A stretch of 32,510 bases of DNA from positions 1 through 32,510 of the forward strand of contig JAAZAT010000259.1 in the NCBI GenBank assembly GCA_012514185.1, given 5' to 3'. The notes under the pieces are model-generated. The model worked only from the letters and a program-made list of their open reading frames with translations. It searched no databases and was not told the DNA's origin. How positions within the stretch are numbered: position 1 is the first letter of the stretch; the number at the start of each line of letters is the position of its first letter. The position numbers were made by a program, and so were the translations under genes. The DNA comes from Spirochaetales bacterium. GTDB lineage: Bacteria > Spirochaetota > Spirochaetia > Sphaerochaetales > Sphaerochaetaceae. This document shows, one piece after another, positions 1 through 32,510 of this stretch.

Positions 1-1571
1 CCATGAAGGCTCTCTACTTCGATGCCGGACCAAACGCCGACCAGGTTCGGGAAGCAGAGATTCCCGCCCACCTCTTGGAAGAAGCTACTGCCAAGCGCGA
101 GGAACTGCTTGACGGTGTTTCCATGTGTTCCGATGAGCTGATGGAAGCCATGCTTGAGGACAATGTAACTGTTGAACTTCTGCGCAAGGCGATTCACGAT
201 GCTACCATCCGTCTTGAGCTCTGCCCGGTATTCATGGGCTCGGCCTACAAGAACAAGGGCATCCAGACATTGCTCGATGCAGTAGTCAGCTACCTGCCCA
301 ATCCTACCGAAGTTGTGAACAGGGCTCTCGATCTGGACAAGAACGAAGAAGAGGTCATCCTCAAGTCCGACGACGATCTTCCTCCTGTCATTCTTGCTTT
401 CAAACTTGAAGACGGCCAGTACGGTCAGCTTACCTACATTCGTGTCTATCAGGGGAAGGTGAAGAAGGGCGATGAGCTCTACAACACCCGATCCAAGAAG
501 AAGTTCCGTGTTGGTCGCTTGATCCGCATGCATGCTGCCGCCATGGAAGACTTGACTGAAGCCGGTTGCGGTGAAATTGCAGCCCTCTTTGGCATCGAGT
601 GCGCCAGTGGTGACACGTTCTGCGATCCGAAACTCAACTACTCCCTCTCCTCCATGTACGTCCCCAATCCTGTTATCTCACTGGCCATCAAGCCGGTGGA
701 CAAGAAGGCTGCCGACAATATGGGTAAGGCTCTCAACCGCTTTACCAAGGAAGACCCGACGTTCCGCAGTTATGTAGACCCTGAGTCCAATCAGACGATC
801 ATTCAGGGTATGGGCGAACTGCACCTTGAAGTCTATGTCGAGCGCATGAAGCGCGAGTACAAGGCCGAGGTCGAGGTCGGTCAACCCGAGGTTGCCTACC
901 GCGAGGCCATCACAGCCCGTGCCGACTTCAACTACACCCACAAGAAGCAGACTGGTGGTTCCGGTCAGTACGCACGTGTCGCCGGATATTTCGAGCCGCT
1001 TCCGGATCCTGTCGAGGGCGAAGAGTACAAGGACTACGAGTTTGTGGACGAGGTCAAGGGTGGAGCCATTCCGACCGAGTATATTCCTTCCTGTGACAAG
1101 GGTTTCCAGCTCGCTGTCAAGAAGGGCAGCCAGGTCGGCTTCCCGGTCATCGGAGTCAGGGCTGTGGTCAACGATGGTGCCTGGCACCCGGTTGACTCCT
1201 CAGACCAAGCCTTCCAGACCGCTGCCTTGGGTGCTTTCCGCGAAGCCTTTGAAAAGGCGAAGCCTGTCATCCTTGAACCGATCATGAAGGTCGAAGTTGT
1301 TGCCCCGAACGAGTTCCAGGGCGGTGTATTTGCTTCGATCAACCAGAGACGTGGTTTGATCGTCAGCTCCACCGAGGATACTGCCATGTGTACCGTTCTC
1401 GCCGAGGTTCCCCTCTCCGAGATGTTCGGCTACTCCACGGTGCTCCGCTCCCTGACTCAGGGAAAGGGTGAGTTCACCATGGAAATCGGCAAGTACGGCC
1501 GCGTACCCGCCGGTGTTTCCGAGCAGCTGAAGAAGGATTATCAGGAGAAGCGCAGAAAAGAGCAGAAGTAA
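1..1571 (+). CDS. fusA: Elongation factor G, 5'-truncated by window edge
   Basis: The visible 522+ residues are the C-terminal three quarters of EF-G, the GTPase that moves tRNA and mRNA through the ribosome. The GTP-binding core (P-loop and switch regions) lies before the window, so the ATG at position 3 is an internal methionine: a complete EF-G has about 690 residues. Recognisable parts are the end of the G domain, domain II (about residues 120-220, including a CASGDTF segment), domain III with [10 protein letters not shown], domain IV with the [14 protein letters not shown] loop, and domain V ending in a lysine/arginine-rich tail. The wording around CASGDTF and HKKQ resembles mitochondrial EFG1, and spirochaetes are known to carry EFG1- and EFG2-like paralogues; this one looks EFG1-like (inference). 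A terminator follows the stop codon. Confidence 0.97.
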
Positions 1572-1595
1572 GTTCCGCCCTGCCTTTCACCATCG

Positions 1596-1631
1596 CCCCC
1601 ATGGGAAGCTTTCTTCCTGTGGGGGTTTTCT
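1596..1631 (+). terminator. Rho-independent terminator after EF-G
   Basis: CCCCCA (1596-1601) pairs with TGGGGG (1620-1625) and GGAAG (1604-1608) pairs with CTTCC (1613-1617), separated by a small TG/TG internal loop. A T-rich run starts at 1626. It lies 25 bp after the EF-G stop codon and isolates that gene from the TTT operon. Confidence 0.9.
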
Positions 1632-1762
1632 TATTTGTAAAAGATTTGCAGGCAAATAGTTGTCATTACCATAGCTGTAGAGCGTAGTAAAACAAAGTAA
1701 TACGGTAAGATATTAGGCCAATATCTTATTATAATACTAGGAAATAATTCCACTCTTTTTTC

Positions 1763-1792
1763 TTGACAAGTACATTTTCTGATCCATATTAT
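1763..1792 (+). promoter_or_regulatory. Sigma-70-type promoter of the TTT operon
   Basis: A perfect -35 box TTGACA (1763-1768) is followed, after 18 bp, by TATTAT (1787-1792). Transcription should start near 1800, about 40 bp before tctB. The putative GntR operator at 1791-1809 overlaps the end of the -10 box and the start site, the usual position for repression. Confidence 0.75.
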
Positions 1793-1809
1793 ATAAACGT
1801 CTATACAGC
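1791..1809 (+). promoter_or_regulatory. Putative GntR/HutC operator at the TTT promoter
   Basis: The 19-mer ATATAAACGTCTATACAGC matches 16 of 19 positions with the reverse complement of 6227-6245, just upstream of the GntR gene. The shared 9-mer GTCTATACA resembles the GTnTAnAC half-sites known for HutC-subfamily regulators. A second GTCTA follows at 1815-1819. The assignment to the regulator at 6308 is inferred from matching sequence and neighbourhood. Confidence 0.5.
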
Positions 1810-1838
1810 TATATGTCTAGTCAAAAAGAGGTGCTTCC

Positions 1839-2279
1839 ATGACATTCAGAAAAGACCGGTTGCTTTCAGCCGTTGTGGCTGCAATTTCGATCCTGCTCTT
1901 CCTCCCTACTCTCAAATTTCCGAAATCTGCCTCCTATTATCCGCAAGGCATCCTGATCCTCCTCGTTCTCTTGTGCATTCCCTTATGGGTCAAGGCCAAA
2001 AAGGAGGAGACCGTAACAATTGAACTCGTGCTGAAGAATTTCCTGACTACAAGAAATCTTCTCTACGTCATTGGATCCATCATCCTGCTGATCTCTTTGA
2101 TGGATGTCATCGGCTTGTACATCGAGTTGCCACTGTTTGTAGGTTTCATCATGTATCGGCTCGGCTTTCGAAAGAGACTTCCACTTTTTGCAATATCTCT
2201 TGGGCTGACGTTTCTGGTGTATCTGCTTTTCGGTGTCATGTTGAAAGTCCAAATTCCCATGGGCTTATTACAAATGTAG
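1839..2279 (+). CDS. TTT transporter small membrane subunit (TctB family)
   Basis: This 146-residue protein is the small membrane subunit of a tripartite tricarboxylate transporter, a secondary importer of carboxylates that works with a periplasmic binding protein. About four hydrophobic segments are visible (roughly residues 10-27, 32-50, 70-90 and 110-140), with a charged cytoplasmic stretch KAKKEET between the second and third. Length and topology fit TctB, whose primary sequence is poorly conserved, so identification leans on the adjacent TctA and TctC genes. The ATG is preceded by an AGAGGTG ribosome-binding site. It is the first gene of a B-A-C ordered operon and is followed after 14 bp by tctA. 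The substrate cannot be told from the sequence. Confidence 0.85.
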   Translation: MTFRKDRLLSAVVAAISILLFLPTLKFPKSASYYPQGILILLVLLCIPLWVKAKKEETVTIELVLKNFLTTRNLLYVIGSIILLISLMDVIGLYIELPLFVGFIMYRLGFRKRLPLFAISLGLTFLVYLLFGVMLKVQIPMGLLQM

Positions 2280-2293
2280 GGGGAGCCAACAGT

Positions 2294-3775
2294 ATGCAGG
2301 CATTTCTTCAAGGACTACAACTTACTACAACGTTTCCAGCATTGTTTGCGATTTTCATCGGCAGCATTGGTGGCATCATCATCGGCGCCCTCCCCGGATT
2401 GTCTTCAACACTTGGTGTTGCATTGCTTGTTCCCTTTACCTTTGGATTGGAGCCGGCGACTGCGATGGGCCTTTTGGCGGGCATGTATTGCTCATCAATC
2501 TATGGAGGCTCGATTACTGCGATTCTCATCAATACCCCGGGAACAGGGGCTGCAGCTGCAACGGTACTTGATGGATATCCCATGACCAAGAACGGCCAGG
2601 CTGGAAAGGCTCTGTATACGGCCATCATCTCTTCATTCATCGGAGGCATGTTTGGTACCTTTGCACTGCTGTTCATTGCCCCTCTCCTGTCCCGCGTCGC
2701 CTTGAAATTCGGTCCTCCCGAGACATTTATGTTGAGTGTCTTCGGCTTGACGATCATTGCGTCCGTCTCAAGCAAGAATTTAACCAAAGGAATCATGGCC
2801 GGATTGTTCGGTCTGTTGCTGAGCACTGTTGGATTCGATTCCGTCACCGCATACCCCCGCTATGCTTTCGGCAACATCCACCTGTATGAGGGCATCGCAT
2901 TGGTTGTCGCCCTTGTCGGCTTCTTCTCGATTCCCGAAGCGCTGACACTGGTGAAATCGAAGCAGAAGAAAATGAATATCGACATCGACCTGAAGAAAAA
3001 TTCGGATGACAACAGGCTTACGGGCAAAGAGATTCTGCGCCTGATACCCACCTTCCTGCGAGGATCGGTCATAGGGACGCTCATCGGGATCATCCCCGGT
3101 GTGGGAACGCCGGTGGCTTGCTTTCTTGCATACAATGAGGAGAAACGATTCTCAAAACATCCGCATCTGTTCGGTACAGGCATTATAGAGGGGGTTGCAG
3201 CCCCTGAAACTGCCAACAATGCGGTTGAAGGCGGATCCTTTGTCCCGTTGCTTACATTGGGTATTCCCGGCAGTTCCCAGACAGCTGTGTATCTCGGTGC
3301 GCTGTTGATACTCGGGATCAAACCCGGCCCTGAGCTCTTTTCAACCCAAGCTCCGATTGCTTACTCCATCATCCTTGGACTGTTCATCGCCAACATCATG
3401 ATGCTGTTTCTTGGACTCGGTGGTGTCCGGTACTTCGTCAAGATCATCAAGATGCCCAATGCAGTGATGATTCCGGTCATCCTGACCTTCTCGATCATCG
3501 GTGCATATGCGATCAATGCGAGCATTTTCGATGTCGGTCTCATGTTCTTCCTTGGCCTGATCGGGTATGTGATGAGGTTGAATTCGATCCCGATTGCACC
3601 GACGGTCCTGGCCTTGATCCTCGGCCCCATCGGGGAGGATGCCTTCCAGCAAACGGTATCCATCACCCATGGGCAGGTTTGGATGATTTTCTCGCGGCCC
3701 ATCTGTATTGTGCTACTGGTTATCACGGTTCTATCGGTATTTTTCAGCTTGAGAAAGAACAGGATTGTGGAGTGA
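2294..3775 (+). CDS. TTT transporter large membrane subunit (TctA family)
   Basis: This 493-residue protein is the large channel subunit of the TTT transporter. The TctA hallmarks are clear: the N-terminal GGIIIGALPGLSSTLGVALLVPFTF segment (about residues 26-50), the GSITAILINTPGTGAAAAT segment that follows, and a second related repeat in the middle with GIIPGVGTPVACFLAYNEEKR and PETANNAVEGGSFVPLLTLGIPGS. About ten to twelve membrane segments are expected, and the length is normal for the family (about 500). The start has AGGGGG upstream at the end of tctB. Its 3' end is followed by the binding-protein gene. It acts in the inner membrane, taking substrate from TctC and coupling uptake to an ion gradient (family knowledge). 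Confidence 0.96.
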   Translation: MQAFLQGLQLTTTFPALFAIFIGSIGGIIIGALPGLSSTLGVALLVPFTFGLEPATAMGLLAGMYCSSIYGGSITAILINTPGTGAAAATVLDGYPMTKNGQAGKALYTAIISSFIGGMFGTFALLFIAPLLSRVALKFGPPETFMLSVFGLTIIASVSSKNLTKGIMAGLFGLLLSTVGFDSVTAYPRYAFGNIHLYEGIALVVALVGFFSIPEALTLVKSKQKKMNIDIDLKKNSDDNRLTGKEILRLIPTFLRGSVIGTLIGIIPGVGTPVACFLAYNEEKRFSKHPHLFGTGIIEGVAAPETANNAVEGGSFVPLLTLGIPGSSQTAVYLGALLILGIKPGPELFSTQAPIAYSIILGLFIANIMMLFLGLGGVRYFVKIIKMPNAVMIPVILTFSIIGAYAINASIFDVGLMFFLGLIGYVMRLNSIPIAPTVLALILGPIGEDAFQQTVSITHGQVWMIFSRPICIVLLVITVLSVFFSLRKNRIVE

Positions 3776-3821
3776 ATGCGTGTATCCATTGGATACCATA
3801 ATAGTTCGAAGGAGGTTTCAA

Positions 3822-4799
3822 GTGAAACACGGTAAGATGTTCGCAAGTATTCTATTGGTTCTTCTGGTCGGTGTCGCTCCCTTGCTCGCCCAAGGGCAGG
3901 CTGAGCTGGAGTACCCGACAAAAGGTATTGAGGTATTGGTTGGGTACTCGGCAGGCGGGGCTACCGACATTGCTGCACGGCTGGTTGCTCCGTTCATGGA
4001 AAAAGAGCTGGGCAAGCCTGTGACTGTAATCAACAAGCCGGGGGCGGGCGGGGAGATCGCACACTCTGCAACCGCCATCGCAAAGCCTGATGGATATACG
4101 CTGGGCTACATCCATGCACCGGCCACCATCTCCATCACGTTGAACAGGAAAGCTTCCTATGCCCTCCAAGACTTTGTGATCATCGGCAACGTGGTTTATC
4201 ATGAGAACCTGATCGTCGTTCCTCCTACCAGCCGCTTCAAGACTATCCAGGATGTTCTTACGTATGCAAAGGAGAATCCAGGTAAGTTGACCATCGGTAA
4301 CTCTGGTGCATATGCCGATGATCATCTTGCATCCTTGGCACTACAGAATACCGCCGGTGTAAAGTTCGAGGACACGATGTTCCAGGGAACCGCTCCGTCG
4401 TTGGTTGCCCTGTTGGGCGGGCATATCGATTTGGTGATGTGCAACGTTGCAGATATCGTCGATAAGGTGAAGCAGAAGCAGCTTGTGGTTCTGGCTACCT
4501 TGGGTTCTGAGCGGAATGCCTTGTTCCCTGATAGTCCGACCATGAAAGAACTCGGCTACAACGTCATGATGGGCAACTATACCACGCTGGCTGCACCGGC
4601 GAACACGCCTGCACCCATCGTCAAGCTGTTGCAGGATACATTGCAGAAAGTAACGGCATCTGAAGAGTATGTCGCCAAGGCTACCGAGATGGGCCTCCCG
4701 ATCAAATATTTCACTGCACAAGAGACCACGGAAATCTACAAGCAGCAAGAGCAGAGGCTCAAGGAACTTTGGATAACCCTGGGTCTTCCGACTCAGTGA
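3822..4799 (+). CDS. TTT periplasmic substrate-binding protein (TctC/Bug family)
   Basis: This is the extracytoplasmic receptor of the TTT system. The open frame begins at 3765, but an AAGGAGG at 3809-3815 points to the GTG at 3822, giving 325 residues and a clean signal peptide (VKHGKM basic end, hydrophobic core, cleavage after about PLLAQG). No cysteine follows, so it is probably a soluble periplasmic protein. The Bug/TctC fold is shown by YPTKGIEVLVGYSAGGATDI, GKPVTVINKPGAGGEIA and the later FQGTAPSLVALLGGHIDL region. In this family the VGYSAGG and PGAGG loops bind carboxylates. The ligand is unknown; the downstream oxidoreductase suggests a carboxylate that is then oxidised or reduced (inference). 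Confidence 0.94.
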   Translation: MKHGKMFASILLVLLVGVAPLLAQGQAELEYPTKGIEVLVGYSAGGATDIAARLVAPFMEKELGKPVTVINKPGAGGEIAHSATAIAKPDGYTLGYIHAPATISITLNRKASYALQDFVIIGNVVYHENLIVVPPTSRFKTIQDVLTYAKENPGKLTIGNSGAYADDHLASLALQNTAGVKFEDTMFQGTAPSLVALLGGHIDLVMCNVADIVDKVKQKQLVVLATLGSERNALFPDSPTMKELGYNVMMGNYTTLAAPANTPAPIVKLLQDTLQKVTASEEYVAKATEMGLPIKYFTAQETTEIYKQQEQRLKELWITLGLPTQ

Positions 4800-4849
4800 G
4801 AATTCCAGCACATATTGAGATGGCATGAGTACAACCTAAGGAGAAATGA

Positions 4850-6199
4850 ATGATTCAATCACACTATGATGTAATTGTTGCAGGCGGAGGTACAGCTGGA
4901 TTTGCAGCAGCAATAGCCGCTGGACGCAATGGGGCAAAGACTCTGTTGGTGGAGAAAAATGGATATATCGGCGGTACGTCGGTGATGGGAATTCCCTTCT
5001 TGGGTGTTTTTGATGGAAAAGGGAATCAAATTGCCAAAGGAATCCTGGAAGAGGTTGTACAAAGATTGGAGAAAGAGGGAGGATCCATCGGCCATGTTCA
5101 TGGTGCACGATGGTCGAACAAAGGGCATATGGACGGTGATATGTTCTCCCTTACTCCTTTCGACAGTGAAATTTTCAAATATGTCGCACAGGAGATGGTC
5201 CTCGAGGCGAATGTGGACATTTTGTTGCACACGTGGATCGCTGCGGTGGTGAAAGAAGGGAATCAAGTAAAAGGCATCAAAGTCCTGAACAAGGGCGGAG
5301 AGTCAACCATCACTGCTGATTTTGTGATCGATGCTACCGGAGATGCTGATGTGTGTCATTTAGCCGGTGCACAGATGATTCAGAAGAATCATGTGCAAAA
5401 CTCATCGATACTCTTCGTGATGAACAACGTGGATACGGAGGCGCTGTATCAGGGGTTGGAGAAAGGTGACAATGTCGAAGGATGGGGATGGTGGCATTCC
5501 CGTGTTGTCAAGAAGGTGAAACTTGGGGGCAGCGAACCTTCGTATGTCCACATCGCAGGTCATTTCAAACCGTTCGATGATGCAACGGAAATTACCTTTA
5601 CTGCTGTATCGGGTCGTCAGAATGAAGTGTACCTCAATGCAACCAGAACTGTTAACATTGATGCAACAAATGCCGAAAGCTTGACGTATGGTGAAATTTC
5701 CGAGCAGAGGAATATCCGACGGCTGGTACAAGGACTGGTTGCACATGTTCCCGGCTTTGCACATGCATACGTGAGCCGCACTTCTGAATTGGGAATTCGG
5801 GAGAGCAGGTCTGTTGTCGGAGATTATGTCCTGCAGGGTGAAGATGTGTTCAATGCAAGGGTCTTCGAGGACACCGTCGCCCGTGGAGCGTATCCTTCCG
5901 ACATCCACGATCCGAAGGGGGGCAAGACCCAGTTCACCTTCATCAAGGGTGGGGAGAGCTACGGCATTCCCTATCGCTGTTTCCTTCCCAAGGGGCTTGG
6001 GGGTCTGTTTGTAGTTGGCCGTCCGATATCTGCAACACAGGATGCAAACGGAACAACACGGTTGCAAGGTACTGCAGTGGCTCAGGGACAGGCGATCGGG
6101 ACCGCTGCCGCCCTGTGTGTAAAACGCGGCTTGAAGGAAAGGCAATTACCCGTCAAGGATTTGCAGGCAACGCTTGTTGCACAAGGTGCAGTAATTTAA
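4850..6199 (+). CDS. FAD-dependent oxidoreductase (FAD_oxidored family)
   Basis: This 449-residue flavoprotein begins with a Rossmann dinucleotide motif GGGTAGFAAAIAAGRNG (about residues 11-27), an acidic LLVEK strand end, and GGTSVMG. An internal DATGDADVCHLAG motif (about 163-175) binds FAD. The C-terminal part carries the flavin-closing stretch GLFVVGRPISATQDANGTTR followed by a helix with GTAVAQGQAIGTAAAL. This resembles the PF12831-type oxidoreductases. AAGGAG lies 6 nt before the ATG. No signal peptide is seen, so it should be cytoplasmic. It is the last gene of the TTT operon, 50 bp after tctC, and a hairpin follows. It may act on the imported carboxylate, in the way the FAD dehydrogenase of tricarballylate systems does, but it is not the same subfamily and the substrate is unknown. 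Confidence 0.88.
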   Translation: MIQSHYDVIVAGGGTAGFAAAIAAGRNGAKTLLVEKNGYIGGTSVMGIPFLGVFDGKGNQIAKGILEEVVQRLEKEGGSIGHVHGARWSNKGHMDGDMFSLTPFDSEIFKYVAQEMVLEANVDILLHTWIAAVVKEGNQVKGIKVLNKGGESTITADFVIDATGDADVCHLAGAQMIQKNHVQNSSILFVMNNVDTEALYQGLEKGDNVEGWGWWHSRVVKKVKLGGSEPSYVHIAGHFKPFDDATEITFTAVSGRQNEVYLNATRTVNIDATNAESLTYGEISEQRNIRRLVQGLVAHVPGFAHAYVSRTSELGIRESRSVVGDYVLQGEDVFNARVFEDTVARGAYPSDIHDPKGGKTQFTFIKGGESYGIPYRCFLPKGLGGLFVVGRPISATQDANGTTRLQGTAVAQGQAIGTAAALCVKRGLKERQLPVKDLQATLVAQGAVI

Positions 6200-6217
6200 G
6201 GTATTGAACAGAGCAAA

Positions 6218-6263
6218 CTGAAGGAGGATGTATAGACATGTATATCCTCCTTCAGTATTATTT
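6218..6263 (+). terminator. Hairpin terminator of the TTT operon
   Basis: CTGAAGGAGGAT (6218-6229) pairs perfectly with ATCCTCCTTCAG (6244-6255), leaving a 14-nt loop, and is followed by the AT-rich tail TATTATTTTATA. The loop holds the likely GntR operator. The stem lies 18 bp after the oxidoreductase stop codon and about 50 bp before the GntR start. Confidence 0.75.
6227..6245 (-). promoter_or_regulatory. Second copy of the putative GntR operator
   Basis: Read on the minus strand this is ATATACATGTCTATACATC, which matches 16 of 19 positions with 1791-1809. It lies inside the terminator loop and just ahead of the GntR gene, so it could serve autoregulation. No promoter for the regulator is convincing in the remaining AT-rich 6256-6295 stretch. 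Confidence 0.45.
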
Positions 6264-6307
6264 TATATGCCGAGTGTGGTAAGATGTGATGAAATGGAGA
6301 GTATCAG

Positions 6308-7051
6308 ATGCCTGCTTTATTCGAAGATAGGAGAATCCCGCGGTACGTACAGGTTATCGATTATATTCAAGACCATATCATGCGGGGAGAATGGGGGCCG
6401 CACCACAAAGTCCCCAGTGAAGACGATCTTTCCAATCAATTCTCATTCGCCCGCGGTACAATCCGGCAAGCCATCAATGAGCTGGTGAACTCAGGAGTCT
6501 TATACCGCATCCAGGGAAAAGGTACGTTTGTAGGGCCGAAACTCATCCAGCATGATGTAAGCACTTCGGGTTTCCGCTCTTTCTTGGATGAGTTCATCGA
6601 TAAGAATGTAGTATTTGAGACAATCCAGCTTGGATGTGTGATCGTGCCTATGTTCACTCCGATCAGCGATGTGATGCATCTGGATTCAGCGGATAAAAGA
6701 TTGGTGAAGATCAAACGGCTGCGAACCACGTGCGGCGACCCGTTCATGTATTCGGAGAACCACATTCCCCTGGACCGGTATCCGGGCATTTCCGAACTTG
6801 ATTTCTCGCATCATGGCATCTATGAGATTCTTCAATCAAAATACGACTTGAAAGTCGGATCGATGAAACGGTATTTCCAGGCGGTCAAGGCCGAAGGAGA
6901 TGCCGCCCGCTTGCTGAAAGTGGCGGCGGGTTCCCCCCTGATTCTTATCGAGCAAATCGTATTCGATCGTGACGGTGCATGCACCGATTATGCCTTCATC
7001 TGGTTCAGAAGCGACAAGGTCAGAATATCTGTAGACATGAATCGGCATTGA
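6308..7051 (+). CDS. GntR-family transcriptional regulator, HutC subfamily
   Basis: The protein has 247 residues, the usual size for HutC-type GntR regulators. The N-terminal winged helix-turn-helix (about residues 10-76) contains the family pattern KVPSEDDLSNQF, then RGTIRQAINELVNSGVLYRIQGKGTFV. The rest is a UTRA ligand-binding domain, with the typical KIKRLRTTCGDPFMYSENHIPL segment and a final LIEQIVFDRDGACTDYAFIWFRSDKVRI strand. GGAG at 6296-6299 stands 8 nt before the ATG. Its place directly after the TTT operon and the shared 19-bp motif suggest it controls that operon and itself; the effector would be the imported compound or a product of it (inference). Confidence 0.93.
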   Translation: MPALFEDRRIPRYVQVIDYIQDHIMRGEWGPHHKVPSEDDLSNQFSFARGTIRQAINELVNSGVLYRIQGKGTFVGPKLIQHDVSTSGFRSFLDEFIDKNVVFETIQLGCVIVPMFTPISDVMHLDSADKRLVKIKRLRTTCGDPFMYSENHIPLDRYPGISELDFSHHGIYEILQSKYDLKVGSMKRYFQAVKAEGDAARLLKVAAGSPLILIEQIVFDRDGACTDYAFIWFRSDKVRISVDMNRH

Positions 7052-7124
7052 TGCGGGTGCATGGGAGAATTGTTCCAGCGGTAGGATCCTATGCAAATTT
7101 GTACCCAACCCGCGATTTCCATAG

Positions 7125-7130
7125 TATACT
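7125..7130 (+). promoter_or_regulatory. Possible -10 box before the ATPase gene
   Basis: TATACT lies 36 bp upstream of the ATG at 7167. The best -35 candidate, TTGTAC at 7099-7104, is 20 bp away, which is longer than ideal, so the promoter assignment is tentative. Confidence 0.3.
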
Positions 7131-7166
7131 AAGGGTGAACCTAATTACTACTTGGAGGTGAGCACT

Positions 7167-7874
7167 ATGGAAATTCAAGAGTTGAACGACTTGAGTCCTC
7201 TTCGCGTTTTTGATGAGTCATTGGGCGGCGGGCTCGGTCGTGGAAACCTCGGGGTCCTCGTTTCTCGTCACGGGGTTGGGAAAACAGCATGTCTGGTACA
7301 CCTGGCCACAGATAAACTGCTCAGAGGTGAGCATGTGATCCATGTCTCTTTTTCCGGCAATGTCGAGCACGTCATCAATTGGTACAAGGAAGTCTTCCGG
7401 GAAGTCTCTGAAGGCCGCAGCCTTGATGATGCAGCATCGGTGTACAATAATATTCTCTCCAACCGTGTGGTCATGAACTTCAGCCAAGAAAATGTCACCA
7501 TCGAAAAGGTGCTTTCGAGCTTGGAAACATTGATCAAGCATGGTTCTTTCAAAGCTGACGCCATTCTTTTTGATGGGTACAAGTTGACCATCGCAACCGA
7601 GGATGATGTCAGGAAAATCAAGCAGTTCGCGCAGAGCATGAATCTTGAAGTCTGGTTCAGTGTATCTCCGGTTCGTGCTGATGTCGTCTATGACAAGTAC
7701 GGTGTTCCCAACACCATGCAAAAATATGTTGATCTTATCGATGTACTGATCGGACTCATCTACAATGAGGAGCGTGACAAGGTAGTCATGACTGCGGTGA
7801 AGTCCAATGGGGGAATGGTCGAAAAGCCTATGGGGGTCAGCCTCGATCCCAAGACCATGCTCATTTCCAAGTAA
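7167..7874 (+). CDS. RecA/KaiC-like P-loop ATPase of unknown function
   Basis: The ATG at 7167 has a strong GGAGGTG at 7154-7160, giving 235 residues. The fold is read as RecA-like: a GGGLGRGNLGVLVSRHGVGKT segment near the N-terminus provides a Walker A loop in which the usual first glycine is replaced (SRHGVGKT), a strand-loop HVIHVSFSGNVEHVINW follows, and ADAILFDGYKL (about residues 130-140) looks like a Walker B strand ending in aspartate. The protein resembles a single KaiC/RadA-type domain without the zinc finger or Lon-like part of RadA. No signal peptide or membrane segment is seen. It stands alone between the GntR gene and a pair of hairpins. Function unknown; the ATPase assignment is moderately sure. 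Confidence 0.7.
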   Translation: MEIQELNDLSPLRVFDESLGGGLGRGNLGVLVSRHGVGKTACLVHLATDKLLRGEHVIHVSFSGNVEHVINWYKEVFREVSEGRSLDDAASVYNNILSNRVVMNFSQENVTIEKVLSSLETLIKHGSFKADAILFDGYKLTIATEDDVRKIKQFAQSMNLEVWFSVSPVRADVVYDKYGVPNTMQKYVDLIDVLIGLIYNEERDKVVMTAVKSNGGMVEKPMGVSLDPKTMLISK

Positions 7875-7881
7875 TGTTCAC

Positions 7882-7909
7882 CTGAAGGCCGCCTGAGAGC
7901 GGCCTTCAG
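7882..7909. terminator. Hairpin after the ATPase gene
   Basis: CTGAAGGCCGC (7882-7892) and GCGGCCTTCAG (7899-7909) form a perfect 11-bp stem with a 6-nt loop, 7 bp after the stop codon. No T-run follows, so termination strength is uncertain. It sits between convergent genes. Confidence 0.6.
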
Positions 7910-7926
7910 TGTACTTGCTGGTCGGG

Positions 7927-7948
7927 CCGGCCTGTTCTAGCAGGCCGG
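7927..7948. terminator. Second GC-rich hairpin between convergent genes
   Basis: CCGGCCTG (7927-7934) and CAGGCCGG (7941-7948) form a perfect 8-bp stem with loop TTCTAG. It lies 9 bp beyond the stop codon of the minus-strand DUF4867 gene and probably acts in either direction together with 7882-7909. Confidence 0.5.
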
Positions 7949-7957
7949 TCTCTTGCA

Positions 7958-8656
7958 TCAGAGCGGCTTGATGCTCAGGTTCTCGCCCTCAAGACCGATT
8001 TTCACTCCTTGGGAAGTGAGTTGGATGCGGTTCGGATGGGCGAGCATCCACTTGTTTTGCTTGAACAGCAGCCTATCCTCTTCGGTGTTCTCCCTATACC
8101 GGCCTTCTTGGTCCAACGGCTCGTTCGTCCCCTTTGGAAGGACGATGATGGATTTGAAGCCCTCTTGGTGTACACACAGCGGAGCCAGGTGCAGCACCTT
8201 TGCCTTGATAAGTGCAACCGAACCCTTGGGAAAGTAAAAGAGTTCCGCTGCATTGGTGTGGACTGAATTGAAATCCTTCAACTGGGAGAAAGGAGTCAGG
8301 AACTGCAGGCAGTCGGTCACTGCAATGAACAGTTCGGGACTCTTGTGGTACTCGGCACCGTTGATCGATCTGTTGCGTCCGTTACAGTACCCAACCTGGA
8401 TCTCCTCTCCTTCAAAGTATGCAGACAGGCTCTTGGCCTCATCGAGCACTTCCAACTCCGGCAGTGAAGCGACATAGATGTTTCCCTCTTGGGGAATGGC
8501 GGTAAGCCTGTGCGCTGTCTCCAGGAGGTCGTCAACCTTCAGCTCTTCGAGCAAGGCCCCGTACTGGGCAAATCGTGAGGAGTCGATGCGATGAATCATG
8601 AAATGGGGATTTGCGCTGATCAATGCGCCGGGAATTTGATAAAAAGCTGATTGCAT
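7958..8656 (-). CDS. DUF4867 family protein in the sulfoglycolysis operon
   Basis: A 232-residue soluble protein that I place in the uncharacterised DUF4867 family. The family-like landmarks are GYCNGRN (about residues 89-95), AEYHKSPEL (101-109), AELFYFPKG (137-145), VLHLAP (154-159) and the VLPKGTN stretch (172-178). The mix of short strands with E102, H104, E138 and H156 suggests a cupin-like metal site (inference). It is the last gene of the leftward operon, 3 bp after the TSUP exporter stop. Cupin-type folds include several sugar isomerases and epimerases, so a role in anomer or keto-aldose handling of sulfo-sugars is possible, but no function is established. No signal peptide is visible. 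Confidence 0.72.
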   Translation of the reverse strand: MQSAFYQIPGALISANPHFMIHRIDSSRFAQYGALLEELKVDDLLETAHRLTAIPQEGNIYVASLPELEVLDEAKSLSAYFEGEEIQVGYCNGRNRSINGAEYHKSPELFIAVTDCLQFLTPFSQLKDFNSVHTNAAELFYFPKGSVALIKAKVLHLAPLCVHQEGFKSIIVLPKGTNEPLDQEGRYRENTEEDRLLFKQNKWMLAHPNRIQLTSQGVKIGLEGENLSIKPL

Positions 8657-8659
8657 GGT

Positions 8660-9403
8660 TTACCTCGTACCTATCAACATGAAGATTCCAGTCAACAAGA
8701 GCATGGAGAATACGATAAGGGAGAATTTGCGCGCATCGACCCTGTCGTGCACCCGTTCCCCGATGACCACCCCCACGACAACGAAGGGTATGAGCAAGGC
8801 TGTCGTTTTCAAGGTACCCTGGTCGAGAGATCCCTCTCCGATGTATGTTGCGATGATGATCGTATTGAGCGTTGTCCACAACAGGCAGAGCGTGGCCCTG
8901 AAGGAACCCTTGTCCGGCAGGGCGCGGGTGGCGTAGAGCACCACCAAGGGGCCGCCGGAGGAGAAAAGGCCATGAACGATGCCTCCCAGAACGAGCAGCG
9001 CATAGTAGGGCAGGGCCCGCTTTCCTTGGGGAAGGCCGCCCTGTTCCTGCTTGCGCACAAGCCGGTACAGCTGGCTGACTGAGACAAGAACGATGAATAC
9101 GGCCAGGATTATCGAGAGGGAGGAAGTGTCCTGGCTGCGAAAAAGATACATGCCGAAGGGAAGACCGGCAAGCATGCAAGCGGTGATGATTGCATAGTGC
9201 TTGAAGTCAATCCTGCGAACATTTCTCACCGCCAAGTACAGGGCCAGCAACCATGCAAGGATGGTGATGACTTTCACCGCAGTCTTCACCCCGAGCAGGG
9301 CGCTGACAAACGGCATGGCAAGCACTGCACACCCGAACCCGGTCACTGCTTCCAAGGCATGGGTGATCAGGACGACCACACCGCTGGCAAGAATTGCACT
9401 CAC
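8660..9403 (-). CDS. TSUP (TauE/SafE) family anion exporter
   Basis: A 247-residue polytopic membrane protein of the TSUP family. The N-terminal repeat has TGFGCAVLAMPFVSALLGVKTAV, and the second repeat has GGIVHGLFSSGGPLVVLYATRALPDK followed by an FRATLCLLW stretch; both are typical of TauE/SafE proteins, with about seven to eight membrane segments. The start is a GTG whose GTGA overlaps the stop of the alcohol dehydrogenase gene, so translation is coupled. TSUP members export sulfonates and sulfite-related anions, and one is a regular part of sulfoglycolysis clusters, where it removes the C2 or C3 sulfonate end product. Here isethionate is the expected cargo (inference from the neighbouring genes). 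Confidence 0.88.
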   Translation of the reverse strand: MSAILASGVVVLITHALEAVTGFGCAVLAMPFVSALLGVKTAVKVITILAWLLALYLAVRNVRRIDFKHYAIITACMLAGLPFGMYLFRSQDTSSLSIILAVFIVLVSVSQLYRLVRKQEQGGLPQGKRALPYYALLVLGGIVHGLFSSGGPLVVLYATRALPDKGSFRATLCLLWTTLNTIIIATYIGEGSLDQGTLKTTALLIPFVVVGVVIGERVHDRVDARKFSLIVFSMLLLTGIFMLIGTR

Positions 9404-10569
9404 CGCTTGGCCTCGATGATGCGGTGAAGGTCATCCTTGGACAGGGGCGGCTTCTGATTGTGCAGCTTCGGATCGTCAAGGCAACGGTCGAAGATCGAGA
9501 TGTCTGTGAGCTCGACGCCGATGTCGGCGAACCTGGTTGGAATACGAAGGTCCTGCATCAAAGTTGCGATGTCGTCTCTGAGGGCTGCAACGGCTTGCCC
9601 GTCGCTGAGGGAGGGGTGGAAATGCTTGCCGATGCAGGCCAGCTCTGTCCGATTCGTCTCATCCTGCACCGCCCAGTCGAAGATTTCCAGCAACGTGAAG
9701 GCGCACGCAAGGCCATGGGGAACATGCCAATCCTCGCTGAGGACAAAGGAAATGGCATGCCCGGCGGCGGTCCCGGTGATGTTGAAGGCGATCCCGGCTT
9801 TTGTGGATGCCTGCAGCATGGCCTTCATGAGTTCCCGCTTCCGGGGACTCTGCTCTTGGATGGCCTTGTGCAACTTGGGAAGGGTTTCCAGGATATCGAT
9901 GGCAGCATTGCGCCCTATCGTTCTGGTGATGGGAGTGCTGTTCTTGTTCCAGATCGACTCCAAGGCATGGTCCAGGGCATCCAGGCCTGTGGCAGCACAC
10001 AGGGAGGGGGGAACGCTGTCGAGCAGGGATGCAACCAAGAGTGCGGTGTGGGCGGTCATCAGGGGAGAGCCAAGGGTGTACTTCCTTCCGCTTTCGGCGG
10101 TGTAGACCCCCACTTTGGTGACTTCCGAACCCGTACCTGCGGTGGTGGGAATCAAGACCAGCGGTTTTGAGCGCTCGGTGATGCGCCGCTTCGGGTTGTT
10201 CGTGAGGTACTCCTCAAGACTTCCACCGTTGGATGCGAGCATGGCAAGCGCTTTAGCCGAGTCGAGGGTGCTGCCGCCGCCGATGCCCAGGACGACATCG
10301 CACGCAGCAAACCGCGGATCGGTATACATGTTCATGATGTCCACGGTTCGGGGGTTCGGCTGGATCTTATTGAAGATCCTGACTTGAACACAGTCAGCCA
10401 ACTCCTCCAGCAGGGTGTCCTTGGCAGGAATCGGGGCGCCGTCGACGACAGCGCCTACGATGAGCCCTTCCTCCTTGTTTGCCGAGAACTGGAGGATACT
10501 GGCAAGGGTTTTTCCGTTCAGATCGGCAAAGCTCTGGATATGAACCGAGCTTGCCAGGCTTTCGATCAT
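9400..10569 (-). CDS. Iron-type alcohol dehydrogenase, candidate sulfoacetaldehyde reductase
   Basis: A 389-residue group III (iron-dependent) alcohol dehydrogenase. The NAD(H) loop is GIGGGSTLDSAK (about residues 95-106), followed by PTTAGTGSEVTK (141-152). The metal ligands expected for the family are present: D197 and H201 in GLDALDHALE, H271 and H285, the last two with the same 14-residue spacing as in E. coli FucO. Its ATG overlaps the RpiB-like gene stop by 4 nt. In this operon the likely reaction is NADH-dependent reduction of sulfoacetaldehyde to isethionate, which would regenerate NAD in a fermenter; an iron-type ADH (SarD of Bilophila) is known to do this. Reduction of another short sulfo-aldehyde cannot be excluded. 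Confidence 0.88.
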   Translation of the reverse strand: MIESLASSVHIQSFADLNGKTLASILQFSANKEEGLIVGAVVDGAPIPAKDTLLEELADCVQVRIFNKIQPNPRTVDIMNMYTDPRFAACDVVLGIGGGSTLDSAKALAMLASNGGSLEEYLTNNPKRRITERSKPLVLIPTTAGTGSEVTKVGVYTAESGRKYTLGSPLMTAHTALLVASLLDSVPPSLCAATGLDALDHALESIWNKNSTPITRTIGRNAAIDILETLPKLHKAIQEQSPRKRELMKAMLQASTKAGIAFNITGTAAGHAISFVLSEDWHVPHGLACAFTLLEIFDWAVQDETNRTELACIGKHFHPSLSDGQAVAALRDDIATLMQDLRIPTRFADIGVELTDISIFDRCLDDPKLHNQKPPLSKDDLHRIIEAKR

Positions 10570-11036
10570 TTGAGATTCTCCTCTTCAATGGCCTGCACCT
10601 GTGCGAAGGCATTGGTCAGGAAGTCCTTCTTGAACTCCATCTTCTGGGTGAAGGCCATGGCAAGCCATGCATCGACGATTTGCTTGCCTACAAAGGGTGC
10701 AGTGATCCAGCCCCCGAGGGTGATGACGTTTGCATTGTTCACGATTTTCGCCCGTTCTGCACTGAAAATGTCATCCACCACGCAGGCATAGATGCCTTTG
10801 TGCTTGTTTGCCACGATGGCCATTCCCTGGCCGGTGCCGCAGACCAGGATCCCTTTCTCAGCCTTTCCCTCCTGGATCGCCTTAGCCACCTTGGGGGCCT
10901 GGATGAAGTAGGGTTGTGGTGCGTTCTCGCTCTCGATGCCGAAATCGAGGACGGTGTATCCGCTTTCTTTCAGATGTTCAACCAGCTCCTTCTTGAGGGG
11001 AAACCCGCTCAGATCGCTTGCTATCGCTATGGTCAT
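10566..11036 (-). CDS. RpiB/LacAB-like isomerase, candidate 4-deoxy-4-sulfoerythrose isomerase
   Basis: A 156-residue member of the RpiB/LacAB sugar-phosphate isomerase fold. The catalytic cysteine is kept (C66 in ILVCGTGQGM), but other usual residues are not: the canonical Asp-His near residues 9-10 is Asp8-Leu9, the His99 of E. coli RpiB is V99, and arginines that bind substrate phosphate in RpiB appear replaced (W110 at the GSR/GGR position, no arginine in the TQKMEFKKD region). This argues for a substrate other than ribose 5-phosphate. In described transketolase-type sulfoglycolysis an RpiB-like protein (SqwI) converts sulfoerythrose to sulfoerythrulose, which fits this position between the transketolase and the dehydrogenase. 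Both ends overlap neighbours by 4 nt. Confidence 0.85.
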   Translation of the reverse strand: MTIAIASDLSGFPLKKELVEHLKESGYTVLDFGIESENAPQPYFIQAPKVAKAIQEGKAEKGILVCGTGQGMAIVANKHKGIYACVVDDIFSAERAKIVNNANVITLGGWITAPFVGKQIVDAWLAMAFTQKMEFKKDFLTNAFAQVQAIEEENLK

Positions 11037-11983
11037 GCATTCCTCCTTGTGCCTTGTACCAATGTCAGGGCCTTGCGTGTGATTTCTTCTGCAGTGAGGC
11101 GGTAGTGCTCAGCGAGCCAGGATTGCGTACCGACCTGACCGAACTCGTCGTGGATGCCCACCATCGCCATCGGTGTGGGATAATTTTGTGAAAGGAAGTT
11201 TGCCACTGCAGAGCCCAAGCCTCCGGCTGTCTGATGGTTCTCGGCCGTTACGATGCAGCCGGTTTTCTTTGCATAGGAGAGGACGAGCTCCTCATCCAAG
11301 GGCTTGACGGTATGCATGTCGATTACCGCTGCATCCAAGCCTTTTTGCTTGAGCAACTCCCGCGCCTTGATAGCTTCACCGACCATGATGGCCCCGAGGG
11401 CGATGATGGTAACATCGCTGCCGTCGCCGAGCACCTTGCCCTTGCCCAAGGTGAAGGATTCTCCTTCTTCATACAAGGCAGGGACAGCCTTGCGGTGCAG
11501 GCGCATGTAGGTGCACCCTTGGTGCTCTGCACACGCTTTGACCAACGCCTTCAGGCTTACCGGGTCGGATGGCTCGATGATGGTCAGGCCCGGGATCATG
11601 CGCATCAGGCCGATATCCTCGAAGGGCATGTGCGTTCCCCCGTTGAAGGCCGCACTGATGCCGGGGTCGGTTCCCACCAGCTTCACGTTCAACCTTGCAT
11701 AGTTGGCGGAGATGAAGAACTGGTCAAACACCCGTCTTGAGGCGAAGCAACCGAAGGTGGCTGCAAAGGGAATCTTGCCGGCTGCGCTCAGGCCGGCGCT
11801 CACGCCGACAAGGTTGGCTTCGGCGACGCCGACATCGACGGCACGATCGGGGAACCTCTGCTTGAAAGCCATGGTCCCGCTTGCCCGCATTAAATCAGCT
11901 TCGACCACCATGATCCGGTCATCTGCCTGCGCAAGCTCGATAAGGGTATCGCAGTAGACTGCGCGCATCTCTTTGGTTTCCAT
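11033..11983 (-). CDS. Transketolase, C-terminal subunit (sulfo-transketolase SqwH/G-like)
   Basis: This is the pyrimidine-binding and C-terminal half of a two-subunit transketolase. The open frame extends to 12037, but AGGAGG (11989-11994) lies 5 nt before the ATG at 11983, giving 316 residues. The TPP-activating glutamate is E55 in VGVAEANLVGVSAGL; the TFGCFASRRVFDQ region and the C-terminal transketolase domain (DVTIIALGAIMVGEA, then VTAENHQTAGGLGSAV) follow in normal order. The gene begins 10 bp after the N-terminal subunit stop, and its stop overlaps the RpiB-like start. Split transketolases are common in Firmicutes and spirochaetes; the sulfo-specific role is inferred from the operon and the operators. 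Confidence 0.93.
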   Translation of the reverse strand: METKEMRAVYCDTLIELAQADDRIMVVEADLMRASGTMAFKQRFPDRAVDVGVAEANLVGVSAGLSAAGKIPFAATFGCFASRRVFDQFFISANYARLNVKLVGTDPGISAAFNGGTHMPFEDIGLMRMIPGLTIIEPSDPVSLKALVKACAEHQGCTYMRLHRKAVPALYEEGESFTLGKGKVLGDGSDVTIIALGAIMVGEAIKARELLKQKGLDAAVIDMHTVKPLDEELVLSYAKKTGCIVTAENHQTAGGLGSAVANFLSQNYPTPMAMVGIHDEFGQVGTQSWLAEHYRLTAEEITRKALTLVQGTRRNA

Positions 11984-11993
11984 CATCTCCTCC

Positions 11994-12815
11994 TCATCCC
12001 AGCTCGGCAATCGCCGCTTTGGCGGTTTGCAGATCAAAGTTCATATTGTGGTTGGTTACCTTGTTCTCGCAGAAGGAGGCTCCCTTTCCCTTGATGGTAT
12101 CCAGGATGATCATCGAGGGTTTGTCCGATTGCTCTTGTGCCTTCTGGATGGCACCATCCATCGCTGCAAGGTCATGGCCGTCGACGCGCTGGGTGAACCA
12201 ACCGAAACTCTTCCATTTCATCTCGATGTCCCCGAGGCTCATGATGTCATCGGTCATGCCGTCGATCTGCATTTTGTTGTTGTCGGTGAAGGCAATCAGG
12301 TTTGCGAGCTTGTAATGGGCGGCAAAAAAGGCAGCCTCCCAGTTTTGTCCTTCCTGACTCTCCCCGTCGCCGATGACGGCATAGACATAGCGGTCCTTTT
12401 TGTCGATTTTCCCTGCATAGGCTAGACCGCAGGCGGCTGACAGGCCCTGGCCGAGAGAGCCTGTGGTCATGTCAATTCCCACCGTCTTGGTCCGGTCGCA
12501 GTGACTGGGAAGGTTGGTTCCTCCCTGGTTGAGCGTATCCAGCTCCGATAGGGGGAAGAAGCCCTTGAGCGCCAGTGTTGCGTACAACGCCGGTCCTGCA
12601 TGACCCTTGGACAAGACCAGAAGGTCACGGTCCTCCCAGGTCGGGTTGGCAGGATCGATGTGCATCACCTTGCCGTAGAGCAGGGCCAGCAAGTCCGCGA
12701 TCGAGAGGGCGCCGCCGATGTGTCCGACGCCGAGATTTCCAATCGTATACAGGGTTTTCTTGCGGATTTCCTTGGCGAAATCCGACAGGGTCCGCAGTTG
12801 TTGCGAGGTGAGCAT
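11994..12815 (-). CDS. Transketolase, N-terminal subunit (sulfo-transketolase SqwG/H-like)
   Basis: A 273-residue TPP-diphosphate-binding half of a split transketolase. GHIGG (31-35), SKGHAGPALYA (69-79), GSLGQGLS (119-126) and the GDG...NN metal/TPP motif (GDGE 149-152 to N179-N180) are all present. It is the first gene of the leftward operon; AGAGAGG stands upstream of the ATG, and the promoter and operator at 12835-12879 lie directly ahead. With the C-terminal subunit it should transfer two-carbon ketol units. In the proposed pathway it acts twice: sulfofructose plus glyceraldehyde 3-phosphate gives sulfoerythrose and xylulose 5-phosphate, then sulfoerythrulose plus glyceraldehyde 3-phosphate gives sulfoacetaldehyde and xylulose 5-phosphate. 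A housekeeping role cannot be excluded from sequence alone. Confidence 0.93.
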   Translation of the reverse strand: MLTSQQLRTLSDFAKEIRKKTLYTIGNLGVGHIGGALSIADLLALLYGKVMHIDPANPTWEDRDLLVLSKGHAGPALYATLALKGFFPLSELDTLNQGGTNLPSHCDRTKTVGIDMTTGSLGQGLSAACGLAYAGKIDKKDRYVYAVIGDGESQEGQNWEAAFFAAHYKLANLIAFTDNNKMQIDGMTDDIMSLGDIEMKWKSFGWFTQRVDGHDLAAMDGAIQKAQEQSDKPSMIILDTIKGKGASFCENKVTNHNMNFDLQTAKAAIAELG

Positions 12816-12834
12816 GAAGGTACCTCTCTTTTAG

Positions 12835-12851
12835 TTACTTAGTGAAAGTAA
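12835..12851. promoter_or_regulatory. Putative ROK-repressor operator, copy 1
   Basis: TTACTTAGTGAAAGTAA contains inverted half-sites TTACTT and AAGTAA separated by 5 bp. It abuts the -10 box and covers the expected start site of the leftward operon. The same architecture recurs at 14150-14166 (14 of 17 bases identical, all differences in the central spacer), with a TATAT shortly after both. Confidence 0.75.
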
Positions 12852-12879
12852 ATATATTCCATTCCTTCCTGCTTGTAAA
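12851..12879 (-). promoter_or_regulatory. Promoter of the leftward transketolase operon
   Basis: On the minus strand, TTTACA (12879-12874) and TATATT (12856-12851) are separated by exactly 17 bp. Transcription should start near 12844, inside the operator at 12835-12851. Confidence 0.78.
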
Positions 12880-12887
12880 GCCACTTC

Positions 12888-12916
12888 TTGTGGATTTTTT
12901 TCATCGATGGTATTAG
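12888..12916 (+). promoter_or_regulatory. Probable promoter of the ROK regulator gene
   Basis: TTGTGG (12888-12893), a 17-bp spacer and TATTAG (12911-12916) preceded by TGG, which gives an extended -10. The start would be near 12923. No operator copy lies in this promoter, although copy 1 is about 40 bp upstream of the -35 box. Confidence 0.5.
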
Positions 12917-12940
12917 ACTGGTCGCACAAGGGAGGGTGCA

Positions 12941-14104
12941 ATGCAAGGAAATCCACTGAGGGCATCAGATTTGCGGGTCCATAATCAGAATATGGTGCTC
13001 TCCCTCATCCATGCTTCCAAGGAAGCAGGCACCAGCCAATCGGAGGTGGTGCAAAAGACCGGGTTGAAAGCCCCGACCATTTTCCGCATCTTCACCTCCT
13101 TGGAAGAAGAAGGCCTGATAGTCCCCGCCCAGGGCAATACAGAGGATGTCGTGGCAAAGAAGGGAAGGAGACCGGTCCTGTATGTGGTTTCCAAGCATGC
13201 CCGGTATACCATCGGTCTTGAATTTTGGACCGCCTTTCTCTCCCTCGGTGTCTTCGACTTCCAAGGCGAGCGGATCTATTCGGTCATGCATCCGCTCTCC
13301 GAATCCGTGCATGCGGGCCAGGTAATCGACCTCATCGTGAGCGAGATCCATCGGATACTGGCCGAACTTTCCATCCCCAAGCAGAAGATCATCGGGGTGG
13401 GGGTGGCTGCCCCCGGCCAAGTCGACCTCGCAGGCAAGCGGGTGCGCTACTATCCCCGCATCGAGGGCATGAAGGATATTGCCTTGGTCGATGAGCTTTC
13501 GAGCCGGCTCGGCCTTGCGGTGATGATCCACAACAACTGCAGCGCCCTTGCCTTCAGCGAGTACCGCTACGGCGGATTCAACCACCAGGGCAGCATGTTC
13601 ACCTTCCTGCTCAGGACCGGGGTGAATGGTGCCTTCGTGCATGATGACGAGATCTACATAAACAGCCAGAACCAGACTATCGAGTGTGGCCATATCCCGA
13701 TCGACAGTGACGGGCCCCGGTGCAGTTGCGGCAGTCGCGGCTGCCTGCAGGCGTATCTGCAGGACCTGGACCCGAACTCCGTGGAGCTCAGGCTCGCCCT
13801 GTTTGAAGGGCTTGAAGAGAAGCTCCAAAACGGTGATGGAGTGGCAAAGCGGACTATCGAACGGGCTGCCGGGTACCTGGTCATCGCGATGAAGGTTCTC
13901 ACCCGTCTGCTGGCTCCGAAATCCTTCCTGTTCGTTGGGTGTTGTGAGACCATCGCCCAGGCCTTGCGTGAACAAGTCGAACACCTCTTGAGCGAACCTG
14001 ATGCTTTCTGCTCGGAAACCCCGCAAATTTTTGCTACCGCGTATGACCCGTTGCTTGCCCAGAAGGGGGCGAGCGACTTGGTGCTCCAAGAGTACTTCCG
14101 CTGA
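12941..14104 (+). CDS. ROK-family transcriptional regulator of the sulfoquinovose genes
   Basis: A 387-residue ROK repressor. The N-terminal winged helix (about residues 15-75) has the pattern SQSEVVQKTGLKAPTIFRIF then LEEEGLI. The ROK sugar-kinase-like core follows, with GVGVAAPGQVD, a NNCSALAFSEYRYGG stretch, ECGHIPIDSDGPRCSCG and the zinc-binding CSCGSRGC motif. The ATP-binding DxGGT motif of active kinases is degenerate (GLEFWTAFLSLGV), as in many ROK repressors, so it is a sensor and not a kinase. AGGGAGGG precedes the ATG. It lies between the two divergent blocks, each of which has the TTACTT-N5-AAGTAA operator, so it is the natural candidate to bind both and respond to SQ or a pathway intermediate (inference). 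Confidence 0.92.
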   Translation: MQGNPLRASDLRVHNQNMVLSLIHASKEAGTSQSEVVQKTGLKAPTIFRIFTSLEEEGLIVPAQGNTEDVVAKKGRRPVLYVVSKHARYTIGLEFWTAFLSLGVFDFQGERIYSVMHPLSESVHAGQVIDLIVSEIHRILAELSIPKQKIIGVGVAAPGQVDLAGKRVRYYPRIEGMKDIALVDELSSRLGLAVMIHNNCSALAFSEYRYGGFNHQGSMFTFLLRTGVNGAFVHDDEIYINSQNQTIECGHIPIDSDGPRCSCGSRGCLQAYLQDLDPNSVELRLALFEGLEEKLQNGDGVAKRTIERAAGYLVIAMKVLTRLLAPKSFLFVGCCETIAQALREQVEHLLSEPDAFCSETPQIFATAYDPLLAQKGASDLVLQEYFR

Positions 14105-14121
14105 AAAAACGAAAGTTTTCA

Positions 14122-14148
14122 TTGACGAAACAGGTATTGTGGTATTTA
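14122..14148 (+). promoter_or_regulatory. Probable promoter of the rightward isomerase-ABC-SQase block
   Basis: TTGACG (14122-14127) and TATTTA (14143-14148) are 15 bp apart, slightly short. The operator at 14150-14166 follows at once, mirroring the arrangement at the leftward promoter, which strengthens the call. Confidence 0.55.
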
Positions 14149-14149
14149 C

Positions 14150-14166
14150 TTACTTATGGAAAGTAA
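14150..14166. promoter_or_regulatory. Putative ROK-repressor operator, copy 2
   Basis: TTACTTATGGAAAGTAA has the same half-sites and 5-bp spacing as 12835-12851. It lies about 50 bp before the isomerase start codon and just downstream of the predicted -10 box. Confidence 0.75.
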
Positions 14167-14218
14167 CTATATCAGGTGAAGCTTGGCCTTCCCCTTTCCC
14201 ATCCATAAGGAGTCGAGC

Positions 14219-15535
14219 GTGAAACATCCCGTAACGATAGCAGTAGTATGCCTTGCAAGAAAAACCTATGACTATGAGGCTGCAAGACAGCTCTATTCCA
14301 AGATCCGTCAGGATCTCAAGAAGATCGAGGATGTCCAGTGGTGCTTTATCGATGAGCTGGTGATCAGCCAGGAAGACGGCATGGCAGCTGCATCCAAGCT
14401 GGCAGGCGAGCATGTGGATGGCTTGATCTGCATTTCCGGGACATTCCATCTGGGGCATCTGGTCCTGATGCTCAAGCGCGAGCTTTCGGTTCCTGTTCTT
14501 CTGTGGGGCCTGCCTGAGCTGCCGTACAACGGGGGAAAGATTCGGCTCAATTCGGTATGCGGAGTGAACCTGAACGCCTCCAACCTCTATAAGAGCGGGT
14601 TTGACGACTATTCGGTCATCATCCAACATACGGTTGACGAGGATTGGATTGATGCCCTTCGGGTGATCAAGGCGATGAAGGGCGCAAAAATCGGCATCAT
14701 CGGATATCGTGCCGACGGATTCTTCAATGTCGGGGTGCAGGACAACCTGCTTTTCGGACAGACCGGAGCCTTGGTCGATCATTATGAGCTGTCCGATGTG
14801 CACACCTATGAGGTGCCTGCCGAGCAAGTTGCACAGCGGCGCAAGCAGCTTGAGGCGACGTTCGATGTCTCAACCCTGTCTGCATACCAGCTGGATAAGG
14901 TGTCCCAGCTCTCTGCAAAACTTGATGCCTTCTACCATGCAAACGGACTGTCCGCCCTTGCGATCCGCTGTTGGCCGGAGTTTGCCCGCGATTTCGGGGT
15001 TTCCCCCTGCGCGGCGATGTCGTTGCTGCAATCAGAGGGCCTCATCCTGGCTTGCGAAGGGGACATCGACGGAGCTCTTTCCATGATCGCCCACAAGGCA
15101 CTTGGGGCCCAGACGCCCTTCCTCTTCGACTTCTCGCAAGTGGATTTCGAACAGGATTTCGCTCTTTTCTGGCATTGTGGGGTGGCCCCCTGCAACCTTT
15201 GGGACGGTGTATGCAACCGAAGCCTGGACACCTACTTTGCCGGCGGCAAGGGTGTGACAGCAGATTTTGTCCTGAAGAGCGGAGAGCTTTCGGTGCTTCG
15301 CATCGATTCAGCCCGGGGTGGATACCGCATGTTCCTGCAGAAGGCGAAAGCCATACCCATGGAGAAGCTGCTGAAGGGAACGTACATGAAGGTGGTGTTC
15401 GACCGGCCGGTCAGGGAGGTATTGAACCTGGTACTGGACAACGGACTCGCCCACCACTCGTCGGTGGTGTACGGCTCTTTCATCCGCCCCTTGGAGTTCG
15501 TTGCCAAGATCAAGGGATGGCAGGTAATCCAGTAG
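14219..15535 (+). CDS. L-fucose/arabinose isomerase-like protein, candidate sulfoquinovose isomerase
   Basis: The frame is open from 14183, but AAGGAG at 14207-14212 sets the GTG at 14219 as start, giving 438 residues. The sequence has the layout of the fucose-isomerase fold: an N-terminal Rossmann-like domain (DGLICISGTFHLGHL near 67-81, VPVLLWGLPELPYNGG near 91-106), then IGIIGYRADGFFN, and the catalytic C-terminal part with CWPE (251-254), ACEGDIDGALS (278-288), FLFDF (301-305) and FWHCGVAPCNLWDG. E280, D304 and H319 are likely metal or acid/base residues by analogy with FucI. In sulfoglycolysis variants using unphosphorylated sulfofructose, an isomerase of this kind (SqvD) makes sulfofructose from SQ. 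First gene of the rightward block; the substrate is inferred from its neighbours. Confidence 0.82.
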   Translation: MKHPVTIAVVCLARKTYDYEAARQLYSKIRQDLKKIEDVQWCFIDELVISQEDGMAAASKLAGEHVDGLICISGTFHLGHLVLMLKRELSVPVLLWGLPELPYNGGKIRLNSVCGVNLNASNLYKSGFDDYSVIIQHTVDEDWIDALRVIKAMKGAKIGIIGYRADGFFNVGVQDNLLFGQTGALVDHYELSDVHTYEVPAEQVAQRRKQLEATFDVSTLSAYQLDKVSQLSAKLDAFYHANGLSALAIRCWPEFARDFGVSPCAAMSLLQSEGLILACEGDIDGALSMIAHKALGAQTPFLFDFSQVDFEQDFALFWHCGVAPCNLWDGVCNRSLDTYFAGGKGVTADFVLKSGELSVLRIDSARGGYRMFLQKAKAIPMEKLLKGTYMKVVFDRPVREVLNLVLDNGLAHHSSVVYGSFIRPLEFVAKIKGWQVIQ

Positions 15536-15565
15536 CTTCGTTTTTCGATACATTACCATACAAAC

Positions 15566-15586
15566 TTTTTGCCTGTAAGGCGAAAA
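15566..15586 (+). other. Small intercistronic hairpin before the ABC binding-protein gene
   Basis: TTTTTGCC (15566-15573) pairs with GGCGAAAA (15579-15586) with one G-T pair and a 5-nt loop, 22 bp before the binding-protein ATG. No T-run follows. It might protect the downstream transcript end so that the binding protein is made in excess over the isomerase (inference). Confidence 0.35.
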
Positions 15587-15607
15587 TAGGATACAAAGGA
15601 GATAGCT

Positions 15608-16873
15608 ATGTTGAAAAAATCAAGATTACTTGCGGCTCTGCTGATGCTTTGCCTGGTCTTCCCGCTCGTTGCCCAGGGACAAGTCGAGAGTGCTCCCGCC
15701 AAGGAGATTGAACTTCGCTGGGCGAGCATTTGGGTAGGAAACGACAGCAAGGCCCCTGCAGTTGAAGCCTTGGTGGCTGAATACAACGCCAAGAATGCCG
15801 GAAAGATCAAGGTCGTGATTGAACCGCAGCCCGACTACAATGCCTACGAGCAGAAAGTGCGAACCAGCCTTGCTGCAGGACAGGCACCGGCGGACATCTT
15901 TACGATCAAGTTCAATCCGACCACGGCGACCTTCTACCAGAGCAACCTGCTCATGGATTTCGCAAAGGTCATGGATGCTTCTTGGAAGCAGACCTTCGAT
16001 GCCGGCTCACTCGAGCAATCGACCGTTGACGGCATGCTCAAGTCCCTGCCGATGGAGACTGCAATCCTGCCCATCTGGTACAACATGGATGCATTCAAGA
16101 AAACCGGCATCACCGAGCTTCCGACCACCCTTGATGGAATGTTTGCTGCATTTGACAAGCTGAAGGCAGCCGGCATCACCCCGACCAGCCAGATGACCGG
16201 TGACACCAATGCGTGGACTTCCATGATTTGGTTCAGCCATTTCGCCGTTTCATTGGGTGGAACCAATGTATGGGAGAAGAGCTTCACCGATCCAGCCTTC
16301 GTCGAAGCAGCCAAGCTGACCAAGCGCATGATCACCGAATACTCGACCAGTGATGCAGTCGGCTTGGGAGCCGGCGGCAGCGGCGGTCACTTCCTCGCCG
16401 GTCGCACTGCAGTCTTCTCCAACGGGCCTTGGTATGCCGGTCGTGCAGACCTTGCAGCAACCCCGTTCTTCAACTCCATCAAGATTGCGGGTCTTCCCGC
16501 TGCCGGTTCGACCAAGGATTTCATGATCAGCCGCCTGCAGGCAAACATCTGCGCAGCCTCCTCCAAGGATAAGGCTCGAGAAGCAGCTATTGTCGACTTC
16601 CTGAAGTTCTTGACCAGCGCTCCCTCCATCTCCAAGATTGCCGAGACCAGTGGTGCAATGTTCGCCATCAAGACCGACTATCGTCCCACAAAGGCTCTGC
16701 AGAAGCAGTTCTATGATGTTGCTGTTGCTGCCAAGACCACCGCTTTCGATCTCGAAGCCGCCCTCGGTGCAGAAGTGACGCTTGAGTTTGCCCAGCAACT
16801 CGGAGCCCTTGCCCTCGGACGCATCAGTGCAGAAGAGTTCTGCGCCTTGGTCGACCGCAAAATCGAACGCTAA
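15608..16873 (+). CDS. ABC sugar-binding protein, candidate SQ/SQ-glycerol receptor
   Basis: A 421-residue extracellular solute-binding protein of the MalE type (family 1). The N-terminus MLKKSRLLAALLMLCLVFPLVAQGQ is a signal peptide, with no lipobox cysteine. Typical features follow: a first strand IELRWASIWVGND, the EYNAKNAGKIKVVIEPQPDYNAYEQKVRTSLAAG section, DIFTIKF, the MLKSLPMETAILPIWYNMDAFKKTGI hinge region, and GRTAVFSNGPWYAG. GGAGA lies upstream of the ATG. It is followed by two permease genes and the SQase gene, so the probable ligand is SQ or sulfoquinovosyl glycerol; the binding specificity is not visible in the sequence. It acts outside the inner membrane. Confidence 0.92.
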   Translation: MLKKSRLLAALLMLCLVFPLVAQGQVESAPAKEIELRWASIWVGNDSKAPAVEALVAEYNAKNAGKIKVVIEPQPDYNAYEQKVRTSLAAGQAPADIFTIKFNPTTATFYQSNLLMDFAKVMDASWKQTFDAGSLEQSTVDGMLKSLPMETAILPIWYNMDAFKKTGITELPTTLDGMFAAFDKLKAAGITPTSQMTGDTNAWTSMIWFSHFAVSLGGTNVWEKSFTDPAFVEAAKLTKRMITEYSTSDAVGLGAGGSGGHFLAGRTAVFSNGPWYAGRADLAATPFFNSIKIAGLPAAGSTKDFMISRLQANICAASSKDKAREAAIVDFLKFLTSAPSISKIAETSGAMFAIKTDYRPTKALQKQFYDVAVAAKTTAFDLEAALGAEVTLEFAQQLGALALGRISAEEFCALVDRKIER

Positions 16874-16932
16874 CAATCCGGTATGCTGCCGTCATCCCGG
16901 CGGCAGCATGAATTTGTAATCAGGAGCATGGT

Positions 16933-17826
16933 ATGCAAGCAGTTGGTACGCACCGAAGCCGAGTCTGGACAGCAAGAGTTCTATTTTTGCTTCCGGTCTC
17001 CGTTCTCTTCTTTTTCTTTTTCATCTATCCGTTTCTCTTCACCATCTACACAAGTTTCACCAGTTGGAGAGGGATCGGGTCGATGAAATTCAACGGCCTG
17101 GCCAACTATACCAAGCTCCTTGGCGACCCCACCTTTCGCAAAGCCTTGGGAAACAACGTCGTATGGGCGCTTTCCCAAGGGTTCATCCAAGTTCCCCTGG
17201 CCTGCTTGATAGCCATGATCCTGGTGCGCAAACCTCGGTTCTGGCGATCGCTGAGAACCATTTACTACCTTCCCAACGTCATTTCCACCGTCGCCCTGGC
17301 AATGGTCTGGGTCGCCATTTACAACGTGGAGGGACCCTTGAATGCAATTCTGGGTGCCCTGTTCGGCGCTGAGAAGCGCAACTGGCTGGGCAACCCTGAT
17401 ACCGCCCTCTTCGCGGTCATCTTCCAGACGGTCATCTATATCGGTTACTTCATGATCATCCTGCTCGCTTCGGCCATGAACATTCCCCGTTCCCTGTACG
17501 AGGCTGCCGAGATCGACGGGGCTTCCACCTTCCAGCAGGAGTTGAGCATCACCCTTCCCATGCTGCGCGGCAGCCTCATCACCACCATGACGCTGGCAAT
17601 GGCCTACGGCATGCGTCACTTTGAATCGACCTTCCTGATGACCGGAGGCGGGCCTGCGTATGCGACCACCACCATGGGCATCGACCTCTATCTGAAAATG
17701 GATGCCCTGCGGTACAGCGAGGCAAGTACTGCAGGCGTGTTCCTCATAATCATGGGAACGGTGGTGATCACCGTTCTTCGCAAGATCTTCGGTTCTTCAG
17801 ACCCGATGAGCGAAATGGCACAGTAG
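16933..17826 (+). CDS. ABC sugar permease, MalF/UgpA type
   Basis: A 297-residue inner-membrane permease with six predicted membrane segments (the first at about residues 17-40, LLPVSVLFFFFFIYPFLFTIY). The EAA loop that contacts the ATPase is SLYEAAEIDGASTFQQELSITLPML (about residues 190-215), as is normal for the MalF/UgpA class. CAGGAG at 16921-16926 is 6 nt before the ATG. It follows the binding-protein gene after 59 bp and precedes the second permease by a few bases, so the three belong to one transporter. No ATPase gene is present in the window, so it must share a MsmK/MalK-like ATPase encoded elsewhere. Confidence 0.94.
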   Translation: MQAVGTHRSRVWTARVLFLLPVSVLFFFFFIYPFLFTIYTSFTSWRGIGSMKFNGLANYTKLLGDPTFRKALGNNVVWALSQGFIQVPLACLIAMILVRKPRFWRSLRTIYYLPNVISTVALAMVWVAIYNVEGPLNAILGALFGAEKRNWLGNPDTALFAVIFQTVIYIGYFMIILLASAMNIPRSLYEAAEIDGASTFQQELSITLPMLRGSLITTMTLAMAYGMRHFESTFLMTGGGPAYATTTMGIDLYLKMDALRYSEASTAGVFLIIMGTVVITVLRKIFGSSDPMSEMAQ

Positions 17827-17835
17827 GAGATGACG

Positions 17836-18678
17836 ATGAAGCACACCTATACACCCGCTCAGATCATCGCCAACTTCCTCAAATGGATCTTGCTGCTCTC
17901 CCTGTTGGCCGTAGCCCTGCTGCCTCTTCTGTGGCTGCTGATAAGCTCGCTGAGGACGAACCTGGAGCTGCAGACCAACCCCTTCGGCTGGCCGAAGGAC
18001 ATGCAATGGGTCAACTATGCAAAGGCCCTTGCCATGGCAAGCCTGCCCAGGTTGTTGCTCAACTCCGCAGTGGTGGCTGCAAGCAGCGTCATCCTCAACA
18101 GCGCCGTCACCGCCATGGCCTCCTTCATCCTCGCTCGTGAACGATTTCGGGGCCGGGATGTGCTCTACACCTTGTTTACCGCCGGGGTCCTTGTTCCCGT
18201 CATCTCGTTCATGGTTCCCTACTTCTCTCTCATTACCAAGAGCGGGCTGTACAACACCTTGCTCGCTCTGGTGCTTGTCTATACGGCAGTGAATATTCCT
18301 GTTTCAATCTTTCTGGTAACCGCCTTCATGAAGTCGATCCCCAAGGAGTTGGAAGAGGCCAGCGTCATCGACGGTTGCGGCTTTTTCAAGCGGTTCTCGG
18401 TCATTATTCTCCCGCTCTCCCGTTCCGGCCTCGTCACTGCGGCTACCTTCTGCTTCATCTACAGCTGGAATGAGTTTCTGATGGCGATGCTCCTGACCTC
18501 CTCGATCGAATCGAGGACCATCCAGCTTGGCATCAAGTTCTTCACCAGCCAATTCATCACCGACTATGCTAGCATGTATGCAGCGGTAGTCATCACCATA
18601 ATTCCCAGCATCGTTGGATATGTGTTCCTCCATGACAAGATCATCGGCGGCTTGACCGCCGGCGCGGTGAAGGGGTAG
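17836..18678 (+). CDS. ABC sugar permease, MalG/UgpE type
   Basis: An inner-membrane permease of 280 residues. Two ATGs are possible, 17830 and 17836; AGGAG (17825-17829) gives a 6-nt spacing to 17836, so that one is preferred. Six membrane segments are expected, and the EAA loop reads KELEEASVIDGCGFFKRFSVIILPL. The conserved C-terminal half includes SWNEFLMAMLLT and the end IIGGLTAGAVKG, typical of MalG-type proteins. The SQase gene starts 2 bp after its stop, which implies a shared transcript and coupled translation. Confidence 0.94.
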   Translation: MKHTYTPAQIIANFLKWILLLSLLAVALLPLLWLLISSLRTNLELQTNPFGWPKDMQWVNYAKALAMASLPRLLLNSAVVAASSVILNSAVTAMASFILARERFRGRDVLYTLFTAGVLVPVISFMVPYFSLITKSGLYNTLLALVLVYTAVNIPVSIFLVTAFMKSIPKELEEASVIDGCGFFKRFSVIILPLSRSGLVTAATFCFIYSWNEFLMAMLLTSSIESRTIQLGIKFFTSQFITDYASMYAAVVITIIPSIVGYVFLHDKIIGGLTAGAVKG

Positions 18679-18680
18679 GC

Positions 18681-20687
18681 ATGATCAGCTTTTCCAAACA
18701 AAACGGCAAACTCTCGGTTTTCTACAATCAGCTCAAGATTCTCGAACACAGCGAAAGTTCTCCCATGCTTGTGCTCAAGCGAGGCAAGGAGAGCGTGGAC
18801 ATGTACCGGGGCAACTTTTTCATCAGTGATGCAATTGAAGAGACCCTGCCGCTTGGCACCTATCTGCTCAGTGAGTCGTACAGCGAAGGCAGGGGTGTTT
18901 CCAATCTCACCTTCAGCGCAGGTGCAAAGACGTTCAGTCTCGAGTTGAGCGAGCGGGACGGGAGGCTCCACCTGGGTTTCTCACCCCTTCCAGAGCCCTA
19001 CAACCGACTCTTCATCCGCTTCCATGCCGACCCGCTCGAGTGTGTATGGGGTTGCGGGGAGCAGTTCTCCCATTTCAACCTCAGGGGAAAAAACTACCCC
19101 CTGTGGACCCAGGAACAAGGAGTGGGCAGGAACAAGGAGACTGAAATCACGCAAATCGCCGATCGTCTGGACCGTGCCGGCGGCGATTACCATACCACCT
19201 TCTACCCGCAGCCCACCTTCGTCTCAAGCAGGCGCTACTTTGTGCATGCCGATACCTATGGGTATGCTGATTTCGATTTCTCCAATCCGTCGTACCATGA
19301 ACTGCAGTTCTGGGACGTTCCTGACAGCATTGTCCTTTCCGTCAAGCCGAGCTTGCTGGAAGTGGTGCAGGATGTCTCCCGTTTCCTCGGGAGGCAGCAA
19401 ACCCTTCCAGGGTGGGTGTACGACGGTATCATCTTGGGGATGCAGGGTGGAACCAGCACCTGCCTTCAGAAGCTTGCGCGGGTGCAAGAGTCCAACATGA
19501 AGGTTGCAGGCTTGTGGATCCAGGACTGGGAAGGGGAGAAATACACCAGCTTCGGCAAGCGCCTTCGATGGAACTGGCAGTGGGACCAGAAGCTCTATCC
19601 CGGTCTGGATGCCGAGATTGTGCGACTGCGGCAGAGCGGGGTCCGGGTTCTGGGCTACATCAATCCCTACGTGCTGGTCGATCATCCGCTCTACGAAGAG
19701 GCTGCGCGGCTTGACTTGTTGGGAAAGCGGGAGGACGGCTCGGTGTATCTGGTTGATTTCGGCGAGTTCGATGCAGCCATCGTCGACTTCACCAAGCCTG
19801 AGGCTGTAGCCTGGTACAAGCAGGTGATCAACAAAGAGCTCATCGATTTCGGCCTATCCGGCTGGATGGCCGATTTTGGGGAGTACCTGCCCACCGATGT
19901 CGTACTTGCCGGAGGAAAGCCGGCAATGCTCGAACACAACAGGTGGCCGGGCTACTGGGCTGAGATCAACAAGGATGCCATCCAGGAGGCCGGCAGGCAG
20001 GACGATATTCTTTTCTTCATGCGCGCCGGTTGCGCGCGCAGCCTCAGTTCGTGCCGGATGATGTGGGCGGGGGACCAGAATGTGGATTGGTCGGAGGATG
20101 ACGGTCTTCCTTCCGTCCTCACTGCAACCCTCTCGCTGGCGATGAGCGGCATGGGGCTCAATCACAGCGATATCGGAGGTTACACCACCCTCTATGGCAT
20201 GAAACGCAGCAAGGAGCTTTTGATCAGGTGGGCCGAACAGGCCGCCTTCTCCCCCTTGATGCGCACCCACGAGGGAAACCGACCAAAGGACAACTGGCAG
20301 TTCGACAGCGACCAAGAGACCATCGATGCACTAGCCCGGATGACTGATGTGCACGTCAAGCTCAAGCCGTATCTTATGCATCTGGACGAGGAGAATGCAC
20401 ATGAGGGGATTCCGGTGGTCAGGCCGATATTCCTGCACTACGAGCTTGAGGCTTTCTGGAATGTGAAGGACTCCTATCTCTTGGGACGGGACCTCTTTGT
20501 TGCTCCCGTCCTCGAACAAGGAGCTGGAAGGCGGGAAGTGCTGCTTCCCGACGACCAGTGGGTGCACCTGTTCACCAAGCTCGAGTACCAGGGAGGGAGG
20601 CACACGGTCGAGGCGCCGCTGCTCCGCCCTCCAGTCTTCTACCGAAAGGCCAGCAGCTTCGCCCCTCTCTTTGCATCGATTCAGTAG
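18681..20687 (+). CDS. yihQ: Sulfoquinovosidase, GH31 (YihQ-like)
   Basis: This 668-residue GH31 alpha-glycosidase is the anchor of the whole assignment. It follows E. coli YihQ closely from memory: WIQDWEGEKYTSFGKR, WMADFGEYLPTD, MWAGDQNVDWS, HSDIGGYTTLY and MRTHEGNRPKDNWQFD. The catalytic nucleophile is D398 and the acid/base D465, 67 apart as in YihQ (405, 472). The sulfonate-recognition residues are also present with identical spacing: R294 and W297 (YihQ R301, W304) and Y501 (Y508). Ordinary GH31 alpha-glucosidases lack this set. No signal peptide, so it acts in the cytoplasm, releasing SQ from imported sulfoquinovosyl glycerol. Its last 7 nt overlap the end of the convergent endonuclease gene. 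Confidence 0.96.
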   Translation: MISFSKQNGKLSVFYNQLKILEHSESSPMLVLKRGKESVDMYRGNFFISDAIEETLPLGTYLLSESYSEGRGVSNLTFSAGAKTFSLELSERDGRLHLGFSPLPEPYNRLFIRFHADPLECVWGCGEQFSHFNLRGKNYPLWTQEQGVGRNKETEITQIADRLDRAGGDYHTTFYPQPTFVSSRRYFVHADTYGYADFDFSNPSYHELQFWDVPDSIVLSVKPSLLEVVQDVSRFLGRQQTLPGWVYDGIILGMQGGTSTCLQKLARVQESNMKVAGLWIQDWEGEKYTSFGKRLRWNWQWDQKLYPGLDAEIVRLRQSGVRVLGYINPYVLVDHPLYEEAARLDLLGKREDGSVYLVDFGEFDAAIVDFTKPEAVAWYKQVINKELIDFGLSGWMADFGEYLPTDVVLAGGKPAMLEHNRWPGYWAEINKDAIQEAGRQDDILFFMRAGCARSLSSCRMMWAGDQNVDWSEDDGLPSVLTATLSLAMSGMGLNHSDIGGYTTLYGMKRSKELLIRWAEQAAFSPLMRTHEGNRPKDNWQFDSDQETIDALARMTDVHVKLKPYLMHLDEENAHEGIPVVRPIFLHYELEAFWNVKDSYLLGRDLFVAPVLEQGAGRREVLLPDDQWVHLFTKLEYQGGRHTVEAPLLRPPVFYRKASSFAPLFASIQ

Positions 20688-21736
20688 AGGAACGGGACAG
20701 CTTCTTTCAATGTGGCCTTGGGGATGAAGAGCTCGATGATGTTCACGCTCTCCCTCTTGACCAGATAGAGGATGGTGGACAGCGTTCCTTTGGCAAAGGA
20801 GTAGATCCCTGAGGGCTTTTCCTGCTCTTTGGCTGGAAGGTTTCCTACCTGGAACGCTTCACGGTCCTTTGCGCTTGCGCTGAAGGCGGAGAAATCCCAC
20901 AATCCTGTATCAAATGCGGCCTCAAGTTCCTGCTCCTCTGCATCCTCCAGGCGGTGGAAGAAGTCGATGCCGGTGGCGTGTTCCACTTCATCGACACTCA
21001 CAGCGAACGTTTTCAAGTCTTTTTTGGAACCCTCGTTGGGAAGCAGAAAGCCGATGGCTTTATACTCCGGCTCCTCATAATCCAGAACCACCTTGTAGTA
21101 GGCCTCGGGAACCGAAACCTGGTTCTTTCCTATCGTCTTGTACGGGCCATCGGTAAGGACAGGTCCGGTGACTACATACACAGCACCTTCGGTATCGGCA
21201 AAATTGCGTACCGTTGCTTCGAGCTTGCTCCAGATACCGCGGTTGAAATCACCGGATTGCGGGCTCATGTTGCTCATATAAAAGGAGCCGCTCATTGCCT
21301 CCTGTGACCAGGAAAGGTCGGCTGCCGGGATGAGGTGGCCGCGGTCGTAGCCGCTTGAGCGGTAATCCTCCAAGGTTGCCGATCCGGTGGGGATGGATGG
21401 GTCGGCCCTGAAGTCATCGCCCCGATCATGGCTGCCGTACAGCTCTTCGCGGCTCAGGTGGTAGGCCACCCAACGTGCTTGTTCATGCTCTTCATCGTAG
21501 AGAAGGGTGTAGCCTGGATGGCGGATTACCAGCTCCCCCTTCTGATACAGGGGAAGTTCCAAATCTTGTATATAGGTGGAAGCACTCGGTAATGACGGTT
21601 GCTCGCTTGGTGCAAAGACGAGGGTGATGATCCAAAGAATGATGAGGACGGCAAACAGTATGAGCAGCCGCTTGCCGCGCTTCTTCGCCTTTCCTACTTG
21701 TTTTTGCATGCGGTTTGTCTTGTTCTGTTTCGCCAT
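20681..21736 (-). CDS. Membrane-anchored DNA/RNA non-specific endonuclease (NucA type)
   Basis: A 351-residue protein. The frame extends to 21784 but GGAGAGG points to the ATG at 21736 (MAKQNKTNR). A basic N-terminus and one membrane helix (about residues 25-43, LLILFAVLIILWIITLVFA) anchor the rest outside the cytoplasm. The catalytic motif of the beta-beta-alpha-metal nuclease family is YDRGHLIPAAD (the DRGH histidine is the general base), with the metal asparagine in SNMSPQSGDFNRGIW. A C-terminal 100 residues beyond the nuclease domain is unassigned. It may scavenge extracellular nucleic acid. It ends tail-to-tail with the SQase gene and is not expected to belong to that pathway. Confidence 0.92.
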   Translation of the reverse strand: MAKQNKTNRMQKQVGKAKKRGKRLLILFAVLIILWIITLVFAPSEQPSLPSASTYIQDLELPLYQKGELVIRHPGYTLLYDEEHEQARWVAYHLSREELYGSHDRGDDFRADPSIPTGSATLEDYRSSGYDRGHLIPAADLSWSQEAMSGSFYMSNMSPQSGDFNRGIWSKLEATVRNFADTEGAVYVVTGPVLTDGPYKTIGKNQVSVPEAYYKVVLDYEEPEYKAIGFLLPNEGSKKDLKTFAVSVDEVEHATGIDFFHRLEDAEEQELEAAFDTGLWDFSAFSASAKDREAFQVGNLPAKEQEKPSGIYSFAKGTLSTILYLVKRESVNIIELFIPKATLKEAVPFLY

Positions 21737-21760
21737 CGATACCTCTCCTTCAAAACCATG

Positions 21761-21800
21761 AGTATACCCGAGAGCTGCAGGCATGAAAACCGGCAGCTCT
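21761..21800 (-). promoter_or_regulatory. Promoter of the endonuclease gene overlapping a hairpin
   Basis: On the minus strand TTTTCA (21789-21784), 17 bp, TATACT (21766-21761). The -35 box lies in the loop of a perfect 8-bp stem, AGAGCTGC (21771-21778) with GCAGCTCT (21793-21800), which may end transcription from the upstream nitroreductase gene; no T-run follows the stem. Confidence 0.4.
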
Positions 21801-21831
21801 TCAGGAAAGGAACCACATACTTGCAGAGAGG

Positions 21832-22338
21832 TTACGAACGGACGATGGTTATCGTCCCTTGCTTGGGTATCCGCTTTGCAGGATACTCACCCTTGGGATG
21901 GCCTACAGCCAGGGTGCCGGTCACCCTGTAGCCTTGGGGAATGCCGAATTGGGTCAGCTTCGTATCGAGCTCATGATTGCCGTTGATGCGGTTGCACCAG
22001 ACCGAACCAAGTCCCAGGGCATGGGCGGCCTGCATCATGTTGGTCAGGGCGCATGCGGTGTCCTCCTTCTCATAGGCATTGCCTTCCTGGATGGAGACAA
22101 GGATCAGGGTGGGGGCGTTGTAGAAGAAGCTGTCGCCTTTTCCAACCACCAGTTCATCGAGCTTTTTCAGTTTCTTTGCATCCTGCAGTGCGGTGAAGTG
22201 CCAGGGCTCCTGGTTTCTTCCATTCGGTGCAAGAATCGCTGCCTGTAAAATCACATCCAGATCCTCATCGCTGATCTGCTCGTCGGTAAAGGAACGAACG
22301 CTGCGCCTGGCCAGCAGGCTTTCGATGGTGCTGTTCAT
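21832..22338 (-). CDS. Nitroreductase-family FMN oxidoreductase
   Basis: A 168-residue small nitroreductase. The FMN-phosphate motif RRSVRSF is near residues 12-18, followed by ILQAAILAPNGRNQEPWHF (about 30-48) and the later AAHALGLGSVWCNRI stretch that lines the flavin. The C-terminal VGHPKGEYPAKRIPK is also typical (consensus GYP...P..R). Such enzymes form homodimers in the cytoplasm and reduce quinones or nitro compounds with NAD(P)H; the substrate is unknown. It is divergent from the lrgA-like gene, with 66 bp between the two starts, and a hairpin at 21771-21800 follows its 3' end. Confidence 0.93.
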   Translation of the reverse strand: MNSTIESLLARRSVRSFTDEQISDEDLDVILQAAILAPNGRNQEPWHFTALQDAKKLKKLDELVVGKGDSFFYNAPTLILVSIQEGNAYEKEDTACALTNMMQAAHALGLGSVWCNRINGNHELDTKLTQFGIPQGYRVTGTLAVGHPKGEYPAKRIPKQGTITIVRS

Positions 22339-22404
22339 GTACTGCCTCCTTCTCTCATAGTACCTCTTCCCAGAAAGCCTTCCAATAGGGTAAGGTAGAG
22401 ACTC

Positions 22405-22776
22405 ATGAAATACCTCACCCAGCTTGCAATCATCTTTGGCCTTTGTTTGGTGGGAGACTTGATTTCCTCGCTCCTTCCGTTCGCGTTTCCCGGCAGCGTC
22501 GTAAGCATGCTGCTGATCCTCCTTCTGCTCTCAACCAACCTTCTGAAGGAGCAATCACTGGGGGAGAGCGCGGATTTCATGCTCCGCAACATGACCTTCT
22601 TCTTCATCCCTCCCGGGGTGAGCATCATCCGCTACATGGACATCATCCACAGCATCTGGTGGCAGTTGCTGGTCGTCAATATCGTCAGTGTCATCACCTG
22701 TTTTGCCGCTGCGAGCTGGACGGTGGTGCTCGTAAGCCGTGCACAAAAGGCACTGCAAAGGAGGAGGCATGCTTGA
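22405..22776 (+). CDS. lrgA: LrgA/CidA-family holin-like membrane protein
   Basis: A 123-residue membrane protein with four hydrophobic segments. The sequence FPGSVVSMLLILLLLST (about residues 28-45), and the following MTFFFIPPGVSIIRYMDII segment are the family hallmarks (normally PGS.xGM and FFIPxxVGxM). CidA/LrgA proteins are holin-like and, in several bacteria, LrgAB acts in pyruvate or glycolate uptake or in envelope control. Its last 8 nt overlap the start of the lrgB-like gene, the usual pairing. The basic tail RAQKALQRRRHA is cytoplasmic. Confidence 0.92.
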   Translation: MKYLTQLAIIFGLCLVGDLISSLLPFAFPGSVVSMLLILLLLSTNLLKEQSLGESADFMLRNMTFFFIPPGVSIIRYMDIIHSIWWQLLVVNIVSVITCFAAASWTVVLVSRAQKALQRRRHA

Positions 22777-23449
22777 GATTCTCAGCTCCCCCTTGTTTGG
22801 CATAGCACTGTCCATCGTAGCCTTCAGAATTGGGATGTGGGTGAACAAAAAACTAAAAACCCCGTTGGCCAATCCCCTGATCATCGCCATGCTGCTGGTC
22901 GTCGGCTTTCTCAGCGCCTTTGGAATTCCCGTTGAAGTATACGAGGAAGGCTCTTCCTTCATTCTCATGTTCCTCGCTCCTGTCACTGCGGTGTTGGCCC
23001 TGACCATTTATCGCCAGCGCAAGACCCTGATGAGCAATTTTTTTCCAGTCATCCTGGGTACGCTTGCCGGCTCGCTTGCAGCCTTGGCCACCATCCGGGC
23101 CAGCTGCAACATCCTGGGACTGGACCGGACCATCCTCGCAAGCCTGCTCTCCAAGTCGGTGACCACCCCGGTGGCGATTGCGCTGACCGAGCAGTTCGGC
23201 GGCATCCCTGCCTTGACCATCGCCTCGACGATCATCACCGGTCTTGCGGGAAACCTGCTCGCACCGGTGCTTCCCAAAGTGTTCGGTATCACCGATCCGG
23301 TGGCCCATGGAGTTGGTATCGGATCGTGCAGCCATGCCTTGGGTACAAGCAAAGCCCTCGAAATCGGTGAAATCGAGGGCGCCATGAGTTCCATTTCCAT
23401 CAGCTTGTCAGCGATTTGGACGGTTTTGCTTGCTCCGCTTTTCTTCTAG
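22769..23449 (+). CDS. lrgB: LrgB/CidB-family membrane protein
   Basis: The partner of the preceding gene, 226 residues from the ATG at 22769, which has AAGGAGGAGG just upstream; an earlier in-frame ATG at 22739 lies deep in lrgA and lacks such a site. LrgB landmarks are NPLIIAMLLVVGFL (about residues 33-46), LLSKSVTTPVAIALTEQFGGIPALT (about 128-152) and GIGSCSHALGTSKALEIGEIEGAMSS (about 180-205). Several membrane segments, ending in ISLSAIWTVLLAPLFF. The last 42 bp overlap, on the opposite strand, the 3' end of the YitT-family gene. Confidence 0.95.
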   Translation: MLEILSSPLFGIALSIVAFRIGMWVNKKLKTPLANPLIIAMLLVVGFLSAFGIPVEVYEEGSSFILMFLAPVTAVLALTIYRQRKTLMSNFFPVILGTLAGSLAALATIRASCNILGLDRTILASLLSKSVTTPVAIALTEQFGGIPALTIASTIITGLAGNLLAPVLPKVFGITDPVAHGVGIGSCSHALGTSKALEIGEIEGAMSSISISLSAIWTVLLAPLFF

Positions 23450-24337
23450 CTTGATCAACTTCTGCATGGGTACAAACCCTTCTCCGAGGGCTTGATAGGT
23501 TTCATGCACGAACATGAAAGCCTTGGGGTCCTCCTGATGGACGATCTGGGTGAGGTGGTTGATCTGCTGGTTGTGCACCACTGCAAGCAGCATGGTCCTT
23601 TCACGTCCGGTGAAGATGCCCACTCCGCTGATCAACGTACCGCCGTGGTGAAGTTCGGTGATGATTCGCTTTCCGATGGCTTCGTGATGCTCGCTGACGA
23701 TGTAGGCCGTCTTGGCGTACTTGGTGCCGAGGTTCATGACGACAAAGTTGACCATCTGACCCGAGAGGTAGAGGGTGATGACGGCAAAGAGCGCCCGTTC
23801 CAGGCCGAATACCACTGCACCCAATACGATCACCGAGGCATCGCACAGAAACAGTGCGGTTCCCAGCGGCAGGGGAGTGAAGCGCGAAAGAATCTGGGCA
23901 AGGATGTCCGTCCCGCCGGTGTTGGAGCCCGAGCGCATGACGATGCCGATTCCGCTTCCCAGCAATACTCCTCCGAATATGGCCGATAGCAGGGTGTCCA
24001 TTCGATCGATATAGGGAAGGAAGCCGTTGTAATCGGTGAGCTGGCCGAAGAGGCTGACCCAGAGGCTGAGAAACAACGTTCCTGCAAGGCTTCTCAGCCC
24101 GTAGGTCTTTCCAAAAATTGACATGCCGACCAGAAAAAGCGGTACGCTGATGCAAAGCATGACAAACCCGGTATCCCAGCCTGTGAGGTGGTAGATGATT
24201 GTTGCCACCCCGTTGACGCCTCCGCTGGCGATTTTGGCCGGGGTAATGAAGACCGCAACGGCGAAGCCCGCCAGAGCGGTCCCTCCAACAAGATAGAGCG
24301 CCTCGAGGACGAGGCGCTTGTGATTGGTATCAGTCAT
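23408..24337 (-). CDS. YitT-family membrane protein (DUF161 + DUF2179)
   Basis: A 309-residue protein: an N-terminal five-to-six-helix membrane domain with the signature FITPAKIASGGVNGVATIIYHLTGW (about residues 29-54) and a middle GIGIVMRSGSNTGGTDILAQIL segment (about 130-151), then a soluble C-terminal DUF2179 domain (about residues 220-295) with TYIVSEHHEAI-type and GTLISGVGIFTGRERTMLLAVVHNQQI sequence. Such proteins are widespread, of unknown function, and may bind a nucleotide-like ligand. It begins 27 bp after the uxuB stop, so it may be read from the uxu promoter. Its 3' end overlaps lrgB by 42 bp. Confidence 0.93.
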   Translation of the reverse strand: MTDTNHKRLVLEALYLVGGTALAGFAVAVFITPAKIASGGVNGVATIIYHLTGWDTGFVMLCISVPLFLVGMSIFGKTYGLRSLAGTLFLSLWVSLFGQLTDYNGFLPYIDRMDTLLSAIFGGVLLGSGIGIVMRSGSNTGGTDILAQILSRFTPLPLGTALFLCDASVIVLGAVVFGLERALFAVITLYLSGQMVNFVVMNLGTKYAKTAYIVSEHHEAIGKRIITELHHGGTLISGVGIFTGRERTMLLAVVHNQQINHLTQIVHQEDPKAFMFVHETYQALGEGFVPMQKLIKLEEKRSKQNRPNR

Positions 24338-24364
24338 ACATCCTCCCCTGAAGGGAAGTATTCA

Positions 24365-25969
24365 TCAATGGACGTATCGTTGCAAGGTCCTGCGTACCGC
24401 ACCCTTGCCTTCCAGAAGGCTGGTGAAGTAGGAAAGGACCAGGTCGGCAAGTCCAACCTCCAGCAGATCGACTCCGAAAATCGTGGCATCAGAGAGCAGG
24501 CCCTTCAGCTGGTCCATGCTCGGCTTGTCCCCGATTTTGATGTCCTTCACATAAGCCTGCACTTCCTGCAGTCTCGGATCGGGACTGGGAGTGAAGCTGT
24601 TCAGCTCATCGTCGATGGCCATCAGGTAGCGCAGCCAGCCGGCGAATACCAGCGGGATGAGCTTCAGGTTCTTCACCTCAAGCTTCGGATCGGCACCATA
24701 CGCCTTGATCGTCTCCCCGAACCGGATGGCAAGCTTCTGGGAGGTATCGGTAGCAATGCGCTGCGGGGTGTCGGGCATGAACGGGTTGGGGAAACGCTTT
24801 TCCAGAACCTCGTTGATGAAATCCTTGGGGTTGAGAATCTTGGGATCGACAACCACCGGCATTCCTTCGGTGTAGCCGATGCCTTCCACCAGCTTCTTGA
24901 GCTCGACGTCCTGCATCTCCTCGCTGATCAGGGTGTGGCCTAAAAGGCAGCCGTAGATTGCAAGGGCGGTGTGCAACGGATTCAAACAGGTCGTCACCTT
25001 CATCCGTTCCACCTTGTTGACGGTGTCACGGTCGGTGAAATAGACACCCGCCTCCTGGAGGGGAGGTCTTCCATTGGCGAACAGGTCCTCGATCACCAAG
25101 TACTGTGATTGCTCGGCGTTGACGAAGGATGCGGTATAGGTGTTCTTGTCGGTGATGACGAGGCTGGTATCCTCAAAGCCGTCGGCCTTGAGCATCGCCT
25201 CTACCTTGGCATCGGGACGCGGGGTGATTTTGTCGATCATCGACCAGGGGAAGGAGACATCGTTGTCCAGGTATGAGCAGAATCCCTTTTCTACAAGGCC
25301 GTTTTGCTCCCAGGTACGGGCGATGTCGATTACTGCTTCGTAGAGCTTTTGGCCGTTGTGCGAGCAGTTGTCCATGCTCACCAAGGCAAGCTTGCCGGCC
25401 TTCGCCTGATACCGCTTGTAGACCAATGCGGTGAGCTTGGAGAGGAACATGGTCGGCTTTGCAGGGCCGTTTGCCAAATCCGCGACGATCTGGGGATAGT
25501 ATTCGCCGTTGCCGCCCTTCAGCGAGTAGCCTTTCTCGGTGATGGTGAAGCTCACCATCTGCAGGCTGGGCTTGGTGAAGGTTTCGGCGAAGAACTTCCA
25601 CTCTTGCTCGAACTGGGGATCGCACTTGTAGGCATAGGCCACCGATGCAATGACCTCCTTGTCGATCGAGCCGTCGCTCTTGAGTGTCACCATGAGCGTG
25701 AGGTTGTCGTGTTTGGCGTACACCTTGTCGATGATTTGGTAGTCGAAGCCTTCTCCGACGATGATGCCTGCCTTGCTCAAGCCCCTGTTGAGCAGCTGCT
25801 GCTGCAGGGCGGCCGGAAACACCCTGAAGATGTTGCCTGCACCGAAGTGGACCCAAACCGGGTTCTCCTTCGTATAGTGCTGCATGGCACGGCGGTCAAA
25901 GGCGGGGAGGGTATACCCTTTTGCTTCCCATGTGTTTTTTTCTTGCAATCCTGTATCGGTAAGTTTCAT
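24365..25969 (-). CDS. uxuB: Mannitol-dehydrogenase-family D-mannonate oxidoreductase (fructuronate reductase)
   Basis: A 534-residue long-chain polyol dehydrogenase. The NAD-binding start is VWVHFGAGNIFRVF (about residues 38-51), and the family catalytic region is MKVTTCLNPLHTALAIYGCLLG (lysine, asparagine and histidine of the K...N..H motif, with one residue more spacing than in E. coli UxuB). Next to a mannonate dehydratase gene the likely reaction is reversible NADH-dependent reduction of D-fructuronate to D-mannonate; tagaturonate reductase is the main alternative. AGGAG precedes the ATG, 9 bp after the regulator gene's stop codon. Cytoplasmic. Confidence 0.9.
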   Translation of the reverse strand: MKLTDTGLQEKNTWEAKGYTLPAFDRRAMQHYTKENPVWVHFGAGNIFRVFPAALQQQLLNRGLSKAGIIVGEGFDYQIIDKVYAKHDNLTLMVTLKSDGSIDKEVIASVAYAYKCDPQFEQEWKFFAETFTKPSLQMVSFTITEKGYSLKGGNGEYYPQIVADLANGPAKPTMFLSKLTALVYKRYQAKAGKLALVSMDNCSHNGQKLYEAVIDIARTWEQNGLVEKGFCSYLDNDVSFPWSMIDKITPRPDAKVEAMLKADGFEDTSLVITDKNTYTASFVNAEQSQYLVIEDLFANGRPPLQEAGVYFTDRDTVNKVERMKVTTCLNPLHTALAIYGCLLGHTLISEEMQDVELKKLVEGIGYTEGMPVVVDPKILNPKDFINEVLEKRFPNPFMPDTPQRIATDTSQKLAIRFGETIKAYGADPKLEVKNLKLIPLVFAGWLRYLMAIDDELNSFTPSPDPRLQEVQAYVKDIKIGDKPSMDQLKGLLSDATIFGVDLLEVGLADLVLSYFTSLLEGKGAVRRTLQRYVH

Positions 25970-25978
25970 CTGTGACTC

Positions 25979-26692
25979 CTATTGGTTGACAACCCGTAGC
26001 TGCAGGCCGCTGTAACTGGTTTCATGTTTGAAATACGAAGGATAGCGGGCGACCATGCTTTCAGTCTCCTGCAATAGTTTGGACAAGTGCTTGTCCTCGA
26101 GGCTGAGCATCACATCCAACTGCTTGGACTTGAGGGCTTCAACCATGTTCTGGTGCTGTTCGATAATATTGGAAAGGACATTCTTTTCGTAGAAGGAGAG
26201 CAGGCGGATGCGATGATGGTTGCCGCCCTGGGCTTTGATGATCGACCAGATCCGCTGCAATCCGATGGCAGAGAAGATGGTGGAATGGAAATGGTCATCC
26301 TCTTCCAGGAAGGTGATGAAGTCATTGTTCTTCATCGCCTCAACCTGGCTCTCGATTGCCTTTTCCATTGCAGCAACATGCTCGCTCTTTCCCTGATAGA
26401 TGAACTTTTTCACGGCGCTTTCTTCCAGGCTCTTGCGTAAGAAGCGTTCCTCTTCCACCTGCTTGAGGTTGATCAGGGAGACCCTGGTCCCCTTTTGGGG
26501 GAAGATGTCGACCAGATTGTCGCCGGAGAGGCGCATCAACGCATCACGGACAGGAGAGCGGCTGACCTGCAGCTGCGTTGATAGCAGCTGCAGATTCAGT
26601 TCCTCACCGGGCTTGAACCGAAGGGACAAGATTTCCGAACGGAGGGTCTGGTAGATCTCTTCCGATGCGGTAACTCGGACTATCGTAGCCAT
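25979..26692 (-). CDS. GntR-family regulator, FCD type, of the hexuronate operon
   Basis: The frame is open to 26761 but the ATG at 26692, 1 bp after the uxuA stop and with AGAGGAAG upstream, gives a normal 237-residue protein. The winged helix (about residues 8-72) has TASEEIYQTLRSEILSLRFKPGEELN and LQVSRSPVRDALMRLSGDNLVDIFPQKGTRV, typical of the FadR branch. An all-helical FCD ligand domain follows, with the metal-type DDHFHSTIF and later NHHRIRLLSFY segments. It is encoded between uxuA and uxuB, so it probably controls this operon through the palindromes at 27795-27826, with a uronate as effector (inference). Confidence 0.93.
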   Translation of the reverse strand: MATIVRVTASEEIYQTLRSEILSLRFKPGEELNLQLLSTQLQVSRSPVRDALMRLSGDNLVDIFPQKGTRVSLINLKQVEEERFLRKSLEESAVKKFIYQGKSEHVAAMEKAIESQVEAMKNNDFITFLEEDDHFHSTIFSAIGLQRIWSIIKAQGGNHHRIRLLSFYEKNVLSNIIEQHQNMVEALKSKQLDVMLSLEDKHLSKLLQETESMVARYPSYFKHETSYSGLQLRVVNQ

Positions 26693-26693
26693 C

Positions 26694-27770
26694 TTACTTC
26701 CTCTGCTCGTTTTTCTGGATGGCTTCATACAAGCCGAGGATGTAGGAAGCTCCCAAAGCACGGTCGTACAAGCCGTACCCGGGCATTGCCACCTCTCCCC
26801 AGATCATTCTTCCGTGGTCGGGGCGGGCGGGTCCTTCGAAGCCGGTTTCGTGCAACGCCTTTACGATTTCATACAGATCGAACGATCCGTCGCTGGACAG
26901 GTGTGCTGCTTCCTCGAATACGCCGCTCTCGAAGTGGTGGAGGTTGCGGATGTGTGCGAAGTGGATTCGACCTGGAAGGGCGCGGATGATGCCCGGCAGA
27001 TCGTTCTTCGGATTGGTGCCGAAGGAACCTGCACAGAAGGTGAGTCCGTTGAACGGGGCGTCCACAGCCTTCATGACCTTCAGGATTTTCTCCTTGCTGG
27101 TGATGATGCGGGGAAGTCCGAATACAGGCCATGCCGGATCATCGGGGTGGATCGCCATCTTGATTCCCCACTTTTCACAGGTCGGCTGGATGGCCTTGAG
27201 GAAGTAGACCAGGTTGTCGAACAGCTTCTCCTCGGTGACATCCTTGTATGCCTCGAATAGGTCCTTCACCTTTGCAAGGCGCTCGGGTTCCCAACCGGGC
27301 ATCTCGAAGCCCTGGGCGCTGGAGTTGGTCTGGTTGAAGAAGACCTCGGGGTCGATTGCATCGACTACTTTCTGGTCGTAGGCAAGGACGGTTGAGCCGT
27401 CGGGGCGCTTCTTGAACAGGTCGGTGCGGGTCCAGTCAAAGACCGGCATGAAGTTGTAGCAAACAGTGGTGATGCCCTCTTTGCCCAAATTCTCCAGCGT
27501 CTCGATGTAGTTTGCAATGTACTGTTCACGGTCGGGACTGCCGATCTTGATGGAGTCGTGAATATTGACACTCTCGATGCCAAGAATCTTCAGGCCGGAT
27601 GCCTCGACTTCGGCTTTGAGCGCCTGGATGCGCTGAAGCGGCCAGGTCTGGCCTGCAGGGATATCGTACAGGGTGGTGATTACTCCCTCTACGCCGGGAA
27701 TCTGTTTGATTTTTTCCAATGAAACGGTATCGTGCTTTGAGCCGAACCAACGAAGTGACATGTGGATCAT
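26694..27770 (-). CDS. uxuA: D-mannonate dehydratase
   Basis: A 358-residue mannonate dehydratase, which turns D-mannonate into 2-keto-3-deoxygluconate in the glucuronate branch. The frame opens at 27785 but GGAGG (27779-27783) sets the ATG at 27770. Conserved features are MSLRWFGSKHDTV at the start, CYNFMPVFDWTRTDL (about residues 105-119), IKMAIHPDDPAWPVFGLPRI (about 205-224), FCAGSFGTNP, RIHFAHIRNL and the final RPDHGRMIWGE, which carry the metal-binding residues of the UxuA TIM barrel. First gene of the minus-strand operon uxuA-gntR-uxuB. Genes for the following kinase and aldolase are not in the window. Confidence 0.97.
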   Translation of the reverse strand: MIHMSLRWFGSKHDTVSLEKIKQIPGVEGVITTLYDIPAGQTWPLQRIQALKAEVEASGLKILGIESVNIHDSIKIGSPDREQYIANYIETLENLGKEGITTVCYNFMPVFDWTRTDLFKKRPDGSTVLAYDQKVVDAIDPEVFFNQTNSSAQGFEMPGWEPERLAKVKDLFEAYKDVTEEKLFDNLVYFLKAIQPTCEKWGIKMAIHPDDPAWPVFGLPRIITSKEKILKVMKAVDAPFNGLTFCAGSFGTNPKNDLPGIIRALPGRIHFAHIRNLHHFESGVFEEAAHLSSDGSFDLYEIVKALHETGFEGPARPDHGRMIWGEVAMPGYGLYDRALGASYILGLYEAIQKNEQRK

Positions 27771-27794
27771 ACTGAGAGCCTCCAAATCAGGATT

Positions 27795-27826
27795 ATGCTA
27801 ATACTCTAGCATACTAATATATTAGT
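27795..27826. promoter_or_regulatory. Two adjoining palindromes, likely GntR operators of the uxu operon
   Basis: ACTAATATATTAGT (27813-27826) is a perfect 14-bp palindrome, and ATGCTAATACTCTAGCAT (27795-27812) directly next to it has inverted ends ATGCTA/TAGCAT. Both fall within the uxu promoter, as expected for binding by the FCD-type regulator encoded in the operon. Confidence 0.55.
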
Positions 27827-27831
27827 TGCAA
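27803..27831 (-). promoter_or_regulatory. Promoter of the uxu operon
   Basis: On the minus strand TTGCAA (27831-27826), 17 bp, TAGAGT (27808-27803), about 33 bp before the uxuA start codon. Palindromes cover the spacer and the -10 box. Confidence 0.5.
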
Positions 27832-27879
27832 GAGGGTAGACATTCCTCCCTTCCATTTGGTGGATTTTTTCCTGATGTC

Positions 27880-28626
27880 CTAGCGCCTGTCTCCCATCAC
27901 CAGCATGGAGGAGGTTTTATCCAAAAGCAGGGTGCACTCTTTTTTGGTTCGAAGCGCCGTACAGGGGGCATAGACGGAGATTTGGTCATAGAGACACATC
28001 GCCACCGCCCGGGCCTTGCGCTGGTCGGGTACCGAGCAGATGAGGTTCTTGGCCTTGAGAATCTGGCGAACCGACATCGTGATGGCTTTCTGGGGAACGT
28101 CCTCGAGGGTAGGGAACCACCCCTCGTTGACTTGTTGGCGTCGGCACCGCTCTTCCAAATCAACAACGATGTAGGGATCGTTGGTCTCAAAGTTGGCAGG
28201 CGGGTCGTTGAAGCCTATGTGTCCGTTCTCTCCGATGCCCAGAAACACGACATCGACATCCTGCTCCCTGATCAGGGAGTTGAGGCGTGCGATCTCTGCA
28301 TCCAAATCCTCTGCATCCCCGTTGACGGCATGAAACACTCCGAGGTTCTGCACTTTTTTGACGAACCGTGTCTTCAGGTAGTACCGAAAGCTTGATGGAT
28401 GGGTGTCGGGCAGATTCACATACTCATTCATCCCGAATGCCTCAACCTTGCTCCAATCGACATCCGCCGCTCCCAGGTGTGCATACAGGGAGAATTGGCT
28501 GAGTCCTGTGGCGACAACGATAACCGCACGGCCTTTTTTCTCGATGGCTTCCTTGATAAGGGAAATGCCGAGTTTTGCAGCTTGATAGCCCATGTCGTGT
28601 TTGTCTTCACAGATGGTGGTGCGCAT
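27880..28626 (-). CDS. Glucosamine-6-phosphate deaminase-like protein with altered active site
   Basis: A 248-residue NagB-fold protein. Family positions are VVATGLSQFSLYAHL (residues 37-51, phosphate loop), VEAFGMNEYVNLPDTHPSSF (61-80), LGIGENGHIGFNDPPA (129-144) with the ring-opening histidine H136, and a long C-terminal helix region. In E. coli NagB the DEY aspartate (D72) is the proton-transfer residue; here it is N67, and the later FNEP glutamate is D141. GGGAGGAAC precedes the ATG. It stands alone upstream of the uxu promoter. It could be a deaminase for another amino sugar, a sugar-phosphate isomerase or lactonase relative, or an inactive paralogue. Confidence 0.85.
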   Translation of the reverse strand: MRTTICEDKHDMGYQAAKLGISLIKEAIEKKGRAVIVVATGLSQFSLYAHLGAADVDWSKVEAFGMNEYVNLPDTHPSSFRYYLKTRFVKKVQNLGVFHAVNGDAEDLDAEIARLNSLIREQDVDVVFLGIGENGHIGFNDPPANFETNDPYIVVDLEERCRRQQVNEGWFPTLEDVPQKAITMSVRQILKAKNLICSVPDQRKARAVAMCLYDQISVYAPCTALRTKKECTLLLDKTSSMLVMGDRR

Positions 28627-28685
28627 AGTTGTAGTTCCTCCCGGATGCTTCAGTGTACCCTAAGAGGCCCATCGTTTGTAGTACC

Positions 28686-29666
28686 TCAGAGAAAGGCTTC
28701 TTCGCTGCTGGGGTGGTTGTTGTTCCAATTGCTGGTCGAAAGTATCATCTGCTTGGAAGCGGTTTGGGCAAAGAAGGGCGCAAAGAGCCGGTCCAGGGAG
28801 ACCGATGAGCCTGCAAGATTGACGATGATGGTCCGGTAATGAAAGCGTGCCATCTGCCGGCTGAACGAGTCGAACAGCAACCTGAAGAGTCCCAAGCCGC
28901 GGCACTCCAGCTTCACGGCGAAGAATGGTACTTCGACCAATGCATCGGTGAGGGGGATGTAGGCAAGCAGGGCGGCAAGGCTTCCGTCCTGGCTGCGTGC
29001 AAGCTGATAGTGCTCAGGCATCTCATTTTCGAACCTGCGGCCAAGCAGCAGGCTCGCGATCGCATCCTGCTGCCTGCCTTTTTCCATCTCCTCGAGGATG
29101 GTTTGCACGAAGCTGTCCATCTCGCTGGTGGGATACCCTTCATACGTTTCGAACGTGAAGTCCTCCAGCAGGATGTCCTCGGTCAGGTCCTCGACCTCTT
29201 CCTTGAGATTGAGCAGTCCGAGCGTCCCCTCCTGCTCCCGATACCAGGTGATGACCACCCGCTTCAGTTGTTCATCCTTGAAGGAGAACCACTTCCTCTC
29301 CAAGACAGGGAGTTCGGACAAGGCATCCTTGAATTTACGGAAGACGCCCTTGCCGCTGTTCAAGCAGGAGAGCAGGCGTTCCCGGTACAGGGGATTGCGC
29401 ACCCGGTTTGCGAACATCTCCATCAGGTGGAATCCATCCGAAGGCTCCCAGTCGGGAATGGAGACGAAGCGCTCCCCCTCCAGCGGCCCTTCAGACTCCT
29501 CATCCTCGTCGAGATAGCGCATCTCTTCCTCGCTGACCAGTTCCCCGTCCTTGAGGTCGAGGTAATAGTCGCTGACTTGGTCTTCCATGGCGAAAATGAT
29601 CGAGCCAAGCAGGTCTTCGGTGAGATCGGGCATGTGGTAGACTGCAGATTCCATGGCTTGTATCAT
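28686..29666 (-). CDS. UPF0158 domain fused to a GNAT-like C-terminal domain
   Basis: A 326-residue two-part protein. Residues about 20-150 match the UPF0158 pattern: an IIFAMEDQVSDYYLDLKDGELV start, an acidic stretch, FVSIPDWEPSDGFHLMEMFANRV, then GKGVFRKFKDALSELP and WFSFKDEQLKRVVITWYRE. Residues about 185-310 resemble an acyltransferase (GNAT) fold: a strand with SLAALLAYIPLTDALVEVPFFAVKLECRGLGLFRLLFD, where GLGLFRLL takes the place of the acetyl-CoA loop (normally Q/RxxGxG/A). The ATG at 29666 has no good ribosome-binding site, and an in-frame stop lies close upstream, so a start at 29654 is also possible. Function unknown. Confidence 0.75.
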   Translation of the reverse strand: MIQAMESAVYHMPDLTEDLLGSIIFAMEDQVSDYYLDLKDGELVSEEEMRYLDEDEESEGPLEGERFVSIPDWEPSDGFHLMEMFANRVRNPLYRERLLSCLNSGKGVFRKFKDALSELPVLERKWFSFKDEQLKRVVITWYREQEGTLGLLNLKEEVEDLTEDILLEDFTFETYEGYPTSEMDSFVQTILEEMEKGRQQDAIASLLLGRRFENEMPEHYQLARSQDGSLAALLAYIPLTDALVEVPFFAVKLECRGLGLFRLLFDSFSRQMARFHYRTIIVNLAGSSVSLDRLFAPFFAQTASKQMILSTSNWNNNHPSSEEAFL

Positions 29667-31273
<1,607 letters not shown>

Positions 31274-31297
31274 GCGAAGTATTGCATTGTATTCGGG

Positions 31298-31327
31298 GGC
31301 CATCGCACTGCGGTGGCCTCTGTTTTT
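31298..31327 (+). terminator. Rho-independent terminator of enolase
   Basis: GGCCATCGC (31298-31306) pairs with GCGGTGGCC (31310-31318), one G-T pair, 3-nt loop, followed by TCTGTTTTT. It stands 24 bp after the stop codon and 38 bp before the convergent membrane-protein gene's end. Confidence 0.9.
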
Positions 31328-31364
31328 ACGATGAAGGCTGGCAGCCATACGGCTTTTCAGATCA

Positions 31365-32123
31365 TCAAGAGATTTGTTGCATCTTCTTTGCCAAGCGTGC
31401 CAAGGGGATGAAAAAGGCAAGGCTCATGCCGGCTATCACGGCGAAATCCACGATGCGGAAGGTTGTGTCCAGCAACAACGGCTCCAAAATCAAAAATACC
31501 AGCAGGGAGAGGAACAACAGGCTGCCGTGGATGTAGCAGATCAGCGTTGCAAGAAAACATCTCTGAGGGTTTCTCAGAAATCCTATTCCATTGGCAAGCC
31601 ACAATGAGCAGAGCAGGATGTCTGCAAGGGCCACCCCTTGTTCAGCCGGTGTTGTTGTTTTGCTGACAAGTTGCATCGCTGCCCGCAGCAGGAAAACTCC
31701 CGAGAGGAAAATGAGTATGAACGCATGGTAGGGAGAACGGACGGACGCCGTGCCCTGTTCGAGAAGTTCTTGGTACGTTCCGGCTTCCACAAGGGTCAGC
31801 AAGGCTGCAATAGTCAACAACAGCAGGACGACATCCATGCCGTTGGTGTTTGCATAGACAGTTGCGATTGCATTGTACAGGATGAAGAGCAGCATAGCCG
31901 ACCTGCAAGGAAGGAAGAACCTGCCTGCCCTGACCTTTTTCAGGCTGCCCAGCAGCAATGCTGCGCTGCCGAAGACCAAGTTGATGACATCGTTGGGGTA
32001 AAAGGTCGCCCACGTTTCCTCTGAAACATAGAGTTCCTTCGAAAACAGGACATTGACCAGAGAAGAAGCGACGAACCACAGCAAAGCCAGGAAGCTGAAG
32101 ACTGTATGCTTGTAAAGTCTCAT
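31365..32123 (-). CDS. Hypothetical multi-spanning membrane protein
   Basis: A 252-residue hydrophobic protein with about six to seven membrane segments (for example residues 8-25, 42-60, 72-92, 96-112, 135-150, 165-185, 196-215, 225-243), and short basic loops such as LKKVRAGRFF and LARLAKKMQ. I do not recognise a family. The ATG at 32123 has GGAGGGGG upstream with a 7-nt spacing; a GTG directly before it (32126) is possible. It has its own promoter (32171-32199) and faces the enolase gene tail-to-tail with a shared terminator region. No catalytic motif is evident. Confidence 0.8.
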   Translation of the reverse strand: MRLYKHTVFSFLALLWFVASSLVNVLFSKELYVSEETWATFYPNDVINLVFGSAALLLGSLKKVRAGRFFLPCRSAMLLFILYNAIATVYANTNGMDVVLLLLTIAALLTLVEAGTYQELLEQGTASVRSPYHAFILIFLSGVFLLRAAMQLVSKTTTPAEQGVALADILLCSLWLANGIGFLRNPQRCFLATLICYIHGSLLFLSLLVFLILEPLLLDTTFRIVDFAVIAGMSLAFFIPLARLAKKMQQIS

Positions 32124-32170
32124 CACGCATCCCCCTCCCTCTGCAAGAGGACAATCATTTCTCTGATAAA

Positions 32171-32199
32171 AAGATACAACTGTATGTCACAATTGTCCA
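32171..32199 (-). promoter_or_regulatory. Promoter of the membrane-protein gene
   Basis: On the minus strand TGGACA (32199-32194), 17 bp, TATCTT (32176-32171), about 40 bp before the start codon. Confidence 0.5.
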
Positions 32200-32228
32200 T
32201 CTCTCCATCAAAGGAAGGGGGCCGCGCT

Positions 32229-32510
32229 CTAGAATGAGTAGGTGATCCCTGCGCTCAGCTGTATATCGTAGGTTAGACTTTTTGCAACATTTCCTTTGTT
32301 CCAGATCATCGGCAGTGCGATGTGCACCATGCCGCTGAGGTTCTTGTTCAGTGAATACTCGGCCAAGAAGGTAGGAAGCAGGGTGTAGGAGACAGTACCC
32401 GTTTCACTTGTGTCAAAGGGATTCACCGTTGTAGGGGTGGTCACAAGACTCTCCGAGCCGCTGTACAGGGTCCAGGTGCTGTTGATATCCAGGATTCCAT
32501 GGACCATGAA
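32229..32510 (-). CDS. C-terminal part of an outer-membrane beta-barrel protein, truncated by window edge
   Basis: The visible 93 residues are read through the right edge, so the ATG at 32507 is probably internal. Alternating hydrophobic and polar residues in short strands (STWTLYSGSE, TVSYTLLPTFLAEYSL, LSGMVHIALPMIW, LTYDIQLSAGITYSF) and a terminal phenylalanine after an aromatic-rich last strand are the marks of an outer-membrane barrel recognised by the BAM machinery. The family cannot be named. The presence of such a protein agrees with a diderm organism. The upstream gene part and promoter lie outside the window. Confidence 0.65.
   Translation of the reverse strand, partial: FMVHGILDINSTWTLYSGSESLVTTPTTVNPFDTSETGTVSYTLLPTFLAEYSLNKNLSGMVHIALPMIWNKGNVAKSLTYDIQLSAGITYSF

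Follow-up and report, generated by a model that had tools for sequence, protein, structure and literature searches.

The window, that is, the whole stretch analyzed here, comprises 32,510 nucleotides of a Sphaerochaetaceae genome (Spirochaetales bacterium, assembly GCA_012514185.1, contig JAAZAT010000259.1). On its minus strand, an open reading frame with an ATG start (10566..11036) encodes a 156-residue isomerase of the PF02502 family, the proposed 4-deoxy-4-sulfoerythrose (SE) isomerase SqwI. The minus-strand genes are transcribed in the order sqwG, sqwH, sqwI, sqwF, sqwE, and DUF4867, with the neighbors of sqwI assigned by Pfam. The products of sqwG (11994..12815) and sqwH (11033..12037) are, respectively, the thiamine-diphosphate-binding subunit of a transketolase and its pyrimidine-binding plus C-terminal domains. 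Downstream follow sqwF (9400..10569; also matched in NCBIfam), an iron-containing alcohol dehydrogenase and proposed sulfoacetaldehyde reductase, sqwE (8660..9403), a TauE/SafE exporter proposed to export isethionate, and a DUF4867 gene (7958..8656), which is called SftX in published clusters (PMC13219744). The stop codon of sqwH overlaps the start of sqwI, and the stop of sqwI overlaps the start of sqwF (ATGA in both cases); a GGAGG site lies upstream of sqwI. The overlaps couple sqwH, sqwI, and sqwF, and count in favor of the SqwI assignment.

On the plus strand lie a ROK-family regulator (12941..14104; Pfam), an sqvD/sftI-like sulfoquinovose isomerase (14183..15535), an ABC sugar transporter (15608..18678), and the yihQ sulfoquinovosidase gene (18681..20687; PRK10426, 903 bits). 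In the transporter, the binding protein is recognized by Pfam and the two permeases are called from open reading frames and conserved gene order alone. For the sulfoquinovose isomerase, the best and only NCBIfam match is NF048012, at 207 bits, under the curated cut-off of 700. In YihQ, the positions of E. coli Q262, Q288, R301, W304, and Y508 (which we take to be sulfonate positions) and of D405 and D472 (presumably catalytic) are all conserved in the alignment.

Because a complete sulfo-transketolase (sulfo-TK) cluster surrounds it, the gene at 10566–11036 is best read as the sqwI of the sulfo-TK sulfoquinovose pathway, with a product acting on SE (probability about 0.78). The first-pass annotation had made the same assignment, and the genome context bears it out. 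Sulfo-TK clusters of such make-up are known from Clostridium sp. MSTE9, Spirochaetes, and rumen bacteria including Sphaerochaetaceae, as described in published reports (PMC9594981, PMC12890257, PMC13219744), and the published SqwI proteins (Clostridium sp. MSTE9, Faecalicatena, Caproiciproducens, Sphaerochaetaceae) share both gene context and PF02502 family with the window. In the proposed pathway, SqwGH would remove a two-carbon unit from 6-deoxy-6-sulfofructose to give SE, SqwI would shift the carbonyl from C1 to C2 to yield 4-deoxy-4-sulfoerythrulose, and SqwGH would cut the latter to sulfoacetaldehyde, to be reduced by SqwF to isethionate and exported by SqwE. In the SqwI step, Cys66 is probably the proton-shuttling base, via a cis-enediolate, as in RpiB.

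Among sulfo-TK clusters (L071, L074, L078, L083, L108), the SftI-like matches fall into two classes, ∼54%–85% vs. 23%–28% identical to the 14183–15535 product of the window, which suggests that non-equivalent isomerases fill the sulfoquinovose-isomerase step.

The sqwI product matches PF02502 (LacAB_rpiB) with 141.8 bits (cut-off 24.7) and narrowly passes PRK05571, “ribose-5-phosphate isomerase B” (137.3 vs. 135 in NCBIfam), so that automatic annotation would misname it RpiB. The solved structures closest to it are also RpiBs. Both points favor a conventional ribose-5-phosphate isomerase B that the cluster has taken up and that would supply the pentose phosphate pathway with xylulose 5-phosphate. 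Such a role is very improbable, since the product stays under the rpiB equivalog TIGR01120 (112.4 vs. 138.65) and lacks His10, His99, and Arg110, and since the host genome encodes an additional RpiB of canonical type at another locus (L001; Asp-His, HNNAN, GGR, RHQRR). With that separate enzyme, the isomerization of ribose 5-phosphate is covered; no RpiA was detected in the assembly, which is 86% complete and consists of 315 contigs. The first-pass annotation had likewise considered ribose-5-phosphate isomerization unlikely, and the missing residues and the canonical RpiB agree with it. The LacB equivalog is not reached either (100.7 vs. 234). In LacAB galactose-6-phosphate isomerase, which has the PF02502 fold, each subunit also lacks some catalytic residues, but the enzyme is a hetero-oligomer with subunits that complement each other, whereas the window has a single gene: a PF02502 search of the host genome finds sqwI as the only member on the contig, with no lacA/lacB pair.

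Residues were compared by alignment with E. coli RpiB from MG1655 (L117); the codons given here are all on the minus strand. Besides the fold and Asn100, the two proteins share Asp8 (E. coli Asp9), Cys66 (10839..10841; the catalytic base position, Cys66 in E. coli), and Thr68 (E. coli Thr68). At three positions, the RpiB residues are replaced: Leu9 (11010..11012) stands for His10, a phosphate contact in RpiB; Val99 (10740..10742) for His99, at the ring-opening position; and Trp110 (10707..10709) for Arg110, the phosphate contact that corresponds to M. tuberculosis Arg113. These residues and their numbering, including the retained Cys66, are as first annotated. Further changes are absent from the first annotation: Arg83 is changed into Tyr83 (10788..10790), and the Leu/Met of RpiB at position 95 into Arg95 (10752..10754), the pocket position of LacA Met-92 and Coccidioides immitis Arg105. 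The region of the R-H-x-x-R phosphate motif of RpiB, in which E. coli Arg133 is replaced, contains Met133-Glu134; it aligns less surely, and these two residues are tentative because segment 130–135 is modeled at low confidence (pLDDT <50). The AlphaFold2 model as a whole has a pLDDT of 86.3 and a pTM of 0.77, and over residues 1–129 it superposes on RpiB structures with a Z of 20.7, tied for C. immitis 3sdw, C. thermocellum 3he8, and T. maritima 1o1x. Two subunits contribute to the active site.

Homologues came from whole-protein similarity searches (in Spirochaetota, in Chloroflexi, and in the class to which a Clostridiales genome belongs) and from scanning GTDB genomes with a profile; the counts cover 97 distinct sequences that adjoin SqwG, SqwH, or SftI. 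At position 9, Leu occurs in 83, Arg in seven, Lys in six, and Met in one, and His in none of the 97. Ile/Val99, Trp110, and Tyr83 are present in 97/97 and Arg/Lys95 in 96/97, with the restriction that the patterns of the profile scan (80 loci) contained Trp110 and Met133 and are circular for those columns. Cys66 is present wherever that position is readable, Thr68 is nearly invariant, and Asp8 occurs in 91/97. Counting against the reading, L123, which is linked to a glycyl radical enzyme, has Leu95.

Because the scan patterns included Trp110 and Met133, a second search was begun from SqwH. It gave 60 loci, 28 of them with a PF02502-like open reading frame in the short flank; 24 are of the SqwI type, and every one of the 24 combines a non-His residue at position 9 with Tyr83, Arg/Lys95, Ile/Val99, and Trp110. 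The pattern is not due to chance, as all SqwI-clade homologues found next to a transketolase show these states again. The first-pass suggestion that such residues could mark SqwI in general thus holds in the 97 homologues and in the SqwH-first set. That second search also returned a transketolase adjoining a canonical RpiB (L229; H9, R83, M95, H99, R110), with no sulfoquinovose genes seen in its short flanks; adjacency to a transketolase is therefore not diagnostic of SqwI on its own. Three weak matches (L192, L199, L200) belong to a remote subfamily and give no useful alignment. Nor does Trp110 alone serve as a marker: two RpiB-like proteins (L031 and L157) have Trp110 together with both histidines.

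The conservation bears on another reading, in which the protein is catalytically weak or accessory: SE would isomerize spontaneously, and the protein would mainly scavenge or channel it. Spontaneous isomerization of SE is indeed reported, and it hampered the direct assay of SqwI activity (PMC9594981), a point that also counts against the SqwI reading. The maintenance of Asp8, Cys66, and Thr68 argues against a mere accessory role, as does the adjacency of sqwI and transketolase genes, kept across Spirochaetes, Chloroflexi, Verrucomicrobia, and Clostridia. In addition, sqwI is among the top 15% of transcribed genes during sulfoquinovose degradation in rumen species (PMC13219744). A catalytically weak or accessory protein is very unlikely.

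Within the SqwI family, the Clostridia proteins (L119–L122) are 41%–49% identical to that of the window and have Lys9, Lys95, Ile/Val99, and Trp110; they differ at position 9 from the Spirochaete form, which has Leu9. Among these Clostridia loci, L166 has the gene order of Caproiciproducens KNHs216 (F-G-H-I-SftT-SftI), a growth-tested strain (PMC13219744). A Spirochaete-type cluster is present in Clostridiales bacterium Firm_16 (L084/L118), with SqwI and SqwH both 78% identical to those of the window, unlike the other Clostridia; this suggests either horizontal transfer or a misbinned contig.

Two loci of Spirochaetota family f27 (L162, 8257–8730; L163, 8271–8744) contain divergent SqwI (39%–42% identical to the window's), with Thr instead of the otherwise conserved Asp8 and with Arg9; their clusters comprise SftI, YihQ, a metallo-beta-lactamase-like gene (recognized by eye), a DASS transporter, and SqwGH. 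In L165 (G575:C1:5328000-5347000), the PF02502 gene at 9446–9949 encodes an SqwI-clade isomerase with Glu8, Met9, Leu95, Ile99, and Trp110. Its neighbors are a split transketolase, a glycyl radical enzyme with its activase, a TRAP transporter, a transaldolase-like protein, and an SDR. The glycyl radical enzyme scores 605 bits for hydroxyproline dehydratase and 570 for sulfopropanediol dehydratase, below all curated equivalog cut-offs, and the locus possibly represents an undescribed sulfonate or short-sugar pathway. Finally, in two unrelated genomes, PF02502 genes without His99 (L164, 4978–5469; L173, 8497–8982) share a stretch with MttB-like genes (trimethylamine methyltransferase family).

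The first annotation, as we read it, attributed all three losses (His10, His99, and Arg110) to the sulfonate. Alignment with RpiB and with EryI/DerI-type isomerases, which that annotation had called for, separates two aspects: the pattern is general to SqwI, but the histidine losses are common to EryI/DerI. EryI from an erythritol operon (L113), the Brucella enzyme 5ifz, and the OiaX-linked enzyme of R. etli (L114) have Ser9, Arg95, Ser99, and Arg110. L113 and L114 pass the cut-off of NF051858, the D-erythrulose-4-phosphate isomerase equivalog (EryI controls score 257.6 and 257.9). Relatives in Listeria, Pasteurella, and Rubrobacter, which adjoin dihydroxyacetone-kinase-type genes, have Asp/Glu9, Arg95, and Ser99. 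The substrates of all these comparison enzymes are, or probably are, tetrose phosphates; phosphate-binding proteins thus also occur without His10 and His99, contrary to a purely sulfonate-based explanation. Arg110, too, is absent in the Listeria DerI-like protein and in Chloroflexi relatives (Leu, Gln).

Since the histidine losses are common to phosphate (EryI/DerI) and sulfonate (SqwI) enzymes, they go with a four-carbon substrate and probably mark a tetrose that cannot cyclize and needs no ring opening. Ribose 5-phosphate binds RpiB as a furanose, and His99 helps in opening the ring. In SE, C4 would bear a carbon–sulfur bond and not a hydroxyl; with no free O4, neither SE nor erythrose 4-phosphate would form a furanose ring, and the ring-opening histidine would be dispensable in SqwI and in EryI/DerI alike. 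In E. coli RpiB, the H99N change leaves Km unchanged and lowers kcat 26-fold (PMC3755991). For C. immitis RpiB (3qd5, 3sdw), the authors suspected a shorter substrate, judging by where the phosphate lies and by the Ser in place of the ring-opening histidine (PMC3212906). That enzyme resembles SqwI in the Arg at position 95 and the replaced histidine, but it keeps Arg110, has Ser99, and binds phosphate. Thus, two of the three losses would fit a short, non-cyclizing substrate, and chain length fits the histidine losses better than the head group does. On these alignments, the losses should be split, with the histidines assigned to chain length and Trp110, Tyr83, and the C-terminal change to the head group.

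SqwI and EryI/DerI both lack the two histidines and have acquired Arg95, which raises the alternative of an EryI/DerI-type tetrose-4-phosphate isomerase that handles erythrose 4-phosphate made by the transketolase; a tetrose substrate is likewise common to both, being proposed for SqwI. In the unconstrained tree, from which the trait columns were omitted, the SqwI proteins, including those of the Clostridia loci, group in a single clade (100/100 support), and EryI/DerI forms a separate one (91/88); a tree that joins the two is not rejected (AU p 0.53), which favors this alternative. One or two losses of the ring-opening His are therefore both compatible with the data. A statistical claim of co-evolution between His99 loss and Arg95 gain was discarded, as no more than two independent events are well supported, which leaves a sign test uninformative. 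The residues and the neighborhood make an EryI/DerI function very unlikely: where EryI/DerI have Ser99 and Gln/His103, SqwI has Val/Ile and Asn, it has lost Arg83 as well as the Arg110 present in most EryI/DerI, the window protein scores 114 bits against the NF051858 cut-off of 240, and its neighbors are sulfoquinovose genes and not ery or dha genes. SqwI is set apart by Tyr83, Trp110, Ile/Val99 with Asn103, and a rebuilt C-terminal segment. It is the combination of Tyr83, Trp110, and an altered C-terminal helix that marks SqwI.

Within the SqwI reading, Arg/Lys95 is the best candidate for holding the anion, which would lie nearer to Cys66 by one carbon than it does in RpiB. In most RpiBs, position 95 is Leu or Met. 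The equivalent LacA Met-92 lines the pocket (PMC3755991), and C. immitis Arg105, with Arg120 (position 110), is near an active-site chloride or iodide and may relay charge from Ser109 to the bound phosphate (PMC3212906).

The sulfonate site of YihQ is an Arg-Trp-Tyr set. We tentatively propose, at somewhat less than even odds, that within PF02502 a replaced His99 with Arg/Lys95 denotes non-cyclizing four-carbon substrates (EryI/DerI and SqwI), that Tyr83, Trp110, and an altered C-terminal motif in combination denote the sulfonate-binding SqwI, and that, by analogy, an Arg/Lys-Trp-Tyr set convergent with that of YihQ would hold the sulfonate.

In cow rumen microcosms, sulfoquinovose is degraded predominantly through the sulfo-TK pathway (PMC13219744), of which SqwI is the least characterized step. 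The enzyme kind is known; the residue signature is apparently undescribed in the accessible portions of the literature naming SqwI. The signature lets annotators tell SqwI from RpiB and from erythrose-phosphate isomerases, and it makes the mechanism testable, by separating the losses that would follow from a non-cyclizing substrate from those that would follow from the exchange of phosphate for sulfonate.

Follow-up and report, generated by a model that had tools for sequence, protein, structure and literature searches.

The palindrome pair TTACTT-N5-AAGTAA in the window (the whole stretch of 32,510 nucleotides analyzed) flanks the gene of a ROK-family regulator and very probably represents the operators of this protein. 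As judged from sequence comparison, this regulator would repress both adjoining gene blocks and be released by sulfoquinovose (SQ) or an early sulfosugar. The preliminary description had taken the pair as direct evidence for joint control of the divergent transketolase and importer/sulfoquinovosidase (SQase) blocks. Joint control was supported by our comparison, but the evidence is more appropriately termed strong comparative evidence. It comprises uniqueness in the assembly, genus-wide specificity for SQ genes, co-occurrence with the ROK gene, sites at operon heads, sites at unlinked SQase/symporter genes, and absence from loci lacking the ROK gene.

Gene cluster, promoters and probable operator pair

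The relevant features, with coordinates and strand, are as follows:

7958-8656, minus: DUF4867 protein (PF16161), final gene of the left block; stays with the pathway in relatives
8660-9403, minus: TauE/SafE-family exporter, SqwE candidate (PF01925)
9400-10569, minus: Fe-dependent alcohol dehydrogenase, SqwF sulfoacetaldehyde reductase candidate (PF00465; sub-cut-off match to a sulfoacetaldehyde reductase model)
10566-11036, minus: RpiB-like isomerase, SqwI candidate (PF02502)
11033-12037, minus: sqwH-like transketolase C-terminal subunit (PF02779/PF02780)
11994-12815, minus: sqwG-like transketolase N-terminal subunit (PF00456), first gene of the left block
12830-12852, no strand: putative operator 1, transketolase block, TTTAGTTACTTAGTGAAAGTAAA; includes the 17-mer at 12835-12851; kept in orthologous genus loci with the region available
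12851-12879, minus: transketolase-block promoter, TTTACA (12879-12874)-17-TATATT (12856-12851)
12941-14104, plus: ROK-family regulator with winged HTH and kinase-dead ROK domain, proposed repressor (PF00480, E 1.4e-25)
14122-14150, plus: isomerase-block promoter, TTGACG (14122-14127)-17-TTTACT (14145-14150), its -10 box overlapping operator 2
14145-14167, no strand: putative operator 2, isomerase/importer/SQase block, TTTACTTACTTATGGAAAGTAAC; includes the 17-mer at 14150-14166
14219-15535, plus: SqvD-like sulfoquinovose isomerase (NF048012, E 3.5e-61, below the equivalog cut-off)
15608-16873, 16933-17826 and 17830-18678, plus: ABC importer, solute-binding protein and two permeases (family searches)
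18681-20687, plus: GH31 SQase of the YihQ type (NF007746, 903 bits vs. a cut-off of 553)

By family assignment, the sulfo-transketolase set SqvD, SqwGH, SqwI, and SqwF was found together with an SQase and an importer in one cluster, and on these assignments the cluster comprises the components of a reductive sulfo-transketolase pathway (PMC11659671, PMC12890257). The relatives of the window belong to Sphaerochaeta, and the cluster is also found in Sphaerochaeta halotolerans (L047). SqvD probably starts at GTG 14219 behind AAGGAG, and not at the mechanical ORF start (14183); its homologues align from about residue 12 of the mechanical ORF.

Both palindromes were located exactly where they had been reported, copy 1 (TTACTTAGTGAAAGTAA) at 12835-12851 and copy 2 (TTACTTATGGAAAGTAA) at 14150-14166, and the ROK gene lies between them as claimed; the distance of 1315 bp between the copies, over which DNA looping may be considered, is set by the length of this gene. 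A search of both strands of the whole assembly (2.76 Mb, 315 contigs, 86% complete) returned these two exact 17-mers only, compared to about 0.08 expected by chance from base composition. Furthermore, 100 dinucleotide shuffles of the window contained zero exact matches.

The preliminary description had placed the sites just downstream of a -10 box, one for each direction of transcription, and this was borne out. The last base of the transketolase -10 box TATATT is the first base of 17-mer site 1, and the last base of the isomerase -10 box TTTACT is the first base of site 2. In the longer register described below, operator 2 spans the isomerase -10 box except for its first base. The transketolase promoter was kept as TTTACA-17-TATA(T/G)T in the genus. 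The isomerase -10 box agrees with the consensus at 4/6 positions, a weak match by itself, and is credible because it is conserved: the -35 box, the 17-bp spacing, and the -10 position recur in nearly all relatives. At both promoters, the -10 box ends at or lies within the operator in nearly all relatives, and the offset between -10 box and operator recurs together with the 17-bp spacing in nearly every relative examined.

The operator is probably better described as a 21-23 bp palindrome, TTTACTTWC-N5-GWAAGTAAA, centred 2 bp to the left of the 17-mer centres. Owing to a tandem TTAC repeat, two palindromes overlap, which renders the register ambiguous within the window. The form TTACTTWC-N5-GWAAGTAA was found with one mismatch at 12831-12851 and with none at 14146-14166, and nearly all sites agreed with it at 14-16 of 16 model positions. 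In the aligned sqvD sites, the mirror-symmetry score was higher for the 17-mer extended to TAnTTACTT-N5-AAGTAAnTA. The 21-23 bp form was preferred because the unlinked sites of three genomes (G094, G106, and G114), e.g., TTTACTTTCCTCTTGAAAGTAAA (L169), are compatible with this form only. The 17-bp motif of the preliminary description is present exactly, but probably constitutes a sub-match of the longer site and not the full operator.

Conservation and distribution of the probable operator

Within the genus, virtually every sulfo-transketolase locus kept both sites, with most of the ROK proteins being only 68-79% identical. Operator 2 was retained 5' of sqvD down to SqvD proteins of approximately 59% identity, and the sqvD-side site persisted in loci with ROK proteins at 43-55% identity. 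In distant spirochaetes (ROK 32-63% identical), the sqvD-side site was usually present, matching 14-16 of 16 model positions. Among 26 genus genomes, the 21-bp form with at most one mismatch occurred in all 16 genomes encoding a ROK orthologue and in none of the ten others (Fisher p = 1.9e-7, a value that overstates independence, since the genomes are related). The preliminary description had proposed a genome-wide search for the motif and had raised the possibility of its being frequent outside SQ genes; beyond its uniqueness in the assembly, 29 out of the 34 exact 17-bp matches in these 26 genomes were located at SQ genes, and a control with the pattern reversed yielded a total of about 10 matches. 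Outside the genus, single matches were no commoner than control matches, and the pattern alone is therefore not diagnostic there. No site was detected at sulfoglycolysis loci lacking the ROK gene (archaeal, clostridial, and other; L067, L069, L070, L072, and L074).

The position of the sites followed the operon layout. In 31 pathway loci, a site (at least 14 of 16 positions, within 250 bp upstream) preceded 52 out of 59 operon-first pathway genes, compared to 1 out of 178 internal genes (Fisher p of about 2e-43, overstated because the loci are related). The importer possessed its own site in L055, L061, L065, L071, and L094. In L065, sites were found 5' of the transketolase and solute-binding protein genes and none 5' of sqvD, and transketolase genes downstream of sqvD had no site of their own. 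Some operon heads in oddly arranged loci were without a recognisable site (e.g., tktN in L173, DUF4867 in L062-L064). Within the 608 kb searched, six sites fell outside the listed genes, four of them preceding other cluster genes, and a mirror-image control gave two matches. The additional cluster sites precede an aldehyde dehydrogenase gene adjoining the pathway (L172 and L173) and Tct-type importers (L094 and L173).

Unlinked sites argued most strongly for the motif being a marker of SQ genes and no by-product of one conserved intergenic region. Blind genome-wide matching revealed such sites in G094, G106, G114, and G112, the loci being L169 (G094; promoter at 3130-3360), L098 (G112), L170, and L171. 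All of them are located in the promoter of an additional SQase gene of the YihQ family, which is paired with a GPH symporter gene; this second SQase is 39-40% identical to that of the window. In the genome of the window, a second YihQ-family GH31 gene (G000:C8:2347-4347; L178 and L181), scoring above the YihQ model cut-off and followed by a GPH-type transporter gene, had no operator, indicating that the regulon omits some SQase-like genes.

Several loci showed unusual arrangements. In G112 (C323; L098:5636-5950), a duplicate of the sqvD promoter with its operator, the start codon, and a truncated remnant of sqvD was recognised by eye and now precedes the second SQase and GPH symporter genes, an apparent promoter capture. 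In L094 (G094:C1:2760000-2779500), an isomerase-like gene of 26% identity takes the place of sqvD, and the transketolase and ROK genes are separated by a Tct-type importer that possesses an operator-like site of its own (9355). The window itself harbors a Tct-type transporter pair (1839-3775) without an operator, resembling the importer inside the SQ clusters of L094 and L173. In G108 (C6:40126-41451; L035 and L075), sqvD matches in three separate pieces, one with an internal stop and one at 54% identity, although the ROK protein is 78% identical; a frameshift or mosaic gene is possible. Perfect operator-like sites unlinked to the SQ cluster were present in G121 (C33), near an esterase-like gene (L167:3823) and near an MFS transporter gene (L166:3985), which are possible further members of the regulon. 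Two exact sites in G092 (L095 and L096) had no evident link to the pathway and were taken as chance matches.

The ROK regulator and its proposed mode of action

In the ROK protein, PF00480 spans residues 126-352 and the HTH matches cover approximately residues 18-61; Lmo0178 is the PDB relative in which the HTH region is covered. The zinc motif GH...CxCGxxGC is present (ECGH at 248, CSCGSRGC at 261) and kept in most orthologues. However, the kinase ATP loop DxGGT is gone (GLEFWTA instead of GLDLGGT), as is the catalytic aspartate (HNNCS instead of ENDAN), and the protein is therefore regarded as a sensor without kinase function. The region SQSEVVQKTGLKAPTIFRIF is close to invariant in orthologues with as little as 32-34% overall identity, as would be expected if all of them read the same operator. 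The HTH region ranks among the best-conserved parts of the protein, and the consensus SQSEVVxxTGLKAPTIFRIF hardly varies among the orthologues at SQ loci. The segment RTGVN (225-229), at the position where kinases hold the ATP phosphates, is also strongly conserved and may have been turned into a sulfonate site. Searches of the protein matched ROK and general HTH families only, with no match to the DeoR HTH or the ISOCOT-fold effector domain of the CsqR type. The GntR-UTRA gene of the window (6308-7051) was rejected as the cluster regulator, being missing from all other SQ loci examined.

With regard to a possible autoregulation of the ROK gene, operator 1 is located approximately 90 bp 5' of its start codon, and another conserved block, CACTTCTTGTGGATTTTTT (12882-12900), is situated nearer to the gene. 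This block is nearly invariant in the genus, has its sole close copy in the assembly here, and persists in L094 despite relocation of the ROK gene. Possible roles include those of a promoter for the ROK gene, a leader element, or a weak terminator.

According to the proposed mechanism, a ROK dimer would bind TTTACTTWC-N5-GWAAGTAAA at 12830-12852 and 14145-14167, over or next to the -10 boxes. The bound protein would block the leftward genes for SqwGH, SqwI, SqwF, SqwE, and the DUF4867 protein as well as the rightward genes for SqvD, the ABC importer, and the SQase. Release of the protein would be brought about by sulfoquinovose, by its glycoside, or by an early intermediate, e.g., sulfofructose, so that importer, hydrolase, and catabolic enzymes would be induced together. 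Repression is proposed because of the operator position at the -10 boxes and by analogy with NagR. SQ or an early product, e.g., sulfofructose, is considered the likeliest signal, since the regulated set comprises the importer, the hydrolase, and both halves of the pathway.

That the sites are real operators at which the ROK protein serves as an activator or dual regulator appears unlikely. ROK regulators are able to activate or repress (PMC9599254), and the weak sqvD -10 box TTTACT resembles that of some activated promoters; nevertheless, the operators begin at or inside the -10 box at both promoters in nearly all relatives, a position that blocks polymerase, and both promoters possess a good -35 box at 17-bp spacing. 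In NagR, moreover, operators over the -10/-35 boxes were associated with repression (PMC9599254). Still less probable is the binding of the palindromes by an unlinked transcription factor, with the ROK gene as a passenger. Co-inheritance of the cluster could tie any of its genes to the motif, and binding by the ROK protein is itself deduced. However, no regulator gene other than that of the ROK protein was observed to be retained at SQ loci, the GntR-UTRA gene not being kept, and the motif is missing from sulfoglycolysis loci and genus genomes without the ROK gene. The HTH region of the ROK protein is highly conserved, and the form of the palindrome is usual for ROK operators (PMC4856308).

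An origin as chance palindromes or as a dispersed repeat element was given almost no credence and was rejected by the genome-wide counts, the shuffles, and the phylogenetic counts. A similar palindrome, CTACTTACTT-N5-AAGTAAGTAG, does occur outside SQ genes before tyrosine-recombinase genes in some relatives, but it forms a separate class, reaching only 13-14 of 16 positions in the operator model, and the deep conservation of the operator and the confinement of the exact assembly copies to the window are at odds with such an origin. With repression by the ROK protein remaining the preferred reading, we consider it rather probable that a dedicated, kinase-dead, sulfosugar-sensing ROK subfamily controls sulfo-transketolase metabolism across the Spirochaetota via TTTACTTWC-N5-GWAAGTAAA, including unlinked SQase/symporter genes in some species.

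Relation to known systems and further palindromes

The arrangement resembles the ROK sugar regulons of NagC/Mlc in E. coli, NagR in Bifidobacterium, and XylR/BglR/TreR, among others, in Thermotogae, in which a winged-HTH plus ROK protein is encoded beside its targets, palindromes with T-rich/A-rich arms lie over the core promoter, and importer and catabolic genes are jointly controlled (PMC9599254, PMC3750489, PMC4856308). ROK regulators commonly have such T-rich/A-rich palindromes (PMC4856308, PMC9599254); in the case of NagR, core promoter elements were overlapped by 10 out of 11 operators, and expression increased upon knock-out (PMC9599254). In contrast to these regulons, the targets here are sulfoglycolysis genes, and the half-site TTTACTTWC is the one of the present group. 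Like the repressor proposed here, CsqR (YihW), acting on the E. coli yih genes, is dedicated to an SQ catabolic cluster, which it represses, and its reported effector is SQ (PMC10991401); it differs by its DeoR/ISOCOT fold and the sulfo-EMP pathway, compared to ROK and the sulfo-transketolase pathway here.

The gene content (SqvD, SqwGH, SqwI, SqwF, and SqwE) corresponds to the sulfo-transketolase clusters of Clostridium sp. MSTE9, Faecalicatena, and Sphaerochaetaceae, the latter of which produce transcripts of the pathway in SQ-containing rumen microcosms (PMC11659671, PMC12890257, PMC13219744). In contrast to the present analysis, the text of these studies contained at most a 'repressor candidate', and no operator or regulon was found there (PMC11659671, PMC12890257, PMC13219744). 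No description of a ROK regulator of SQ genes was found in the openly accessible literature searched, and no priority is claimed. The type of switch is ordinary, and the regulon is well supported and of a familiar type; for the pathway itself, no description of its control was found in that literature.

Among organosulfur compounds, sulfoquinovose is very abundant, and bacteria with the sulfo-transketolase pathway feed isethionate or sulfoacetate to sulfide-producing partners. On comparative evidence, the operator pair unites the divergent blocks of the window as one regulon, and the conserved operator represents a sequence-based tool for finding unlinked SQ genes. It already points to the second SQase and GPH symporter in four genomes, and to the aldehyde-dehydrogenase branch and the Tct-type importers in others. 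Furthermore, the operator provides a testable biosensor candidate.

The recombinase-associated palindrome was located before a tyrosine-recombinase gene in L097 (3159), L100 (3547), L101 (190), and, within the window's own genome, L176 (2805; G000:C153); in L097 and L100, an SmpB-like gene is located in the vicinity. Exact matches in G094 (425158), G100, and G103 likewise precede tyrosine-recombinase genes, belong to this different palindrome, and were rejected as extra targets of the regulon. The recombinase-associated palindrome is perhaps a recombination (dif-like) or autoregulatory site.
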